From a virus: a stretch of DNA of 64,000 bases. Numbering within the stretch: the first letter of the stretch is position 1; every line of letters starts with the position of its first letter. Positions 1 to 64,000 of the stretch are shown here, piece by piece. A program made the translations under genes and the position numbers. The DNA lies in IMG/VR virus record IMGVR_UViG_3300027659_000027, positions 1 through 64,000 of that record; one strand, 5' to 3'. A model generated the notes under the pieces. That model was not told the DNA's origin. It searched no databases and saw nothing but the letters and a program-made list of their open reading frames with translations.

Positions 1-1
1 A

Positions 2-391
2 CAAACCATTGCGCCTTACAACCGCAAACGGTGGTTCCCTTTCTGGAAGTTCGCCAAGGGCAGAATACCACAGCATTTAGCCGGCAACCATGATGCAACA
101 TTGGGAGAAATTGAGCGCGCATCGAAGAACCAGCCAATTCAAGGTACTGGTGCTGACATGATGAAGCTCGCCATGGTAATGGTTCGTAAATGGATATACA
201 CAAATGAGTACCAAGACAGGATACGTATCGTAGCTCAGGTTCACGATCAGTTAACTACTATCTGTAATAAAGAAGTAGCCGAGATGTGGAAAACACAGTT
301 CGACCAACTGATGCAAGACGCAGCAAAAGTATTTATACCGAGTGGACTACTCAAAGCAGACACACAAATAACCCTTAACTGGACAAAGTAA
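2..391 (+). CDS. polA: Family A DNA polymerase, C-terminal end (partial)
   Basis: The frame is open from the window edge and gives about 129 residues of the C-terminal palm of a DNA polymerase I-type enzyme, the likely phage replicase. Visible are the helix segment ERASKNQPIQGTGADMM, equivalent to the conserved QGTAAD region of family A enzymes, and motif C as QVHDQ (codons at 236-250). In family A enzymes motif C is normally VHDE, with Asp binding catalytic metal; here the Asp is kept but the following Glu is Gln. The gene ends cleanly at TAA, followed after 12 bases by a DnaA-like gene. Family assignment is firm; the rest of the gene lies outside the window, so exonuclease or other domains cannot be judged. 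Confidence 0.9.
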   Translation, partial: QTIAPYNRKRWFPFWKFAKGRIPQHLAGNHDATLGEIERASKNQPIQGTGADMMKLAMVMVRKWIYTNEYQDRIRIVAQVHDQLTTICNKEVAEMWKTQFDQLMQDAAKVFIPSGLLKADTQITLNWTK

Positions 392-403
392 ACACACACA
401 CAC

Positions 404-763
404 ATGGATTACCAATCTTTCCCCACCCAAAAGTACGTGACCTGGACAATGAACTCATCTCCGAAAGTAAGTCACGATCAGGTTAAGTCATTAATATCAA
501 AGGTATGCGAAATGCCGTGGGATGAGGTGGAAATGAGGAGCCGAAAGCCACTGAGAGTGGAAGCCCGGTTCCTGTACTACTTCATCATGGTCAGCATCTT
601 CGACTTTTCCCACAAAGCAATCGGGAAGACTCTTGGACAAGACCACACCACAGTATTAAACGCATGCACCCAGGTAGTTAATAACCTGGAGTCCAAAGAC
701 CCGTCCTATGACGAGTTCAAGGGAAAATTTCACAAACTAAATTCACTCATCTACAAAAACTGA
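404..763 (+). CDS. Stand-alone DnaA domain IV-like DNA-binding protein
   Basis: A 119-residue protein resembling only the C-terminal DNA-binding domain (domain IV) of the bacterial initiator DnaA. The last part reads KAIGKTLGQDHTTVLNAC, matching the helix-turn-helix signature of DnaA (GRDHTTVxHA), whose His and Thr residues contact the DnaA box. The preceding segment (residues about 45-75) fits the basic-loop and first helices of domain IV. There is no AAA+ ATPase domain. It sits directly behind the polymerase gene, after an ACACACACACAC leader, and at the head of the helicase genes. Plausible roles are recognising DnaA-box-like sites in the phage origin or competing with host DnaA; both are inference. 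Confidence 0.75.
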   Translation: MDYQSFPTQKYVTWTMNSSPKVSHDQVKSLISKVCEMPWDEVEMRSRKPLRVEARFLYYFIMVSIFDFSHKAIGKTLGQDHTTVLNACTQVVNNLESKDPSYDEFKGKFHKLNSLIYKN

Positions 764-768
764 TCATT

Positions 769-1353
769 ATGAGCACAGTAACAACAGCCGCACACCCCGG
801 CATATTCAACAAGAGTGTAAGTAAAGAAGTAGCCTCATTTGTAACTACGGATATGATGCGAATACTATTTTTCTGTCGTATGGCTCAAACTCAGCTGTCA
901 AACATGGGGAAAGCAGACTTCTTAAACGAAGACTTAAAGAAAAGTGTTCACACTGCGGCAGAAACTCTTCGCCAGTTGGACATGAAAACACGGAGTAAAC
1001 TTGACCCTGCTCAAGCCAAATGGTTATCCGAAGAACTCAAAAAGGACAAGCTTGCAGACATCTGCAACCTGGTAGAACTTGGTGCACGAGTTTCCAATGA
1101 TGGAAACAACGAGGACTACGAAGGTTTAATGAGCATGATGACCAATTTCCTCGACAGGACTGTACACCTGCAATCTCAAAAGAAGAAGATCAACACTTTT
1201 AAGTACGCTGCCATATTTCGCTTCCTTACAGAAGAGATGAGGGCAGAAGCAGAGGGTGGTATTACAGCAGTTGAGTACAACCCTTCTACTGACTCTCTCT
1301 CTTTCTTGCTGGTACAGCCAGATGCACAAATACCGGCTAAACCTGCCAATTAA
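769..1353 (+). CDS. Conserved-looking hypothetical protein in replication module
   Basis: A 194-residue protein I do not recognise. It is mostly helical in appearance, rich in Lys, Leu and Met, with no signal peptide or membrane segment and no obvious catalytic motif. It starts at ATG six bases after the DnaA-like gene and is followed after 30 bases by the SF1 helicase gene, so it is very likely co-transcribed with replication genes. The tail (after residue 165) turns strand-like and Pro-rich. A DNA-binding or replisome accessory role is possible from context only. Confidence 0.7.
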   Translation: MSTVTTAAHPGIFNKSVSKEVASFVTTDMMRILFFCRMAQTQLSNMGKADFLNEDLKKSVHTAAETLRQLDMKTRSKLDPAQAKWLSEELKKDKLADICNLVELGARVSNDGNNEDYEGLMSMMTNFLDRTVHLQSQKKKINTFKYAAIFRFLTEEMRAEAEGGITAVEYNPSTDSLSFLLVQPDAQIPAKPAN

Positions 1354-1383
1354 TTAACCGCTGAAAGGCACAAAGCATACATA

Positions 1384-2940
1384 ATGCAAGATACTCTTGA
1401 CAGATTAAAAGAGGATCAGCGTGTGGTATTTCCCGCGCTGGCCCGCTTCTGCCTTGGACCCAAATGGAACCCAAATGTAGAAGTAGAAGAAAGGGAAGAA
1501 GACCACGGTATTCTGAACCTGGGGAGAGATTACGACACTGATGTAGCCTTCATGGTGCAGAAGAAAGTCGTACTCCCAGAGTCAGTAACCATGATGGATG
1601 ACTTCGAGATGGTACTATTAGACGGGTTTGCAGGTACAGGAAAGACCACTACCATCAACCGGTTAGTGGAGTACTGTAACCAGTACAACCCACAGATCAA
1701 GTTCGCCATGACAGCACCAACGAATAAGGCTTTACGCATCTTGAAGAAGTCCAGCGAGTGCAAAGTAGCACTGGAGTTCTGTACCATTCACTCCTTACTG
1801 GGATTGAAAGAGAGCAGAAACAACTATACCGGGGAGCGTACGTTCGTTCCCGATATTTACCTCAATCAGCAGCGTATACAGAAGATCAACGTGCTGATAA
1901 TGGATGAGACCTCACAGATGAAAAAGGACATCTTCAAGTACTTATTACCACACCTGCAAAACGGGTTGAAGATCATCTTCCTTGGTGACGATAAGCAGAT
2001 ACCACCGGTTGGTGAGGTACAATCAGTACCATTTCTGGTAACTATGCGTCGTAAGCACAACATCCACAGGTTGACCCTTACCAAGATACATCGTACTGCA
2101 GAAGACAACCCAATACTTGGATATGCCGCTGCTATACGCGATCAAGTAGATAAGGCTTACGTAAACTACGACCTGTCCGGTAAAGACCATGGCGAAACAG
2201 GCATTCAATTGCTTGGTACCAACCTGTCCGTATTGGAGCCTATATTCCAGAAGTACTTTTGCTGTGATGAGTTCAAAGCTGACAGTGACCACATGAAAGT
2301 GGTGTGCTGGCGCAACTCCACAGCTAACTACTTCAACCGAATAATACGTAAGCTGGTGTTCAGCCAGAACAAACCCGCCAAGATTATGGTAGGGGAAAAG
2401 CTTATCGCTGAGCATTCAATATTCAGGTGGTCAGGTAAAGGTAAGTGGGAAATCTCATTCACTACCAACGAAGAGTTGGAGGTGATAAGCCTTACCCACA
2501 GCACAAAGTCGGTTGGGTACTTTGTACGCCGCATTGACGGAAAGTTTGACCGGGAAGAGCGCACGTTCAACGTGTACAATGCCCGTGTTACTGTACCAGG
2601 CAGCGAAGCTAAGGATGAGGATATTATTGACATCATCCACGAGGACTCAGACGATGCTTATCGTGAGTTCATCCAAAAGTTTGCTGACGATGCCCTCAAA
2701 ACAAAGGACAGGGATGAGCGCAAGAATCTGTGGAAGAACCACTACGATTGCCAGAAGCCATTTGCCGACGTCGGGTACAACTACTGCATCACTGCCCACA
2801 AAGCTCAAGGCAGTAGCTACAACTATGTACTTGTACATGAGTGGGACATTGACGCCAGCACCGATTATACGGAGCGTAACCGAATTCGTTACGTAGCCGT
2901 AACCAGAGCTCGAAACAAGCTCTTCATTGTAAAACAATAG
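1384..2940 (+). CDS. SF1 helicase, RecD/Dda-like
   Basis: A 518-residue superfamily 1 DNA helicase. Walker A reads GFAGTGKTT (residues 81-89), motif II is VLIMDETSQM (about residue 170), motif III GDDKQIPPVGE (about 200), and motifs V/VI near the end are TAHKAQGSSY and YVAVTRARNKLFI. This motif set, especially the TAHKxQGS element followed by YVAxTRA, is that of SF1B (5'-3') enzymes such as T4 Dda and RecD2. A strand-rich insertion at about 330-440 probably corresponds to the SH3-like/2B region. Residues 1-75 look like a phage-specific N-terminal extension. Expected role: unwinding at early replication or recombination forks. Length fits the family. Confidence 0.9.
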   Translation: MQDTLDRLKEDQRVVFPALARFCLGPKWNPNVEVEEREEDHGILNLGRDYDTDVAFMVQKKVVLPESVTMMDDFEMVLLDGFAGTGKTTTINRLVEYCNQYNPQIKFAMTAPTNKALRILKKSSECKVALEFCTIHSLLGLKESRNNYTGERTFVPDIYLNQQRIQKINVLIMDETSQMKKDIFKYLLPHLQNGLKIIFLGDDKQIPPVGEVQSVPFLVTMRRKHNIHRLTLTKIHRTAEDNPILGYAAAIRDQVDKAYVNYDLSGKDHGETGIQLLGTNLSVLEPIFQKYFCCDEFKADSDHMKVVCWRNSTANYFNRIIRKLVFSQNKPAKIMVGEKLIAEHSIFRWSGKGKWEISFTTNEELEVISLTHSTKSVGYFVRRIDGKFDREERTFNVYNARVTVPGSEAKDEDIIDIIHEDSDDAYREFIQKFADDALKTKDRDERKNLWKNHYDCQKPFADVGYNYCITAHKAQGSSYNYVLVHEWDIDASTDYTERNRIRYVAVTRARNKLFIVKQ

Positions 2941-2944
2941 TACT

Positions 2945-3157
2945 ATGAAAGCACTAACACTGGCAGACGCCACAGAAAAGTTCCTGATGTACACAACAAG
3001 TACCAGGACACTCTTAATGAAAATGGACGTACAACCGGACTCCAAGTTCGATATTGACATTGTCAAGCACTGTTATGGCAGACGTATGAGCTCCATGGAG
3101 TGCGCTGATGTTATAAAGCTGTCCCTCGGACTGAAAAAGGAGGAGGTGGCAGCATGA
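2945..3157 (+). CDS. Small hypothetical protein
   Basis: A 70-residue soluble protein between two helicase genes. Its stop codon overlaps the start of the next gene in an ATGA arrangement (3154-3157), which strongly suggests translational coupling and supports the gene being real. The sequence is amphipathic and helical (MSSMECADVIKLSLGLKK near the end) without a recognisable motif. A helicase-associated accessory role is only inferred from position. Confidence 0.6.
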   Translation: MKALTLADATEKFLMYTTSTRTLLMKMDVQPDSKFDIDIVKHCYGRRMSSMECADVIKLSLGLKKEEVAA

Positions 3158-4368
3158 TAACAGACGAACAAGCACTGGCTAACAAGATCAGAGTGCAGGC
3201 AGAGGGGGTAGCTGCGTGGATTGCTAACGGATACCGGGGAACTCTTGAATGGGCAACCGGTGTTGGTAAATCACGCGGCTCAATCCTGTGCATTGAACAT
3301 CTACGTGATGTAGTGTTTAACATTGATGGTCACCTGTGTAAAGGATTACTCGTTGTACCAACTGAGGAGATGAGAGATGTAGATTGGCCGGCAGAGTTTG
3401 AGAAGTGGGGCTGCTCAATGGACAATCTGAAACTGGTATGCTATGCATCACTGGCAAAGGAAGACCTGAGTAAGTACGACTACATCATCTACGACGAGTG
3501 TCACCGGCTAACTGTACACAACCTGCAAAGGCTGTACGAGTTCAAAGGTCCGGCTCTCGGACTTACAGCCACATTCCCCGACTCTCAGTGGGACAAGGAT
3601 CAGGAACGTGTGCTGTTGATACGGGAATTGTTACCACCGGTGCACACCATCACAACTGATGAAGCAGTAGATCTCGGGCTCATATCCGATTTTGAGGTAA
3701 TGGTTCTTAAGTTTCACTTATGCAACACCCACAAAGTGTTACCTGGTGGAACTAAGAAGAAGTCATTTCTTACAACAGAGAAAGCTCGTTACACTTATCT
3801 GACAAGAGTACTGCAAATGGCTATGATGAAGAAGATAGAGGGCATGAAGTTTGGTGCAATTTCCAAGCGCATGCAATTCCTGTATAATCTTCCATCCAAG
3901 CTTAGACTTGCAGAGCAATGCCTTGATCGGTTTCGAGCTGAAGAGCCACGCAAACGAACACTTGTACTGTGTGGTAGTATTGATCAGGCTAACCAGCTCT
4001 GTGGGGAAAATGTATTTCACTCAGAGTCTAACAGTTTAGCTCTGGACAGGTTTCAGAACGAAGAAATACACGAGTTGGCCGCTGTTAAAGCACTCAACGA
4101 AGGTAAGAACCTGGTGAACCTGGAGCAAGAGCTCATCATACAGGTTGACTCTCAGGAACGCAACCTTGTGCAACGCATTGGAAGAACAGTACGTAAGCGT
4201 ATCGGTAACCCGGAATTCAAAGCGCGTGTAGTCATACTCGTTGCCTTGTCTACTGCTGACGATAACTGGTACAAAGAGGCCATCAAAGGCTTCCATTCCA
4301 AGCGCATCAAAGAGTACGTTGTACGGGTGCCGGATGTTAAGAAGTCAGAGAAATTAGTACAAGTATAA
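3154..4368 (+). CDS. SF2 DNA helicase, DEAD/DEAH (UvsW/RecG-like)
   Basis: A 404-residue superfamily 2 helicase. Motif I reads ATGVGKS (residues 34-40), motif II is DECH (114-117), motif III GLTATFP (136-142), and motif VI is QRIGRTVRKR (about 338-347). The layout, with a short N-terminal region and two RecA-like lobes, resembles phage T4 UvsW and related type III restriction-like helicases, which remodel branched DNA and R-loops. The start overlaps the previous stop by four bases, so translation is probably coupled. Between the lobes (residues 190-260) lies a basic helical insertion. Enzyme class is firm; the exact substrate is not. Confidence 0.88.
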   Translation: MITDEQALANKIRVQAEGVAAWIANGYRGTLEWATGVGKSRGSILCIEHLRDVVFNIDGHLCKGLLVVPTEEMRDVDWPAEFEKWGCSMDNLKLVCYASLAKEDLSKYDYIIYDECHRLTVHNLQRLYEFKGPALGLTATFPDSQWDKDQERVLLIRELLPPVHTITTDEAVDLGLISDFEVMVLKFHLCNTHKVLPGGTKKKSFLTTEKARYTYLTRVLQMAMMKKIEGMKFGAISKRMQFLYNLPSKLRLAEQCLDRFRAEEPRKRTLVLCGSIDQANQLCGENVFHSESNSLALDRFQNEEIHELAAVKALNEGKNLVNLEQELIIQVDSQERNLVQRIGRTVRKRIGNPEFKARVVILVALSTADDNWYKEAIKGFHSKRIKEYVVRVPDVKKSEKLVQV

Positions 4369-4400
4369 ACCCTATTTTCGCATCCCCTCAAGCAACAAAC

Positions 4401-4973
4401 ATGGAACTCAGCAAAGTGATGGAATGGCTGCTGACAGAGGGTTTCGTGACGGTTCACAAAGGTAAACCAAAGTTCACGTCGCTATTTCAGAAGTCATACA
4501 ACGGTGTAGAGAAAGGTCTCACACAAATCGGTACAGTTATAGAGCCGGGTCTACCCGCACTACAGATCGCGAATCGCGAATTGATAGTAGCAACAAAGGC
4601 AAACTACTCGCTCTACAAGTATCAGGATTGGAACAAACTATTCATGCAGTTTATAGAGGAGGCGAAAGTCCCTCGCATCTGCCGCAACGCACAAGGAGAA
4701 GCGTACGCCACTAACAAATTCAATGAAGATGCCCTCAAGGTATTCACCAGAGCCCTTAAAGTTCTGGGGGCAGACTACCTGACCTTAGTAAGGAGTACCA
4801 CTTTGTACTACAAGAGCAGTACCAGATACAAGAAAGCAGTAGGCAACTACTTCGCCCACGGAGACTGGCAAACAGATTACATAGCACTGGCGAATAACGA
4901 AACGCCGGAGCAATTAGCTCAGCACATTAAAACCGAAACCAAACGTGAGTACAACCCAATTCGCATTGGATAG
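4401..4973 (+). CDS. Hypothetical protein upstream of replicative helicase
   Basis: A 190-residue protein that I do not recognise. The N-terminus (residues 1-60) looks like a small helical domain ending in a Gly/Pro turn, and the remainder is basic and Tyr-rich. The last 29 bases overlap the start of the DnaB-like helicase gene, implying coordinated expression. A helicase-loader or primosome accessory role is conceivable from the position immediately before a DnaB-like gene, but no loader motif (no Walker A) is visible. Confidence 0.65.
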   Translation: MELSKVMEWLLTEGFVTVHKGKPKFTSLFQKSYNGVEKGLTQIGTVIEPGLPALQIANRELIVATKANYSLYKYQDWNKLFMQFIEEAKVPRICRNAQGEAYATNKFNEDALKVFTRALKVLGADYLTLVRSTTLYYKSSTRYKKAVGNYFAHGDWQTDYIALANNETPEQLAQHIKTETKREYNPIRIG

Positions 4974-6228
4974 CATTGAAGAAGCCGAAGTGGTGGAACT
5001 CATAGAGCCTATCGAAGAAGTCGAGGACGAGTCCTGCCCTCCCGGTGTTGATCCGGCGTTATGGGAAACATGGAAAAGCGAATCCACCCGAAAAGATGAC
5101 GAATTCCTCTCTACGCTTAAACGTGGTATGGAAGGTCATAACATTGGGCTTGGTAACGGCCTTGCTGCTATTAATACTTACATCTACGGTACCCATAAAG
5201 CGAGGTATTACCTCATCGGTGGTGAAAGTGGTAGTGGTAAGACTACCATGGCAGATTTCATGTATGTATTCAACGCATGGAGTAGCGCTAAGGAGTTGAA
5301 CCGTCCTATTAAGATCTTCTACTTCTCCTTTGAGGTAAGCAAGAAAGCCAAACTTTTCAAATGGTGCTCCCACTTCATTTTCATGAAGCATGGCTTACGC
5401 CTGCACGCTGACTACCTGCAAGGACTGGTTAACGGTAACCTGGTGTCCAAAGAGCATGCTGTTCTGGCTATTGAGGCCTACGGTATGGTTAAGGAGATGA
5501 TGAAAGACGTACACGTAACAGAGCACGTACTTCATCCGACCAAGATATTTGAGACCATGGTAGAAGAGCACTTTGCCAAGCATGGTATTTTGACCAGATC
5601 AACACCAACTGTTGAGCAGCTTAAGAAGAACCCCAAGTTAAAAGGATTTGTAACCGGTTATAAGGAAAACAATCCAGACCTGGTAACATTGATAGTACTG
5701 GATCACATGGCGCTTACAGCTTCAGAGCTTGGCCTTGATACCAAAGGTACTATGGACAAGCTAAGCAAGTACTGCATAGTAATGCGGAACTTATTCTACG
5801 CCACTCCTATCATTCTTCAGCAGTTCTCTACCGACATGATGTCCACTTACAGGGACAACTTTGGTAAGAAGAATGATGCAGCCATAACACCAACAAGATT
5901 AGACTTTGGTGACAGTAAGTCAACTTTCAGGGATGCCTGCGTAGTACTGGGTATTGTAAAACCACAATCTCAGATCTCTACCGGGTTATTCTACGACTAC
6001 AACGTAAGCAAAGAGGATGGACTTGGCGACTATTTCACCGCCTTGTACTTAATGAAGAACAGGTACGGCCCATCCAACAGGATGATGCCATTGTTCCTCG
6101 ACTTTATTGCCGGCGTTGCCTACGACCTGCCCAAAGATCCCAACAACCACTTCCTAATGGAACCGTGGTTTGAACAAGCTAAACAATTAGAACAGATATG
6201 CCTACAGTACTCCCCAAAACAAGGGTAG
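4945..6228 (+). CDS. dnaB: DnaB-like replicative helicase (RecA-fold)
   Basis: A 427-residue RecA-fold ATPase resembling the C-terminal motor of DnaB/T7 gp4 hexameric helicases. Walker A is GESGSGKTT (residues 93-101), followed by FYFSFEVSKK (the DnaB SLEM-type segment), Walker B LIVLDHMAL (about 250) and PIILQQFSTDM, equivalent to the DnaB motif with a polar sensor Gln. No DnaB N-terminal domain is evident; instead there is a very acidic 30-residue N-terminus. The start is GTG at 4945, chosen because no ATG occurs before Walker A except one inside the conserved region; it overlaps the preceding gene by 29 bases. It should unwind the fork 5'-3' together with the primase at 8643. Confidence 0.85.
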   Translation: MSTTQFALDSIEEAEVVELIEPIEEVEDESCPPGVDPALWETWKSESTRKDDEFLSTLKRGMEGHNIGLGNGLAAINTYIYGTHKARYYLIGGESGSGKTTMADFMYVFNAWSSAKELNRPIKIFYFSFEVSKKAKLFKWCSHFIFMKHGLRLHADYLQGLVNGNLVSKEHAVLAIEAYGMVKEMMKDVHVTEHVLHPTKIFETMVEEHFAKHGILTRSTPTVEQLKKNPKLKGFVTGYKENNPDLVTLIVLDHMALTASELGLDTKGTMDKLSKYCIVMRNLFYATPIILQQFSTDMMSTYRDNFGKKNDAAITPTRLDFGDSKSTFRDACVVLGIVKPQSQISTGLFYDYNVSKEDGLGDYFTALYLMKNRYGPSNRMMPLFLDFIAGVAYDLPKDPNNHFLMEPWFEQAKQLEQICLQYSPKQG

Positions 6229-6932
6229 CAGCTACACGGATTAATCCGAAGATACTGTTACTCTACAGTCTACCCAAAGTGGGTAAGACCTCATCGCTGG
6301 CTGAGCTGGACGACTGTCTAATACTTGACTGTGAGGGAGGAGCCGATATGTATAATGCATTGAAGACTCCTATCAACTCAGTGAAGGATATAGACGATCT
6401 GATCACAGCCATCATAGCAGATGGAACAGCAAACGGTGGTAAGTACCCTTACAAGTACCTGGCCATCGACACCATTGACAAGCTGGAGGACTTCTGTGAA
6501 AAGAGTGCTACAGCCAAGTTCAAGAGAACCACTATCGGAGCCAACTTTACCGGCGACTCCGTACTCGACCTGCCGAAAGGTGGTGGTTACTATCACCTGC
6601 GTAATGAGGTGATACTTCAGATCGAGCGTCTGGCCCGTGTGTGTCCTTACCTTATCCTCATCTCCCACGTAAAGGAAAAGCTCCTTGACAAAGGTGGTGT
6701 AGAGGTAACTGCAAGGGACATTTCGCTGGCCGGAAAGCTTAGCCAGATTGTCTGTGCCAAAGTAGATGGGATCGGTTACATGTACAGGGATAACGATGAG
6801 CTTATGGTAAACTTCGAGACATACGAAGGTGCTGTAATGGGCTCTCGCTTCCCACATTTAGCCGGCAAGAAATTTAAGTTCGACTGGAGCAAGATCTACC
6901 TCACTGAGGAGACCGCTGCAGTGCCAGCTTAA
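6198..6932 (+). CDS. Sak4-like RecA-family ATPase (AAA_24)
   Basis: A 244-residue RecA-fold NTPase. Walker A reads SLPKVGKTS (residues 24-32), followed by LILDCEGGAD (41-50) and Walker B LAIDTIDKLEDF (88-99), then LILISHVKEK. The C-terminus has the GSRFPHLAGK element typical of phage AAA_24 proteins. The family includes Sak4, a phage single-strand annealing/recombination ATPase that works with a cognate SSB. The ATG at 6198 overlaps the helicase gene by 31 bases; no later start precedes Walker A. The two genes that follow are candidates for the partner SSB. Probable role: recombination-dependent replication or single-strand annealing. Confidence 0.82.
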   Translation: MPTVLPKTRVAATRINPKILLLYSLPKVGKTSSLAELDDCLILDCEGGADMYNALKTPINSVKDIDDLITAIIADGTANGGKYPYKYLAIDTIDKLEDFCEKSATAKFKRTTIGANFTGDSVLDLPKGGGYYHLRNEVILQIERLARVCPYLILISHVKEKLLDKGGVEVTARDISLAGKLSQIVCAKVDGIGYMYRDNDELMVNFETYEGAVMGSRFPHLAGKKFKFDWSKIYLTEETAAVPA

Positions 6933-6945
6933 ACAATCCGTATTC

Positions 6946-6965
6946 GGTGAGGGTAACGGCTCACC
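6946..6965 (+). other. Intergenic hairpin between Sak4-like and next gene
   Basis: Perfect six-base-pair inverted repeat GGTGAG/CTCACC enclosing the loop GGTAACGG, in the 57-base gap between two replication genes. There is no T-run behind it, so it is not a classical rho-independent terminator. It belongs to a small set of look-alike hairpins in this arm (see 7835 and 13761). Confidence 0.5.
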
Positions 6966-6989
6966 ACCAAATGTCTAAAAACGACAAAG

Positions 6990-7805
6990 ATGACACCAAC
7001 AACAAAGCCGAATTTCATGAGCTTCCTGAGCAACGTGACTATCGAGAACGCAGAAAAGTCAACCCGTATTGGTGTTGGCAAAAAGCAACGCAACCCGGCC
7101 CCGGAATTCTTAGGGTTCAGGTTATGGTCTGATGGTTCTGTTTACCCTTCACAATCTATGACCGACACATTCGGCTTAGAGTATCCTGCAGCTACTGTTT
7201 CAGTGGTACAGAAAGAAGGTAAGGACAAGAACGTGTACACAGTAATCGGAAGCAAAGGAACCGGCCTGGACATCGTTGATACCCGTAAATGGGCTCAGAT
7301 GAAAGGAGCTGCACAAGGATTTATTGCTGCAGCATTCTCCCCAAAGGACTCACCAAAGATTGATCTGTTCGGATTGACCAGATACAGTGATAAAGTTGAA
7401 ACCCTTGGCCAACCATTGGTATCAGTTATGGAGCAGGGATCTGCAACATACGGTAAAGAAACTCTGTTGCCGTTGGTGAAAGAGCTTTACGGAGCTGAGC
7501 CAAACGAAGAAGGCTTCATTGACATGCAGGTTATCACAGTGGAAGCTGGCGGTATCAACCTGAGAAGTGCCAATGGCTTTGAATTGCTGCCAAAGGTTAT
7601 CAGCCGTGGAGCAGATGCAGGTAAGGATGACTACTCTCGCAGAGAGAACGTGGACATCTTCATGCTGTACCCTGTAATGGCTGAAGCTGTTACTGAAACC
7701 ATTGCCTCTGAAGTTGACCCTAACCAGTTAGCCATGGAGTTACCGGACGCACCGCCAGTTGTATTCACTCAAGCAGTAGATACTGCTGTAGTGGCAGAAG
7801 TTTAA
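6990..7805 (+). CDS. Hypothetical replication/recombination protein, possible DNA-binding
   Basis: A 271-residue soluble protein, strand-rich between residues 35 and 110 and again at 160-200, with an acidic, Pro/Ala-rich tail (residues 245-271). An acidic C-terminal tail after a beta-rich body is the general architecture of single-stranded DNA-binding proteins, and the gene directly follows a Sak4-like ATPase, which usually has an SSB neighbour. I cannot see a specific OB-fold motif, so this is a suggestion. A hairpin precedes the gene and another follows it, which may set it apart as a separately regulated, abundant product. Start taken at the ATG at 6990; another in-frame ATG lies nine codons downstream. 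Confidence 0.7.
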   Translation: MTPTTKPNFMSFLSNVTIENAEKSTRIGVGKKQRNPAPEFLGFRLWSDGSVYPSQSMTDTFGLEYPAATVSVVQKEGKDKNVYTVIGSKGTGLDIVDTRKWAQMKGAAQGFIAAAFSPKDSPKIDLFGLTRYSDKVETLGQPLVSVMEQGSATYGKETLLPLVKELYGAEPNEEGFIDMQVITVEAGGINLRSANGFELLPKVISRGADAGKDDYSRRENVDIFMLYPVMAEAVTETIASEVDPNQLAMELPDAPPVVFTQAVDTAVVAEV

Positions 7806-7834
7806 AGTAATACACTTTAACATCCAGAATCATA

Positions 7835-7866
7835 AGGAGTCCGTAACCAACCGGGCTCCTATTTTA
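7835..7866 (+). terminator. Terminator-like hairpin
   Basis: Nine-base-pair stem AGGAGTCCG/CGGGCTCCT with one G-T wobble, closing an eight-base loop (7844-7851), followed by ATTTTA. It lies in the 84-base gap after the possible SSB gene. The short T-tract makes it a weak intrinsic terminator or an RNA processing/stability element. Confidence 0.55.
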
Positions 7867-7889
7867 CACCGTAATAAACACAACCAGAT

Positions 7890-8633
7890 ATGAGTACAAT
7901 ATCCGTAGGGATTAATGAGAACGTGGTTATCAGCAAAGTTGAGATCACAGATCCGGTAAAAGGCGTATTGGCTTTTACCTTCCGCGCTGCAGAGTCAGGC
8001 GAAAAAGCTTTACCAGTAGATGCATTTACCGCTCTTGGCGGAGATGGCTATGCTGAAACCGGCAATGGTAGCGGTCTGACTATCAGATTGTTTCCACCGT
8101 TGGCCCCATTTGATCAGAGCAGTGATGGCAAACCAATCTCTGCAGCTGACCAGCAAAAGGCAGCGGGAGACAGCATTGGCGAGAAGAAGAACCTGTTGTT
8201 CCAGATCCTCACCTGCTTTATGACCAGCGACAAAGCTAAGCTGGACATGTACCGTGGTACCGGATTAACTGGAGAGAACTTCCCGACACGCATCGTGCAG
8301 GAGGCTACTTTACAGCAGCTGTTTAAGAACCTGGCCGAAGACTTCGTGAGGTTGATAACTCCTTCTTTGGACAACGACGCCACGCCTGTAAGGTTGTTGC
8401 TGGTTTGCCAGAGCAAGACCAAGAACTTTGCCGATTTTCGTCAGAAGTTTGTAAGGGATAATCCCATCATTGAACCAATGCAGATCCCGGTAGCTTCCTC
8501 GAAATTGAAGTTTACCAAGCATGAGATTACTAATGGCCTTAATGACGCAGCTCCTAAAGGAGTTTCTGCAGCTGACGTTGCAGCAGAAGCATCAGAAACT
8601 TTATCTGCGGAAGCAGTATTTAATCAGGCTTAA
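7890..8633 (+). CDS. Hypothetical protein in replication module, possible SSB-like
   Basis: A 247-residue soluble protein without a recognised signature. Residues 1-75 are strand-rich (VVISKVEITDPVKGVLAFTF), the middle (100-170) is helical, and the C-terminus (210-247) is Ala/Glu-rich and acidic, again an SSB-like outline. A central stretch, VRLLLVCQSKTKNFADF, recalls nucleotide- or DNA-binding domains in which a beta strand is followed by a polar loop, but this is not diagnostic. It stands between the Sak4-like ATPase/possible SSB pair and the primase, so involvement in DNA replication or recombination is likely; the specific job is unknown. Confidence 0.68.
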   Translation: MSTISVGINENVVISKVEITDPVKGVLAFTFRAAESGEKALPVDAFTALGGDGYAETGNGSGLTIRLFPPLAPFDQSSDGKPISAADQQKAAGDSIGEKKNLLFQILTCFMTSDKAKLDMYRGTGLTGENFPTRIVQEATLQQLFKNLAEDFVRLITPSLDNDATPVRLLLVCQSKTKNFADFRQKFVRDNPIIEPMQIPVASSKLKFTKHEITNGLNDAAPKGVSAADVAAEASETLSAEAVFNQA

Positions 8634-8642
8634 TACCGACAA

Positions 8643-9608
8643 ATGACAGATAATCCACTGGACAGTCTGCTATTTGACGAGACCGATGTGTTAGAGCGAG
8701 TAGATGAATACTCGCTCTACTGTCGGTATCTTAAGTATGAACCATTGATTGGGGGGAAGTACCGTTCGCCAATCAGGCCCAACGATGACGACCCAAGCTT
8801 TGGTATCTATGAGCGTAAGTATGGACACGGGGCAAACGAATTTCTATGGAAGGATCAGGCAGCAGGTATTCACGGAGACATTTTCGACCTGGTAGCACGT
8901 ATCTACAATATAACCAAGTACCAGGCAGTACGTCAGATTTGCAGCGATGTAAACATGATGGGCACTGATCACGGCGCACCACAGCTTGTGGAGTATGAGC
9001 CGCAGTACACCAGTGACATAAATATCCGGATACTTAGTCGCAAGATGAACTACCGGGACATCACTTACTGGAACAGGTACAATGTAGACGCCAAGCTGCT
9101 AAAGGACTACAACGTGACAGCATTACAGAACTATTGGCTTGTACTTGATCAGCAGTACCCATCATACCCTAAAGGGTTGGGCTTTGCTTACAGGATATGG
9201 GACAAGTACCAATTGTACTTTCCCAACCAGGAGAAGGCAAAGAAGTTTCGCAATAACTGGACTGACATCTGTGTACCGGGGTTTCTGCAACTTAGATACA
9301 ACAGCCCGCTGTGTATCGTCACTAAGGCCTACAAGGACGTTATGTTCTTGCGAAGCCTCGGCTATGAAGCAGTAGCACCCAAGTCTGAAACAACCATGCT
9401 TCCCGAGCTGTGCATATCGCATTTGCAGAAAAAGTACACAAGAATTGTAACCCTATTTGATAACGACGGCAAGCATAAAGCTAAGGAGTACCCTTTCGAG
9501 GAACTCCATGTGCCGCTTGAATCTGAGACCAAAGACCCCACAGATTTCTGTGACAGGTACGGTGTACAGGCTTCAGCGGAAATGCTCACCACAATATTAA
9601 CACCATGA
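8643..9608 (+). CDS. DNA primase, DnaG-like with degenerate zinc domain and TOPRIM
   Basis: A 321-residue primase-like protein. Residues 38-90 match the CHC2 zinc-domain fold of DnaG (SPIRPNDDDPSFGIY, then HGDIFDLVARIY) but lack the Cys/His zinc ligands, as in many phage primases. A TOPRIM-like half follows: LCIVTKAYKDVMFLRSLGYE (about 222-241), then APKSE, then VTLFDNDGKHKA (about 270), which carries the DxDxxG metal-binding element. The usual first TOPRIM Glu is replaced by Lys in TKAYKD, seen in my recollection in crAss-type primases. It would lay RNA primers for the polymerase in cooperation with the DnaB-like helicase. The end overlaps the next ATG by four bases. Confidence 0.85.
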   Translation: MTDNPLDSLLFDETDVLERVDEYSLYCRYLKYEPLIGGKYRSPIRPNDDDPSFGIYERKYGHGANEFLWKDQAAGIHGDIFDLVARIYNITKYQAVRQICSDVNMMGTDHGAPQLVEYEPQYTSDINIRILSRKMNYRDITYWNRYNVDAKLLKDYNVTALQNYWLVLDQQYPSYPKGLGFAYRIWDKYQLYFPNQEKAKKFRNNWTDICVPGFLQLRYNSPLCIVTKAYKDVMFLRSLGYEAVAPKSETTMLPELCISHLQKKYTRIVTLFDNDGKHKAKEYPFEELHVPLESETKDPTDFCDRYGVQASAEMLTTILTP

Positions 9609-9820
9609 GCCCATTTGCAAAGGCTGAAAAAGAACTGGAGGAGAGGTACCTGGATAAATTCGTCCACTACACTCCGATAGGCAAACCAGAGATATATGGA
9701 CGTGTCGACCGTATAGCCGTGGATAACTCTAAAAAGCAGTGGGTGGTTATCATCTTTGTAGATGGTAAGAAGTACACTGAGGAGATTGAATCATTCGACA
9801 CACTAATAGAACTCATTTAA
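9605..9820 (+). CDS. Small hypothetical protein
   Basis: A 71-residue protein overlapping the primase stop (ATGA, 9605-9608) and ending one base before the rIIA-like gene, which argues for a real, coupled gene. Residues 20-65 look like a small beta barrel (GRVDRIAVDNSKKQWVVIIF), with alternating hydrophobic residues of SH3/OB type. Function unknown. Confidence 0.62.
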   Translation: MSPFAKAEKELEERYLDKFVHYTPIGKPEIYGRVDRIAVDNSKKQWVVIIFVDGKKYTEEIESFDTLIELI

Positions 9821-9821
9821 C

Positions 9822-12539
9822 ATGGCAGTACATAACGAAGAGGTACAGGAGATGCACTCAGGTTTCACAAAAGGAATCGAGGAATCTGCTGTCGGACTGA
9901 TCATGGAGAACCTGCAAAGGTACCAGTATCAGTACCCAATTAAAAGCACGGTGCGCGAGATTGTCTGCAATGGAATTGATTCCGTAGCAGACAAGAACGT
10001 AGCACTACAAATACTCGATGGAGCTCCGGTGGAGAACTTCTTCGAGGAGAAAGAAGGCCCTCTTTATCAAGATAGTAAATGGGATCCTACGTACTATGAC
10101 CCACAATGGTTAAGCGACGACGACAAAGTGTATATCACTTACATAGAGGGAGAAAACCAGGAAAAGAATTCCATAGTCATACAAGACTTTGGTACAGGGC
10201 TGGGGGGTAAAAGATTAAGAGGGTACTTTAATCTCGGATGGTCGACAAAGAGATTGAGCAAGCTGCCACTGGGTAAGTTTGGGATCGGAGCCAAGTCAGC
10301 GTTATCCGTAGGTGTGAAATTCTACACTATGGAAAGTCGCTACAATGGTATGAAGTTTCGCTTCAACATCTACAGCTCGAGTGTGGACAGCATTGTACCT
10401 TCCATGAATTTGGAGACTGGTGCAGCTAACCCATTTGTACTGTTTGGTGAGCACAAGGTTCACTACCTGCCAACGCAGGAGAAGAACGGTGTGACCGTTA
10501 CCATTGAAGCAAAGAAACACCACAAGCAGCAGTACATTGACGCCGTTAAGACGCAGTTGCTGTACTTTCAGAACATCGAGTTCAACGTAATTGACGAAGG
10601 TGGCCGTAAGAACCTCGTAGAGTACAAGGCTGGCATCATTTACGAAGATGACTTCATTGTACTGTCAGACAACAAGATGTGGTCAAAGCCACATCTGTTA
10701 CTCAATAAGGTTAACTACGGGTACATAGATTGGGAAGAACTGGAGATGACGCCAAAAAACGGTAACATTGGAATCAAAGTAGATCCTTCGGACATCGAAG
10801 TTAATCCAAGCCGTGAATCAGTAATTTGGTCTGAGACAACCAAGGAGATGGTGGCCAAGCGTTTTAAGAACGTAGTGGACATAGCTACAGACTTCGTACA
10901 AAAAGAGATGGAGGAAACTGACTTTGTGAGGTGGATCAGGGTTTGTATGCAGTTGAATAACAATCATTCTGGTACTTCAATTGTCGCCAGGCTTGCAAAC
11001 ATCATTGACCTGTCAGAGGTACGCCCTCACTTTCCGCCAGACCAGTCTATCCGATTTGGCACCAACATTTTCCAGTGCTTTAGCATGAGGTTCTTTAACT
11101 ACGCCCACAAAACCAAGGCCGGTAAGAACATGAAAAAGGTGGACAGGGAAGATATTGAGTCCATCACCTACCACAGCCTGCACCCTATCGTACTTATGGA
11201 TGAGGTAGTATCTGTTCGCAAGGACAAATACCTGCTCCAGAAGGTGTATAACAATGGGTTTGTGGGAATCCGAGCGCCAAAGTGGATTGACGATGGCTAT
11301 AACGCTGAGTCACTACTTACTGAGGATGCTCTTGTACAACTTAACATCGGGTTCACAGAGTTTGGCATCTCCTCAGCGTCGCACGCAAGTATCAAGAACG
11401 CGAAGTCGAATGTACGCAGTGCAGCAGCTCTTTGGGAGTGGTTACAGAAGTCAGCTGAGGTTGTTATGTACAGTGACATTGAAGTACCTGAAGACTTTGT
11501 GTGCGATGAGAACGACGAGGAAGAGGTAATCGAAACCGAAGAGGACGAGGTTGTAGCCAAAGAGGCTGCAGTATCAGCTGAAGACCGCCGCAGGGTGGAA
11601 GGTAAGACGGTACTGTTCACGCCAAGGTACTCATTCGGATACAGGGACAGAGTAAACGACGATACCAAGTTCTACTCCTTCGACAAGAAAGAGGTGAAGG
11701 TGTCGGAGATCAGTGAGTGGGATCAGGAAGAGATATTCTACGGGTGTGACGAGGACATGGAAACAATGCACCTTGCTGCTTTCCTTACTCGTGACCCTTC
11801 CGCAGAGTTGAACAACGTAGATGTTCGTGACTATCACTGGTATGGCAGTCAACTACGCATTATCAAGGTGGCACAGTCTAACCGGAGAATGTACCGGGAT
11901 TTCAAACACATATCCAAGTTCTTCCTGGATGTGAAAAACGGCAAACTCTTTATGAGCAACGCACTTATACGCTGGAATACAGCACGCTTGCTGGGCGTTA
12001 AACTCAAGCAACTTGCCTACCTGTGGAACTACGAGGTATTTGACAAGGAGAAAGCTGACAAGTTCGCTGTACTGGTACAATATGTACGGGATAACTACAA
12101 CGAAGTTGAGTATCACGCTCATTCCAAGTACGGAGTTACTCAGGACGCTTACAAGGCGCTCATTCAGCACCTGGATAACGTACAGCAGTTTCAGATTATG
12201 GTTGAAGCAGGGGCTTCTTCTGAAGACGTGGCAGCTGTTGCTACACAGATGTTCGGTAACCCTAAAGTACAGGATGCAGCCTTGGCTGTTGACCCTGAGA
12301 TATGGGCATCGTTCACTGAGCTGATGGAGTACTCCGGTTCTATCTCACCTCTGTTAAACGAGATTAGGATATTAACCGGTTTACCACAGGCGGACACACT
12401 GGATGAGGATGATGACCCGGATGACGTAGCTGAGGAAACTGACAAGTACCTTCAGTTCGTTGACCGGATCAAGCTCCCTATACCCGCAAAGGTGGAGCAA
12501 GAGATACGTGGCTTCCTGCAGTGGAAGGGCGTATCGTAA
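9822..12539 (+). CDS. rIIA: rIIA-like GHKL ATPase
   Basis: A 905-residue protein with an N-terminal Hsp90/GyrB-type (GHKL) ATPase. The N box is REIVCNGIDS (Glu46, Asn50, Asp53), G1 is IQDFGTGLGG (Asp122) and G2 is GKFGIGAKSA (151-160). This matches the RIIA family of T4 and many large phages, and the next gene is its usual partner rIIB. In T4 the pair is membrane-associated and protects against exclusion by prophage lambda Rex; its biochemical role is still unclear. After the ATPase and transducer region (to about 400) comes a long C-terminal part with an acidic, low-complexity segment near residues 570-595 (VIETEEDEVV). Length exceeds T4 RIIA (about 725 residues). Confidence 0.85.
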   Translation: MAVHNEEVQEMHSGFTKGIEESAVGLIMENLQRYQYQYPIKSTVREIVCNGIDSVADKNVALQILDGAPVENFFEEKEGPLYQDSKWDPTYYDPQWLSDDDKVYITYIEGENQEKNSIVIQDFGTGLGGKRLRGYFNLGWSTKRLSKLPLGKFGIGAKSALSVGVKFYTMESRYNGMKFRFNIYSSSVDSIVPSMNLETGAANPFVLFGEHKVHYLPTQEKNGVTVTIEAKKHHKQQYIDAVKTQLLYFQNIEFNVIDEGGRKNLVEYKAGIIYEDDFIVLSDNKMWSKPHLLLNKVNYGYIDWEELEMTPKNGNIGIKVDPSDIEVNPSRESVIWSETTKEMVAKRFKNVVDIATDFVQKEMEETDFVRWIRVCMQLNNNHSGTSIVARLANIIDLSEVRPHFPPDQSIRFGTNIFQCFSMRFFNYAHKTKAGKNMKKVDREDIESITYHSLHPIVLMDEVVSVRKDKYLLQKVYNNGFVGIRAPKWIDDGYNAESLLTEDALVQLNIGFTEFGISSASHASIKNAKSNVRSAAALWEWLQKSAEVVMYSDIEVPEDFVCDENDEEEVIETEEDEVVAKEAAVSAEDRRRVEGKTVLFTPRYSFGYRDRVNDDTKFYSFDKKEVKVSEISEWDQEEIFYGCDEDMETMHLAAFLTRDPSAELNNVDVRDYHWYGSQLRIIKVAQSNRRMYRDFKHISKFFLDVKNGKLFMSNALIRWNTARLLGVKLKQLAYLWNYEVFDKEKADKFAVLVQYVRDNYNEVEYHAHSKYGVTQDAYKALIQHLDNVQQFQIMVEAGASSEDVAAVATQMFGNPKVQDAALAVDPEIWASFTELMEYSGSISPLLNEIRILTGLPQADTLDEDDDPDDVAEETDKYLQFVDRIKLPIPAKVEQEIRGFLQWKGVS

Positions 12540-12573
12540 TGAGCACACAATATTTATCACCAATAAATCGACC

Positions 12574-13755
12574 ATGAGCATGATCATCGTGAACAGAATC
12601 GGAGACACGATCTCCGGATCAGTAAACAGCAAACAATTCGGCGTTACTTACTCTGATGAGAAGTACAAACTGATGAAAGAGCTGGAAGAAAGAGCTAATA
12701 CTGTTGAGCAGATGGATGAACTACAAGCCATAGTGGCTGAGTTCATACCACTTACCAAAGAAAGCTACAAAGAGCTGGTAGAAGCAGCAACACCGTACCT
12801 GCACGTTAACAAAGCCACCAACAAGTACTATTTGAAGTACAACGACGTGGTATCAAAGAAGGACATCCCGCAGGCTCTGGTGGACAAGATACTTATCTCT
12901 GTTGAGAAGGGAATCGACATCACCCCACTGATCAAATGCTGGGTACGTTTCCTTCGTAACCCAAATTTCACCGACCTAAAGGCGAAGAAATTCGCTGAGT
13001 ACATCACTGCCCCATACCTTAACAAGGATATGGCAGCTAAGCTGATGAGAGAAAGCGGAGTAAGCCAGGAGTTGGCCGATCAGTTGGCTACAACCAACCA
13101 GGTTGCCATCACCATCGAAGGCCTTTTAGTAGGGTACAAAGCCAGTAAGGAGATCCTTACCCGCTATGACCTGAACGAAGGTCAGGAAGTGGTTACGAAA
13201 AGCCGGTACACCAAGAGTGTTGACCCTGATACAGGAGCCATCACTTACGCTGAGCCGGAGTTCGTTGAGGACAGGTTATTTGAGCCGGCAGTTGTTGGCC
13301 AGAGCCATGATGCCTTCAACTGCGTGCACAACGGAGTTGACAAACCCGGCCATCACATACGTGTAGGTTGTCTGCATTACCTGCCAAGTTGGGATCAGGT
13401 GGACTGCAACGACAATCACAGCTGTGTTAAAGGGCTTCATTGTGGTGGGCTGAATTACATTCAGGGCTACCAGTCTGAAGGTACTGTTACCCATAACATC
13501 TTCATTGACCCATCTGACATTGGCGCCATCATCGGTACCGGTTATGGCAATGACGGTGCTATGCGTGTACGCAGGTACTTTGTACATTCTTCTTTCGCCG
13601 GTGTTAACAAGAACATCTACCACAGCAGCAAGTTTGCGGCTATGACTGATGGTGAGTATGTTAAGAGCCTGGAGGAAGTGGTGAACAAGTTCCAGACTGC
13701 GAAGGCTGACATCGACAGTAAGATTGACGAGGCTAACGCCATCGCAACAATATAA
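12574..13755 (+). CDS. rIIB: rIIB-like protein
   Basis: A 393-residue protein resembling the RIIB family. The recognisable part is the central and C-terminal region: FLRNPNFTDLKAKKFAEYI, then GLLVGYKAS, then CNDNHSCVKGLHCGGLNYI and MRVRRYFVHSSF, which follow the order of conserved blocks in phage RIIB proteins (the LYGFLE...FLAYKKV block and the GLHVG block). I chose the ATG at 12574, 34 bases after the rIIA stop; the frame is open further upstream to 12460 but that part overlaps rIIA and looks like out-of-frame rIIA translation. The rIIA-rIIB adjacency supports both calls. Cys and His residues in the GLHCGG block could bind metal, an inference. Confidence 0.8.
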   Translation: MSMIIVNRIGDTISGSVNSKQFGVTYSDEKYKLMKELEERANTVEQMDELQAIVAEFIPLTKESYKELVEAATPYLHVNKATNKYYLKYNDVVSKKDIPQALVDKILISVEKGIDITPLIKCWVRFLRNPNFTDLKAKKFAEYITAPYLNKDMAAKLMRESGVSQELADQLATTNQVAITIEGLLVGYKASKEILTRYDLNEGQEVVTKSRYTKSVDPDTGAITYAEPEFVEDRLFEPAVVGQSHDAFNCVHNGVDKPGHHIRVGCLHYLPSWDQVDCNDNHSCVKGLHCGGLNYIQGYQSEGTVTHNIFIDPSDIGAIIGTGYGNDGAMRVRRYFVHSSFAGVNKNIYHSSKFAAMTDGEYVKSLEEVVNKFQTAKADIDSKIDEANAIATI

Positions 13756-13760
13756 ACCCT

Positions 13761-13792
13761 AACTGGGGTGACGGTAATGACCGGCCCCAGTT
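13761..13792 (+). terminator. Terminator-like hairpin after rIIB
   Basis: Perfect eight-base-pair stem AACTGGGG/CCCCAGTT with an inner GGT/ACC stem around AATG, six bases past the rIIB stop. It is followed by TACTTAAC, not a T-run, so it may stabilise or process mRNA rather than terminate. It shares loop letters with the hairpins at 6946 and 7835. Confidence 0.5.
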
Positions 13793-13809
13793 TACTTAAC
13801 CCCTAACCT

Positions 13810-14256
13810 ATGGCTACAATAGCACCAGTTGTAAAGAAGACAAACGGAAAACGGAACAGAGCTGCCGGCCACAAGTACGAGACGGATACAGCCAAACTCT
13901 TTCGGGAGATAGGCTTTCACCATGTCGTTACTTCCAGATCCTGTAACAGGGCCAGGGACAACCAGAAAGTGGATCTGTGCAACTCCGACGAGCTTGTACA
14001 AGGTAGGCTTCCTTACAACATACAGAACAAGTGCGAGACCAAACCGGTAGCGTACGGTAAACTGCTGGAAGAGATGCCCAGTGATGGGGCCGCTATGAAT
14101 GTGGTCTTTCACAGGCAGACAGCTAAAACCAAAGCCGGCATATTCAAAGTACGTGGAGAGTACGCCATCATGAAGCAGGCAGACTTCATTGCATTGATCC
14201 GGGAGCTTGAATCGCTGAGGCCATTTGCCGCCCAGCATAAACAACAACGAGCATGA
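13810..14256 (+). CDS. PD-(D/E)XK nuclease, Holliday-junction-resolvase-like
   Basis: A 148-residue protein with the layout of small PD-(D/E)XK enzymes: an N-terminal helix with Glu24 (KYETDTAKLFREIG), a catalytic-type Asp55 in NQKVDL, and the QxK element at Gln72-Lys74 in YNIQNKCE. This E...D...QxK order is found in archaeal-type Holliday junction resolvases and related phage nucleases. The first 20 residues are basic. The gene overlaps the following exonuclease gene by ATGA, so the two nucleases are probably made together. Expected role: resolving branched replication or recombination intermediates before packaging. The fold assignment is good; the resolvase function is inferred. Confidence 0.75.
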   Translation: MATIAPVVKKTNGKRNRAAGHKYETDTAKLFREIGFHHVVTSRSCNRARDNQKVDLCNSDELVQGRLPYNIQNKCETKPVAYGKLLEEMPSDGAAMNVVFHRQTAKTKAGIFKVRGEYAIMKQADFIALIRELESLRPFAAQHKQQRA

Positions 14257-15089
14257 CAGCACTAATAGATGCAGATAGCATTGTATGGATCATTGCGTAC
14301 AATTACAGAGACGAAGATGTCATTGCCGAGAGTGTGGTGAAGGGTAGCTGCGATGATTTCATCAGCTCTATCCTTACGCTAACGCAGGCAGACAGGTACT
14401 TGGGAGTATTCTCTTCGAGCATGAACTTTCGTCACCTGTTGTATAAGTACCAGCCGTACAAGGGGCACAGACCCCCAAAGCCTGACTTCATAGTTAAGTG
14501 GGCTGATATTATCAAGCAGCACTTTACTGAGAAATGGGGCTTCTACACGAGTCCGAACCTTGAAGCGGATGACATTGTAGTAGCTATCGCTGCGGACAAA
14601 TCAACCGAACAGTACATCATTTGTACACCGGATAAGGACTTGAAGCAAGTGGCCGGCTTGTTCTTCGATTACAAGAAGAACGAAGGTATTGAGGAGCTTA
14701 CTCCGTTGCAGGCTTGCGTGAATCTGTGGGCACAGGTACTAACCGGTGACACCACCGATAACATTGCAGGGCTGCCAGGTCTTGGCGCAGTAAAAGTGAA
14801 CAAGCTATTCGAGGAAGCGGCAAAGTCCGAGGTCTTGAACGACGTCGTACTGATGCAGGTAGTGAAAGCTCAGTTCCTGAAGTACTATGGCCCCTTCTAC
14901 GGGGAAGAAATATACGTGCAGACATTATGCGCCGTCATGATGATCCAGCCAAATCACCCGCTCTGGAATCAGCACAAGGCTGAGACGCAGAGCATAAAGG
15001 AAACCTATGTCAGAAACACACCAGCCCTTGAAACAGGAGATGAGCTCGTACTCGATCAACTCGGATGGGACTCTCAGTTTGTCGCATGA
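14253..15089 (+). CDS. 5'-3' exonuclease / flap endonuclease
   Basis: A 278-residue FEN-family nuclease. Metal-binding acidic residues are visible in order: LIDADS (Asp6, Asp8), NLEADDIV (Glu104, Asp106, Asp107), TPDKDLKQ (Asp127, Asp129) and GDTTDNIAGLPGLG (Asp166, Asp169), with the helix-hairpin-helix motif at 173-183. The arch segment YKYQPYKGHRPP matches T5/T7 exonucleases. The role is removal of RNA primers and 5' flaps during lagging-strand synthesis; since the polymerase here is family A, this could replace the small domain of bacterial Pol I. Length is normal for phage 5' nucleases. Confidence 0.92.
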   Translation: MTALIDADSIVWIIAYNYRDEDVIAESVVKGSCDDFISSILTLTQADRYLGVFSSSMNFRHLLYKYQPYKGHRPPKPDFIVKWADIIKQHFTEKWGFYTSPNLEADDIVVAIAADKSTEQYIICTPDKDLKQVAGLFFDYKKNEGIEELTPLQACVNLWAQVLTGDTTDNIAGLPGLGAVKVNKLFEEAAKSEVLNDVVLMQVVKAQFLKYYGPFYGEEIYVQTLCAVMMIQPNHPLWNQHKAETQSIKETYVRNTPALETGDELVLDQLGWDSQFVA

Positions 15090-15657
15090 GGATCAGTACA
15101 TTTGTAATATGGGTAAAGAGGAACTAATAGCAGAACTGCACAGAGAGAACCTCTGTACGTACTTTGTTCTACCGTTGCTTAAACTCAACAAGAGCAGGTT
15201 CGTTGACGATTCCAATTTCATCGACAGCTATATTAACGCTGCAGGTAGTAGTATCTACGTAAAAGTGAATGACCTCACTTTCTTCGAGCACAGAATGGTA
15301 ATGCACCCGCAATACCAGGCTAAGTGGGAAGATAATGAAGGCTTTCAGTACGTAGAGTACAGCATCCCTTTCAATTGGCAGAAGGATATGGCCTTATTCA
15401 TCAAGGGTAAGTACAGTTCTATGTCAGAGGAGGCGAAAATTATGATACGTACTAACTCCGGTTTGCAGTTCAGGGAACGCCGGAAGTCAGACAACATGAT
15501 TATCACTGATGTACGACTACTTGCACTTGACTTAAGTGCAGCTGTTAGAGAGATGTGGGAAGACCACTATGGCATGACGTTACGTAATGACCAGGAGTTA
15601 CTGTCTGTCCCATTGGAGAGATCGTTCATAGAAAGTATACCACTCAACAGAGTGTAA
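15007..15657 (+). CDS. Hypothetical protein ending the replication arm
   Basis: A 216-residue protein that I do not recognise, last gene of the plus-strand arm. The long start at 15007 overlaps the exonuclease gene by 83 bases; an ATG at 15109, 19 bases past the exonuclease stop, gives 182 residues beginning MGKEELIAEL and avoids the overlap. The first 34 residues are Ser-rich and plausible as protein, so I list the longer form but do not exclude the shorter. There are no membrane segments; the region 60-120 is rich in aromatic residues and may be a beta sandwich. A strong terminator follows directly. Confidence 0.62.
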   Translation: MSETHQPLKQEMSSYSINSDGTLSLSHEDQYICNMGKEELIAELHRENLCTYFVLPLLKLNKSRFVDDSNFIDSYINAAGSSIYVKVNDLTFFEHRMVMHPQYQAKWEDNEGFQYVEYSIPFNWQKDMALFIKGKYSSMSEEAKIMIRTNSGLQFRERRKSDNMIITDVRLLALDLSAAVREMWEDHYGMTLRNDQELLSVPLERSFIESIPLNRV

Positions 15658-15670
15658 ATGCAACGCATAC

Positions 15671-15710
15671 AAAAAGGGTAAGTAGCTTCGGCTGCTTACC
15701 CTTTTTTTTT
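15671..15710. terminator. Bidirectional rho-independent terminator
   Basis: Eleven-base-pair stem GGGTAAGTAGC/GCTGCTTACCC (one G-T wobble) closed by the stable TTCG tetraloop, preceded by AAAAA and followed by nine T. On the plus strand this is a textbook intrinsic terminator; on the minus strand the A-run gives a five-T tail. It sits in the 66-base gap where the two transcription arms converge. Confidence 0.93.
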
Positions 15711-15723
15711 CTGCCCTCTCATC

Positions 15724-16713
15724 TTACCACTGATAGGCCCACTTCTTGTAGTAGCCCTTATCCTGGAATGAGATCCACTCCTGTTTAAAGCGTATCACTT
15801 TACCGTTAGTGTCCACGGTGAACTCTATTATCCACCCACCAATGTGAGCTGCAAGTCTTTTCTTACGCATGAATGGCGTCTGGTCTTCTGTACACCCGGT
15901 CTGAACTACGTGTACCCCACGGATGAAGTTGTAGCTGGACTTGTGGTAGTGCCCGTTAAACAGGATGTCCGGTACTTCAGCTTCCGTGTAACTCTCCACG
16001 ATCTTCTGCGAAGTGTACGATATAGCGTACGAAGAACCGCCACCCGGATGCAACACCCTGATTGTGGTTTTACCATTGGGTGCCTTAATCTCTACGTCCG
16101 CTTCCATGTGCCCTAAGTACTTAAGGTCATTACGGCCGGCAGCAATTGCCTTGTACTCTGCATACTTCCCGATGTCCACTCCTTCCCTCTGTGTGTACCA
16201 GCCCTCGTGGTCATCACCTGTAATGTAACTGGTGGTGATGCCCTCGCGTTGCGGGTAGTTCTTCACAAAGTAGTCGATCTGGTTATCCATGCCGTGTACA
16301 AGCAGGTCATGCTTATTGAACCTGGCCTCGCCATCAATCCAGTTACCGGTGTTGAACACCTGAGTGATACCCTCTTTCTCAAACACATCGTACAAGGCGT
16401 TAAGTACATCCATGCGCTCGTACCTGCTGCAAAGATGGTTGTCGCCAGTTGCCCCTATCTTGTAGGTACCGGCAGCCATACTATCCAGATTGATCTTGTG
16501 TACCGACTTGGGTATGAGATTGGAGTAGATAACCATAGTGCCTTGTATTGTGTACGTATGCCCAAGAGCTATACGATCCTTAATTAGCTGGCGTGCTTCA
16601 CGTACAGGAAGACCCAGCTCTACAGCCAGGTCTTTAGTGGTGTACACATCTCGCTTTGTGAACAGTTTTTTCAACTGTGTCGTAATCTCCTGTTCTTTGC
16701 TGATGTTAGTCAT
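15724..16713 (-). CDS. Metallophosphoesterase with N-terminal helix-turn-helix
   Basis: A 329-residue calcineurin-type phosphoesterase. Motifs in order: GDNH (residues 90-93), GNWIDGE (123-129), GDDHEGW (166-172), a His in LHPGG (222) and GHYHK (254-258). In the usual family signature (GDxH, GDxxD, GNH[DE], H, GHxH) motif II starts GD and motif III has Asn; here motif II has Asn124 and motif III has Asp168, as if exchanged. Residues 12-60 form a probable winged helix-turn-helix (YTTKDLAVELGLPVREA). It is the last gene of the late arm, next to lysis-type genes. Substrate unknown; possible nucleic acid phosphatase/nuclease, or a cyclic-nucleotide or nucleotide phosphatase. Confidence 0.83.
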   Translation of the reverse strand: MTNISKEQEITTQLKKLFTKRDVYTTKDLAVELGLPVREARQLIKDRIALGHTYTIQGTMVIYSNLIPKSVHKINLDSMAAGTYKIGATGDNHLCSRYERMDVLNALYDVFEKEGITQVFNTGNWIDGEARFNKHDLLVHGMDNQIDYFVKNYPQREGITTSYITGDDHEGWYTQREGVDIGKYAEYKAIAAGRNDLKYLGHMEADVEIKAPNGKTTIRVLHPGGGSSYAISYTSQKIVESYTEAEVPDILFNGHYHKSSYNFIRGVHVVQTGCTEDQTPFMRKKRLAAHIGGWIIEFTVDTNGKVIRFKQEWISFQDKGYYKKWAYQW

Positions 16714-16734
16714 AAGGGATATTGGGGTTAGTGA

Positions 16735-17415
16735 TTATTTCTGTTTGCCTATTCTCAAGCCTATAAGCTTGTACGTTATGCTCACGCCGGGTATCAGCTT
16801 CCACCCGGACATCGTGTACCCGTAGGTTAGTGATGGGCCGATGATTACGTTGGGCTGGTACCTCTTAACCCTAAAGGCTTCGATGTACTTAACCTTTGTG
16901 GCTGTGTCGTAGCTTACTACGTCTATAACCGGAGTTCTTTTTAGCCAACCTGACCTCTTTAAGTACTCGGTTATTGTCAAACTGTCGTACACTGGTATGT
17001 ACACATTCTTTGTTACTACTACAAGAGAGTCCCGGCCAGGTAGCCGAAGTGTGTCAGTCTTTGCGTACAAAGCAATGAGGCTGTCAAGGTTAAGGCTTTT
17101 AGTGGTCTTGAAGGTGGTAACACTCTGTATCTTACTCACCGGTACTCCAAGCTCCTTGACCTTTGTCAGAAGCAGGTTGGTGTACACAGTTTTTATAGTG
17201 TTGAGGTCGGTTTCCATTAACCGCACCTGTGCATGTACGTTATTGTATCTGTCCCGATAGTAGCTTGTACTGTCTTTGTAGGTGGTAACGGTTGTCTGCT
17301 CGCTTGTACTGGTTAGTCTTTTGCAGCTCCTTATTTGTAGGTAAACTAATAAAGCTACAGCGACTACCAGTGGGATTCGTATGTAGCTCCATACTGTGTC
17401 TAACATTTTGGGCAT
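16735..17415 (-). CDS. Membrane-anchored protein, spanin-like
   Basis: A 226-residue protein starting at MPKMLDTVW, five bases past the upstream stop; the open frame reaches back to 17478 but would overlap the DUF5675-like gene. One transmembrane segment lies near the N-terminus (IPLVVAVALLVYLQI, about residues 14-28), followed by a charged helical, coiled-coil-like stretch (about 35-85) and a strand-rich, Thr/Val-rich C-terminal half that could be a small beta barrel. An N-in anchor with a periplasmic coiled coil beside a lysin candidate resembles inner-membrane spanins, although a barrel-like C-terminus is unusual for them. Alternative: a phage-encoded envelope protein of other function. 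Confidence 0.6.
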   Translation of the reverse strand: MPKMLDTVWSYIRIPLVVAVALLVYLQIRSCKRLTSTSEQTTVTTYKDSTSYYRDRYNNVHAQVRLMETDLNTIKTVYTNLLLTKVKELGVPVSKIQSVTTFKTTKSLNLDSLIALYAKTDTLRLPGRDSLVVVTKNVYIPVYDSLTITEYLKRSGWLKRTPVIDVVSYDTATKVKYIEAFRVKRYQPNVIIGPSLTYGYTMSGWKLIPGVSITYKLIGLRIGKQK

Positions 17416-17419
17416 AGTG

Positions 17420-17863
17420 TTATGGTTTAGAGTCAATAATAGTGAGGTACACCTTGCCAGTTTTCTGGAAGGCATCAATCTTAATGCACAGGTCGTTCAT
17501 TGCAGAGGGGTCTCTGGTGAGCCTCTTATTGCCGTCAGTTTGATAGCTGATTATGGGACAGCCAGCGCTTGACCTGGCTGTAGTTCCGTTGTGTATACGT
17601 ATACCCTCAAAGTCAGGTACATTGAACACACCGGTAAGCCTGCGATTGAACCGGTTAGACCAGGTAACCAGCACAGGGTACCTGCCATAAGGTATCGCTG
17701 TTTCAGCGTACACCTTCAACAGTTTGTTCCAGAGTCCTGCTTTAGCTCTGACTTTGTCCTCAATGACGTGACAGAACCAATTTCCTCCTACGTAGAGGTT
17801 ACCTTCTGTACAGTCTTCGTGTTTGAACTTGCGCTCCAGTACGATCTCCAATACGTTGTTCAT
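17420..17863 (-). CDS. DUF5675-like protein, lysin candidate
   Basis: A 147-residue protein of the DUF5675 type, frequent in Bacteroidota phages near holins. It has no signal peptide. Residues 86-102 (EGIRIHNGTTARSSAGC) carry His91 and Cys102 in an HNG...SxGC pattern that recalls the catalytic His and Cys of L,D-transpeptidases (YkuD family, HG...SHGC). If the similarity is functional, it would cleave or remodel peptidoglycan peptides and be the endolysin of this phage; no other lysozyme, amidase or peptidase candidate is visible in the window. It is followed by the spanin-like gene and preceded by a zinc-ribbon gene. Family call moderate, function inferred. Confidence 0.65.
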   Translation of the reverse strand: MNNVLEIVLERKFKHEDCTEGNLYVGGNWFCHVIEDKVRAKAGLWNKLLKVYAETAIPYGRYPVLVTWSNRFNRRLTGVFNVPDFEGIRIHNGTTARSSAGCPIISYQTDGNKRLTRDPSAMNDLCIKIDAFQKTGKVYLTIIDSKP

Positions 17864-17882
17864 AGTAGTAGGGTTGAAACGG

Positions 17883-18137
17883 TTACCACTTCCCTAATGG
17901 GCACCTCTTTGCGGGGCTCGCTGCGGCAGCGGCAAGTGGGCATTGACAGTGTCCACATTTGTATATGGAACCTGCCTTGTTTATGCTGTGGATTATAGCT
18001 ATTCCTGTCGGGGACAACTGCTCTTTGTACTCGCACCCGTCACAGATTTCGAGCCTTTCTTTTATCATAGGCTTGAAACTGTCAGGAGCAGTTACGAACA
18101 AGTACCAGCCAGTAGCTATCTCTGTAAGCTTACTCAT
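17883..18137 (-). CDS. Small zinc-ribbon-like protein
   Basis: An 84-residue protein with two Cys clusters: CDGC (32-35) and CGHCQC (61-66), plus a late Cys at 79. Two CxxC knuckles about 25 residues apart fit a zinc ribbon. There is no membrane segment or signal peptide. Its stop is followed after 19 bases by the DUF5675-like gene, and its start overlaps the stop of the fibre-like gene by one base. Possible nucleic-acid or protein adaptor; function unknown. Confidence 0.65.
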   Translation of the reverse strand: MSKLTEIATGWYLFVTAPDSFKPMIKERLEICDGCEYKEQLSPTGIAIIHSINKAGSIYKCGHCQCPLAAAAASPAKRCPLGKW

Positions 18138-19432
18138 TACAGTGGTGGTGTTTTAGTGAAGAAAGTAGTGGCTACCTCAATTACAAATAAGGCTTCAAAA
18201 TCCAATGTGGATGTCGGGAATACGAAGTCCGCTACGTCTATGAACGCCGTTACGTATATCTTGCCGTCCGGTGCTATCCTCAGGTTACATTTGTCGATCT
18301 TCTGTGTACCTATTATCAGACTTGAGCCGTATGTCTTTAGTGTACCATCAGCGTATGTAGTAGTCAGCGGTATCTGCACTGTAGTGCTCGGGAAGTATCC
18401 AACCGGCATTGTACCTATCTGTTTGTTGACCAGGTACGGTAATGGAACAGTAAGAGAGGTTAACGGGGTCAGGTCATCGAATAGGATGTACGCTGCCAGA
18501 TGCAGGCTGACCATGTTACCACCAAGTGCGTCAGAGATTGCTGCTACCTCGTTTATGGGCTCGTTGTTTACAGCGTCCCTGGCTACGGCAAAGGCTCCTT
18601 CCATTGTTACTGTATCGGTTGGGAATGTGGGAAAAGCTATTGATCCCGGTTCCCATTTAGCTGTACCAGTGTTGTATATTAAGGTTGAGCCATTAGCTGC
18701 AGCGTCCGCTGTTGGGGCTACATTAAGTAGCTCTCCTATTGAAGGCATATCGAATACACCACCAGCGCTTATCGTTTGTAAGGAAACAGAGATCACACGC
18801 CCGTACTTGTCAAGGGTTATCCTTGGTACTTGTGTGCTTGAGCCATAAGTACCAACCAAGGCATCATCAACAGTGGCCAAGTCAAAGGTTGAAGGCCCTG
18901 CTACACCGTCTCCGTTTGTTACTATGATACGACCTGCAGACCCTGCCACAGACTTAAGAGCCCATGTGTTTGTTGCTGTACGTATAAGATAACCTGTACC
19001 TACTAAAGCTTCAATAGCTGTGAGGTCTGGGCCAATACTTCCTGCGTCTGGTAAATCTTCTAAACTTATAGCAGTTACGTGCCCGGTTTCATTTACAGTA
19101 ACAACCATAAACTTCCCTTCAGTACTGTAAGACCCGGCTGCAATTCCACTTACTGCGTGGGATATTGCACCTGTAAGTCCGTTAAAATTTATTGGTGTAG
19201 TTCCACTTAAAGCTGCTCTGACTCTTGCAGGAGTAGAGTATGGGTTTGTTACTGAGTCTGCAACGTCGTCAGTAGTAAGTACTACTACTCCTTTCTTGCC
19301 ATTTACGGACTCAACACAACAACCCCCTGGGTCAATGGGTTCTGCTGACAAAGTAGACGATTGACTAAGTCCTCCAGTGGTACAGTTGTCTGCGTTCTCT
19401 TGTATTCCGAGGGGGTTATTATTGTTGGGCAT
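18137..19432 (-). CDS. Fibre-like virion protein
   Basis: A 431-residue protein with the composition of phage fibres: Gly, Thr, Ser and Val rich, few Lys, no long hydrophobic segment. The N-terminus contains PGGCCVESVNGKKGVVVLTT, a VNGKxGVVxLTxxDV element I recognise from many phage tail fibre and host-specificity proteins, where it is a short trimeric beta segment. Repeats such as VGTYGSSTQVPRITLDKYGR and VTVNETGHVTAISL match the fibre shaft pattern TxxxxGRVTxxS. It probably attaches to the tail or head and contacts the host. Unlike the giant gene at 21224 it has no signal peptide, which suggests it is the ordinary cytoplasmic, virion-assembled fibre. Confidence 0.72.
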   Translation of the reverse strand: MPNNNNPLGIQENADNCTTGGLSQSSTLSAEPIDPGGCCVESVNGKKGVVVLTTDDVADSVTNPYSTPARVRAALSGTTPINFNGLTGAISHAVSGIAAGSYSTEGKFMVVTVNETGHVTAISLEDLPDAGSIGPDLTAIEALVGTGYLIRTATNTWALKSVAGSAGRIIVTNGDGVAGPSTFDLATVDDALVGTYGSSTQVPRITLDKYGRVISVSLQTISAGGVFDMPSIGELLNVAPTADAAANGSTLIYNTGTAKWEPGSIAFPTFPTDTVTMEGAFAVARDAVNNEPINEVAAISDALGGNMVSLHLAAYILFDDLTPLTSLTVPLPYLVNKQIGTMPVGYFPSTTVQIPLTTTYADGTLKTYGSSLIIGTQKIDKCNLRIAPDGKIYVTAFIDVADFVFPTSTLDFEALFVIEVATTFFTKTPPL

Positions 19433-19465
19433 GGTTCATAGGGTTTAAAGGATAAAAGACGGGTG

Positions 19466-19729
19466 TTACTTTGCAGAGCTGATTATAGTCTCTGCTTTAA
19501 TGCGGCCATACAAAGCCCATAAAGAGCCGATGCTGCTTAGTACAATACCAAGGATAGCTGGAAAGCTTCCGTTAGCGGCTTTAATTTGTGCTATTACAGC
19601 CTGTACCTGAGCTACATCTGCGTTAGCGGGAATTTCAACACCCGTGTTAATGCCGAAGTACAGACAAGCTGCTCCGATAACACTGATGAGGATTCCTCCG
19701 ATTGTCTTAGACTGATACCATTTTTTCAT
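19466..19729 (-). CDS. Small two-helix membrane protein, holin candidate
   Basis: An 87-residue protein with two hydrophobic segments, GGILISVIGAACLYFGI (about 11-27) and FPAILGIVLSSIGSLWALYG (about 56-75), separated by a polar linker and with a basic N-terminus (KKWYQSK) and a short charged tail. Size and topology fit class II holins and the holin-like proteins of Gram-negative phages. It neighbours another small membrane protein and lies a few genes from a lysin candidate. The inner membrane would be its location. Holin function is inferred from size, topology and context. Confidence 0.65.
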   Translation of the reverse strand: MKKWYQSKTIGGILISVIGAACLYFGINTGVEIPANADVAQVQAVIAQIKAANGSFPAILGIVLSSIGSLWALYGRIKAETIISSAK

Positions 19730-19743
19730 AGTATATAGGGGTT

Positions 19744-20067
19744 TTAATGACGTTGTTTAACGAGCAGCTCTTTCACCTCCTCGAGTATCTCCAGGCACTT
19801 TACATTTATCTCCATACTACGCCTGTACTCCCCGGTGATGAACTCTACATGCTTTTCTTGTTGCTTCTCTTGCTCTAACTGCTGGGCATCTACTTTTGCG
19901 TTTAGCCCGGATATTAATAGCTTTGTTTCGCTGTTTGACTCAGACCTCTGTTTTTCCATATAATAGATCACGCCAAGTAGTATTACTGCAATTAAGCCCA
20001 ACAAACCGTAGTCTAATAACTTCGTAGTAGCTGTAACTGCAGGGGTTGGCACTTGTAAGTAAATCAT
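19744..20067 (-). CDS. Single-pass membrane protein with coiled coil (holin/spanin-type)
   Basis: A 107-residue protein with one membrane segment (LLDYGLLGLIAVILLGVIYY, about 17-36) followed by a long charged helix, probably coiled coil (residues 38-105), rich in Glu, Gln and Lys. Such N-out/C-in or N-in/C-out single-pass helices are found among BhlA/YhaK-type holin-like proteins and among inner-membrane spanins. It lies 14 bases before the two-helix membrane protein. Together they may form a holin pair or a holin/regulator pair. Function inferred. Confidence 0.6.
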   Translation of the reverse strand: MIYLQVPTPAVTATTKLLDYGLLGLIAVILLGVIYYMEKQRSESNSETKLLISGLNAKVDAQQLEQEKQQEKHVEFITGEYRRSMEINVKCLEILEEVKELLVKQRH

Positions 20068-20093
20068 AGTTGTGTGAGTTTAATGGTTACTAA

Positions 20094-20525
20094 TTAGTTC
20101 GCTGATCTTCTCAACCTTGTCCGGCCAAAAATTCGCATTGATTGAAATGTTGATTGGTCTGCCGTGTCAAAGTCATCAAGTTTTGCAGTTAAATAAGGCT
20201 GATTAACTGCTCGTAATATATCAGCAACCCTTTTATAACATAATGCTTTTAAAGCAGTTGCGTCATTACTCAAACGCATTATAACAGTTACAAAGTCAGA
20301 TGTATAACCAGTAATAGATACAGTAGTAGTACCTGTGGGCGGGTTAGCCACTCTGAATTTAACTTTCAGAGAATCGTACAAATCCTCGGTGCTGTTGTCA
20401 TTAAAGATGAATGAGCCGATGTACTCCAAATCTCTTGCTTGTACATTGACGCTTACTTTAACTGAGTCCTGTGCTGATAGCCCAAGACTTAACATAATCA
20501 ATAGAACTGTGATTGCTTTTTTCAT
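20094..20525 (-). CDS. Exported protein with Sec signal peptide
   Basis: A 143-residue protein opening with a clear signal peptide: Lys-Lys, a hydrophobic core (AITVLLIMLSLGL) and a probable cleavage site SA|QD. Gln at the first mature position is typical of Bacteroidota signal peptidase I substrates. The mature part (about 125 residues) is beta-rich at first (VKVSVNVQARDLEYIG; TTTVSITGYTSDFVTVI) with a basic end (RTRLRRSAN). I do not recognise the family. It follows two other exported proteins in the same transcript, so a shared envelope or surface role is likely. Confidence 0.68.
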   Translation of the reverse strand: MKKAITVLLIMLSLGLSAQDSVKVSVNVQARDLEYIGSFIFNDNSTEDLYDSLKVKFRVANPPTGTTTVSITGYTSDFVTVIMRLSNDATALKALCYKRVADILRAVNQPYLTAKLDDFDTADQSTFQSMRIFGRTRLRRSAN

Positions 20526-20545
20526 CTGTTTGTGTTTTATGGTTA

Positions 20546-21217
20546 TTAAAATGAGACTCCTTTGTAAAATGTCAAGTTCCCCGAGAATGTAATAACCGGG
20601 TTGTTGGCTGTTGTACTTGCTGCTGCCGTTATATCCGTTGCACTGCTTGTGCCAAAAGATATAGTTCCGTTCCTTGCTGTTGTACCTGCTGTTCTTCCTA
20701 TACCTATTTCAATACATAACCTATCACCGTTGGCACAAGTGTAAGATGTAAGTGCTGCTGCGTTTAAAATTTGATAACTTGTAAGCGTGGTAGTTAAGTT
20801 ACTTGCACCTGCTGTTAATGCTCTAAGCGTTGCCACTACCGCACCTGTCCTGCTTATTACTGTTATCTTAACCCTGCTTTGCACTGTTGCGCCTGTTGCG
20901 TTGGCTATACTCATACGGGCATAGCCAGTAACTGTACCCGATATGGTTTGAGCCTCTAATGCAGGCGAAATAAACTGACCAAAACAAGTCGTTGCTGTTG
21001 CACTTGTAGCATCAACAGCAAGCGTTGTACTTCCAACAGTTGTTGATTGCTTAAAACCTGTTGCATAAGTAGGCTCAAATATCGCACTCGCTGTATTAGT
21101 CCATGTACTAAATGTGCCTATCTGACCATACGGTGTACCTGATGATTCAAACCGCATAATAGTTTGAGCCTGTACATAGCAGGGCAGTAATAGTAATATC
21201 GTTATAAGTTTATTCAT
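20546..21217 (-). CDS. Exported beta-rich protein with signal peptide
   Basis: A 223-residue protein with an N-terminal signal peptide (MNKLITILLLLPCYVQA|QT) and a mature part very rich in Thr, Ala, Ser and Gly, with regular strand-like stretches (SRVKITVISRTGAVVATL). Two Cys pairs in the mature chain (near residues 78 and 160-167) could form disulfides outside the cytoplasm. The composition resembles a jelly-roll or carbohydrate-binding module, but no specific motif is seen. It starts six bases after the stop of the giant adhesin-like gene, so the two are almost certainly co-expressed. Confidence 0.68.
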   Translation of the reverse strand: MNKLITILLLLPCYVQAQTIMRFESSGTPYGQIGTFSTWTNTASAIFEPTYATGFKQSTTVGSTTLAVDATSATATTCFGQFISPALEAQTISGTVTGYARMSIANATGATVQSRVKITVISRTGAVVATLRALTAGASNLTTTLTSYQILNAAALTSYTCANGDRLCIEIGIGRTAGTTARNGTISFGTSSATDITAAASTTANNPVITFSGNLTFYKGVSF

Positions 21218-21223
21218 AATTGA

Positions 21224-24200
21224 TTAATAATATCCTGTTATTCTCCATGCTGCACCATCATAGATAAATTGAACACAAAGCATAGCTGTACCACTTGTTG
21301 TAGTTGGCAATGCAATAGAACTCGCGACAAACGAAGCACCCCAAGTAATTGCTCTACTTGCTGTTCCGGTCACACATATCAATAGGCTTTGTCCTTCTGT
21401 TGGTGTACCTGATAAGTTTGTTGTGAACGAAGTAATATCTACCGTTTGTGCGGTAAGCGAATATTTGTTTACATTATCAGTATTGATGGTTGGTGTTGCA
21501 GAACTTGTTGTTGTACCTGTACGCATGGTTATGCGCTTGTTGGTAAAGGTTGTTGTTGATGAAGCTGTTGGTACTGGTACCCCTCCTATTGTAATACTTG
21601 TTGCGAAATCAGGAGAAGTTGCCCCGTCAAATAGTAATACACCAGTTCCATTCTCATCAGTTACCGCTGACCGCAAGTTTGCACTTGATGGAGTGGCTAA
21701 GAATGTACCTACATTTGCTGCCGGAGTAATACCTGCCCATGTTGTAAGGTCTGCATCATAAGCCTGTACGTTAGTTCCAATAACCAATCCTAAATCAGTT
21801 CTAACATTTGCTGGGCTTCTATTAATCCAGTCCGTGCCGTTCCATTTTAGCATATCCTCCGTAGTAATTGATGTCAAGTCAACGTCTGTTAACGCAGCGA
21901 AGGTAGTTGCACCTCCACCTGTTGAGGCAATAGTTACTACTCCATTTGCACCTGTTCCTGTTGTGGTTAATGTAATATTGCTACCTTCCACTAATTGTAC
22001 TGATGTACCTCCGGTTAATGTAACAGTATGGCTTGTTGCATCATTGGTATTCGCTAATGAACCTCCGCCTGATATGTTATCCCTTGCCCACTCCCTTGTG
22101 GCTATTGTGTCCCGATTTGAAGTGGATGAATCCACGAACAATAACCCGTCTTTAAAATTAAGTAACCCAGTTTCTGGGGTAGTTGGTAGAACGCTATTGG
22201 TAAACTTTAGCTGTCCTGTACCTGCTGTCGCTGTCGCTGCCCCTATATGCAATTTTGCTGTGGGTGATAAAGTATTAAAAACCCCAACATTGCCATTTGA
22301 TTGCTTTAGAAATAGGGGAACATTCCCTCCTGATTGTTGTATAGTAAAGTCTCCTGACTCACCATATAATTGAGTTACATACCCAAGAGGGTTTTCTAAA
22401 TATAATGTAGCCCTTGTACTTGATGAAGTAATACTGATTCGTGGGTTAGTACCTGAAACGCTAATACCTGTCCCACTTCCTGCGCTATTAATGGAAAGAG
22501 CGTTATTATTCTTATCCCATGTAAGCCCTGCATCTTCTTCATATACGCCTCCATCATTAAACGGAATTCTTGTACTCGTTCCTGATGTTATTGCCGTAGT
22601 TCCAACAGTTATGCCTGATGAGCCACCACCTACTGAATCCTTAAGTCCATATAACACCCCGCCTTTTCTGTACCAAAAGCTATCAACGCCGGGTGTGCGA
22701 ATAATGTCGGTAACAAACGCACCTGTGGTGTCTGATGTATAGGCAATCGTTCCTGTTGCAGCTTGTAGTGTAGCGGTGTAATTAGATGCACCTGCATTTG
22801 CTGTTGAAATAGTTGTAACCCCTGTTGAAGTTCCTTTCATTGCAAGTTTATCTTTATCAAATGTTTTCAACCCTGTTACAGTTTGAACATTTGCCAATAC
22901 CATGTCACCACTACCGCCACTTTGCTGGTCTAACTGGTATCTTGTACTTCCAATAGTACCATAAAAGTGCGTGCCGTCAAATTCCATTGCCCCCGCTTCG
23001 GGAGTAGTAAGGTTTGTTCCGGCTGTAAATTTCAAAGGTGATGTGTTAGCTGTTGCGGAGCCAGCTGCTATGTGTAAGTTGGCGGTGGCATAAGTAGTAC
23101 CACCTAAGAACATCTTACCCTCTTTGTTAATAGATCCCAAATTACTTCCTGTTCCATTAGTCCAACTTAAAATATTTGATGTTGCACCAGTTAGTGTAGT
23201 GCTGGTTTGGAATTTATGGGCAGTATAATTGTTACCGCCATCAGTACCAAATTGGTAAGTCATTCCTGTGGCTCCGTTCATGTTAATACTATTAGCGGAA
23301 AAAGTGGTACCTGTGATAGTTCCTGTTGTTGTTGCACCAGTAACTCGCAACCCACCAAGTGCTCGAAGCGCTGGGCTTACATCATATACTGAACTATTGA
23401 CATTGTAATTAACAACTGGACTGCCAAATTTATTTAGGTATGTGAAATCCCCAGCTGCTATATGTGTAAACAGATTAAAACTGCCAAAACCAGCATCAGC
23501 CTTAGTCTGAGATACTACTGTTGATCCATCTTGCAAGCCAGCATTAATAATTACTTGCTTACCTAAAGTAAGTATTTTCGTAGCCGAATCAAATCTCAGG
23601 CTTGAATCTTGCTGTAAACTATTACTTGCATTTTTAAACAATAGTCCATTTGTTATACCCTGATTTATTGTAGTAGTGCCTACGGTTATGCCGTCAGTTG
23701 TGTACGCTAATGTCTTTCTTGTTCCTCCGCTACCTGTATAGTATAAAGTATCTGCAAGTACTTCTATTGCTCCTGCTTCGGGTGTAGTTAGCAACGCTGC
23801 ACCAGATGTTGTGAACTTCAAAGGTGCTGTACCGGCTGCGGCTGTGCCAGCTTTTAAATGTAGTACTGCTGTTGGCGATGTAGTACCTATTCCCATACCC
23901 GTAGATTTTATATTCACTATGGTTGATGTACCGGTAACTCCTAATTGAAGAGTATTACTTGCTTCAATGCTACCGGTATTGGAACTTGTTGTTCTTGCGG
24001 ATAAGTAAGCACCTGAAATATTGTTATGAATATATAATTGCCCAAAATTATTGCCTGATGTGTTTTCTTGAATAGTCAATCTTGGATAAGTGCCGTCTAA
24101 AAAAATACCATCGCTTGTGGTTGAGTTACGAATCGATAAAGGGTTAGACGGCGTTGCCGTTCCAATCCCCAACCTCTTATTCGTACTGTCATAAAAGAAA

Positions 24201-26599
24201 TCACTATTTTTCTGCTGCAATGTTCCACCCGTACCTGCAAATAATACACTACCTGCCGTTGCTGATGTAATTGCTGTACCAATAGCTAACGAACCTCCCC
24301 CCGTTGCCGTATCTGCATAACTTACTAATCCCGATGTAGGATTGTATCGGAGTGCTTTTGTACCGGGTGCGGAGGTTAGGGTATCGATTTTGAGTGAGCC
24401 TGCATTTGGACTTAACGTTATTGAAGGCTGTGTTAACGTTATTTCTGAACCATTTGTCGTGCCGGTATTAACTGTCGTTAAAAATATATTAGCAGACGAC
24501 GCCTCAATTTTAGCCTCAACACCACTTGATACATCAACAATAGACGTTCCACCTGTTGAAGTTTGTGACCATATATCAAAATTATTCCAATTTATAATAT
24601 TTGTACCACCTTCTATTATGTTACTCCCCGTCAACGTACTACCTGCCGTTAACACTTGCTGCAATGTGGGGGTAGCACCACTTCCTGTGGTTGTGTCGGC
24701 AACACTTAAATTACCGCTTGCATCAATACGAACTGCTTTAGTACCAACGGCGGTGGGTAGGTAAGGCATTATTACTTTACTGTTTAAATATAGCCTTTGA
24801 TTTGCTGCTGTGGCATCTTGTGCGCCGTAGATTATAGAAGCGGTTGTGTCTGCTCCCGCACTACCTCTTTGGATTGAATTTATAAACAAGCTATAAGGGT
24901 TCATTGTTACGGTGTTAAATGCAGCCCTGTATCCTAAAGCTATCCCACCTACCGCTGTTGTTGCATTTTGTAGTGCGCCAAATCCGATTGCAGTATTTGA
25001 AGCAACGCCAACACCGCCGTTTAGTAGTGCGCCTGCACCAAAAGACGAATTAGCCGTATTTGTAGCTGAATTATATGTAGATTCGCCATAACTTGTGGTA
25101 CTCGGCCCAATTCTACCTGCGAATACATTATTTCTTTTAAAAACAACATCCTGTGCATCCGTTGTTCCAACAAAGTCCGTTCCTGCCGTTGTACCACTGT
25201 TTCCTGTAAGCGACCATCCGGAGCCGCCTACTGCACCTTCAATAATATTACCACTTGCGTCTACCTGTAAAGAGTATGTGGCTGTTCCTGTAATAGCACC
25301 AGTTCCATAGCCTTGAGCTTTTATCTTTCTGTTCTTGTAAATAGTGAAAGCGTCTGCCGGTGTAGTACCTCCGTCTTGACTTGAGCCAACATTGAATATT
25401 CTGTCGGTAAGGTTGTTTGCTGACGTGTAATTTGTACCCATAAAACCGATAGCCATTTCGTAATCCGCTCTTGAGTTATTATACTTACCAAATACCGAAC
25501 CCGATTCTCCGTAGGCGTTATTTTGGAAGCCTTGTGCAAATGACCGCTGACCAGCGGTATAATTAAGGTAGCCGGTAGCAAAACTATAATTACCCCCTGC
25601 ATTATGCGCCCCGCCAAAGGCTGCTGACCCAACTCCAGTTACAGCTGAAGCCACAGTTGATAAATCTAAACCAGCTGTTGTAAATGTCGAACCCGCATTC
25701 CTGCTAATATTACCGTTGGCATAGAATAGTAGCCTGGTAGTATTATTCGTTTTTATTGCATAGTCGTAGTTATCAATCGTACCAGTCCATTTGCCGTTAG
25801 ACCCAACTGTGTTACCCGTTAACCCCCAACTTGTGTCAGACCTTGCTGCCCATGAAGTAACACCATTACCATCTGTTTGTAGAACTTCATTTGCTGCACC
25901 ACCTGTTGTTGGTAAGGTCATTGTCCATGTACCTGCTGTTGTAGCTGGCTGAACAGTTACTGTCCCACTTGTAGATCCTAATAACTTTAACACACCCCTG
26001 TTATTCCCACTGTAACCACCACCGCCTAATACCAAAGAGCCTTGATATGTGTTAAGCCTAACATCTCCAGCGTATGAATGAATAGCTATATTAGCTGCCG
26101 TACCTTGTGAAGCACTTGCATAAATACCAACATTTGTTGTATTAACGCCTAAGTTATTATTCACAGCCCTAAAAGCTGTAGCAGAACCATTATCCACAGT
26201 AGTTCCCATTGTACTAAGACTAAGTATCCCAGCACCATTTGCCATTGATGGGGCATTACTATTCATAGTTAACCCAACGCCTGTAGATAAAGTATTCCAA
26301 CTCCAAATTTGCCCAAACCCTGCATTATTGATTGTATTTGTTGCTGTTGCTGCTGTAAGTGCCGATATAGGTAAAGAAGAAGTTTTTGGCCAGCTTGTAG
26401 ACTTTCTTAAATTACCTGAACTGTCCAGTAATGCCAGCTTGTACAATGTAGTATCACTAACTGACGCAGTATTTTTCACTCTGAGCTTTCCTTGTACCTC
26501 AACAGTATTTGCTGAGTTACCAATTGACTGGGTTTGCCCCAGTACTGTGGCTGATATAAGTACCATCAGCGTGGCCAATGTTAGTTTTATTGTCTTCAT
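21224..26599 (-). CDS. Giant exported fibre/adhesin-like protein with modular repeats
   Basis: A 1791-residue protein. It begins with a Sec signal peptide (KTIKLTLATLMVLISATVLG|QTQS), unexpected for a virion fibre assembled in the cytoplasm. Residues about 320-387 and 513-563 hold YadA-head-like left-handed repeats (GSAAFGG, YSFATGY, RSFAQGF, TAIGFGAL, GIALGYRA). Three long modules at about 816-940, 1040-1200 and 1370-1490 share the blocks LGIGTATPS, LHIAAG...PLKFT and TTPEAGAIE seen in Bacteroidota surface proteins and phage fibres. The C-terminal 150 residues form a Thr-rich beta domain ending IYDGAAWRITGYY; I see no S74 chaperone motif. It is a trimeric adhesin or fibre, either displayed on the infected cell or used by the virion; topology is unresolved. 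Confidence 0.75.
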   Translation of the reverse strand: MKTIKLTLATLMVLISATVLGQTQSIGNSANTVEVQGKLRVKNTASVSDTTLYKLALLDSSGNLRKSTSWPKTSSLPISALTAATATNTINNAGFGQIWSWNTLSTGVGLTMNSNAPSMANGAGILSLSTMGTTVDNGSATAFRAVNNNLGVNTTNVGIYASASQGTAANIAIHSYAGDVRLNTYQGSLVLGGGGYSGNNRGVLKLLGSTSGTVTVQPATTAGTWTMTLPTTGGAANEVLQTDGNGVTSWAARSDTSWGLTGNTVGSNGKWTGTIDNYDYAIKTNNTTRLLFYANGNISRNAGSTFTTAGLDLSTVASAVTGVGSAAFGGAHNAGGNYSFATGYLNYTAGQRSFAQGFQNNAYGESGSVFGKYNNSRADYEMAIGFMGTNYTSANNLTDRIFNVGSSQDGGTTPADAFTIYKNRKIKAQGYGTGAITGTATYSLQVDASGNIIEGAVGGSGWSLTGNSGTTAGTDFVGTTDAQDVVFKRNNVFAGRIGPSTTSYGESTYNSATNTANSSFGAGALLNGGVGVASNTAIGFGALQNATTAVGGIALGYRAAFNTVTMNPYSLFINSIQRGSAGADTTASIIYGAQDATAANQRLYLNSKVIMPYLPTAVGTKAVRIDASGNLSVADTTTGSGATPTLQQVLTAGSTLTGSNIIEGGTNIINWNNFDIWSQTSTGGTSIVDVSSGVEAKIEASSANIFLTTVNTGTTNGSEITLTQPSITLSPNAGSLKIDTLTSAPGTKALRYNPTSGLVSYADTATGGGSLAIGTAITSATAGSVLFAGTGGTLQQKNSDFFYDSTNKRLGIGTATPSNPLSIRNSTTSDGIFLDGTYPRLTIQENTSGNNFGQLYIHNNISGAYLSARTTSSNTGSIEASNTLQLGVTGTSTIVNIKSTGMGIGTTSPTAVLHLKAGTAAAGTAPLKFTTSGAALLTTPEAGAIEVLADTLYYTGSGGTRKTLAYTTDGITVGTTTINQGITNGLLFKNASNSLQQDSSLRFDSATKILTLGKQVIINAGLQDGSTVVSQTKADAGFGSFNLFTHIAAGDFTYLNKFGSPVVNYNVNSSVYDVSPALRALGGLRVTGATTTGTITGTTFSANSINMNGATGMTYQFGTDGGNNYTAHKFQTSTTLTGATSNILSWTNGTGSNLGSINKEGKMFLGGTTYATANLHIAAGSATANTSPLKFTAGTNLTTPEAGAMEFDGTHFYGTIGSTRYQLDQQSGGSGDMVLANVQTVTGLKTFDKDKLAMKGTSTGVTTISTANAGASNYTATLQAATGTIAYTSDTTGAFVTDIIRTPGVDSFWYRKGGVLYGLKDSVGGGSSGITVGTTAITSGTSTRIPFNDGGVYEEDAGLTWDKNNNALSINSAGSGTGISVSGTNPRISITSSSTRATLYLENPLGYVTQLYGESGDFTIQQSGGNVPLFLKQSNGNVGVFNTLSPTAKLHIGAATATAGTGQLKFTNSVLPTTPETGLLNFKDGLLFVDSSTSNRDTIATREWARDNISGGGSLANTNDATSHTVTLTGGTSVQLVEGSNITLTTTGTGANGVVTIASTGGGATTFAALTDVDLTSITTEDMLKWNGTDWINRSPANVRTDLGLVIGTNVQAYDADLTTWAGITPAANVGTFLATPSSANLRSAVTDENGTGVLLFDGATSPDFATSITIGGVPVPTASSTTTFTNKRITMRTGTTTSSATPTINTDNVNKYSLTAQTVDITSFTTNLSGTPTEGQSLLICVTGTASRAITWGASFVASSIALPTTTSGTAMLCVQFIYDGAAWRITGYY
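22140..24160 (-). repeat. Modular protein repeats inside the giant adhesin-like gene
   Basis: Three to four copies of a protein module, each with an LHxxAG block, a PLKFT block and a TTPEAG or TTPETG block, separated by roughly 265-275 residues. Approximate copy positions of the LHxxAG block are 22205-22265, 23030-23090 and 23815-23880; a diverged copy (LSIRNS) lies near 24120-24150. The repeats are recognisable in protein but diverged in DNA, so they are old duplications or independent acquisitions rather than recent copies. Confidence 0.7.
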
Positions 26600-27198
26600 T
26601 ATAAGGGTATGGTTGTGATTTTTATGTACTCTCCTTCCACCAGTGGGTGAGAAAAGGTAACGGATGTGGATGATAATACTTTTGTGTAATAGTACTGGTC
26701 CCCTGGCATGACTATACCGGGTAATGGTAATACCCCTCGTATAACTTCTACCCTTACTCCGGTAAACTTTATGTGGCTTATAGAGGTCAACCCAGCCTGT
26801 CCGGCGCTTACGTTGAACTCGAGTATGAATGTTGGTGAGCTTGTGTTTACTATTGCACCTGATACCTCTTCAGTACCGCCTGGTATGTATTGGCCCTCAA
26901 GTTTGTAGTCGCAACATTCCTGCTGCAGCTCCTCTATCTTACCAATGATGGCTATGTATTCCTGCTCCGTCATTGTACAAGTACAATCATCAGGGCACCA
27001 AGAGTCGGCAGCGTACATGAATAAGTACAAGCAGATCATGCGCTGGTAATCTTTCTTCCCGTTTACGCATGAGCTTAATGGGGAAGAGTACAAGTTCCTT
27101 AGGGCATTCTCAATTGCCAAACCGGCGAGTGTTAACCCGCCAGCGTGTAGTGCTTGTGCTGATTCCTCAGCGGTAACTGATGGATTCACGATTAGCAT
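26599..27198 (-). CDS. Hypothetical late protein, Cys-rich middle
   Basis: A 199-residue protein not recognised. Residues 1-60 are helical; the middle carries clustered Cys (SWCPDDCTCTM and ECCDYK, about residues 68-95) separated by a helix, and the C-terminal 100 residues are strand-rich (TFILEFNVSAG; VEVIRGVLPLPG) like a small beta sandwich. Its start overlaps the previous stop by seven bases and its stop overlaps the giant adhesin start by one base (TAATG), so it is tightly coupled to both. Possible connector or appendage subunit for the following fibre gene; the evidence is positional. Confidence 0.65.
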   Translation of the reverse strand: MLIVNPSVTAEESAQALHAGGLTLAGLAIENALRNLYSSPLSSCVNGKKDYQRMICLYLFMYAADSWCPDDCTCTMTEQEYIAIIGKIEELQQECCDYKLEGQYIPGGTEEVSGAIVNTSSPTFILEFNVSAGQAGLTSISHIKFTGVRVEVIRGVLPLPGIVMPGDQYYYTKVLSSTSVTFSHPLVEGEYIKITTIPL

Positions 27199-27989
27199 GT
27201 GGTACAGGGTTTAAGGGTTCCTATAGTCTTGGCAAGTAACACTGAGGCGTTGTGGGCCTTGGCGTAGTTGCCACAACTGAATGCAACCTGTGCAGCCAGC
27301 TTGAGAAGTATTCGGTCAATAAGGTCTTTGGAGTTGTTGGAATCACATCCACACTCAGAGAGTGCCATGTTTGACAGGTCTTTGATGATGCCGCCTTCGC
27401 CACCATTTACTACCAGTAATCTCAATACGGCTGAGTAGTACTTGGTGCACACATCTCCAGCTTCTAAATCAACCGAGAACGCCTCGTACAATTCGATGGT
27501 GTTCGTAAGCACGTCGATGCTCTTTATCTGGCGGATTTCATCAGGGGCATTTACATTCCTCAGGTGAGTTACGTTTGCGAATTCGTCAACGAACAGAGGT
27601 ACATCCCCAACGCTTATGCGAAAAAAGTTGCAGGTTACTTTTAGCCCATCAGTACTGGGTACAGTTGCCCAGGCCGCAGTAATGTCTCCGTCTACCAAGC
27701 TGAGTTCAGTACCATATAAGGCCTTGATACTCGTTACACCATCCCTCAGGTAGTAGCCGACAGTTAGACCATCTATTATGTTACCAGTGTACAGAACCCT
27801 TGCAGCTCTTAAGTACTCCTCTCCATAATACTGGGTTTCAACTACAGTGTCAATTATTGCAGCGTCATCAACGGGGCCTCCTATCAACCCGTAGGTTATA
27901 GAGGAATCCTTTATGGTAAAGTTAGCCGAGGATCTTGGTACTACTGTTATCTGAAACTTGGGGGAGAAATGCGGGTCTTCTGCGGCCAT
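27192..27989 (-). CDS. Hypothetical late structural-type protein
   Basis: A 265-residue protein, first gene after the giant RNA polymerase gene and its double hairpin. The first 190 residues are strand-rich without hydrophobic segments, as in phage tail components; the last 75 residues are helical and Cys-bearing (ECGCDSNNSKDL, SCGNYAKAHNASVL, KPCTTC). The following gene also has paired Cys, and the two could form a metal-linked or disulfide-linked pair. The start codon lies two bases past the 3' arm of a nine-base-pair hairpin. Function unknown; appendage or tail protein by position. Confidence 0.68.
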   Translation of the reverse strand: MAAEDPHFSPKFQITVVPRSSANFTIKDSSITYGLIGGPVDDAAIIDTVVETQYYGEEYLRAARVLYTGNIIDGLTVGYYLRDGVTSIKALYGTELSLVDGDITAAWATVPSTDGLKVTCNFFRISVGDVPLFVDEFANVTHLRNVNAPDEIRQIKSIDVLTNTIELYEAFSVDLEAGDVCTKYYSAVLRLLVVNGGEGGIIKDLSNMALSECGCDSNNSKDLIDRILLKLAAQVAFSCGNYAKAHNASVLLAKTIGTLKPCTTC

Positions 27990-27991
27990 AG

Positions 27992-28032
27992 GTAGTGGAT
28001 TTTAGTCTCGGCGAAGGTACCTCATCCACTAC
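27992..28032 (-). promoter_or_regulatory. Inverted repeat abutting a start codon
   Basis: Perfect nine-base inverted repeat GTAGTGGAT (27992-28000) and ATCCACTAC (28024-28032) with a 23-base spacer. On the minus-strand mRNA the 3' arm ends two bases before the ATG at 27989, so a folded leader would crowd the initiation region. It may regulate translation of the first gene of the host-interaction cassette, or be an operator. Confidence 0.5.
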
Positions 28033-28037
28033 GTAAG

Positions 28038-28076
28038 AGCCCAGCTGAGAGGGCTTTTGGAACCATCCGCTGGGCT
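28038..28076 (-). terminator. Hairpin downstream of the RNA polymerase gene
   Basis: Perfect eight-base inverted repeat AGCCCAGC (28038-28045) and GCTGGGCT (28069-28076) with a 23-base spacer, 26 bases past the stop of the giant gene on the minus strand. There is no T-run behind it. It may terminate weakly, stabilise the 3' end of the long message, or work with the adjacent repeat at 27992. Confidence 0.4.
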
Positions 28077-28102
28077 GCTTTACTACTATAGAGTTATCGA
28101 CC

Positions 28103-31100
28103 TTAGTGACCTATGTCCATCAAGTCTTTACTGGTCATGTAATCGAACTTACTGATGTTGGACAGACCCGGTCCAAGCTTAGCTGTACGCTTCCACAGTT
28201 TTTCGTACCTCTTCGGGTCATCTCCTAACAACTTGGCAGAAGCCTTCAGCAACTTGAACGCATCAGTAACCACAGTAAGGCATGGAACCGGGTTTCCAAG
28301 TACAGTATCGAACACGTCAGGGGATGCGTACAAGGTAAGATCCTGATAGTTCCTGGTCAGTAGGTTCACAAACATCCTTAACTCTGCAGGTGTTGAACTC
28401 AATCCTGCTCTTCTGCGGCGCTTTTTTTCCTCCTCATCAGGGCTTAGCAGGGCCTTCATAGTAAGAATAGCTGTAAGGAAGCCTATGGTGAAGGCTATAC
28501 CTGACAGGTTTTTACGCATGTTCTCCTTATCCATATCCGATATTGGCTCTCTCTTCCTGTCTTTAACATCAGCAAAGGCATCAAGGCTGACACCGGGTAA
28601 GGCACTCAGCACTTGCTTAATAAGTACAAAGCCAGAGTTCAGAATACCCAGATCAGCTATCGTCCTGTACCTGCCCTTTACATCTCGGTCAAGTCTAACA
28701 TCGAAACGCTTGTCCTGAAACCTTGTAGCAATACCTTCAGGTAACCAGCTCATACGAAACTGACCGATCATTCTCCACATTACGTTCTTACGGGCCATCA
28801 GTTTGGAGTTAGCATCCTGATTACCGAATACCAGCGTACTTACAGCTTTGGTCTTGGTACGAAACTTGACCCAGCTCTTCTGTTTGTCTGCATCCTCTGA
28901 CTGCCAGGTATCGTCAATACCGAACCTCTCTGCATTCCAGTCGCCTTCGCTGTTATGAGCATCCCAAAGAGAGATTTCTTTCTCCACTCCGTCCTCTGTT
29001 ACCTTTACCATCTTGTGTTTCATCATAGCTATCATCATCATACCCTTGGTGAAATAGTCACCAGAAAGCTGCCAGTTCAAGGGCATCACAGCCTTGGCTA
29101 TCGACTTTTTCTTCATGGTGTCAATGTTGGACTCACCGTGCAGACTGCTTTGTACTTCGTTAATCAGGTTCATCCTGAGCATCAGGTTGAATATCTTGGC
29201 TGCTGCTTTGTCTTGTCCGAATGCACCAAAGGTTAGCCACTTATGTTGAGCATGCCGCATCTCATGCATAGCCTGACGAGCAGTTTTGTTGGTATAGTCC
29301 ATTCTTCCGTTGGCGTGTATCATCACTGAGATCATACCGAAGGTGAAGTTGGTTATGGCAGCAAACGGGTTGAAGGCAAGGGCTCTCAGCTGGTTAAAGC
29401 TTATTAACATGTCAGCAGCCTTGCTTCCAGCAAAGTACCGGCCGGATGCTGTGATTTCTTCGATACGCTCTTCAATCTTAGTAAGCCTGTCATCTTCCTC
29501 GATAGTCATGACTTCCACTCCACCCTTCATCTTTTCCCACAATTTCTCCCGTTCTTCTATCAAGTCTTTGATCTCGTTGGATAACTTCTTGTGTTCTTTT
29601 CTGCTGGAAGAGTATATGGCCTCATTGCTTACAGCCTGAGCTTGCTTATCGTTACCAAAGAACACCGACTTCTTCATGAACTCGATAGCCTCTATGGTTT
29701 TGGTAAGTGCTGGCCCTTTCTCCGGATCTTCCAGTCTTGCCTTGTTAATGCTCTTGATAAGAGCCTCACCTACATTTACGGTATCCAGGTGCTTACTCAT
29801 GTGCTTATGGCGAATAGCCATTCTTGAGAATTGCTCCATGGTGTGCAGTAAGTTTTTACTCCACCCGGCTACCTGCTCCTGACGACGTAAAAGCTCTTCT
29901 TCTTTCAGGTTGTAGGACTTGCCAGTGTTAATGAATGCCAGAGGAATCTCGTCTTTATTGGTTTTGTAGTTTTTCTCATAGTGGCTAACTGTGGAAGCCA
30001 TGAACCCTCTGTTCAATAAAGATTTCGGCTTAAGCTGCCCTATCTTACCCATTAAGCTGGCTGTGACTTCTGCTGTAACTGATGGAAGGAAGCTTGTGTC
30101 CATCTTGTCAGTTACGTGCGTAGGCAAACCATCTAACAACTCATCACGTATTGCTATGAACTCCTCGAAAATGGCCGCCTTTGTGATTACAGTCGCATCC
30201 TTGTTGGCAGTAGCCATTATAGCTTTGTGCTTAGCATCGTAGAAAGCATCGTTACTTAACCTTGGGGCTTTAACAGTGAACCTGGAGCTACCAAACCCTG
30301 AGGTAGAGTTATTGGCAAGTTTGGACTCAAAGAACAGGTTAGGGGATTCGTAACTGTCCCACTTGTCCTTCTCAGCCTGTATCATCTTTTCAAGTAGCTC
30401 ATTCTCTCTGGTAGTTCGTATGTCGTATTGCTCCTGCGGGGCCAACAACAGCTCCTCAGCTGTAAGTACCACCGCTGCTTTTTCCTCTTCAGTTAACTCA
30501 TTTGCCTCAAAGTTCAGGAACGCAGCCTCTTTTGCATCCAGGTACTTTTTGTACTGCTCTCCGGCTTCTTCTATCAGTTCCTGAGCATGCTCTTCAGACC
30601 CCACCTGCTGTACAAGGTATGCCATTTCAGTATCTACAGTTGTACCAGACATGGCCTCTCCTGTTTCTATATCAAAGAAGATGCGGGTATCAACAAATAC
30701 CGCTGCAGTACTAAGGGCTTTCCAGTACCTGGCATATACAGCAGCTGATGCCTCTCTCCTTTTATCAGGATCCTTTATACCTTTGGCCTCTTCCAATCTG
30801 TATTCAAGGGTAGACTCCAACTTGTTGATGTGTGAGAACCACTCTGGCGAGTATCTTTGTACAAAACCATGAGCGGTGTCATCCTTGTTCTCCTGCATGA
30901 ATTCTTTGTACAAGCCCGGTAACCCTCTTTGCCCAACTAACTCCTCCATCTTTGTCTTCAATGCCTCAAGCCTGGTGGCATACTTACGTATTTCACCATC
31001 ACTATTCTCTGCAGCTATGGTACCAAGTACTCCAATAGTTGCTGTGAGCTTGCTCTCTGCTCTGGCAAGTGTTAAGAAAAGCTGTGTACCTGAGAACATC

Positions 31101-34100
31101 TCCTTAAGGCTCTTGTCGTAATCTTCAGGGGAAAGTGCTATGTCATAGTTACCAGCCATTCTTGTGAATACTTCTTGAGCCTTTCCTGCGAACTCACCAC
31201 TACGGAGTCCACGAGCATCTCTCATAAGTTCTCCAAGCTCTGCGTTATAGCTTGCAACATCTGTCTCTCCTCCGTACACCAAGTCAATCACTGTAGACCA
31301 GATGTCTAATATGTTCATAGCTACCATGATCTCCTGAGGAGTAGGGCTGTCTTTAGCGATAATGCTTTTGGCCCATGCCAATTGCTTAATGCCCACCTCT
31401 GATACAGCCTCAAGTTGGTTTTCATGTAGCAACTTATTGATGTCCTCGCTAACTTCACGGCGTTTAGCCTTTATATTCTGGTACAATTTTTTGCCCTCAT
31501 CTGTTGTAGTATTAACTCTGTTGGCAAGTGCATTAAGTTCTTTCTCTTGTACCTCAAGCTTATCTATTATCTTCTGCACGTCCGTCCTTACAGGAGCTGT
31601 TGGAGCAAGTCCGTGCTTAAAAGCTGACTTCATAACAATATGAGTTCCCTCACTGGAGATCTTCACTTCTTTGTTGTAAGACTCTTCCAGTACATCTTTG
31701 ATGGTGTTGGCATACCTTTCGGTCTCGAACTCCAACGTAGTGTCCTGCTCTATTGCAGTCTGTACACGTACTGTTGTATCCCGGTTGCTGTTGAGAGTAG
31801 CAAGTTTCAAAGAGAGTGTGATAGCTTCTTTCAAGGCACTACCGTCACGAACCTCCACACCCAGTGTACGTGCAATGCTGTCAAGTACTGCAGTTAATGC
31901 ATCCCATATTGCTTCCATAAGTGTGCGCTCACCTTTCACCTGTACAGTGTTAAGGAATGCAGCGACCTTCTTATTGGTAAGGCTATATGAGATCAGCTCG
32001 TCCACACTGGACAGGGCGTATAGATTCAAATGGTCATCCGTAGTAATCTCATTGTTCGCAACGTCAGTCATGATCTTGGCAAAGGCTTCTTCCCCTTGCT
32101 CCAGGATAACACGAGCACGTAACTCCACCAGAGCCTGGTACCTTATAGAGTCAAGCTTACCAAGGATCTTTTCTACCTCCGGGTACTTGTTGTTGAACTC
32201 ACCGATGCGGGCTATTACTGCGGCTTTCTGTGCAGCAGTAATGTTCCTGTATATAGCCGGGCTGAACCCAGACATCATTACTAATCCTCGGGTACGGTGG
32301 TGAAGCATTTCGTGTAGTAATGTCTCAGCGGCTGAGTTGCGATCACCGTTAGCCTTGTTGAGTGTAAGCCTGCTTTTGTTCAAGTCATAAGTACCATCCA
32401 TATCTTTTGTTGCTTCGTATGCGACCTCGAAGTTCTCCGGTGTTGCATCAGCAAATGTGGCTCTCAGGCCATCATAGGCGAAGTCAATTTCTGAAGTAGA
32501 CCCAAGTACACGGGCAACTGTACGTAACGATTCAGGCATACGGTCATCATTTGCCACAGCGCTCAGCATCTGGTGGGCAACCTCTATTCCTCCACCCTCT
32601 TTAGGCATACCAAAGTTTTCGTAGGCGTTCTCTTTATTCTCCATACTTTCAGTAAGGTCGTTTACCTGCTGGGTAAGTGCGGCTATAGGGTTTGTTGGGG
32701 CTATCTTTACTGCTGCTGCCCTGTTCTCTTGAAATATAGATCTTGCTCCCGACACTGCACCGTTATACTCATCAGTATTCGTGTTACCGAGCGTGTCAAT
32801 TCTCTTGTAAGTACCAAAGCCTGATCTCTTGTACAGTATACGCTTACCATCTGCTGAGGAGTTGTAGGAAAGGTACATAGGGTATGCGTAATCTCCTTTA
32901 GAGTCTGCTATAACCATACGTTTATGCTCAATATTCGAGGGGTACCCCTTAAAGTCGATAGGACTGAGTGAGAACACTTCGTCGAAAGTAACCGAGTCAG
33001 CGTGGAATACACTGTCATCAACCTGCATTGCACTATCCGGGAAATGCTGGAAGAACTGCTCCATGAAGGTAGACGAGTTACCGTATATGTTTATGTTTTC
33101 CTCAGCCACCCGAAGTTGCCTGGTGAACTCACTGTCTATCAGGTATGACAGTGGTATCTTCGACAGGAATGAACTTGCGTCCATGTTACCACTGGATAGG
33201 TAGGCGTATCGTATAAGGTCTTCAGCAAGTATCTTCACATCTCTGTCAGTTGAGCTGAGCATCTCCATGAAGGAAGACACGTTCATGTTCTCATCATAGG
33301 TCGCTGCTTTGGCAGAGTTGAACCCAACAAAGTCAGGACTCTGAGAGGTAAACCCAATCTGCGGATCCAACCTTTGCATGAAGTAACTGGTAGCACCCCA
33401 CGTAAGCTTGGCCTGTGCAACTCTTTGCGCCAGTGATGGGCCATGTATGTTGTACATAAGCCTCAACCTCTCCCCTGAGGCGTCAGGCCACAGGGTATGA
33501 ATGGAAGAGTATACGTAAGAGCGCATAGACTTTATAACTTGCTTCTGCAAGTCTATCGGCAGCTGGGTCTTACCCGTCTCTGCGCGTAACCTATCGAACA
33601 GGGAGTTCTTTTCCTTGTTGGGTACCAGAGACTGGTAAGGAAAGAATTGCCCTACCAGGTTTACTGCCGTGTACATCACCGTTGAGAAGGTCTTTGCCTG
33701 CTCAGTACCATTAGCAAGCTCTACCTCACCAAGTATACCGGTCTCTATCTTATCGTTAAACAGGTTCTGGTACTTTGTAACTTTGTCGGCCGCAGCAAGG
33801 AATCCTGGCCCGGCGCCTTTGGTGTCCTGGTTGAAGATGGACTGCAGCTCGGTCATTCTCGTACCGGCGCGATCCAGCTTCTCGAATGTAAGCAGAATTG
33901 CCAGTTGCCCTTTGTCTGTGGGGCGGTTAACCTCAGCAAGTAAGCTTTCCGGTGTAAGCTTGAACTCACTCAATACTTTCTTGGTAACGTAATCCAGTTC
34001 GTCCTCATTGTAATCCCCTGCCTCTTCTCCGCTAAGTACCTTCATGATAAGGGGCCTTTTCAGTTTCTCGATCACTGACTTCTTCAGATCTGGCTCGAAC

Positions 34101-37100
34101 ACTTCGCTCAAGCTATCATTACCGTCAGCCATCAACCGGGAGAACTTGCGTATCACCGGGGATGTCAGCATTCTGGTAGCGTACCTTAAGTCTACGGCTT
34201 CTGGTTTGCCGTCACTACTCTCCAACATCATCAGTGCTGCAACAGCCTTGTACGTGTCAGGGGTTAAGTTCAGGTTATCCAGTGATCTATCCTTGGCGTT
34301 ATCCACTGCAGCTGACTGCAGGGTGGTAAGGTTATCATGCTTGGTACGTACTTCGTACTCTCCCTTGGAGTTCTTGTACAGGCTGGTGGCATACCCTGAC
34401 AGTTTGTTCAGGTGGATAGGTGTACCATCTTCTTTGTGTAACGTGATACTGAACGGCTTGTCCTTGGTGCCTACGAAGTTTCCTTCAGTATCATACACAG
34501 CCTCCTTGTTGCCCAGCTCCAATGCCTTATCCTGTATCACAGAGTTGAAGGTAACCGATAGCGAAGTAAGACCAACAAGCGTCTTAGCGTATTTACCACT
34601 CTGAAAGTCAGATAGTTGTGTGGTTACGTTGAAGTAGTTATTGAATCCTGACTCCTTAGGCTTCAGCAAAGTGTTCTCGTTCTTAATGTCCTTCTTGTCC
34701 AAAGGATTGAGTACCTTGTTGTAAACATCCTTGTGGGTAAGTACCGCCCAATGTACATCAAAGTACTGACCCTTAAGCTGTGCGTCTGTAGGTTTTGGCA
34801 GCGCTGCCAGCTTGCTTAAACGCTCAGCATGAAAGGTGTCAATCTTACTTTCGAGCTCTGGTGTCTCCACCAAGTTAGCCGGTACATCCTCTATCGCTTC
34901 TATTCCATGAAGCTTTGCGAAAAACTGCTTAATAGATGTCTCACGGGTGCGATCAGCATTGTCGGTAGGGGCACCCGTGAAGGTGTCCACTACGAACTTA
35001 CCATCGACCATCTTGTACGGTCTCTTGTAAGTGTAAAGCTTATCCACGTCAAAGTCAGCTCCCATCTGCTTGGTTATAGCAGAAGGTACAATCATCAGGT
35101 CACCCATGCTTGCTGGCGTAAATCCGACGATCTCAATGGCGAGCATGGAGTTATGCCCCTGATTCGGGATACGGGCACCAACGAGCTGTAATAGCTCCAC
35201 AGGTACCTTTTTCATGTCGAGTGTCTTACCGTCTTCCAGTAAGTAGTCTTTTATGTTCGCAGGAACCCATTTACCGGTCTCGTCCTGTATGGTGAATGTG
35301 AATGGCGCTATCACCTGAGCCGGGATAACTGTACCGTCTTCGAGCACCTCCATTGTTTTCAGCGGAGTAGAGGCGTCATAACCATTGGCGTAGACTATAC
35401 CACCACGCTCCTCCTCTGTAAGCTCCTGCATCTGCCTCATCTTATTTTTGCCTACATATCCAACACTTGCTGCCTGTACGTAACTCTTACCTGGCATCTT
35501 CACGTCTACGATGGTCTTGATCATTGACATTAGTGTACTCTCAAACTTCTCGGCAGCCGAAGAAAACATCAAAGGTATCTCCAGTTCCCCTTTATCATTT
35601 CGATACACCAGTGCTGAGATCTCGTTCTCCGAGAACCCACGGTCGCGAGCCTCCTGTATAAGCCTCTCAAGTACTTTGGTCTTGTCAACAACCTCACCAT
35701 CTTTGTAGTTCATCTCTTTGGCGAACTTCTCGAAGTTTCGGTTGATGAGATCCATGCGGATACTCTCCTTATACTTTCTCAAGGCTGCAGCATTCATCAT
35801 ACGACCACCTACATTAAACTCAGCTCCGGGCAATGCTGCCAGGCTCTCTGTGATTAGCTTGTTCATCTGAGACAGGGTCTTGATAGCTTCCTTGGTCTCG
35901 TCGTAAGGTATCTCCTGCTGTATACGCAGACCACCTCTGTCAAGTACATGAATGGAGTCTTTCCACTGCTTATCGTCGAAGTTTCCGCCAAGGTATTTAC
36001 CCTCAGGGCTGAACAGTACCATCTGTGTGGTAGGGTTACCCAGCTTCTTGGATGACCCGTGAGGAGCTCTCGCTATACCATGCTTCTCCATATCTCTCCT
36101 CAGTCCATCTATCTCGAAGTTTTTAGTAAGCGGAGGATATAGTGGGTATGAAGACGACTTGATGTAGTCATGGAACTTTGTACCACGATCTTCGGGCCTC
36201 ATAGCCACAAACACAGGCTTGGCCGGCTGCATGATAACAGCGATATGGTCTGCCTTCTCGAACTCATAGTACCCGTCAGGTTTCTTCTCACCCTCCTCAA
36301 CAATCACCATCATCTCTTTGTACAAAGCCTCTTGTATCTTACCGCCTGCGAACAGCATCTTCAAGTGTTCACGAACTGTGGTTAACTCCTGAGCATCTGT
36401 GGCATCCACCTCTTTATAGGCTTTCTGCAGCTTACTGTTCTCGGTAAACCTGTCTATGTAATTCTCGTCAGTAACCACATCGGCTATAGTGATCGTGTTG
36501 TACTTAGTATCCTCCCAAGCCATGTCCTGACCGGGTGCTATGTCCTTTGCCAATCTCTTGGAGTACTCCTGATACGTGGCATTTACCAACGTCAGTGACT
36601 GTCCGGCTTTAAGTACTTTCTCTCCTTTGGTATTCTGCTCAAGCTGAGAGTCTTTGAACTTTGCTGCCTGAGCAGGGTCACCGTAGGCAAGCTGGGCCAT
36701 AGAGGTATTAACCAGGAAGTAGTTTAGCGAAAGGTCTCTGGCGGCGGTCTTCACCACCATGTCGTATATTTCCCGCTTACCCATCTCCTCTCCATCAATT
36801 GTCCACTTTCCTTTGCTCTTCTTGATATTGTTGTAGCTACTGTTCTCCATCAGCTTCTTCACATAACTGCTGTCAAAGCTGTATGTAGCTTTACTCTTGT
36901 TAGTTATGCCAGCATCCTCCCACTTAGCCACAGTGTCCATCGTCATCTCTTCAATGAAGTGATTGAGCATGGCAGATATAACCTTCTTTGCCTTATCGCC
37001 AATATCATTGGTGATCTCACGATTGTTACCTTCCCCTACCCACAATGTCGCTATATCCTTCTCAGTCATAGCTCTCGGGGCTCCAGTGTCACCGAAGTTC

Positions 37101-40100
37101 ATCACTGTGCCGGCGTTCATGGTTTCCACCATAGCTTCGTAATTGAACTGAGGAAGGGTGAAGAATAGCTTCTTGCCTATGTTGTACTGACCATGGTCGA
37201 AGGTTACGTTCCAATGTTGGCGTATCCTTTCCCACTCTGCGAGGAACACGTTCTCTACTGCCTCGAATGCATTATCGTTTAGAGTGCTTGCACCACCTGT
37301 TACAACCTTAGGGAAATTGGTGAACACAGGGGTCATCGTTTTATCCGAGTGTGTCAGCGACATGTAGTGCGCTGTATCCTTATTACGATTCTGGAATAAC
37401 CCGATAGCCATCAGCATCTGCTCTCTATCTGACATGGCTGTACGCACGATACCTTTGGTGGTACCTACACGCCTGAGACCATCCATCATCATCATCCCGG
37501 CTGCTTCCCGGTTACCTGCCTTCCATGTGTTAAGCAGGAAGTTATTCTTGGCGAAGTGTACCTTGGACATCTCCTCGTACATAGCATCGAACTCAGTCTG
37601 CGTCTCGGGCAACAGCTCCTTCATGCGAAGTGACAGTGCGTTGTTCAGTGAGTAGTCATATATGGTCTTGCCTTCTGAGTTCCTGTGTGAAGGTGATGTG
37701 AGTAGGTCTGTGTGAGCTGCTGCTACACGAGCAAGTATTTTTACTGCAGTACCATCAGTGTACAGCGGGTTGCTGACAGTACCTGCACGTCTTTCACTTT
37801 CGTCGCCGATCATGCTTGTCTGCTGGTCGTAATTTTTATTCCATCCAGCTGCTTTCCAAACCATTGACGAGAACATACCAGTAGGTACTCCGTACTTATC
37901 AAAAGCAAACTGTCCGGCCATGGTTGCTGTTTGGTACCTGGTGTTCTTGGTACGCGTAGCTATATTGTCGAACAGATCTTCCAGCATTGCCGGTGTGAAT
38001 TCTATTCCGTTCAGGGCCATGAACTCAGCGACGAACACCTTCATGTGAGCCAGTGGATCCTTAGTGAAGGCCACAAAGTCTACGTTGGGGTCTGCTGCCT
38101 TAAGCTGCTCTGCCATCTCTGCACCAAGAACGCCCAGCGCTTCTCTTGCATCGTTTATCTTCTCTTCGCTGTTGTTCTTGTTCCCCATGATGTCCACCAG
38201 TGTTGGGTACTTATTGAGCATCATGTCAAAGACACGTACCCACGAGGCATACTTGCCTTGTACCTTCTCCACATCCATCACACGTTCACCACCTACCACT
38301 TTCATAATGGCGGAGTTCTTCTGCGCTTCCTGCCATCCCTTGATCATGTGTTGTACTTGCGAGCTCCGGTTGGCTTCAAAGGGGTTAAGTATCCACCTGA
38401 ATGTACCATCATCCTGCTTGATAGAGTTGAAGGTCATCATCAGGAACTGCTGGTAGTGAGTGCTCATTACCTTCACGAACTCATTGCGTTGGCTCTGGTC
38501 TGCCTCCTTAAGCATTCTGGCTACTGTCAGGTACATAGGATTGGTCTTGGCAGCTGTACGTAGCTTGGCATCGTATGATGCGAAATCACGCTTGCTATCA
38601 GCCAGCAGGCCCATCACCTTCTCATAGGTGTCATCGAAGTTTAGCATCTTTGGGAACCCGAGGTGGTTGAGTACCTTGATGGGTACTTCCGAACCGGGCT
38701 CATAGCTTGTATCTTCTACGTTGGCCATGAATAGCTTAAGCTTCCACGAGGCTGTATCCCTCGGGTCAAGCTCAAACACCATGTCGTTATAATCTCTCAG
38801 AGCCGTGCCCTCCTCTAAGGAGAACTCGTCCTCTGAATCATCTTTCATTTTCATGTCTACGCTGCCGTCTACAACCAGCAGGTCTTCGGTAAGTTGGGTG
38901 GTCACCTTACCGTCGATTATCCTCTTGGCAGCGTACTCCAGTCCTTTCAGGACGGCCTTGGTGTTCTTCACGCCTAAACCATAGCGCTCCAGGTTCTGGA
39001 TAACAAGGCCGGCAATTGACTGCACGCCCTTAGCCTGGTCAAAGGCAAAGCTGTTCAGCACTTCCATGATGGAGTCCGCCTGCTCTGTCTTTCCATCCGC
39101 ACGGAACTTATCCGCCTGTACCTTCATCCTGTACATGGTTTGCTGGAACGCCTCACTGATCTTGGTACCGGGAAACTTGGTGACAATCTTGTACACGAAC
39201 CACATGGCTGTGTCCACTGCAGCAATCTGCTTCTCAGTGGTAAAGTTCCCAATCTGCTTACCCTCTGCGTTCATGATTGGTACGAAGAGCTGGTTGAGCT
39301 GCTGCTTCATAGCAGTACCGCGCATGTTCTGCAGCATACGTGCAATCTGATCCTCAATGGTGAAATCCGCTGCATACCTTGACGGTTGTGCGTTGAAGGT
39401 CTCCAGAAAGGAATCAGAGAAGGTGATGTTTGGAGCGGACTCACCAACACTTTCGAACATAAGAGCCATCTCTATTGCTGTGTACCCGTTCTCGAACCGG
39501 TGCTTGTCGTTCAAGCTCTGGTAAGGTATGTGGTACTCGGTTGTAGGGTTGGCCTTGGCTTCAGCGATGAGGTCACGGATCTCTGCTTCCATCGACTCAG
39601 CGTCCATGCGAACACCTTTGCGGCTGCTCACTGACTCGCCAATAACACGTATCTCTTTGTGGAGGTATTCGGCTGGGGATGGTTCTGCCTCCTCTTTTTC
39701 CTTTTCAGCTTTTACTGTAACCCGTGGAGCATCCCCCGTATGGTATATCGTGAACGTAGCCCCTATTTCCACCAAATAGTCGATGAATTGACTATCCACA
39801 TCGGGCATGTCGCCAACTACAAACTTAACTCCCTCTTTGTAAAAACTCTCTATGACAGCCTTTGTGTCATCATGCAGAGGCTTCCCTTTGAGGCTCCCGT
39901 TTCTGGCGAGCATCATAACCTCTGGAGGTGCAGCTTCGTTTGAAACGCTGTACTTAGCTTTCCCCTCCTCATGAAGAGATGGGTATTCCCTTAGTGATGT
40001 CAGGCTGGAGCTTGGTGTTGTTTTACTCAGCTCCACGATAGCCCCCTGAGCTACTCCTCGCATCGCCATATCTTTATGGTCTCCCGTTGGCGTTCCCTTT

Positions 40101-40768
40101 CCTGTATTTTTAAAGCCACCTTTGTACCCTAAGAAGCCGTATACCCCCACCTTTGGGGCTGATGCAGGTTTCTTATTCTTCTTGTTCTGCTCTGCCCAGT
40201 AAAGTTCTCCTTCAGTCCTGGGTCTGGTAGCCTCGTGCTCCTCGTTCTGCACAAGGGCCTTATCGAGTATAGCCTTACGTTGTACCTGTGAGCTGTTGTC
40301 AGCTCCTGTGTAAACATCCTTTCCTGTTGCCAGTGATATGATCCTGCTCTCAGCGGATATGACGTAGTCGGTACCGTTGTACTCCACAGTACTTAAGTTA
40401 CCCTCTACTCTTACGTTCTTTGCATCGGGAGTACCAGAGTAATTAGTTCCCTCCATGGTGATAAGCTGAGCTTTACCGGAAGGGTTAATGCCCTTGAGGA
40501 TGTATCGTGTATCCTTGTACACAATCAGCGCACCCGGTGTAAGGGTAAGGTTATCCTCAGATACCCGAGATTGTGGGGTTACGTTCTTTCCTCTCATCAC
40601 TTGAGCCATAGTAGGCTCTCCGTTCACATCGAACTCGGTATACTCTGCCATGTGTGCAGTGGCGTAGTTCCACATCCTGGCCGTTACATCAGGGCCATAC
40701 TGTTGCAGCAATGCTGCGGCTAAAAGGGACTTCTCGTTGTTAGGAGCAAGATAGTTACAAACTGCCAT
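28103..40768 (-). CDS. Giant virion RNA polymerase fusion protein with zincin motif
   Basis: A 4221-residue protein. Residues 1860-1909 follow the second double-psi barrel of two-barrel RNA polymerases: RIPNQGHNSM, then GADFDVDKLY with metal-binding Asp1905, 1907 and 1909, comparable to RxPTLH...NADFDGD of bacterial beta' and to the crAss-like virion RNA polymerase (phi14:2 gp66, about 2180 residues). Near residue 318 lies VGDMPDVDSQFIDYL in a Rossmann-like N-terminal domain. HEMLHH at 2819-2824 is a zincin-type HExxH metallopeptidase motif. Residues 3250-3700 are coiled-coil rich, and hydrophobic stretches occur at about 3795-3815 and 4088-4108. Such proteins are packaged, ejected with the DNA and transcribe early genes. 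Possible processing by the zincin part is inference. Confidence 0.85.
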   Translation of the reverse strand: MAVCNYLAPNNEKSLLAAALLQQYGPDVTARMWNYATAHMAEYTEFDVNGEPTMAQVMRGKNVTPQSRVSEDNLTLTPGALIVYKDTRYILKGINPSGKAQLITMEGTNYSGTPDAKNVRVEGNLSTVEYNGTDYVISAESRIISLATGKDVYTGADNSSQVQRKAILDKALVQNEEHEATRPRTEGELYWAEQNKKNKKPASAPKVGVYGFLGYKGGFKNTGKGTPTGDHKDMAMRGVAQGAIVELSKTTPSSSLTSLREYPSLHEEGKAKYSVSNEAAPPEVMMLARNGSLKGKPLHDDTKAVIESFYKEGVKFVVGDMPDVDSQFIDYLVEIGATFTIYHTGDAPRVTVKAEKEKEEAEPSPAEYLHKEIRVIGESVSSRKGVRMDAESMEAEIRDLIAEAKANPTTEYHIPYQSLNDKHRFENGYTAIEMALMFESVGESAPNITFSDSFLETFNAQPSRYAADFTIEDQIARMLQNMRGTAMKQQLNQLFVPIMNAEGKQIGNFTTEKQIAAVDTAMWFVYKIVTKFPGTKISEAFQQTMYRMKVQADKFRADGKTEQADSIMEVLNSFAFDQAKGVQSIAGLVIQNLERYGLGVKNTKAVLKGLEYAAKRIIDGKVTTQLTEDLLVVDGSVDMKMKDDSEDEFSLEEGTALRDYNDMVFELDPRDTASWKLKLFMANVEDTSYEPGSEVPIKVLNHLGFPKMLNFDDTYEKVMGLLADSKRDFASYDAKLRTAAKTNPMYLTVARMLKEADQSQRNEFVKVMSTHYQQFLMMTFNSIKQDDGTFRWILNPFEANRSSQVQHMIKGWQEAQKNSAIMKVVGGERVMDVEKVQGKYASWVRVFDMMLNKYPTLVDIMGNKNNSEEKINDAREALGVLGAEMAEQLKAADPNVDFVAFTKDPLAHMKVFVAEFMALNGIEFTPAMLEDLFDNIATRTKNTRYQTATMAGQFAFDKYGVPTGMFSSMVWKAAGWNKNYDQQTSMIGDESERRAGTVSNPLYTDGTAVKILARVAAAHTDLLTSPSHRNSEGKTIYDYSLNNALSLRMKELLPETQTEFDAMYEEMSKVHFAKNNFLLNTWKAGNREAAGMMMMDGLRRVGTTKGIVRTAMSDREQMLMAIGLFQNRNKDTAHYMSLTHSDKTMTPVFTNFPKVVTGGASTLNDNAFEAVENVFLAEWERIRQHWNVTFDHGQYNIGKKLFFTLPQFNYEAMVETMNAGTVMNFGDTGAPRAMTEKDIATLWVGEGNNREITNDIGDKAKKVISAMLNHFIEEMTMDTVAKWEDAGITNKSKATYSFDSSYVKKLMENSSYNNIKKSKGKWTIDGEEMGKREIYDMVVKTAARDLSLNYFLVNTSMAQLAYGDPAQAAKFKDSQLEQNTKGEKVLKAGQSLTLVNATYQEYSKRLAKDIAPGQDMAWEDTKYNTITIADVVTDENYIDRFTENSKLQKAYKEVDATDAQELTTVREHLKMLFAGGKIQEALYKEMMVIVEEGEKKPDGYYEFEKADHIAVIMQPAKPVFVAMRPEDRGTKFHDYIKSSSYPLYPPLTKNFEIDGLRRDMEKHGIARAPHGSSKKLGNPTTQMVLFSPEGKYLGGNFDDKQWKDSIHVLDRGGLRIQQEIPYDETKEAIKTLSQMNKLITESLAALPGAEFNVGGRMMNAAALRKYKESIRMDLINRNFEKFAKEMNYKDGEVVDKTKVLERLIQEARDRGFSENEISALVYRNDKGELEIPLMFSSAAEKFESTLMSMIKTIVDVKMPGKSYVQAASVGYVGKNKMRQMQELTEEERGGIVYANGYDASTPLKTMEVLEDGTVIPAQVIAPFTFTIQDETGKWVPANIKDYLLEDGKTLDMKKVPVELLQLVGARIPNQGHNSMLAIEIVGFTPASMGDLMIVPSAITKQMGADFDVDKLYTYKRPYKMVDGKFVVDTFTGAPTDNADRTRETSIKQFFAKLHGIEAIEDVPANLVETPELESKIDTFHAERLSKLAALPKPTDAQLKGQYFDVHWAVLTHKDVYNKVLNPLDKKDIKNENTLLKPKESGFNNYFNVTTQLSDFQSGKYAKTLVGLTSLSVTFNSVIQDKALELGNKEAVYDTEGNFVGTKDKPFSITLHKEDGTPIHLNKLSGYATSLYKNSKGEYEVRTKHDNLTTLQSAAVDNAKDRSLDNLNLTPDTYKAVAALMMLESSDGKPEAVDLRYATRMLTSPVIRKFSRLMADGNDSLSEVFEPDLKKSVIEKLKRPLIMKVLSGEEAGDYNEDELDYVTKKVLSEFKLTPESLLAEVNRPTDKGQLAILLTFEKLDRAGTRMTELQSIFNQDTKGAGPGFLAAADKVTKYQNLFNDKIETGILGEVELANGTEQAKTFSTVMYTAVNLVGQFFPYQSLVPNKEKNSLFDRLRAETGKTQLPIDLQKQVIKSMRSYVYSSIHTLWPDASGERLRLMYNIHGPSLAQRVAQAKLTWGATSYFMQRLDPQIGFTSQSPDFVGFNSAKAATYDENMNVSSFMEMLSSTDRDVKILAEDLIRYAYLSSGNMDASSFLSKIPLSYLIDSEFTRQLRVAEENINIYGNSSTFMEQFFQHFPDSAMQVDDSVFHADSVTFDEVFSLSPIDFKGYPSNIEHKRMVIADSKGDYAYPMYLSYNSSADGKRILYKRSGFGTYKRIDTLGNTNTDEYNGAVSGARSIFQENRAAAVKIAPTNPIAALTQQVNDLTESMENKENAYENFGMPKEGGGIEVAHQMLSAVANDDRMPESLRTVARVLGSTSEIDFAYDGLRATFADATPENFEVAYEATKDMDGTYDLNKSRLTLNKANGDRNSAAETLLHEMLHHRTRGLVMMSGFSPAIYRNITAAQKAAVIARIGEFNNKYPEVEKILGKLDSIRYQALVELRARVILEQGEEAFAKIMTDVANNEITTDDHLNLYALSSVDELISYSLTNKKVAAFLNTVQVKGERTLMEAIWDALTAVLDSIARTLGVEVRDGSALKEAITLSLKLATLNSNRDTTVRVQTAIEQDTTLEFETERYANTIKDVLEESYNKEVKISSEGTHIVMKSAFKHGLAPTAPVRTDVQKIIDKLEVQEKELNALANRVNTTTDEGKKLYQNIKAKRREVSEDINKLLHENQLEAVSEVGIKQLAWAKSIIAKDSPTPQEIMVAMNILDIWSTVIDLVYGGETDVASYNAELGELMRDARGLRSGEFAGKAQEVFTRMAGNYDIALSPEDYDKSLKEMFSGTQLFLTLARAESKLTATIGVLGTIAAENSDGEIRKYATRLEALKTKMEELVGQRGLPGLYKEFMQENKDDTAHGFVQRYSPEWFSHINKLESTLEYRLEEAKGIKDPDKRREASAAVYARYWKALSTAAVFVDTRIFFDIETGEAMSGTTVDTEMAYLVQQVGSEEHAQELIEEAGEQYKKYLDAKEAAFLNFEANELTEEEKAAVVLTAEELLLAPQEQYDIRTTRENELLEKMIQAEKDKWDSYESPNLFFESKLANNSTSGFGSSRFTVKAPRLSNDAFYDAKHKAIMATANKDATVITKAAIFEEFIAIRDELLDGLPTHVTDKMDTSFLPSVTAEVTASLMGKIGQLKPKSLLNRGFMASTVSHYEKNYKTNKDEIPLAFINTGKSYNLKEEELLRRQEQVAGWSKNLLHTMEQFSRMAIRHKHMSKHLDTVNVGEALIKSINKARLEDPEKGPALTKTIEAIEFMKKSVFFGNDKQAQAVSNEAIYSSSRKEHKKLSNEIKDLIEEREKLWEKMKGGVEVMTIEEDDRLTKIEERIEEITASGRYFAGSKAADMLISFNQLRALAFNPFAAITNFTFGMISVMIHANGRMDYTNKTARQAMHEMRHAQHKWLTFGAFGQDKAAAKIFNLMLRMNLINEVQSSLHGESNIDTMKKKSIAKAVMPLNWQLSGDYFTKGMMMIAMMKHKMVKVTEDGVEKEISLWDAHNSEGDWNAERFGIDDTWQSEDADKQKSWVKFRTKTKAVSTLVFGNQDANSKLMARKNVMWRMIGQFRMSWLPEGIATRFQDKRFDVRLDRDVKGRYRTIADLGILNSGFVLIKQVLSALPGVSLDAFADVKDRKREPISDMDKENMRKNLSGIAFTIGFLTAILTMKALLSPDEEEKKRRRRAGLSSTPAELRMFVNLLTRNYQDLTLYASPDVFDTVLGNPVPCLTVVTDAFKLLKASAKLLGDDPKRYEKLWKRTAKLGPGLSNISKFDYMTSKDLMDIGH

Positions 40769-40788
40769 AGGATAGTGGGGTTATAGGG

Positions 40789-43700
40789 TTAGATACATCT
40801 TGAGAACGGGTTGTAGCCTGCTGCAATGTAAGGTATGCCTAATCGTTGCATGTCCTCGAACACCTCAGCTACTGTCTTCCCGTTGTGATTACTTGCGGGT
40901 GTAAAGTTATACTTATCCTGCAGACTTTTCATGGACACGGCAGTACCAGCAGTTTCATCCTGACCAACTACGTTCTCAATCTTCACTGGAGGTCGCTCTG
41001 TAGTCTTACCGGTGATCCAGTCGTCTGTCTCTATAGCCATCGACTCAGCGTGACTTACAGTGGACTGCTCTGTGCCTGGTAGTGCAAGCGTGGTATCCAC
41101 AGCCTGTACATCAGGGGTGTTAAGAATTTCCTTGACATCAAGGGTGATGGCCGGGTGAACTGTATAAATATGCTTACCGTCCACCACATTGGTGCCCACC
41201 ACGTTGGTCTTGGTGTTCGCCTTTATAAAGTCGTTGTAGCTATCGTGGTCGGTGAATGCCCACACGCCATCAGCTCTGAATATAGGAGCGGTGAACTTGC
41301 CCGGTGTGTTGATACCAATAAGCTTAACTCCGTCCTTATCCTTTTGGAAGTTGACGTTCTTGTACCTGCCTCCTATACCCGCAAGCAACTGGCTCACGAA
41401 TTTCGGATCCAGTTTGCCGTTAATGAGCTTGGCATGGTTCGGGCGTCTTCCAGTGTAGGTAGTACCTATCTTGATGTTGCCACGGGTCTGTCCCTCTACA
41501 GCATCCTCGATCTTGAACAGGAATTCCGATACTGTCTTCTCTCCATCAGAGCGCTTACTTGCAGCTATTGTTGAGTCGTTGAAGTGAGTGTGGGTGTACG
41601 TGAAGTACTGGTTGATGAAATTGCGTAGCCCCTCTGTCGTGAGTATGTCAATCTTCGTACGTGCCTTAACGTCTGCAGCTTCCTTCTTGTACTGAGCCTG
41701 AGACTCAGCCGTGTCAGAGGTTGCTCCGATGTATATCTCAATTGCCCTCACTATGGTGTTAAAGTCACCCTGGCTTCCTTTCTCGTCCCAGATCTTGCGA
41801 GCCATCAGCGGAGCAAGTACGTACTCACCATTGTACCCCGGCAGCAATACCACCGGTAGGTTATCATAGTCCGTGTACCTCCTGCTATCGCCTTTGTTGA
41901 CGGTCTTGTCGGTCAAGTGCCCTTGCCTTTCGTATACGTTACCCCCTTTTTTAATGATGGCCAGTGTGAGGGAACTTTCTTCTGGAAATCTTGGTAACAG
42001 CTTAGCAGTAGACTCCCACTGAATGCGGGCCGTCTCTGTGTTCAGGTTAGGCACATTATTAAGGATAGCTGTTCCTGCTCCTACTGTATCAATGGTGGTA
42101 CCAATTGACCCACGTCCTTTGTTATGAGCTTCAGCCACAGCCTTACGTACCGCCATCATTTGTTCTTTCTGTATGGCCATGTTGTCTGTTACGTTGCCTT
42201 CGGCATCCTTTATCTCGCCTTGTACATTCGTATACTTCTCTGCTCCCTCAGTACCAGGCATCTGTGCTGTAACCCAGCCCATACGTGGTAACCATCCGAG
42301 GATCTCCCCGTCTTCAGTCATTATCTTGATGGGCACATCGCCCAGCTTTGTCAGGTCATCCATGTCCACATCGTTGGTGACTGTCAGGAAGTCTTTGCTG
42401 CTGGCTTGTTTCTTGAGTGGCTTACCGTACTCGTCAAGTACCAGATCATCATCATAGTTCTGTACTCCGGAGAAGTTGGTATCTATGGCCAGTATCACTT
42501 TAGTTCCTATCGTTAACCCTTTCGGCTTGATCATACGCGTGTTGGCGTGCTCGTTAATCCTGTCCACAAGCGAGTAGGTTCTGTAAGCTTTACGCACGGG
42601 GTCAAAGAAACGCACGTACTCAAGAGCCAGTGTGTTTATCTTGATCACTTTCTCTGTCTTACGGCCAATGGTCTTCACACCATCTTCTTCCTCAGTGGTG
42701 TCAATGCCTACCTTGCTTAATACAAGAGAGTCCGCTTCACCGGTCATGCCGGCTGGGTCTACATCCTTTCCATCATCTTCAATTGATGTTTCCACTATCT
42801 TGCTCACTATATGGTTCACGGCAGTTATGTGCACATCATTGTCGTTGGTGGCATTCTCGATTACAGTGGATGCTTCAAAGGCTCTAACCGCCTCGATGTA
42901 CTCTCTCATGGCCAACATAATCTGCCCACCGAGTTGTGTGTCGACGCTGTCTTTCAGAAAGTCAAGGCTAACTTTATCCCCAGTCTGCTTCACCCGCTGC
43001 TCCTCAGCAACGAGCTTGTTCTGGATGGCAACAGGTGCAAGCTTCATGGCGAACTCATAAGCTTTAAGCTTAGCTTCTACCACTGGAAGTAGTTGCGCTG
43101 ACTGAACAACAGGGGACTGAGCCACCATCGGGTCCTCCATATTATCGATGTCTTTAGTTTTCTCCTGAGTCACGTCTACCTCTTCCTCTGAGGTTCCATC
43201 AGCATTTGTATCGTTAACCGGTGATGCAGATCTTTTATTATTGTACCCTTCTCGTATCCTTGCAACCACAGCAGTAGTTTGAGCTATGTTTGCAACGAGG
43301 TTATCGAACAAGGTTTCTACCCGGATTAACTCTTCCTTTACCCTGGCAAGCCTGGTTTCTGCATTCTCCTTGTTATCCTTCAGTTGATGCCACCTGTTCA
43401 CCCCTTTCTGCGTGGTGTTGTACACTATGCCATTCCTCAGGAAGGTATTCAGTTCAGCGTTAATCTGCTCAATGTTCTCTGTAAGTTTTACCTGTTCTTG
43501 TTGCAGGGCTTTTAACTCAACTACGTAATCATTACGTAGTCTATTCTTTGTACGAAGAAGCTGCTCTTCGGTAGCCACATAGTTCTTTTGGCGCTTAAGA
43601 TCTTCAAGTTTAGCGGCTTCTCTTTCAGCTACTGTTTTCTTAACCATCTCACGATGCAGTGCTTCTGACTTCTTTACCATAGCTCTGGTACCTTTCTCAC

Positions 43701-46206
43701 TCTTTAGTTCCAACAGAGCTGCAGACCCTTCCTTGTACTCATTGCGCTGCTCCTCAAGGAATGCCTCAAGAGCTAAGCGGTCTTTACCAAGCTGATGTTT
43801 TTTCCCAACAGCTTCGGTTAAGTCCTCAAACTTTTTGTCTGGGTTGGCCTGAGCCCACTCATTGTACCCGGTTGTATTGTATAGCACATCTTGTGACTCC
43901 TTTACCTTGGCCTCAGCAAACCTGTGACGACGAATCAACACTTGTTCAAGTTTGGCAACAGCACCAAGTTCTGAATCTTCTTCCATCCCAAGAATGTGGT
44001 ACTTCTTTATGAGGTTGTTCACTACAGCTTTTGCTGCAGCGTCATTAGGGTTTGCTTGTAGTGCAGTCTTGGCGTCACGTAAAAGTGCGGCCTGCTCTGC
44101 ATATCTGTTCTGTGTTTCTATAGCTACCTGTTCAGCTTCACTGCTGCGAATGATTTCTTTGTTGTAACCGGTTACATCGCTGGAGGCGTCAATCAGTACA
44201 TCCTCTTCGGATTTTAGCTCCAATGCTTTCTGCTCCAACCTCTTGATGCGCTTGTCCATAGAGTACAAAGTCATCTCCCTTGAACTAATAGCATCAGCTA
44301 CCCGCTGTACTGCAGGGTTATCCTCACGACCATACTTCTGCTGTATCTTGGCGTGGATCTTTTCCAGGTCTGACAGGGAAGAGATAGCGGTCTCTGCTTT
44401 CTTCTTGTACTCATTATCATCCATGTCCTTGGCAAGACCCAGCCGCATAGCCTCAGTAACATCACCGGCTTTCTCGTACTTGGCTTGCAGAGCATCTCTT
44501 TGTACAATAGCAGCTTCTTTATCAGGGCCGTCTTCCATTGCGTCAATGCCATCGTTCATAGCTTCTATCTGTGGAAGCATGGCTGCTCTCTCAGGAGTTT
44601 TGTTGTCTGCTTTAGCCATCTCTCGGAATGTCTCGGCGTAATTGCCTGCCATTCCCATGTGTACTGCATTGTAGTTGTTAGCGTCCAGCAGGTCATCCTG
44701 TATGGCTTCTGCACGATCGTGCTGTCCGGCAGCTCTTGCTATACCCATTGCTGCCTTAGCCTTCTCAATAGAGTCTATATCGCTTATGATGGCATCCTTC
44801 ACGTTATTAAAGTACAGCCTGTCATGGTACTTGCCTTTGTTACGGGCAGATACTCTTTGGGTTTCGTATATCTTGTTGCCGGCTGCATCCTTCTCACCAG
44901 TCTCAATTGCCTTACCGTTGTCGTCCATCTTGGTAACTTTGTGGAGAGCGATGTTGTCAATGATGCTCGATTGAGCAACACCACCAACTGCACCGAGTGC
45001 AAAAGATAGAGCCCCTTCCTTGTCCATAGTCCGCTCGAAGTAATGAGATAGTTCCCCAAACTGGTCAAATAGCCCCTTTGTACGTGCTGTTTTTGTCTTG
45101 TCGTCCCATGACTGGCCAAGGGCTTCACCGGTTCTCTCAGCGAATAAGTTAGTAAGTTCTTCTATACCTTCCCCACCTGAGGACTTCAAGTAATGCATGG
45201 CGCCTTGGTTCTTAAGTACCTGCTTGGCTATCGCTTTGTCAGCTATATTGGTACCTGTGCGAATTCTCTTTCCAAAATCTTCAAGCGTTTCCCCGGCAGC
45301 CTGGCCACCTTGCTTTTCCCAAAACTTACGTATTAGGTTCTCGTTCTTATGAGCGAACGCTCCACTTAACATCTCCATGTTCAGAAACGTATTGAGCACG
45401 GTATTTAACTGTACGGTTGTGGCAGCTGACTGTGAGGCTGTATGCTTGGCTAATGCGTCTGCTTCCTCCAAACTCTTACCTGCACGAAGGTGGTTTTTAA
45501 GTTGGGTATCGTAAGTCTTATCGTAGATACTCTTACCCATCATCGCTCCCTCGGTATAAGCCAAGGCTCCAGAGGTCAGTATCTCCACTCCTTTGTTTAC
45601 AGCTGCCATGGTCTTCCTGCCGGCATTAAGTGCCTGAGCCCCTTTACCTATTGTACCAAACAGTTTGGCAAGTCCTATACCTTGTACAGCAAAAGACCCT
45701 GCACTTACTGCAAGGCCTTGAATGTTCTGTGTCCACCAGGCAGCGTCACCAAATGCGAATGTGTCATTGCTTTTTCTGTACATTGGGAACCACTCTTCAT
45801 CAATCTTTCGGGTAGCCTCTTTGGCCCACTCAGTCATAGGGTTTGAATAATCTCTGTCATCGCCAAACTCACTAAGTGCAGCGCCCATATATCCTATGCC
45901 CTCTACAAGAGAAGTACCAAACTTGGGTAGTAACCCCGCAAGCATGTTAACCCACTTATCGCCAGCAGACTGCGCTGCACCACGACGTAAGTTTGGGTCT
46001 CCCTGGTTTTCATACAGGCCACCTTTAAGGTAACCGTTGTACTCCGCAGGATCGTAATGACTCACCCTTGTAGAACTGTTGGGATTGTCAGCAAGACCAC
46101 TCATTGGAGCAGGTTTACCTTTAGGAAGTGGTGGCTTAACTGGATCCGGGTCTCCAGCTCCTTTACCACCATCGTATATGTCATTCAACTCCTCGAAGTC
46201 TTTCAT
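40789..46206 (-). CDS. Large virion cargo/ejection protein
   Basis: An 1805-residue protein immediately upstream of the RNA polymerase fusion. The N-terminal 50 residues are Pro/Gly-rich. Residues 130-260 hold amphipathic and mildly hydrophobic helices (GLAVSAGSFAVQGIGLAKLF) suited to membrane contact, followed by a long coiled-coil-rich region (about 480-1020). The C-terminal third is mixed alpha/beta and ends PYIAAGYNPFSRCI. In crAss-like phages the genes between the muzzle and the RNA polymerase encode capsid cargo proteins ejected on infection, and size, order and strand all fit that here. No enzyme motif was found. Role as internal or ejection protein is by context. Confidence 0.72.
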   Translation of the reverse strand: MKDFEELNDIYDGGKGAGDPDPVKPPLPKGKPAPMSGLADNPNSSTRVSHYDPAEYNGYLKGGLYENQGDPNLRRGAAQSAGDKWVNMLAGLLPKFGTSLVEGIGYMGAALSEFGDDRDYSNPMTEWAKEATRKIDEEWFPMYRKSNDTFAFGDAAWWTQNIQGLAVSAGSFAVQGIGLAKLFGTIGKGAQALNAGRKTMAAVNKGVEILTSGALAYTEGAMMGKSIYDKTYDTQLKNHLRAGKSLEEADALAKHTASQSAATTVQLNTVLNTFLNMEMLSGAFAHKNENLIRKFWEKQGGQAAGETLEDFGKRIRTGTNIADKAIAKQVLKNQGAMHYLKSSGGEGIEELTNLFAERTGEALGQSWDDKTKTARTKGLFDQFGELSHYFERTMDKEGALSFALGAVGGVAQSSIIDNIALHKVTKMDDNGKAIETGEKDAAGNKIYETQRVSARNKGKYHDRLYFNNVKDAIISDIDSIEKAKAAMGIARAAGQHDRAEAIQDDLLDANNYNAVHMGMAGNYAETFREMAKADNKTPERAAMLPQIEAMNDGIDAMEDGPDKEAAIVQRDALQAKYEKAGDVTEAMRLGLAKDMDDNEYKKKAETAISSLSDLEKIHAKIQQKYGREDNPAVQRVADAISSREMTLYSMDKRIKRLEQKALELKSEEDVLIDASSDVTGYNKEIIRSSEAEQVAIETQNRYAEQAALLRDAKTALQANPNDAAAKAVVNNLIKKYHILGMEEDSELGAVAKLEQVLIRRHRFAEAKVKESQDVLYNTTGYNEWAQANPDKKFEDLTEAVGKKHQLGKDRLALEAFLEEQRNEYKEGSAALLELKSEKGTRAMVKKSEALHREMVKKTVAEREAAKLEDLKRQKNYVATEEQLLRTKNRLRNDYVVELKALQQEQVKLTENIEQINAELNTFLRNGIVYNTTQKGVNRWHQLKDNKENAETRLARVKEELIRVETLFDNLVANIAQTTAVVARIREGYNNKRSASPVNDTNADGTSEEEVDVTQEKTKDIDNMEDPMVAQSPVVQSAQLLPVVEAKLKAYEFAMKLAPVAIQNKLVAEEQRVKQTGDKVSLDFLKDSVDTQLGGQIMLAMREYIEAVRAFEASTVIENATNDNDVHITAVNHIVSKIVETSIEDDGKDVDPAGMTGEADSLVLSKVGIDTTEEEDGVKTIGRKTEKVIKINTLALEYVRFFDPVRKAYRTYSLVDRINEHANTRMIKPKGLTIGTKVILAIDTNFSGVQNYDDDLVLDEYGKPLKKQASSKDFLTVTNDVDMDDLTKLGDVPIKIMTEDGEILGWLPRMGWVTAQMPGTEGAEKYTNVQGEIKDAEGNVTDNMAIQKEQMMAVRKAVAEAHNKGRGSIGTTIDTVGAGTAILNNVPNLNTETARIQWESTAKLLPRFPEESSLTLAIIKKGGNVYERQGHLTDKTVNKGDSRRYTDYDNLPVVLLPGYNGEYVLAPLMARKIWDEKGSQGDFNTIVRAIEIYIGATSDTAESQAQYKKEAADVKARTKIDILTTEGLRNFINQYFTYTHTHFNDSTIAASKRSDGEKTVSEFLFKIEDAVEGQTRGNIKIGTTYTGRRPNHAKLINGKLDPKFVSQLLAGIGGRYKNVNFQKDKDGVKLIGINTPGKFTAPIFRADGVWAFTDHDSYNDFIKANTKTNVVGTNVVDGKHIYTVHPAITLDVKEILNTPDVQAVDTTLALPGTEQSTVSHAESMAIETDDWITGKTTERPPVKIENVVGQDETAGTAVSMKSLQDKYNFTPASNHNGKTVAEVFEDMQRLGIPYIAAGYNPFSRCI

Positions 46207-46211
46207 AGTGG

Positions 46212-48506
46212 TTAGTTTTGCTTTTTGGATTCTTTGTAAAATTCTCCTGTCTCTACCGCATTCTTAAACAAGTGCCCTACTTTTCCAGGGTCACCACTTT
46301 GTAGTGGCACTCCTTTGTAGTTTATCACATTTCCTGACTCATCCCACAATGCAAACGTACCTTGATTGCTTTGATAGAATTTTACCGGTTCAGGCCCTTT
46401 TCCTCTGTAGTCAAGCATAAGTGGAGTACCGTAGTAATCGCTTGTTACCAACTCCGGTTTGCTTGCTCCTAACAACATGTTAGTGCCGGAACGTGGGTCA
46501 AGATCTGCTCCTGCCTGTTGCAGTCCTGGTGTAGCTGTATTGTTCTTGGCTATATCTGCACTCATACTTTCAGCCAGTCCAGAACCAGCAAGGCTTACCT
46601 GCAATGTTTTCAGGTAGTTTCCATCCTTATCTTTGTACACAACAGTAGACCTTTGAGTCTGGCCATTGTATCCTGTAACCTCAGACTTATCCTTGTCCCA
46701 ACCCTCAGGCGCGTCTTCTTTAGTTAATGTACCAACTGCGTAGTTCGTGCGACCTTCAAGTGAGTTCTTAACAGATTTTATCTCATTATCTTTTAAAGTT
46801 ATCCTTGTACCAGCAAGTGTTTGTGGCATGTCTTCCAAAGCAGAGGCAATCTTTAGTGCTTTTGCTGTAACTGTATTAGCCGCAAAGCTTGGAGTAGCCA
46901 TCACATCGTCCAACGTGTTGCTGTATGCCGCACCCCCAGATGCTGCAGCGCCCGCTGAGGAGGAATTTTTCATTATACCTGGAATAAGTATAAGTCCTTT
47001 ACCTGGTACATAAAATTGCCTTCCACCGTATTTAGTACTTTTTACTGAACCACTTAATAAAGCCATGGCAATTTCTTCGTGGGTTATCTGCTGCCCTCCT
47101 TTTGTGGCTAAGCCGTTCGGATAAGCTTTTTTGACCTCAACAATAGCTTTAGGCATTTCTGTAGCTGTCAGGCTTGCAAAAGTGGTATTAACATTTCCAG
47201 TTACTTGCTGAGCTGCAAGGTTCCTACGATTGACTAATATGTTCTCCATTTCGCTTTTCACTTTCTTATTCGCGTTGTTTGTAGCTATCAACTCGTTCTT
47301 TTTTGTGTTTAACTGCCCTTTGGCATCGCCAGTAGCTGTTTCAAGGCTTTTGTTGATTACAGCAATTTCTTTATCTGTTGAGGTTATAGCGGCATTAGCT
47401 TTAGTTATTTCATTGCTCACTCCTCCTTCTGTTTTAGCCCATCCTTCCATTTCTGTAGTTTGGTCCGGAGATGTCAGTCGTATAGTGTTTGTAGCAGCAG
47501 CAGTAGCAGCTTCCTGTACTCCGTAGGCATTGGCACTAACGTCTTTTGTTGAGGTACGATCGTTTTGGCGGAACTTACCTACTGCCAGGTCATCCATTAT
47601 TCCTCTCATCTCTGTCTCTTTCAGTGATGCGCCAACTCTCTCTACTGCATCTCTCAATGGTATACCTGATGCAACCAGTGCGTCTATGTCTTCTTTTGTT
47701 TTATTGGGGATTACATTACCCTTAGCGTCCTTCACTGTCTCCGGAAGTTTGCTGTACAGGCTCTTAGCCATCTTACCGCTCTGCCATCCGGATAACTCTC
47801 CCTCCTGCTTGATGTAAGCTTGTACATCTGCGTCAAGAGCAGAGGCGTTACGGATTATACCTTTTATCCTCTCTGGATCCAGTACTGTGGAGCTGCTACC
47901 GTTCTTAACAATCCACTGTCCGCCTATCTGTACAATCTCCTCACCGGTCTTAAGTGGTATAGCACCCTTCACCCACTCTTCGATCTTCTTGGGCATGTCT
48001 ACCTGCTTAGCTGCAGTAACTCCTGTATAGGTACCATCAAGCTCTCCTGTTATAGGGTTTGTGTACACACCTTTACCATACCTCTGATCATCGTCATCAG
48101 ACTTTGCTAACAACAATGATTGCTTTTCTGGTGTAAGATCCTTCAAAGTGGCTGCATAAGCAGTTCTATTCTCTGCACGTTTTGCAAGAGGTCTCAACCC
48201 CATGGCTGTTTTCTGAGCAACCTTTCTTGTAAGGACTACCATGTTCTCATAGTCGGGCCTCTTGGTTATCTCAGCAATGTCAGTGTCAGCTTGTGTCATA
48301 ACAGATTTGTACGCTTCCTGATCACTCTTAAGGTGAAGAACAGGTGCTATCTTGCGCTTGTAATTAGTCTCCTCAACAGTTGACAGAGCTGTGTTGTACT
48401 TGACATCCAAATCCTCTTTCATGTACTTAAGGTCAGGAATGACTGAACCCGCAAATTCAGGTATGCGGGTAGAGTTGGATTGCCGGTAGTTATCGTAAAG
48501 TCCCAT
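46212..48506 (-). CDS. Virion cargo protein, mostly helical
   Basis: A 764-residue soluble protein with long charged helices (residues 30-130 and 340-440) and a Thr/Ala/Gly-rich middle. There is no signal peptide, membrane segment or catalytic motif. Five bases separate its stop from the start of the 1805-residue cargo gene. Its place in the cargo run between the muzzle and the RNA polymerase points to a capsid-internal or ejected protein, possibly one that lines the tail lumen. Not recognised beyond that. Confidence 0.68.
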   Translation of the reverse strand: MGLYDNYRQSNSTRIPEFAGSVIPDLKYMKEDLDVKYNTALSTVEETNYKRKIAPVLHLKSDQEAYKSVMTQADTDIAEITKRPDYENMVVLTRKVAQKTAMGLRPLAKRAENRTAYAATLKDLTPEKQSLLLAKSDDDDQRYGKGVYTNPITGELDGTYTGVTAAKQVDMPKKIEEWVKGAIPLKTGEEIVQIGGQWIVKNGSSSTVLDPERIKGIIRNASALDADVQAYIKQEGELSGWQSGKMAKSLYSKLPETVKDAKGNVIPNKTKEDIDALVASGIPLRDAVERVGASLKETEMRGIMDDLAVGKFRQNDRTSTKDVSANAYGVQEAATAAATNTIRLTSPDQTTEMEGWAKTEGGVSNEITKANAAITSTDKEIAVINKSLETATGDAKGQLNTKKNELIATNNANKKVKSEMENILVNRRNLAAQQVTGNVNTTFASLTATEMPKAIVEVKKAYPNGLATKGGQQITHEEIAMALLSGSVKSTKYGGRQFYVPGKGLILIPGIMKNSSSAGAAASGGAAYSNTLDDVMATPSFAANTVTAKALKIASALEDMPQTLAGTRITLKDNEIKSVKNSLEGRTNYAVGTLTKEDAPEGWDKDKSEVTGYNGQTQRSTVVYKDKDGNYLKTLQVSLAGSGLAESMSADIAKNNTATPGLQQAGADLDPRSGTNMLLGASKPELVTSDYYGTPLMLDYRGKGPEPVKFYQSNQGTFALWDESGNVINYKGVPLQSGDPGKVGHLFKNAVETGEFYKESKKQN

Positions 48507-48526
48507 AGGTGGTATTGGTTTATTGG

Positions 48527-49552
48527 TTATCCCATCACTGGGTACATCTTCTTAGAATTGAATCTCTTTATCAGTCCACCTTTGGCGAACTTAGTTCGTG
48601 GTCTTCCAGCAGCGTCATCCTCAGCCCACTGATTCATCTTGCGTGTAAGTGCAAGGTTTGTATCAGTGCCTAAAAGTATCTTTGTCTTATACGCCTCAAG
48701 ATCCAGCTGCTTTTTGTAGTTCTGCATGCCCACGTACTTATCTCCAGCATTGGCAATGTTAGCAGAAGAGTTGTTCATCTGAGCAATCTTGCGCTCAATA
48801 CCCTTGTCATCGAATGCATCCAGCTTGTTGTTGTTGCCGGCTGCAATTGCTGCGTTGGTCTTAATGCTCTCATTGGTGATTAGTACATTACCATTACGCT
48901 CCGCCTGATTAACTGAAGACAACTGATTGAACCTGGTGGCCAGGTTGGATTGGGTTACGGCTTCCGCTGTGTTCTCATCCATGCGGGCATAAGCGTTAGC
49001 GTTAGAGCCACGTATCCCACGCTCCACCATGTACCTGTCGTTATCCATATTGAGCTTACTCAGTACTATCGGCGCGTCAAGGTGAGGAGCCTTAGGGTTA
49101 GGTAATCTCTGCATTGAGTTGGCTACGTTACTCAGGTAGGGTGCTGCTGAGTCTACCTTTTTCAATATGGCGTTCAGCTTCTCTTCTCTTTCCTTTCTTA
49201 CTATAGCCTTGTAATCTATACCAGCTGCAGGTGCCTTCTTTGGTCTTGGTGACAGGGTAGTAGAGTCAAGCCCGGCAATAACCGGCTTTGCTGTACCAGT
49301 GACCCTTGCAGGGCCTGTAATTGTAGAGTTTAGTGATAGTTTAGATAAAGGAGTCTTAACTACACTACTTGCCGGTACCACTTTGGTACTTTTCCATGAC
49401 GTGGCTATACTGTTAGCGGTAGCCGTAAAAGGTTTAACAGCAGCTTTCTTCTCAAGCCCGCTCAGTACTTTTGCACTTTTACTTAACCTTGCTGCCTTCT
49501 GCGCCGGAGTTTCTACTACGGGTTTCTTTGGTACTTTATCGTATGTTGCCAT
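48527..49552 (-). CDS. Virion cargo-type protein, basic N-terminus
   Basis: A 341-residue protein. Residues 1-110 are low-complexity, rich in Lys, Ser, Thr, Pro and Val, probably disordered and basic (KPVVETPAQKAARLSKSAK). Residues 110-310 are helical. The end carries FAKGGLIKRFNSKKMYPVMG, with a GG[LVI] element also present several times in the next gene (FSNGGVL, ANGGDI, SQGGVKI). A disordered basic tail suits binding to packaged DNA. The leader holds the repeat ACACACACATG, matching the one before the gene at 404. Function inferred from place in the cargo block. Confidence 0.65.
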   Translation of the reverse strand: MATYDKVPKKPVVETPAQKAARLSKSAKVLSGLEKKAAVKPFTATANSIATSWKSTKVVPASSVVKTPLSKLSLNSTITGPARVTGTAKPVIAGLDSTTLSPRPKKAPAAGIDYKAIVRKEREEKLNAILKKVDSAAPYLSNVANSMQRLPNPKAPHLDAPIVLSKLNMDNDRYMVERGIRGSNANAYARMDENTAEAVTQSNLATRFNQLSSVNQAERNGNVLITNESIKTNAAIAAGNNNKLDAFDDKGIERKIAQMNNSSANIANAGDKYVGMQNYKKQLDLEAYKTKILLGTDTNLALTRKMNQWAEDDAAGRPRTKFAKGGLIKRFNSKKMYPVMG

Positions 49553-49570
49553 GTGTGTGTGGTTTAGTGG

Positions 49571-51127
49571 TTATTTAATGCCCATCTTCTTTTTGAAGTA
49601 CTCCTGCTGCATGGCGAGGTTGTTCTCCTTCTGCTCCAGTATCTTAAGGGCGTTGATGCGCTCACGGGTTGCAGGCTTCTGCTCTATCTTACCCTTGGCC
49701 ACCATCAGCGGCTTGTGTGCCTGAGCAAATCCCAACTGAGCCGAGTATACGAAGTTGTCCTTGATGGTCTCCTTACCCTCTACCTCTGCTCCTGCTATCT
49801 TCACCCCGCCTTGTGAGTGTGAGTTGCCTTTTACCTCCACACCATCAGAGGACTTGGCAACCAGGGATCCACCTGGCTTTGCACCCGGTGCCTGTGTACC
49901 CTTGTACCCTGCTCGGATGTCACCCCCATTTGCTTTCTCCATTCCGAAGTTGTTCGTTAGGTCTGAAGAGGTGCCTATCAGGTCAACCGCTTGTACCATC
50001 GCTGCTTTTTCGGCAGCAGTCCTTGCAACTCTCTTTCCGCCAGCTTTTAAGAGCGCCTTAACTTTGGTGGCTCCTGGTAAAGGCAGAGCTCCCACAAGGT
50101 TAAGGTTGCCATTTAGATTATCCCCTTTAGAGTAGGCATCGTAAGCATCAACTGCACCCATAGAGGAGTTTAATGCCATCGCTGGATACCTGACAAATGG
50201 GAGAGGGACAAACTGCGCTGCAGCGGTAACTTTCTTGGCTCCGTTCCATAGTTCGTTCCCCCTTTCTTTAGCCCTGCTATCACTTTGTATGCTCCTTCTG
50301 TCCACATTACCACTATTAACTTTAGCTGCTGTTATTTCTTTCATCGTGTCCGGCTCTCTTCTCGTAGCCTTGACGCGGTTATCAAATTTAGGCATTGGTC
50401 GAAGGTTGTCCTGCGCTTGTGGCTTTATAGGCCCGCCCATAGCAGCTACCGGTAAAGGAACCTTAAGTGGGTTAGGCGCTACTGAGAAATGCTGGAATTC
50501 GCTTCTGTATACATTGCTGCTCGGGTTGTTGTTCTTCATGTACTCAGCCATCGTTTTGATGGACTGGTTGATCGTCGGAGCGTCAATTGACTTACCGTCC
50601 ATAACCACGCCATTGTATTTATTGTAGTTGTTGGTTATCTGTTTGCTTCTGTCACGCTTTCGAGGTGGCACATCGAGTACACCACCATTGGAAAAGTATG
50701 AACCCTGAAGGTTGCCGGTCAGCATGCTTGGATTGTTTGCTATTTGAGCAAGTCCCATATTGTCTCTTCTCTTCTCGCGTTGTTTATCCCGGTTTGCGAT
50801 CTTACGGGTTTCGTTTCTTTTCCCGGTAACACCAATTACTGCTCCGGCTCCGGCTCCGACTACCGCACCAATAGCTGTACCCCATCCTGGTACCACTGAT
50901 CCTACTGACGCTCCGAGTGCTCCATACTTTAGCATACTTCCGCCAACGGTTGCTGCTTTCTTCACTTCATCGTTTATTTCACCTACTCCATTGTTAGCCT
51001 GAGCAGATCCGGCAATGGAGCCAATGGCCCCTATACCTGCTGACAGCAAAGCTCCGCCCGCGAAGTACTTCTTAGCATTGCGGTTTTTCTTCCTGTTGTA
51101 TGCGTCTGTAAGTGCTGGTGTAGTCAT
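49571..51127 (-). CDS. Virion cargo-type protein with Gly-zipper helices
   Basis: A 518-residue protein. Residues 22-105 contain Gly/Ala-rich hydrophobic helices (AGGALLSAGIGAIGSIAGSA, then VGSVVPGWGTAIGAVVGAGA), a Gly-zipper pattern found in proteins that insert into membranes or line channels. The middle is basic and low-complexity. Near the C-terminus are GGSLVAKSSDGVEVKGNSHS and QGGVKIAGAEVEGKE, an S-H-x-x-GG...EVEGxE pattern I associate with crAss-like cargo proteins, then a coiled-coil tail. It may help form the ejection conduit across the inner membrane. Its start overlaps the muzzle C-terminal gene by one base. Confidence 0.68.
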   Translation of the reverse strand: MTTPALTDAYNRKKNRNAKKYFAGGALLSAGIGAIGSIAGSAQANNGVGEINDEVKKAATVGGSMLKYGALGASVGSVVPGWGTAIGAVVGAGAGAVIGVTGKRNETRKIANRDKQREKRRDNMGLAQIANNPSMLTGNLQGSYFSNGGVLDVPPRKRDRSKQITNNYNKYNGVVMDGKSIDAPTINQSIKTMAEYMKNNNPSSNVYRSEFQHFSVAPNPLKVPLPVAAMGGPIKPQAQDNLRPMPKFDNRVKATRREPDTMKEITAAKVNSGNVDRRSIQSDSRAKERGNELWNGAKKVTAAAQFVPLPFVRYPAMALNSSMGAVDAYDAYSKGDNLNGNLNLVGALPLPGATKVKALLKAGGKRVARTAAEKAAMVQAVDLIGTSSDLTNNFGMEKANGGDIRAGYKGTQAPGAKPGGSLVAKSSDGVEVKGNSHSQGGVKIAGAEVEGKETIKDNFVYSAQLGFAQAHKPLMVAKGKIEQKPATRERINALKILEQKENNLAMQQEYFKKKMGIK

Positions 51128-51894
51128 TATCTATTTGATTTAAGTGCTTGAATGTTGGTCTGGTGTATCACCATTTGCTTTCCTGACTTGTTGTCGAACT
51201 CGAACCTTATTACGAAGTACTTGTCTTCCATCAGCTCCTTTTCGTACCAAGCTTTATCCACCTGTACTCCGGGTACTAAGGCGTAGTCCTTGAATATATC
51301 CTGCAAGAACTGAATGCCACGGTCTGCCAGAACATTGCGGAAGTCGTTGAACGACCACTCCCCTTTGGTTCTGCGATCTGTCTTGTACTTAGTTGGGTCA
51401 AGTACATCAGCAAGAGCTACTCTGCCACTGTGCTGCTGTGAATTCCAAACGCTTATGTGTGTAAGTGTTTGCCATTCCTGCTCTACATTGGCGTTGTCCT
51501 CTCTGCTGTTTATGACCTCTGTTATCCAGTTCACGGTCTCCAGCAACAGATCGCTATCTGAGCGGAATACTACGTCTATGAAGAAGGGTTTAGGATCCTC
51601 GTTGTAGTAAACACCCGGTACACCGTCGTTATGTTTGTACACTTGCTTATTCTTTACGCTCCACAGTTTCTCCCTGGTATGGAAGTAGAAGTCCGGTATG
51701 TAGTCATGGAAGAAAACCCAGTTATCTCCCTCAACACTGTAAGAGAGCGTGAACGAAGTGTCCTCCAGTCCTGCAAAGTCATGGAACTCATGAGCTACTT
51801 CTTCTTTGTCGTCGATAATGTAATGACAGGAGGAATCATCCTCGGTCGCTAAGGGGTTGTAGTCGATCGCATTAAGGTTGGTACATCCTGTCAT
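51127..51894 (-). CDS. Muzzle C-terminal-half-like protein with Cys-loop N-terminus
   Basis: A 255-residue protein that looks like the distal part of a crAss tail muzzle: DTSFTLSYSVEGDNWVFFHD (residues about 45-64), then FYFHTREKLWS, QVYKHNDG and EWSFNDFRNVL follow the pattern of a strand-rich propeller/plug domain. The first 25 residues, GCTNLNAIDYNPLATEDDSS followed by Cys, match the GCT(D)xxAxNYNPxATxDDGSC loop common in secreted Bacteroidota proteins, with Cys4 and Cys23 as the likely bridge. In relatives as I remember them this region is continuous with the muzzle; here it is a separate gene 86 bases downstream. Confidence 0.68.
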   Translation of the reverse strand: MTGCTNLNAIDYNPLATEDDSSCHYIIDDKEEVAHEFHDFAGLEDTSFTLSYSVEGDNWVFFHDYIPDFYFHTREKLWSVKNKQVYKHNDGVPGVYYNEDPKPFFIDVVFRSDSDLLLETVNWITEVINSREDNANVEQEWQTLTHISVWNSQQHSGRVALADVLDPTKYKTDRRTKGEWSFNDFRNVLADRGIQFLQDIFKDYALVPGVQVDKAWYEKELMEDKYFVIRFEFDNKSGKQMVIHQTNIQALKSNR

Positions 51895-51980
51895 AGTGGT
51901 AAAATTATCCGATTAGGGCCGGCTTTCTGGCTGCATCCTCAGCTCTGTATGTTTACAATATGGAGTTATGCTCCCTACGT

Positions 51981-54900
51981 TTATACGCCATCGTACACGA
52001 TATACCTGTTCTTCCACAGCACCACATCTCCTACCGTCAACCCATCGAAGAACTCCTGTGTGTCCTCAAATACTTTCACTACCGTTCCCTCTGGTGGGGT
52101 TTTACGCTTAACAGTTAACAATATGCGCTTAAACTTCTGGTCCCAACCAAGGGTTATGCCGTTACCTGTGAACGGGTTTATTCCTGGTACATTTAAGAAC
52201 TTAGACAGGAACCGGTTCAACCCGGAGTTCATGGTCTTCAGTCCATTCTTGTATATGAACATTTCTCCTTGCTTAGCATCTATGAACACATAGCCAACCG
52301 GTGTAAGTATGCATGCAAGTTCGTGTTGAGTTCCCGCATACCCGAGCTTAGCAGCCAGTGCTTCCTGAGGCTCGAACTGGAATATGTCTCCAGTGCCGAG
52401 TGTTACACCCAGTAGCCCGCTATCAAGCTTGGCTTTATCTTGTGTGAGGAACAGCGCGTTCTCGTGGTGTATAAGCAGCTTGTCGTCCATACCCACCAGG
52501 TGGAGTATACGCCCCATGTTCTTTTGAGCTTCGTAGTAATCCAGCGGAAGGAAAGTTCTCCACGACCGTGTCTTACTTTGACGGCTAACCTTACCACCAC
52601 GATGTATCCGGAATGGCGCCTTGTACAACAGCTCCTTGAAAGGAGAAAATATGGTAGAGGATATTAAGTCGTTCAGTGCGTTGAGATCGTTTGAGTAACC
52701 GAACTGGTTAGGGTCAAAGTTCCTGTCAAAGTCTATGATGTACGAGTTGCCCGGCCCCCACGATACGCCTGTTTTAGGGTACCACTTTGAGTAGATGTTG
52801 CCTGGTACTTCATACCTCAGGTGTATGTTGGCTACTGCCTCACATACAAACCTGCGTATTACCTTCTTTCCTTTATAGCCTTCAAGATTGTCCCACTGAT
52901 CAGCACTGTGTCGTCCGTAGGTGTGGAAGGTGTAGTCACATATAAAGGCATCTCCGCCCCAGTTCGGGGAGAAGTCATTCAGCGGTTTCACTAAGCCTGA
53001 CCTTATTAGGGTCTGGCTCATAAAGCTGTTGTATACTTCACTTTTCAACCCTTTAAGGTTTATCAGGTACGTGGTCTCACTTGTAGGGGTGTACTGAGCC
53101 TCCGTTTCATTGTACCAGGTCGGGTGCCGGTATGAGTACATAAAAAACTCCGTGGACGGTATAAGTGCCGGGCCATCAATCTTACCCACATAGGCTGTCT
53201 CTGCGTTATTCTGTTGGAATGTCCCTATACTGACACCATTGGGTGCGTAAGAGTCTATAGAAAGCTTACGTAGCTTTTTACCAGCTGCTGGTACTGTTGG
53301 CACCACTGCTTCACTGAGTATCGTGTAATCCACCAAACTTACCTGAGGTTGTGCCTGAGCACCAGCGAGCAAGTAATGGTTTCTAAGCTTTGTTGCTTTA
53401 AGCAGCAGTTGTGTCGACATATAGTCCACATTCACGCCAGGCCTTGAAAACAGCATATCGAATGGGTGGCATCTTAAGCTGTCGTTACGAATACGTAAGT
53501 CATTTTTGTCATCGTACTTGTTATTGCCATTGTGTACAACCTCTGAGTGCCAGTTACCACCAGTAGTGTATATAGAGGTAGACCCTGTTGGAGTACCTTG
53601 GTTCAACATGCTTACACACCCGTGCAGCATTAAGCCTTGCCCGAACACAGATACGTTTGCTATCGTTCTCTTTGCGTACAAGATCTCATATCCGGTTATC
53701 ACGTTATTGTACTTTGCAGGTATGGTTATGTTCGCTGCTATTACGCCAAGTACATCAAGCTTGGTACGACCGTAGTCTTGCTCGGTAGACCACAGGTTTG
53801 TCTTACACCAGTTAAGGGAAGGCATCTTATGGTGAAGTACTTTAGCTCCTCTGAGATCTCTACCACCAAGAGAGGTGGAGTCAAAGTCATCGGTTAGCGG
53901 GTATGTCTCCGTAGAATTCACCCATGGCCCCAGAGTCCCTGTTTTTGCGACCGAGTCGTGAGCCACTATAATGTCCTCCACTTTAAACTTCGGAGCAGCC
54001 AGCATGCCCGTGGCAGCCTCTGAGGATGCAACCTCCCACAATGGGTTCATGTCCATGCCAGGTATCACAAAAGATTTGGTCATCCCTCCTTTACGTAACC
54101 GGTACCTGATGTAGAACGCATATATTTCCTCGTGCATGAAAGTCTTCTTTTCCCCTGAGGTATGTTCAACTGATGCTCCTACTCCGTTCATCAGCTCACT
54201 TTTCCACGTCAATGTAACGAGGTTGGCGTACGGCTGCATATCATTTATTTCAGGCTCACGTTCGAGCTCAGCTATATATAGAGTGTCGTTAAGCTGTCCC
54301 ATTGTGCCTATATGGCTGTATATAGCTGGGGGTATAAGTACCTCTTCCAGGGAAAGCGGTTGCGTCTGGTTGTCCCCTGTGTACAGAGCTACGGCCATCC
54401 CACCTGTTATGGGAATGGGTACTTCTTCAAGCTCTATTGCACTTGTAACTCCAAGTACCTTACTCACCACTGCTATCGTTACCTTGTCGTAAGACTGATC
54501 ACAATTCTTCACAGTAATCTCAAGTGCACCGTTGCTTATCAATCCTATACCATCCCCACTCACTGCTTTACCTAAAGTAAGCGGAGAGTATGGCGTTTCT
54601 GTACCATCGTTACGTACATACTTTGTAGCTACATAATAAGTACCCTGCGGAAGCCTGCCACCGGTAGTAACCATAGTGGTTATGTCCGGAGCTACGTAGA
54701 AAGGAAAAAGGTTCCAATCATCCAAGTCTTGTACATCAAGGTTGTCGGCATTGAAGAACTTCGGGAACTCGAACTTATCAGTGAAAGCACAAACCACTTC
54801 TGATTTGTAGTTCCTCTGAGCCTGCCCGATTATCCAGTTGTAGGTTTTATGCCCAAGCTTGTACGGTTTGCTCGAGTCGTCAAATATAGGTTCGTACTGT

Positions 54901-55160
54901 TCTGTCACCGGGTTAAAGTACCCAATGGCCGTGTTCACGTTATCAGTGGAGAATACAATTGGCTTATCATCAGTTTCTATGATGCCATTAAATTGGTAGG
55001 GTACAGTAGCAGCCATCTTGCGAAACCCTTCTTCGTTTATCACAGCTCCTTTGATATTGTACTGGATACCGTTTTTACCAAAGGGGTAAGTACCCTCAGG
55101 CTGCTGAAGTTGTCTTACATCCATTACTAATCCTTTGATCGGGTTCTGTGCAGCTGCCAT
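51981..55160 (-). CDS. Tail muzzle / tubular protein (N-terminal major part)
   Basis: A 1059-residue tail protein. The N-terminus (IKGLVMDVRQLQQPEGTYPF, then GAVINEEGF) is the opening of P22 gp10-like/crAss muzzle proteins, which form the distal tail tube and plug. Residues about 160-330 hold beta-sandwich repeats (LPQGTYYVATKYVRNDGTET). Near the end come TGDIFQFEPQEALAAKLGYA and GTQHELACILTPVGYVFIDA, the muzzle hallmark, followed by a propeller-like strand series ending RYIVYDGV. It likely contacts the host receptor and gates ejection. It follows the ring protein gene by 12 bases. The downstream 255-residue gene appears to supply the missing C-terminal part. Confidence 0.8.
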   Translation of the reverse strand: MAAAQNPIKGLVMDVRQLQQPEGTYPFGKNGIQYNIKGAVINEEGFRKMAATVPYQFNGIIETDDKPIVFSTDNVNTAIGYFNPVTEQYEPIFDDSSKPYKLGHKTYNWIIGQAQRNYKSEVVCAFTDKFEFPKFFNADNLDVQDLDDWNLFPFYVAPDITTMVTTGGRLPQGTYYVATKYVRNDGTETPYSPLTLGKAVSGDGIGLISNGALEITVKNCDQSYDKVTIAVVSKVLGVTSAIELEEVPIPITGGMAVALYTGDNQTQPLSLEEVLIPPAIYSHIGTMGQLNDTLYIAELEREPEINDMQPYANLVTLTWKSELMNGVGASVEHTSGEKKTFMHEEIYAFYIRYRLRKGGMTKSFVIPGMDMNPLWEVASSEAATGMLAAPKFKVEDIIVAHDSVAKTGTLGPWVNSTETYPLTDDFDSTSLGGRDLRGAKVLHHKMPSLNWCKTNLWSTEQDYGRTKLDVLGVIAANITIPAKYNNVITGYEILYAKRTIANVSVFGQGLMLHGCVSMLNQGTPTGSTSIYTTGGNWHSEVVHNGNNKYDDKNDLRIRNDSLRCHPFDMLFSRPGVNVDYMSTQLLLKATKLRNHYLLAGAQAQPQVSLVDYTILSEAVVPTVPAAGKKLRKLSIDSYAPNGVSIGTFQQNNAETAYVGKIDGPALIPSTEFFMYSYRHPTWYNETEAQYTPTSETTYLINLKGLKSEVYNSFMSQTLIRSGLVKPLNDFSPNWGGDAFICDYTFHTYGRHSADQWDNLEGYKGKKVIRRFVCEAVANIHLRYEVPGNIYSKWYPKTGVSWGPGNSYIIDFDRNFDPNQFGYSNDLNALNDLISSTIFSPFKELLYKAPFRIHRGGKVSRQSKTRSWRTFLPLDYYEAQKNMGRILHLVGMDDKLLIHHENALFLTQDKAKLDSGLLGVTLGTGDIFQFEPQEALAAKLGYAGTQHELACILTPVGYVFIDAKQGEMFIYKNGLKTMNSGLNRFLSKFLNVPGINPFTGNGITLGWDQKFKRILLTVKRKTPPEGTVVKVFEDTQEFFDGLTVGDVVLWKNRYIVYDGV

Positions 55161-55172
55161 AGTGGTGGTTTA

Positions 55173-55964
55173 TTAGTTATAGTTACCTTCCCCGCTATCT
55201 ACACGAAAGAAGTTCTCGAAGTAATTCTCTGGTGGCATTAGCCTGGTCATGGTGTTTACCTTGTGCTCCATTGAGTCAACGGAAGGGTAAGTGATAGCGC
55301 TCACGGCTCTGGCTGCATGTACCTCGAAGCGGCGCATAAGCTCGCCTTCAGCAAACACAGTGTCCCGGTAACCGGCTCCGCCCATCATGGCTCTTACATA
55401 GTAGTACAATGCCTGCTTGTAATCCTCGTTGTCGGGGATCAATGGCATACCTTCACTGTCTACCGGCATAGCCCTGTAATGCACTCGAACTTCGCCATCG
55501 GAGAATGAGGTACCAATGGCACCCATCTCAACCTGATAGTAAGCGCTTGGGTGTTGTGGAAGTCTGCAAGCAGTGTCTACATCTTCAGAGAATGATGCGT
55601 TCCATATTGTGTTGGCGTTCACACTAAGGCCAGTCTCCACAGTACTTACCGGAGCCAGCTCAACTACAGTTTCGCTGTTCAGTGAATGTCCGGTGCGTAT
55701 ATCCTTTACCGAGTTTCCTTCTCTCAGTCTGCTACCGCAGTACTCTACAGCCTTTATGTGGTCAAGCTCACAGGGCAGTAACCCTTTGTGGAAGTTTATC
55801 GTGATGTCCTTGTACTTATTAGTAAGCACGAACTTTGTCTTCATATACCCCATGGCTTCAGGTATCCACTCAGGCATGTCAAACAGATAGGATGTATCCT
55901 GTACCCTTGTGTTCCGTATTACCCTGGAAATTACACTATTGATAGATACTGACTGGTATATCAT
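55173..55964 (-). CDS. Tail ring/stabilisation protein
   Basis: A 263-residue protein directly upstream of the muzzle gene. Residues 14-40 (RVIRNTRVQDTSYLFDMPEW) and 55-85 (VNFHKG-type strand, then LDHIKAVEYCGSRLREG) match what I know of crAss ring proteins, related in position to P22 gp4-like tail accessory factors. Strands dominate the middle and helices the ends (YYVRAMMGGAGYRD). It probably forms a dodecameric ring between portal and muzzle. The start overlaps the preceding gene by 29 bases. Assignment rests on gene order and remembered sequence pattern. Confidence 0.7.
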   Translation of the reverse strand: MIYQSVSINSVISRVIRNTRVQDTSYLFDMPEWIPEAMGYMKTKFVLTNKYKDITINFHKGLLPCELDHIKAVEYCGSRLREGNSVKDIRTGHSLNSETVVELAPVSTVETGLSVNANTIWNASFSEDVDTACRLPQHPSAYYQVEMGAIGTSFSDGEVRVHYRAMPVDSEGMPLIPDNEDYKQALYYYVRAMMGGAGYRDTVFAEGELMRRFEVHAARAVSAITYPSVDSMEHKVNTMTRLMPPENYFENFFRVDSGEGNYN

Positions 55965-56604
55965 GAGCTGGTAGTTTTAAGTTGTGGATCTTGGTGTCTT
56001 CTGTTAATGCATCTTTTCTGGCCTTAACCAGCGGGTAATACAGGTACCTGTACTTAAGCAGCATGTTCTTTTTAAGAGATCCTGCGAACTCTTGCTTAAA
56101 CCCGGTACCTCCTTTGTTGTCTTCCGTTGGTGCGTACTCGTATACAGTCTCGTTACGTACCCTGCCGGTCTTGTGTAAACCTATGCGACAGTAGTCGTCA
56201 TCGGTAAAGTAGATCAGGCGCTTAGGTACAAGCTTACCAGTCTTTTCGCTAACCACTTTTGGCTGAAGTGCAGTACGTCCCCAGTTAACCTGCTTGTTGC
56301 TGTGGTCGCGTTCTACACGCCTTGCACACACTTTGCCTACATGGTTTAACAGGTTCACCGCCTCTCCGTTTATTACTGCAGCTTTCGCTGCCAGGAAGAA
56401 CTCGTCAAGTATCTGACGGAACTTTTCGTAGCTGAACAGCTCTTCTATTACAAGCTTATCTCCCATCTGTACCTTGCGGAATATAATGGCGTTGGCCAGC
56501 TTGTTGTGGGACTTACCCCACCAGTCGGGATTAAGGGCCAGCAATTGCATCGAGTACTTTTTCCAAGCATCCTTAGCATGCAACATCTTCGGTGTTGAAA
56601 TCAT
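55936..56604 (-). CDS. Tail-associated conserved protein
   Basis: A 222-residue basic protein, located among the tail ring genes. The core (LLNHVGKVCARRVERDHSNK and QVNWGRTALQPKV) and the C-terminal KKNMLLKYRYLYYPL look conserved, rich in Arg/Lys and aromatic residues. No membrane segment or enzyme motif. It starts one base after the stop of the preceding gene and overlaps the ring protein gene by 29 bases, so expression is coupled to tail assembly genes. Role probably structural or assembly-related; not identified. Confidence 0.66.
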   Translation of the reverse strand: MISTPKMLHAKDAWKKYSMQLLALNPDWWGKSHNKLANAIIFRKVQMGDKLVIEELFSYEKFRQILDEFFLAAKAAVINGEAVNLLNHVGKVCARRVERDHSNKQVNWGRTALQPKVVSEKTGKLVPKRLIYFTDDDYCRIGLHKTGRVRNETVYEYAPTEDNKGGTGFKQEFAGSLKKNMLLKYRYLYYPLVKARKDALTEDTKIHNLKLPAHDIPVSIYQ

Positions 56605-56605
56605 A

Positions 56606-57280
56606 TTAGAATGGTTTAGGCTTTAGGGTTTCCGGATCTTCTGATACGGGTACTTCAGTAGAGGCTGGTACTATGCCTCTGTTGTAATCAATTTGCAGTA
56701 TGCTCTGAATGATGAGCTGCATTATATCCCCGGTAACCGGGTACTCCTTGTTGTAGAAGTCGCAATCGGTAGAGTTACCGAGGTCACAGTTAAGCTTAGC
56801 TGCTTCTTCAGGATTGTCAAATATGCCCTCAACACGAAGCATTGGTAAGTGCTGGTTACCATACACCCTAACATTTATAGAGTCCCATGTGTACCTTATC
56901 ACTTTCTTTGAGTACTTACCTTCCTGCATATACGTCATAAACCCGGAAGGGGTCTCTTGAAAAGGGTTCATACCATTCACTGATCCAACATAATCGAATA
57001 AGATTGCATTTGCCCTTAGTGGCTTTGGCAGTGGAGACTTGGTAATAGATATAGCGCACCCTGGAAAAGAAGTACAGCATGGTACCTCAGAGGTCTCCTC
57101 CATTGGGATAAACACCGTCTGGCGGAAGAACTTCCTCTCCCGTTGGTCTTTATCCACGGAGTTCTTGATCAGCCTCGAACGCCATATATGTATGCGCTCT
57201 ATAAGCTGCAGTTTGAATGGAATGTCCAGCTCTTTCTTAAGCTGCCCGGCAATAAGGGTAGTGGCTTCGTTTAGGGTCAT
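56606..57280 (-). CDS. Tail ring or connector protein
   Basis: A 224-residue protein that opens the tail gene run after a terminator. The N-terminus is helical (TLIAGQLKKELDIPFKLQLI), followed by SVDKDQRERKFFRQTVFIPM, a pattern I associate with crAss connector proteins, and a strand-rich middle with several Cys (VPCCTSFPGC). The C-terminus is Pro/Glu-rich and probably flexible. Likely part of the ring stack between portal and muzzle. Placement is good, subunit identity is uncertain. Confidence 0.66.
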   Translation of the reverse strand: MTLNEATTLIAGQLKKELDIPFKLQLIERIHIWRSRLIKNSVDKDQRERKFFRQTVFIPMEETSEVPCCTSFPGCAISITKSPLPKPLRANAILFDYVGSVNGMNPFQETPSGFMTYMQEGKYSKKVIRYTWDSINVRVYGNQHLPMLRVEGIFDNPEEAAKLNCDLGNSTDCDFYNKEYPVTGDIMQLIIQSILQIDYNRGIVPASTEVPVSEDPETLKPKPF

Positions 57281-57294
57281 GGTTATCGGATTTG

Positions 57295-57324
57295 AAAAAG
57301 GGCAGTATCACTACCGCCCCTTTT
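57295..57324 (-). terminator. Rho-independent terminator after head decoration/fibre gene
   Basis: On the minus strand, stem AAAGGGGCGGTA/TACTGCCCTTT (one bulged G and one G-T wobble) closed by GTGA and followed by TTTTTC. It begins 20 bases past the stop of the 400-residue gene and lies before the ring genes. Confidence 0.82.
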
Positions 57325-57343
57325 AGGTATCTATTTTCTTGGG

Positions 57344-58546
57344 TTAAGCAAATGTTGCCGCAATGTTGGCGCCCTGTCCAGCAGGTACAACCACAAAGAT
57401 GTAACCCTTGTTCTGATGTAGCTCAATTGGTGTTGGAGAAGATTCAGACTTCACACCAGTTATAGTAACCACGTCAAAGGTTGTGTTCCCTGCAGCAATG
57501 GCTGCATCAAGTACACTTACAGGCTCTCCAAACTCAGAGGCAGTAAAACCATCGGCCGGATACTGTGTGTTGTTACCACGCTTGATGTTGCCTTCCAGCT
57601 CCAGTTGACGAATCTGAGCCACAGTACCGCTACCTGCATAAGCAGGGGTAGTGTAAGTGTAACCCCAGACGGTATCATTGGTGTTCTGCGCTTTAGACAC
57701 TTCAACATGAACGGCCAGACGAAAATGTCTGTTTACATCAGTTGATATGATCTGTATTCCTGTAGCAGAAGAAACAGCAGTAAAGAACTCACCTTCACTT
57801 GCCAGGTTGATCTTGTCAGCGATAGCGGCTAAAGCAGCTGTTTGGGTTGAGGTCATAACAGCCTGGTAATCGTAAGTAGGTAAAGCATTGTTCAACGGAG
57901 TTGTTTCAATTACCTTGAATACAATCTCCTGGGTTACTTTTACAGTACCTGAAGTGATAGCCAGTGTTGTGTCCTGAAGTGTTGGGGCTTTGTATGCAGT
58001 ATTCACCGCATTAATAGTTCCTCCGATAAATGGTGTTGGCGAAACAACTGTTGAAATTCCACCACTTACTTCATTTACGTAAGCAAAAACAATTGGCTGC
58101 TTTTTCTGAGCAGCAGTAAGAACTGTACCAAAGGTTAAACCCTTCTGGGCTTTTGTACCTTCGTCTGCAAACGCTTGGTAATTACCAACCACGGTTGCTA
58201 CGGCAGTAACTACAACTGTAGGATCAGTAGTGTAACCTGTACCGGCAGCAGTAACCGTAAATGCGGTAACAATACCACCAACTACTGTTGCAGTAGCTGT
58301 AGCACCAGTACCACCACCACCAACGATGGTAACTAATGGTGGAGTTGCATACAATGTACCACCTACACCAACAGCAATAGAGCCTACAGTAGTGGTAGAC
58401 CTGGTAACAATACCAGTTGCTCCTGAGCCAGGTGCCTGTACAAATGAAGGGAATGTTGGAAAGCTAACTGCTGTCCTTGGTGTAAAACCAATTGCAAGCT
58501 CGAATGGAACCCCAACGGTTGTTTTAAAGAATTTGTTCTGGATCAT
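57344..58546 (-). CDS. Head decoration or head-fibre protein candidate
   Basis: A 400-residue protein with virion-surface composition (Thr, Val, Ala, Gly rich). Residues 1-30 (FKTTVGVPFELAIGFTPRT) could anchor to the capsid. Residues about 50-118 form an inserted Gly-rich beta repeat: PPLVTIVGGGGTGATATATV, then GTGYTTDPTVVVT, a repeat common in phage and bacterial surface proteins. The remainder is a mixed fold with QVHVEVSKAQ-like strands and a hydrophobic C-terminal strand (IFVVVPAG). In crAss-like phages, decoration and head-fibre genes occur downstream of the capsid gene. A dedicated terminator behind it suggests high, separate expression, as for an abundant capsid component. Exact role not proven. 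Confidence 0.62.
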   Translation of the reverse strand: MIQNKFFKTTVGVPFELAIGFTPRTAVSFPTFPSFVQAPGSGATGIVTRSTTTVGSIAVGVGGTLYATPPLVTIVGGGGTGATATATVVGGIVTAFTVTAAGTGYTTDPTVVVTAVATVVGNYQAFADEGTKAQKGLTFGTVLTAAQKKQPIVFAYVNEVSGGISTVVSPTPFIGGTINAVNTAYKAPTLQDTTLAITSGTVKVTQEIVFKVIETTPLNNALPTYDYQAVMTSTQTAALAAIADKINLASEGEFFTAVSSATGIQIISTDVNRHFRLAVHVEVSKAQNTNDTVWGYTYTTPAYAGSGTVAQIRQLELEGNIKRGNNTQYPADGFTASEFGEPVSVLDAAIAAGNTTFDVVTITGVKSESSPTPIELHQNKGYIFVVVPAGQGANIAATFA

Positions 58547-58565
58547 AGGTAATGGGTTTTAAGGT

Positions 58566-59624
58566 TTAAAGGGTGACTCTTCTCGAAATGTCTGATTCAC
58601 TTATCGCTGCTCCAGTGGCATTCTCCAGTACACCTTTAAGGTGCTCCACTGTTAAGTCGCATAGTGCATCGTGAAAGTCCTCAGACACCTCGCAATCTGT
58701 ACCCAAAAGTAAAGAGATAGACTGTGGCTTCCTCAGGTAGGACACGTTGACCTTATTTACTATAAAGCTAACGTCGTTATAGATGTATAAGTTTGTGCCC
58801 ACTAACTCGGATATTGGAGATTTATTGGAGGTTTTATAGAACGCAGTGCTCAGCAGGTCGGGTATAACAGAGGATGCAGTCAACCGGTTTGACACCAGAG
58901 GGCCATCTCCTTTATGTTGTACCATTACCCTTGTTAGTGAAGTGCCGGGAGTGCCAGCATTGCCGTCTATTAACATAGCTGATGGAACTGCAGCATTTGT
59001 TGCCACAACCAGTATGTAAGTAGACGGGATATAAATATCATCGAACTTCTCCCAGTACACTTCGTATCCTGCACGGCGGAAGGTTTGCAGGATAAACGGG
59101 GTAATAAAATTGACGTCCTGCCTCATAGGGTACCCGCCATAGGTATTGTTGTAAGGCAAGTCTCCTGGGATGGCCACAGTCTTATCACTTAATGTAACCT
59201 GTACGGTTACGTAAAAAGGTGAGCTAACTTTAACTGTCTTGTCCTGCCTTATCTTTACAACAGACAATGTAACTACAGGCAACTCTTCAGCTACCAACCC
59301 ACAAAGATCTGTAGCGTTAGAAGAGTCACTCAGCAGGTGAGTATAGTCTGAAGGTAAATAACATACATACCGGTTGCTGGTAGTGACATAAGCAGGTAGA
59401 ACACGATTGCTTACTATAAGGTTACGTACGGAGTCAACGTCCAGTTGGTCTACTTCAAAGCCTCCTGAGCCGTCCTTTCTCGGTTTAACCTTCGACTGGA
59501 TGAACCTGTTCATCACTTTGTTAAGTGCCAGGTCAATCTCCTCGTATAGGAACTTACGTGTACGGTTTGCGAACACCTTTTGAATGCCCTGCTCAACCTG
59601 AATATGCATGTCTTTTACTGTCAT
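58566..59624 (-). CDS. Tail ring/adaptor protein
   Basis: A 352-residue protein. The helical N-terminus (IQVEQGIQKVFANRTRKFLY, then EEIDLALNKVMNRFI) and C-terminal pattern (NKVNVSYLRKPQSISLLLGT, then CEVSEDFHDALCDLTVEHLK) match portal-proximal ring proteins of crAss-like phages, in which an N-terminal helix bundle docks under the portal and the strand pair YLRKP lines the ring. The middle (130-270) is beta-rich. It is separated by 22 bases from the gene after the capsid terminator. Assignment by pattern and order; structural confirmation is lacking. Confidence 0.68.
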   Translation of the reverse strand: MTVKDMHIQVEQGIQKVFANRTRKFLYEEIDLALNKVMNRFIQSKVKPRKDGSGGFEVDQLDVDSVRNLIVSNRVLPAYVTTSNRYVCYLPSDYTHLLSDSSNATDLCGLVAEELPVVTLSVVKIRQDKTVKVSSPFYVTVQVTLSDKTVAIPGDLPYNNTYGGYPMRQDVNFITPFILQTFRRAGYEVYWEKFDDIYIPSTYILVVATNAAVPSAMLIDGNAGTPGTSLTRVMVQHKGDGPLVSNRLTASSVIPDLLSTAFYKTSNKSPISELVGTNLYIYNDVSFIVNKVNVSYLRKPQSISLLLGTDCEVSEDFHDALCDLTVEHLKGVLENATGAAISESDISRRVTL

Positions 59625-59646
59625 AATGGTAGGGTTTTAATCGAAG

Positions 59647-60600
59647 TTAGTTTGCAGTTTTTGCTGCTCTTGGTTTAACTACAGTACCTGGCTTCTTTGG
59701 AGGTAGCGGTCTTTTCACTGCTTCCTGCATTCTTGCTTTGTACAATGACACAAACTCAGAGTTTTCTTCATCTTTGAAATAGAAGATCACTTCGTCTATG
59801 TTATTACCAATCATCTTGTTGGTTTCGCCATCAAGATACTTGGCACCGATAACTTTTAGCACTCCGGTATTAACCATGGTTTTTATCCAGTAGCGAACCT
59901 CAAGATCAGCTTCTGTATACATCTTGGAAAACTCGGCCGGGTCAAGCTCTGACTGAGCACGTAATTCTTCCTGCTTAAGCGATAAAGCTTCGGTACCGGT
60001 AAACTCTCTTGGGTCAATACCCAGAAGGGTAAGCATAGAGTCCACTTTGATGGCATCGTTCTTTATCTCCAGGTATATCTGCAGAGCAATGTCTTTGTCG
60101 TCGTTCTTCTTGGTATTCTTCTTGATCACATCCGATTTATCGAATATGTAGAACTCTTTCAATTGGTTACCATCAGCCTCTTCTTTGGTAACAGCAACAC
60201 TTGGATGGCCAATGGCATGACGATACCTCAGGTAGTCGTCAAGCTTTAAAGGCATGTTCTTCTCACTCACCGGCTTGGCATTGTCCATGTCCATACCTAT
60301 CTCTAACTGACGGCCAGTACCATGAGGTACTTGAGTGTCAAGCTCTACGTAATAGTTAGACACCTTTTTGCGGAACTCCCTGTCTTCTGCAGGTACATCA
60401 AGCAGGTACGGTAACAAAAATGCCTCTTCGCTGAATGTAAGCCCACTGGCTATCCTCTTGGATGAGGTAGACTCCCAGTAGGAGCCAACTGACTTCTTTG
60501 TGGTTGAAAGAAAGTCTTCTACGTCCTTACCTTGTGCTCGTGACAGGAAAGATCCTGCTCTGAACAAGGTTACAATCTTACTGTTCTTGTGATTACTCAT
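59647..60600 (-). CDS. Conserved capsid-cluster protein of unknown function
   Basis: A 317-residue soluble protein directly after the capsid gene and its terminator. The N-terminus is basic; the body is mixed helix/strand with a charged helical middle (residues 180-240). The tail is Pro/Lys/Arg-rich (RPLPPKKPGTVVKPRAAK), likely flexible and able to bind nucleic acid. No enzyme motif was seen. Genes in this place in crAss-like phages are conserved virion or assembly factors. Its own leader carries the ACCCTAAACCCC element. I cannot name a function. Confidence 0.66.
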   Translation of the reverse strand: MSNHKNSKIVTLFRAGSFLSRAQGKDVEDFLSTTKKSVGSYWESTSSKRIASGLTFSEEAFLLPYLLDVPAEDREFRKKVSNYYVELDTQVPHGTGRQLEIGMDMDNAKPVSEKNMPLKLDDYLRYRHAIGHPSVAVTKEEADGNQLKEFYIFDKSDVIKKNTKKNDDKDIALQIYLEIKNDAIKVDSMLTLLGIDPREFTGTEALSLKQEELRAQSELDPAEFSKMYTEADLEVRYWIKTMVNTGVLKVIGAKYLDGETNKMIGNNIDEVIFYFKDEENSEFVSLYKARMQEAVKRPLPPKKPGTVVKPRAAKTAN

Positions 60601-60649
60601 GTGATCGGGGTTTAGGGTTACTGTCGATTAGGGTGCAAAGCTACATAAG

Positions 60650-60681
60650 AAAGGCCCCCACCTTTCACAGTAGGGGCCTTT
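60650..60681 (-). terminator. Terminator-like hairpin after the major capsid gene
   Basis: Perfect nine-base-pair stem AAAGGCCCC/GGGGCCTTT with a 14-base loop, starting 19 bases past the capsid stop on the minus strand; the 3' arm continues into TTTCTT. Placement behind the capsid gene fits partial termination that raises capsid mRNA over downstream genes. Confidence 0.75.
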
Positions 60682-60699
60682 ACTTCTTAACAGGGTGCT

Positions 60700-62220
60700 T
60701 TAGCTAAGCCCTGCAACGCACTGCAAATCAAAACATCTGTTCGCGCGTAATATCTGGATACCGGCAGACTTGATCCTGGTGTAAGCAGACTTGTCAACGT
60801 CAGTTGCAAGTAACTTGCTGTCATCAATACCTGCACTGTTACCACCTAACATGATCTCCAGTGAGCGAGGAATCTCGCACAAACCTTTGATCACACCATG
60901 ACGGAATGAACGCCCTTTCTGAGCAACGTGCTGAATGTTCGGCTTGCCGTCAACATCGTTGTCATCCAGGAACACCATCCTGTAACTCTCAAGTGGTAAA
61001 CCACTCTCGGGGTGTAAAGGTGATACCATAGCCTTACGGCCGGTGTCAAAAATCGGGTTGTACTTCACCTTAATGGTGTAGCCGTCAACGTGGTAGAAAC
61101 CATCGAAGAAGCCACCAAGCATCAGGTTACGTCCTGTACCGGTTACAAACTTATCAGCAACACCAGTGAAATCGGTCATCAGCGTAGCGCCTCTTTCCTT
61201 CATCGCGTTGTCAATCTCTCTGCGTCCGCCAGTACCTGTCATCAACGTAATGGTCATGTTGCCACTGTCGGACTGTCCGAATAATGCATCACCCACTTTG
61301 TTGCTCAGGGTATTGTAGGTTAAACGTGAATACGTTCCTTTGTTACCAATCTGCTCAAGTAAGCCAGAGCCACGAGGGATAACCTTACCAGTGTACAGGT
61401 CTTTCAATGGGATAGTACCATCGGCCAGCCTGTTGTACCTGCTGTACCAGTAGTAGTGCTCGCAATCTTCCAACCAGCGTTTCTCAAACTGCCACATTGC
61501 AAAGTCTAACCAGAAGTTGGTTTCGCCTTTATCTGTCTGTGCAGTAATACGCATTACTTTCTGAGCGGCATTACCTGCCCAGCTCATACCGGTACGCATG
61601 AAGCCCATTTGGTTCTTGAATGAACCTGGCATAGCCATGCTTGACTCAGTAGTACGAGACTCTGATTCAGCAACAGCTGTGTTGATGGCTATCCATTTCA
61701 CACCCTGAGCCAATTGGTCTGTAGGGCAGAAATCTTTCGGGCCGGCAGGATCTAACTGCACCTTGTACTTAAAGCCACCGGTTGGGTTTGGTTCGGGATC
61801 GTCCAATACATACGCTTGGATACCTCTTTCACTTTCAATGGTGAAAAAGCGTTTGATCCAGTTGTCGCCAAGGATGATGTAGAACGGTTGGTGGGCAATA
61901 CCCGGCTTATCACCGGATACATACAAAGAATCGTATGTGATACTCACTTTGTTGTCACGACCCATTACAGGGTACGTATATTGTACATCGTCCAGCTCAA
62001 CAGCTGCTTTGCCATTACCGTAGCCAACTCCACCTACTGTCATAGTAGAAATGGGGAATGACTTATTGTAATCGCCTAAGATGTACGTCAGTTTCTTTGT
62101 AAGCTCAGAAGGAGCGCCTTGCCTCTGGTGGTAGAAGTTGGTTTCGTCCAACATCGACTTAGAGTCAAAAATCGTCTCCTGAACCTGATACTTCATGGCC
62201 GGGAATAATTGGTTTGACAT
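60700..62220 (-). CDS. Major capsid protein (crAss-type, HK97 fold)
   Basis: A 506-residue protein recognised as a crAss-like major capsid protein. Supporting segments are LDFAMWQFEKRWLEDCEHYY and WYSRYNRLADG (the long spine helix region), GSGLLEQIGNKGTYSRLTYN, and a late HGVIKGLCEIPRSL block. Length (about 490-510 residues) is typical. It lies behind the scaffold-like gene, is followed by a terminator and uses a leader with repeated AAAACCT/AAACCC. It forms the icosahedral shell; HK97 fold is known for the family, not read from the sequence. Confidence 0.88.
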   Translation of the reverse strand: MSNQLFPAMKYQVQETIFDSKSMLDETNFYHQRQGAPSELTKKLTYILGDYNKSFPISTMTVGGVGYGNGKAAVELDDVQYTYPVMGRDNKVSITYDSLYVSGDKPGIAHQPFYIILGDNWIKRFFTIESERGIQAYVLDDPEPNPTGGFKYKVQLDPAGPKDFCPTDQLAQGVKWIAINTAVAESESRTTESSMAMPGSFKNQMGFMRTGMSWAGNAAQKVMRITAQTDKGETNFWLDFAMWQFEKRWLEDCEHYYWYSRYNRLADGTIPLKDLYTGKVIPRGSGLLEQIGNKGTYSRLTYNTLSNKVGDALFGQSDSGNMTITLMTGTGGRREIDNAMKERGATLMTDFTGVADKFVTGTGRNLMLGGFFDGFYHVDGYTIKVKYNPIFDTGRKAMVSPLHPESGLPLESYRMVFLDDNDVDGKPNIQHVAQKGRSFRHGVIKGLCEIPRSLEIMLGGNSAGIDDSKLLATDVDKSAYTRIKSAGIQILRANRCFDLQCVAGLS

Positions 62221-62272
62221 AGGGTTTTAGGTTTTAGGTTATCGGATTCATGTTGGCGTTTAACCGCTACAC

Positions 62273-63442
62273 TTATATATCACTCAAAGGTACGTACCCA
62301 GTTGCTGGTTTAGCGCCAGAACCCGCTTTGGGAGCCGCCCCTAAGGCCTTGTTTACCCTCAGTTTCAGACCCTGTACAGCTTTCGTCCCTGCTCTCTTTT
62401 CCACTAAGGAGGCCAGATCACCTTTTATATACTTAAAGTACAAAGCTTCCAGTACATTTTTGGAATCATCACCTATTTCCAGTACTGAATAGAACTTGCC
62501 ACCTTCATGACGAAGTGAGTTGTTTACAAACTCTTTGAACCCTGCTTTCCTGGCATCGGGTACAATGAACTTAAGGCCACCTTCATCTACTGCTTTACTC
62601 AAAGATGTGGTTACAACTGCACACATATTATTGAACTCTTCTAAGTCGGCAGCAGAATCTGCTTCCATATCAGCAAGCTGCTGTTCCTGTGATGTACGTA
62701 TGCTGTTGTAAGCACCATCAGCTTTAGCCTTCAGGGTGTTCTCTTTGATGGCCTTGGCGAGCATAGCATCAGCTACATCCTCATCCACACCTTTAGTGGT
62801 AAGTGAATTCTTGTACACTTGAGACTGCAGCTCTACGCTGGCCTCAAATGCTGCCTGGTCAGGAAGGGATAATGTCTTGGCTTCAAAGAAAGATACGTCA
62901 TCACCACCGGCCTGACGGTGAAGCATGTATGCATACCCGCGTGGGTCTTGTGCTTTTAGGTGCTCTACCCACTTGTTCACTTCATCCATCCGTATAACCG
63001 CATCACGAAGGGCTACACCTTCCGGGCTTATCGGGTCAACGTCTGCAGGGTATTCTACATTTACTGACTCCCCTGTAAGGGCATCAACTGCAGCAAAGAA
63101 TGCATCAGGAGATGCTGCTTCAGCTGCTGCTTCATCTTCAGCTATCTGCTCTGGCGTTCTTGTGTCCGGTTCATCGTCCTCTGCAGCAGCAGCTGCTACC
63201 TCTGCTGCAAGTTGATCAGCTGCAAGCTTGTCTTCAGCTTCCTGAGCTGCAAGTTGTGTAGCCGCTTCGAGGTCACCAGGCTTAGGCTCTCCATTTCCTG
63301 GTACAATTGGTGGTGGTACTATCACCACGGGTGCAGGAATATTCGGAGCATCGGGGTTAAACAGCTCCTCCAGTGTTGGTGGTAAGGCTGCCGGTGTATC
63401 TACTGGTGCTGGGTCTCTGTACAAAATAGTTGTGATCTTCAT
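62273..63442 (-). CDS. Probable scaffolding protein
   Basis: A 389-residue acidic protein immediately upstream of the capsid gene. Residues 10-60 are Pro-rich; residues 60-115 are almost entirely Ala, Glu and Asp helices (EAEDKLAADQLAAEVAAAAA); residues 130-330 are helical and charged; the C-terminus is basic (LKLRVNKALGAAPKAGSGAK), as expected for the coat-binding end of scaffolds. Position, acidic helical composition and basic tail together suggest the scaffold for procapsid assembly. No protease motif was seen. There is no sequence signature, so the call rests on these features. Confidence 0.65.
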   Translation of the reverse strand: MKITTILYRDPAPVDTPAALPPTLEELFNPDAPNIPAPVVIVPPPIVPGNGEPKPGDLEAATQLAAQEAEDKLAADQLAAEVAAAAAEDDEPDTRTPEQIAEDEAAAEAASPDAFFAAVDALTGESVNVEYPADVDPISPEGVALRDAVIRMDEVNKWVEHLKAQDPRGYAYMLHRQAGGDDVSFFEAKTLSLPDQAAFEASVELQSQVYKNSLTTKGVDEDVADAMLAKAIKENTLKAKADGAYNSIRTSQEQQLADMEADSAADLEEFNNMCAVVTTSLSKAVDEGGLKFIVPDARKAGFKEFVNNSLRHEGGKFYSVLEIGDDSKNVLEALYFKYIKGDLASLVEKRAGTKAVQGLKLRVNKALGAAPKAGSGAKPATGYVPLSDI

Positions 63443-63451
63443 ATAAAGGGT

Positions 63452-64000
63452 TTAGGGTTTACTTGGTTTGGGTCTCGCCGCTCTCTTGGCTGCGATAGTC
63501 TTGGTGATGTTATCTCTGCGGCTCTGTACCTCTTTGAGGTCTATCTCTTTGTTCTTAAGTGCGGTCTTGTTGGCGTCAGCAGTTGCTGCTTGTAACCTGT
63601 TGGCATTCGCCTGTTGGGTACCTGCCTCGAACTTATCCCGATCGAGTCTGTGCTTCTCCACTTCCATGATGTCCGGTACTCCGTTGGCGTTGCTGTCCCC
63701 ATCTTTGAATGTCAGGGTATTGAACTCTCCTTTTATCATCTCAAGATCTTCTTTACGGTCATACTCTTTTTCCATGGACTCATCCTTAAGCAGGGTATTG
63801 AACTTAGCAAAACGCTCAGCACGCTCATCTGCAGCTTTAGCTGCTTCCTCAGCGTTGGCAGCTGTACGCTCATCAACCTGGGCCTGGATAGCTTCAATCT
63901 CTTTCAGCTTGGTTTCCATCTCAGCGATACTGTTACCTTTGATGATAGCGGCAATGGTGGACGGCTTAACCTGGTTCTGCAGCATGGCAGTGATAGTGCC
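63452..64000 (-). CDS. Probable portal protein, C-terminal part (cut by window edge)
   Basis: The frame is open to the window end (residues GTITA precede the ATG at 63985), so this is probably the C-terminal part of a larger protein. It is a long charged coiled coil (residues 18-90 counted from that ATG), interrupted by a calcium-loop-like element DGDSNANGVPDIME (95-108, Asp95, Asp97, Asn99, Asn101, Asp105), then more coiled coil and a basic tail (RDNITKTIAAKRAARPKPSK). Crass-like portals have a C-terminal coiled-coil extension, and the portal gene usually precedes the scaffold and capsid genes, which supports the call. A separate small coiled-coil virion protein is the alternative. Confidence 0.5.
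   Translation of the reverse strand, partial: GTITAMLQNQVKPSTIAAIIKGNSIAEMETKLKEIEAIQAQVDERTAANAEEAAKAADERAERFAKFNTLLKDESMEKEYDRKEDLEMIKGEFNTLTFKDGDSNANGVPDIMEVEKHRLDRDKFEAGTQQANANRLQAATADANKTALKNKEIDLKEVQSRRDNITKTIAAKRAARPKPSKP

Follow-up and report, generated by a model that had tools for sequence, protein, structure and literature searches.

Why would a phage place secretion signals at the start of three consecutive genes in a late virion operon, one of them encoding a giant fibre-like protein? Tailed phages are considered to synthesise and assemble their fibres in the cytoplasm. A first-pass annotation of this locus suggested that the three products might be displayed on the infected cell or join virions after lysis. 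Here we examine the signals, the surrounding genes and the equivalent genes of other phages to ask where these proteins go and what they may do there.

Source phage

The window analysed here is a 64-kb part of a record of 76,024 bases (~76 kb) from a virus with Bacteroidota-type hosts. Two of its features bear on the class of the phage:

60700..62220, minus strand: major capsid protein, ~30 per cent identical to crAssphage major capsid proteins over 97 per cent (sequence comparison)
28103..40768, minus strand: 4221-aa giant carrying MGADFDVDKLYTY, presumed to be the crAss-like virion RNA polymerase

The translation of the giant contains a DFDVDK motif, matching the DFDxD rule known for giant virion RNA polymerases, and we take it to be the crAss-type enzyme. 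Together with the capsid match, this bears out the earlier description of the genome as crAss-like, and by these sequence marks the source phage is a deep member of the Crassvirales. Related capsids occur on 31 environmental contigs, most of them 59–77 per cent identical, and the largest of these contigs were read whole or in part. A search of genome contigs with the major capsid protein found no link to a host.

Three export signals in a virion and lysis operon

The genes of interest and their neighbours, in the order of transcription, are listed below, with predicted signal cleavage sites marked by a slash.

27192..27989, minus strand: 265-aa protein of the virion module, without a signal; it marks the fibre slot in relatives (38 per cent identical in G002, 31 per cent in G003, 36 per cent over part of its length in G011)
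26599..27198, minus strand: 199-aa virion-module protein without a signal, located upstream of the cassette (from the reading frame and inspection of the N-terminus)
21224..26599, minus strand: predicted 1791-aa exported fibre-like protein, N-terminus MKTIKLTLATLMVLISATVLG/QTQSIG; stalk at residues 446–655, linker and tip at residues 1591–1791
20546..21217, minus strand: predicted 223-aa exported protein, N-terminus MNKLITILLLLPCYVQA/QTIMRF
20094..20525, minus strand: predicted 143-aa exported protein, N-terminus MKKAITVLLIMLSLGLSA/QDSVKV; directly upstream of the holin/spanin-like genes
19744..20067, minus strand: 107-aa protein with a TM segment and coiled coil, weak match to Rz-like spanins (phrog_739, E 0.0028)
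19466..19729, minus strand: 87-aa two-TM protein, holin-like by its hydrophobicity
18137..19432, minus strand: 431-aa signal-free fibre base, presumed virion-bound (phrog_697 structural protein, E 1.3e-10)
17420..17863, minus strand: DUF5675 protein in the lysis-proximal cluster (Pfam, E 3.7e-21)

The first-pass annotation had described three adjacent genes with Q-rule signals, and their coordinates, ATG starts, signals and Gln at a plausible +1 position were all confirmed. The Q-rule is a hallmark of the Bacteroidota, followed by 71 per cent of signal peptidase I (SPI) substrates (PMC5837995), and has been described for host proteins (PMC5837995, PMC10653852). Each cassette protein starts with a short, lysine-containing n-region, followed by a strongly hydrophobic core (mean KD over 12 residues of 2.3–2.7), a site of small residues and then Gln. 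Among 45 hand-listed genes of the window, a K/R n-region, a hydrophobic core and an AXA-like site occur together in these three alone. The products of 19466–19729 and 19744–20067 are also hydrophobic and resemble membrane anchors.

Signals were called with a rule-based scan and by eye. The scan takes no account of Gln, and it picked all three cassette genes, each with an n-h-c signal and small residues at -1 and -3, along with 19466–19729 and a Q-rule gene at 74693–75088. Gln at +1 is clear at VQA/QT and LSA/QD and plausible at VLG/QT. In the 1791-aa protein the scan ranked a cut at ISA/TV above VLG/QT, so the position of Gln is least certain there.

The start of the 1791-aa gene overlaps the upstream stop codon (TAATG), and the gaps that follow the 1791-aa and 223-aa genes are 6 and 20 bp. 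This spacing indicates one operon, with virion genes upstream and holin/spanin-like genes downstream, in agreement with the late virion operon proposed earlier. We also considered the 143-aa gene as the o-spanin of an Rz/Rz1 pair and rejected it, as it has no lipobox; only the product of 19744–20067 matches Rz, and weakly.

The 1791-aa protein and its signal-free counterparts

Judged by its modules, the 1791-aa protein is fibre-like, as the first-pass annotation had it, and it is the only one of the three with recognisable stalk or tip modules. Its last 201 residues (1591–1791, linker and tip) were found again in 444 viral contigs, and the contigs that we opened mostly encode plain phage fibres. 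Those sharing this module in L078, L080, L081, L082, L096 and L102 carry no signal. The tip shares 57 per cent identity with the end of the L078 fibre and aligns weakly to the C-terminus of a G011 fibre. Residues 1715–1787 share 60 per cent identity with a segment of a Methylophilaceae phage protein that carries a tail tape measure annotation, and residues 1630–1672 match another phage protein. A structural model of the tip matches tail-fibre, minor-tail and collagen-repeat phage proteins; its confidence is low (pLDDT 58), so these matches are supportive only. Peptide-pattern searches of viral contigs found no direct relatives of the 1791-aa protein.

The stalk (residues 446–655) is 36 per cent identical (E 1.6e-10) to a 1504-aa fibre of G002 that has no signal and fills the same slot. 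The N-terminus of that fibre is in turn 43 per cent identical over 250 aa to the window's 431-aa protein, which also matches a G003 protein (39 per cent over 425 aa). Base and stalk/tip are thus one gene in G002 and two genes here, with a signal only on the second. This split between a base and a signal-bearing stalk and tip is the most suggestive single point in the comparison.

The two small proteins offer less to compare. The mature part of the 223-aa protein has no homologue in PHROG, Pfam/NCBIfam, viral contigs, phage records or the PDB, and its AF2 model, predicted alone, has too low a confidence to inform (pLDDT 36.5). Neither the 143-aa nor the 223-aa protein has relatives by peptide patterns in viral contigs or in phage records; sequence searches of the PDB gave no match, and the mature parts of both are without known relatives. 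The 143-aa gene occupies the position of a 147-aa Q-rule gene in G020. Homology between these two seemed plausible by eye and was rejected, as the similarity is insignificant (E 2.8).

Signal-bearing and signal-free fibres in other phages

Signal-bearing genes in the fibre slot were found in four phages: three in the window, one in G011, one in G002 and four in G020, for a total of nine. In G011, a 1193-aa fibre starting MNKLLSILSLFLLLNLSAAA/QPV (SAAA/QPV) follows proteins like the 265-aa and 199-aa ones and precedes the endolysin. The closest large relative, G002, has two signal-free fibres and one starting MMRLTILLVLLKISAAYS/QGV; by eye, the end of the latter resembles the end of the signal-free fibre two genes upstream. 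G020 is a different phage of 73 kb, probably temperate, with an SU10-like capsid and no crAss capsid match. It carries four consecutive Q-rule genes (L160:3590-10515; MKK...A/QYI, S/QPG, S/QRV and S/QNN) directly after a signal-free virion-module protein, and next in line come holin-like, lipoprotein spanin-like and endolysin genes together with a recombinase. Over 80 residues, the window giant shares 78 per cent identity with one of the four. We recognised no signal-free fibre in either G011 or G020, which leaves the exported proteins as the only fibre candidates there. Searches with the 1392-aa and G002 fibres as queries found no independent new cassette.

Gln stands at a plausible +1 position in 9/9 of these genes. 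With about 5 per cent Gln expected per site (our own figure), chance does not account for this, even when the choice of cleavage sites by eye is taken into account. The mature parts of the nine proteins have little or no similarity to one another, and the retention of signal and Gln despite this divergence suggests selection for export. Tagged fibre genes in several phages suggest, from their sequences, a recurrent way to place fibres outside the cytoplasm.

Other fibres have no such tag. Homologues without signals were expected in the first-pass annotation to speak against export, and here the relatives divide. Fibres of G002, G011 and G020 do carry signals; the homologous stalk in G002 does not, and the fibre slots of G003, G007 and G013 hold only signal-free proteins as far as seen (G013 stops at the contig end). 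In the Cellulophaga phages phi14:2 and phi40:1, virion proteins are marked from MS/MS in the GenBank records, and the proven fibres gp091, gp092, gp094, gp096, gp097 and gp098, as well as gp085 and gp087, all lack a signal. The premise that virion fibres normally go without one therefore holds in these phages, and virion fibres of Bacteroidota phages do not bear the tag as a general rule. Flavobacterium FpV4 gp33 and the Azobacteroides phage genes inspected at the presumed slot are either not fibres or have no signals. Phage DGR target proteins lack the signals present on bacterial ones (PMC6199706).

The giant's linker module also occurs in bacterial chromosomes. A Cyclobacteriaceae MAG encodes a 558-aa protein (L166:6299-7975) that starts MKKLAFAVCFGILSISLFG/QLP, contains repeats of the module and is adjoined by SusD-like and laminarinase-like genes. 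A second chromosomal Cyclobacteriaceae gene with the module (L187:1-3441) adjoins a PorP/SprF-like gene. The module is present in 2/149 genomes of that class and is otherwise rare. Since phages and hosts share modules, a host-type signal could have been acquired through recombination. The fact that divergent phages have kept it argues for its use.

Predicted destination and possible function of the three proteins

Pfam/NCBIfam scans of the three cassette proteins found no T9SS sorting domain, and inspection by eye found no lipobox, Gln rather than Cys being at +1. The predicted destination is thus the periplasm until lysis. We consider the best explanation, at a probability of roughly 0.4, to be that the three genes form a late exported-fibre cassette, whose fibre would be released at lysis and then bound by the virion as its distal receptor-binding part. 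The cassette would be transcribed together with the virion and lysis genes, and its products would leave the cytoplasm through host Sec late in infection. Host signal peptidase I would cleave before Gln, from which the host glutaminyl cyclase would probably make pyroglutamate; with no recognisable route through the outer membrane, the products would accumulate in the periplasm. On lysis by holin, endolysin and spanin, they would meet particles leaving the cytoplasm. The long fibre, aided by the two small proteins, would then bind virions, possibly at the signal-free 431-aa base, and serve, presumably as a trimer, as the distal receptor-binding part.

What can be read from the sequence is the set of signals, the operon position, the fibre modules, the recurrence and the lack of known outer-membrane sorting signals. 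Counting against this explanation are the signal-free fibres shown by MS in phi14:2 and phi40:1 virions, the slots of G003, G007 and G013, signal-free as far as seen, and the two small proteins, whose mature parts match nothing known. To our knowledge, assembly of tailed-phage fibres from the periplasm after lysis has no established precedent. It is more doubtful that some Bacteroidota phages export a distal stalk or tip through Sec, mature it with pyroglutamate in the periplasm and snap it at lysis onto virions that carry a separate, cytoplasmic base.

The evidence for export would be identical if the proteins were freed at lysis and never joined the virion. As a soluble adhesin, decoy or surface-active fibre, the cassette might coat debris, neighbouring cells or extracellular polysaccharide, with less wasted adsorption or altered plaque surroundings as the result. 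The Cyclobacteriaceae proteins show that cells can employ the module in a secreted adhesin, and the signal-free base of the window phage could serve the virion alone. A soluble adhesin is a tentative alternative, nearly as likely as attachment to virions. Attachment is favoured by G011 and G020, which would otherwise be left without a receptor-binding fibre, no other candidate having been seen, and the cassette occupies the virion fibre slot.

We think it improbable that the N-termini are inert, so that these are ordinary virion fibres assembled in the cytoplasm with host-like N-termini gained by recombination. Such an origin would suit the homologous stalk on the signal-free G002 fibre, and chromosomal proteins that combine the module with a Q-rule signal are available as donors. 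It fits poorly with the retention of signal and Gln across four phages, in nine fibre-slot genes with barely similar mature parts, with the signals on the small cassette proteins, and with the signal-free virion fibres proven by MS in relatives. Least probable of all is display on infected cells while they still live, whether to block superinfection or to aggregate cells. The export signals are present, and phage Q-rule proteins have been suggested to modify host outer membranes (PMC10367356); with neither a T9SS sorting domain nor a lipobox found, the products would have no known way out before lysis, and the late position adjoining the lysis genes also argues against display. The first-pass annotation is thus supported in part, and its option of joining virions after lysis fits best.

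Relation to known systems

Phage use of the Q-rule is already known: five Q-rule genes of unknown function occur in temperate Porphyromonas gingivalis phages (proposed Nixviridae; PMC10367356). Those proteins share with the cassette a phage-encoded Sec signal of the Bacteroidota type, and the passage describing them mentions neither fibre modules nor a crAss-like fibre-slot cassette (PMC10367356). Bacteroidetes Q-rule SPI substrates show the same signal and Gln pattern (PMC5837995, PMC10653852), but are host proteins, whereas the cassette encodes phage proteins in a virion and lysis operon. The chromosomal Cyclobacteriaceae adhesin (L166) shares the Q-rule signal and linker module and is a cellular gene beside polysaccharide-use genes, while the cassette belongs to a phage. 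Crassvirales virion fibres (phi14:2 gp091–gp098) resemble the cassette in virion-module position and fibre-like architecture; unlike the cassette, the members proven by MS start without a signal. Receptor-blocking phage lipoproteins such as T5 Llp are small and made early. Like the cassette products they are phage-encoded, are directed out of the cytoplasm and could act on receptors, but the cassette encodes a large, late fibre and has no lipobox.

We found no description of an exported fibre cassette in the literature searched, which covers the field incompletely. If the reading is correct, export-tagged genes in the fibre slot would represent one of two things: a new assembly route that is completed at lysis, or secreted phage adhesins as a class. 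In both cases the prediction of receptor-binding proteins in Bacteroidota phages, crAss-like ones included, would change, and the question can be tested directly in isolates.

Additional Q-rule and spanin-like genes

Several further genes were noted during these comparisons. The Q-rule gene at 74693–75088 (L002:10693-11088) is the fourth in the source phage; it lies outside the window, far from the cassette and on the opposite strand, and encodes 131 aa starting MKKYLLLLILTVATTVLYG/QTT. In three relatives, genes for lipoproteins that have a TM segment at the C-terminus (u-spanin topology) lie close to the fibre slot or to lysis genes (L046:2181-2714, L056:18390-18890 and L160:2020-2538), and none is obvious in the window. 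An 850-aa fibre with the signal VLA/QE (L083:5347-7899) adjoins an 804-aa fibre without a signal; this phage is GC-rich and may not infect Bacteroidota. Last, G003 has a 207-aa Q-rule gene (L043:12833-13456) directly after its major capsid gene, where capsid decoration proteins are typically encoded.

Follow-up and report, generated by a model that had tools for sequence, protein, structure and literature searches.

The window analysed here (64,000 nucleotides of a linear IMG/VR virus record of 76,024 bases) encodes, in one chain, what is by homology a crAss-type virion RNA polymerase core, a zincin domain and a helical C-terminal part (C-part). We consider it probable (roughly 0.6) that this giant protein is an ejected early-transcription polymerase carrying a protease domain that becomes active once delivery has taken place. 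Each module has homologues, the zinc site is conserved, and the C-part has been repeatedly fused or split amongst the relatives.

Layout of the giant ORF and its phage

A single open ORF of 4221 codons with an ATG start occupied positions 28103-40768 on the minus strand. The 4221-residue chain described in an earlier note on this DNA was therefore upheld, since the ORF was open throughout and joined a polymerase to a true zincin domain. The motif positions given there also stood, with DFDVD at residues 1905-1909 and HEMLH at 2819-2823, followed by H2824. The features discussed below are as follows:

28103..40768, minus strand: whole ORF, giant virion RNA polymerase-zincin-helical tail, 4221 aa
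36755..40768, minus strand: N-terminal region, residues 1-1338
34634..36754, minus strand: RNA polymerase core, residues ~1339-2045, by homology to phi14:2 gp66 / PDB 6VR4
35042..35056, minus strand: DFDVD catalytic loop, residues 1905-1909
31781..32593, minus strand: zincin domain, residues ~2726-2996, with three strands, the HEMLH helix and the E2924 helix
32300..32314, minus strand: HEMLH, residues 2819-2823, by conservation, with H2824 directly after
31997..31999, minus strand: E2924, predicted third zinc ligand, by alignment conservation
31595..31780, minus strand: linker, residues 2997-3058, mostly low-confidence (disordered) in models
28106..31594, minus strand: C-terminal helical subunit, residues 3059-4221, homologue of crAss001 gp49, the phi14:2 gp65 C-part and Fpv20 gp34
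28445..28501, minus strand: conserved hydrophobic helix, residues 4090-4108
29252..29266, minus strand: HEMRH, residues 3835-3839, a chance HExxH kept in 1/28
56606..57280, minus strand: tail ring protein 2 (Pfam CrAss_Ring_2), marking the phage as crAss-related

With the whole chain as query, no Pfam match rose above the cut-offs, and the only PHROGs match, phrog_16227 ('virion structural protein' family), covered the polymerase core. Within the N-terminal region, residues 506-845 weakly matched Fpv20 gp33, and no Pfam domain was found in residues 101-400.

The tail ring protein was identified through its CrAss_Ring_2 match (Pfam, E = 3.6e-15), and the major head protein of this phage is related to phrog_11589. 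A midpoint-rooted RNAP tree placed the window on the Fpv20 side, not on the phi14:2 / crAss001 side. Elsewhere in the window, positions 21224-26599 encode a 1791-aa protein with repeated Gly/Thr-rich segments and a signal-like N-terminal stretch, which resembles a tail fibre or adhesin and had no Pfam match above cut-off.

The RNA polymerase core

Core residues 1445-2045 matched PDB 6VR4, the phi14:2 polymerase gp66 (E = 5e-16). A PDB sequence search with the core returned three sequences at E <= 1, no N4 or T7 chain among them, and 139 of 50,697 phage records, phi14:2 gp66 included, matched it. The T7-like single-subunit core that is the hallmark of N4-type enzymes was not found in the window protein, whose core matches 6VR4; instead, its DxDxD loop lies within a core homologous to phi14:2 gp66, the arrangement that defines crAss-type virion RNA polymerases. 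Judged by its sequence, the core is a polymerase of this type.

A profile-guided scan of IMG/VR confirmed at least 485 related stretches, the best 80 of which form loci L012-L091. An ORF with the DxDxD motif was present in 79 of these best 80, and in 63 of those 79 loci an HExxH followed 700-2300 residues downstream.

A conserved zincin domain with a predicted third zinc ligand

HExxH alone is weak evidence for a zincin because 144 of 2000 shuffles of the giant protein contain one. The chain has a second such motif, HEMRH at 3835, missing from the earlier note; we rejected it as a second zincin and regard it as a chance motif, as the window protein itself is the only one of 28 aligned proteins to keep it. 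Conservation, in turn, is why HEMLH at 2819 was judged real. The zincin alignment comprised the window and 57 IMG/VR loci (six further loci were omitted as near-copies or odd cases), and its rows were chosen for HExxH, so that conservation of HExxH within it is circular. Position 2924 was E in 55/58 and D in 3/58 of the aligned domains, followed by F or L in all 58; with named phages added, it was E in 69/74. When loci were searched with a profile of the domain in place of the motif, the profile itself having been built from HExxH-selected rows, 68 of 71 full-length zincin domains kept HExxH. The remaining three (L024, L032 and L058) have lost the first catalytic His (EExxH or KExxH), at two places on the RNAP tree, indicating that the domain can be maintained when catalysis is lost and that it may serve a structural role. 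The aligned domains are only 12-32% identical to that of the window protein. Against Pfam, the zincin alone hit DUF6782 ('putative metallopeptidase', E = 0.009) without reaching the cut-off of that family.

A model of residues 2711-3040 (mean pLDDT 84.1, pTM 0.80) showed a three-stranded sheet flanked by helices, with HEMLH and E2924 on separate helices. This is the arrangement of the polyvalent-protein zincins (MPTase), in which HExxH lies in the first C-terminal helix and a Glu of the second is a predicted ligand. The check for a third ligand proposed earlier thus yielded a predicted one, E2924, conserved and helical in the model. Together with the fold and the profile link to N4 described below, it places the HEMLHH motif in a true zincin domain, and we conclude that HEMLH at 2819 belongs to a real one.

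Against a viral structure library, the model had 12 matches at E <= 0.001, including large polyvalent proteins and phage internal core proteins, followed by an N4-like virion polymerase (1.5e-3), a crAss protein annotated 'RNAP associated protein fused to zincin protease' (2.9e-3) and phi14:2 gp65 (5.4e-3). Fold matches in the PDB were weak and comprised many zinc peptidases (best Foldseek E = 0.12); by VIA, the best were lethal factor (Z = 6.8) and, at Z = 5.8, residues 2124-2348 of the N4 vRNAP 9pnt, both scores falling below the level that excludes a common arrangement. Profile-profile comparison with the N4-like zincins gave a Prob of 97.6 (E = 3e-12). The crAss-type zincin profile found N4 (1e-9), FBKp27 (4e-9), crAss002 gp32 (9e-14), cr110_1 gp39 (4e-14) and KpV41 gp45 (5e-11). 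The MPTase domains of phages and conjugative elements are the same domain by profile and model, and internal virion proteins such as KpV41 gp45 carry it too; unlike the zincin of the window protein, neither kind is fused to this type of polymerase. A tree of the zincins alone was poorly resolved (14/69 inner branches starred) and gives no direction of domain transfer between N4-like and crAss-like phages.

Four loci (L013, L016, L022 and L044) had more than one zincin in the polymerase chain or neighbouring genes, or an additional partial domain at another point of that chain. Five others (L068, L071, L078, L088 and L090) had HE[AG]FH motifs 1300-1670 residues upstream of DxDxD, resembling a motif near the end of crAss001 gp47, and these loci may carry a second type of zincin upstream of the core.

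The C-terminal helical part

Residues 3001-4221 are homologous to the chain ends of relatives with the one-chain form and to genes lying separately downstream. The C-part profile matched Fpv20 gp34 (1e-56), crAss001 gp49 (9e-56) and the rest of phi14:2 gp65 (1e-51). These homologues were reached by the profile route only; the C-terminal 1522 residues as query had no match in phage records or viral contigs. The model of the C-part was helical (pLDDT 78), and its PDB matches were helical bundles with a best Z of 8.5, within the chance range, N4 being absent from the matches listed. Comparison by sequence with the N4 C2 helical domain found no homology (hhalign Prob 0.1).

This region had been described as coiled coil plus membrane-type segments, of which a predicted helical tail and one conserved hydrophobic helix were borne out. 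That helix, residues 4090-4108, gives the highest hydropathy in 25 of 28 aligned proteins, the window protein included, and has counterparts in phi14:2 gp65, crAss001 gp49, crAss002 gp33 and Fpv20 gp34 (the second-highest peak there). Multiple membrane segments were rejected, as the other hydrophobic stretches tested were not conserved. The helix may insert into a membrane or may be buried.

Recurrent fusion and fission amongst relatives

We labelled 84 rows by gene arrangement, comprising the 80 loci (the best 80 of at least 485) and four named phages; five labels were set by hand, and the zincins of L031, L046, L047 and L071 and the degenerate domain of L032 were detected only with profile filters off. 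A core-zincin protein followed by the C-part as a separate gene was found in 52/84 rows, and the one-chain arrangement in 15/84, some one-chain and incomplete rows extending past the ends of their loci. Nine rows had a core and a separate C-part with no zincin in the locus (loci were cut at ~10 kb flanks), two had the core separate from a zincin-C-part gene, and six were incomplete or unclassed. On the RNAP tree, the one-chain state required at least nine changes, five of them forced by well-supported branches, and the window grouped with three other one-chain rows (L012, L013 and L017). The one-chain form is not known to us from any cultured phage.

Among 44 split relatives, 22 had a first gene that ended 101-162 residues past the ligand E (equivalent to ~3025-3086 in the window protein), in a zone that adjoins the low-confidence stretch 2997-3058; in the other 22 it ended further on. 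Distances for RNAP, zincin and C-part were correlated (0.54, 0.65 and 0.48; 0/499 permutations as high) across 50 of 58 rows, eight being left out for a missing or doubtful C-part. The three parts therefore share a history.

These counts do not bear out the earlier view of the fusion as exceptional. An HExxH 800-1000 residues past DxDxD in chains of 3000-5400 residues is common in the clade, and a public crAss record is already labelled 'putative RNAP associated protein fused to zincin protease'. The parts are therefore known, as relatives carry the same ones, often as separate genes. The phi14:2 polymerase had likewise been put at about half this size, which is true of gp66 (2180 aa); it seemed so because its zincin and C-part form the next gene, gp65. 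What the present analysis adds is the predicted third ligand, the recurrence of the one-chain order, the homology of C-parts across split and fused forms, and a link, by profile comparison, between the zincins carried by two unrelated polymerases. Our literature search, which left aside the 2018 and 2020 papers on crAss-like transcription, found no paper joining crAss-like phages, a zincin and RNA polymerase, and the papers that pair crAss with a zincin did not seem, judged by title and opening of the abstract, to concern such phages; the one-chain form may nevertheless have been published.

Comparison with named phages

In Cellulophaga phage phi14:2, gp66 is homologous to the core and gp65 carries the zincin (9e-23) and C-part; unlike the window protein, these are two genes with the boundary between core and zincin. 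In the Flavobacterium phages Fpv20/FpV4 (Fipvunavirus), gp33 unites core and zincin in one 4419-aa chain, which aligned with window residues 1450-3021, core through zincin (E = 3e-53). Its C-part homologue, gp34, is a separate gene, however, and the region ahead of the core is far longer. The Bacteroides phages crAss001 (gp47, gp49 and gp50) and crAss002 (gp32 and gp33) have the core, the C-part and a zincin, and crAss002 gp33 (4245 aa) combines, in a single chain, the core motif with the hydrophobic helix near the C-terminus, but the zincin closes another protein (gp47 and gp32, respectively) and does not lie behind the core as in the window protein. In cr131_1 (L008), the cargo genes at 5091-15379, read with table 11, contained 11 and 24 in-frame stops, a pattern that a recoded genome would produce.

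Coliphage N4 gp50 is, as is probable for the window protein, an ejected giant polymerase, and it has a homologous zincin straight past the core and then a helical domain of ~1100 residues. According to the literature, the N4 core is T7-like and unrelated to that of the window protein; the C-terminal domains of the two lack a sequence link.

Probable virion delivery and possible function

A database record states the presence of phi14:2 gp65 and gp66 in virions by MS/MS. Passages of PMC10172136 report crAss001 gp47, gp49 and gp50 in virions by mass spectrometry and propose, as a model, ejection in a partly unfolded state. For N4 vRNAP, the order N-terminal domain, polymerase, zincin C1 and helical C2 is given in part of PMC12633501, and N4-like polymerases are described as always zincin-fused in a section of PMC5512222.

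We propose that the window protein unites an N-terminal region, a putative two-barrel core, a putative gluzincin-type metallopeptidase domain and a helical RNAP-associated subunit that is the next gene in most relatives. H2819, H2823 and E2924 are the predicted zinc ligands and E2820 the predicted general base. The chain would probably be packaged and ejected unprocessed, and in the host it would refold and its core would transcribe early genes. Least certain is the final step, in which the zincin may be an active peptidase in most lineages and may act after delivery on a host protein or the ejection apparatus, not on its own chain before packaging.

Alternatively, the zincin could cut its own chain at the linker (~2997-3058), either ahead of packaging or once ejected, and so release the polymerase from the C-terminal subunit, in which case the split relatives would represent the same cut made genetically. 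A low-confidence linker between two modelled domains is consistent with this, as is the end of the first gene at about the equivalent place in half of the split relatives; in addition, phage P1 DdrB is processed and bears such a zincin-type domain (passages of PMC5512222), and the N4 C-terminal domain lowers transcription, so that its release could activate the enzyme (part of PMC12633501). However, the zincin is kept in the 52 rows in which the C-part is already separate and no cut is needed, the other 22 of the 44 split genes end elsewhere, Iyer and colleagues describe N4 vRNAP as packaged unprocessed (same passages of PMC5512222), and PMC12633501 states 'no evidence of degradation' for the full-length recombinant enzyme. 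Because split relatives keep the zinc site, and given these N4 reports, self-cleavage before packaging is argued against as the main function. Self-processing is thus rather unlikely, and its earlier placement near residue 2800 is not favoured; if the chain is cut at all, the disordered stretch ~2997-3058 is the likelier site.

It is unlikely that the zincin fold serves for structure or packaging, with catalysis incidental or lost. The three domains without the first His, at two places on the RNAP tree, fit such a role, and the zincin-containing region of N4 vRNAP is needed for encapsidation (an excerpt of PMC5512222), but HExxH in 68/71 domains and an acidic ligand in 58/58 represent more retention of the zinc site than the fold alone needs, as the domains are so divergent from that of the window. 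Quite improbable, in our estimate, is that the zincin and helical C-terminal domain form a polymerase-independent ejection module that became joined both to the T7-like polymerase of N4 and to the unrelated two-barrel polymerase of crAss-like phages, and that works a single time, following injection, by freeing or activating the polymerase. It is barely credible that a helical protein contains HEMLHH by chance and that the 4221-residue chain arose through misassembly: HExxH does arise in shuffles, and HEMRH at 3835 is indeed chance, but the third ligand and modelled fold rule out the former, and the independent contigs L012, L013 and L017, with the same one-chain order, the latter.

Under the reading we prefer, an ejected polymerase whose protease domain acts after delivery, a homologous zincin sits at the same place in two unrelated injected polymerases. 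The one-chain form and its split relatives make a natural comparison that shows which junctions need no protease, and this comparison defines the zinc site (H2819, E2820, H2823 and E2924) and the linker (2997-3058).
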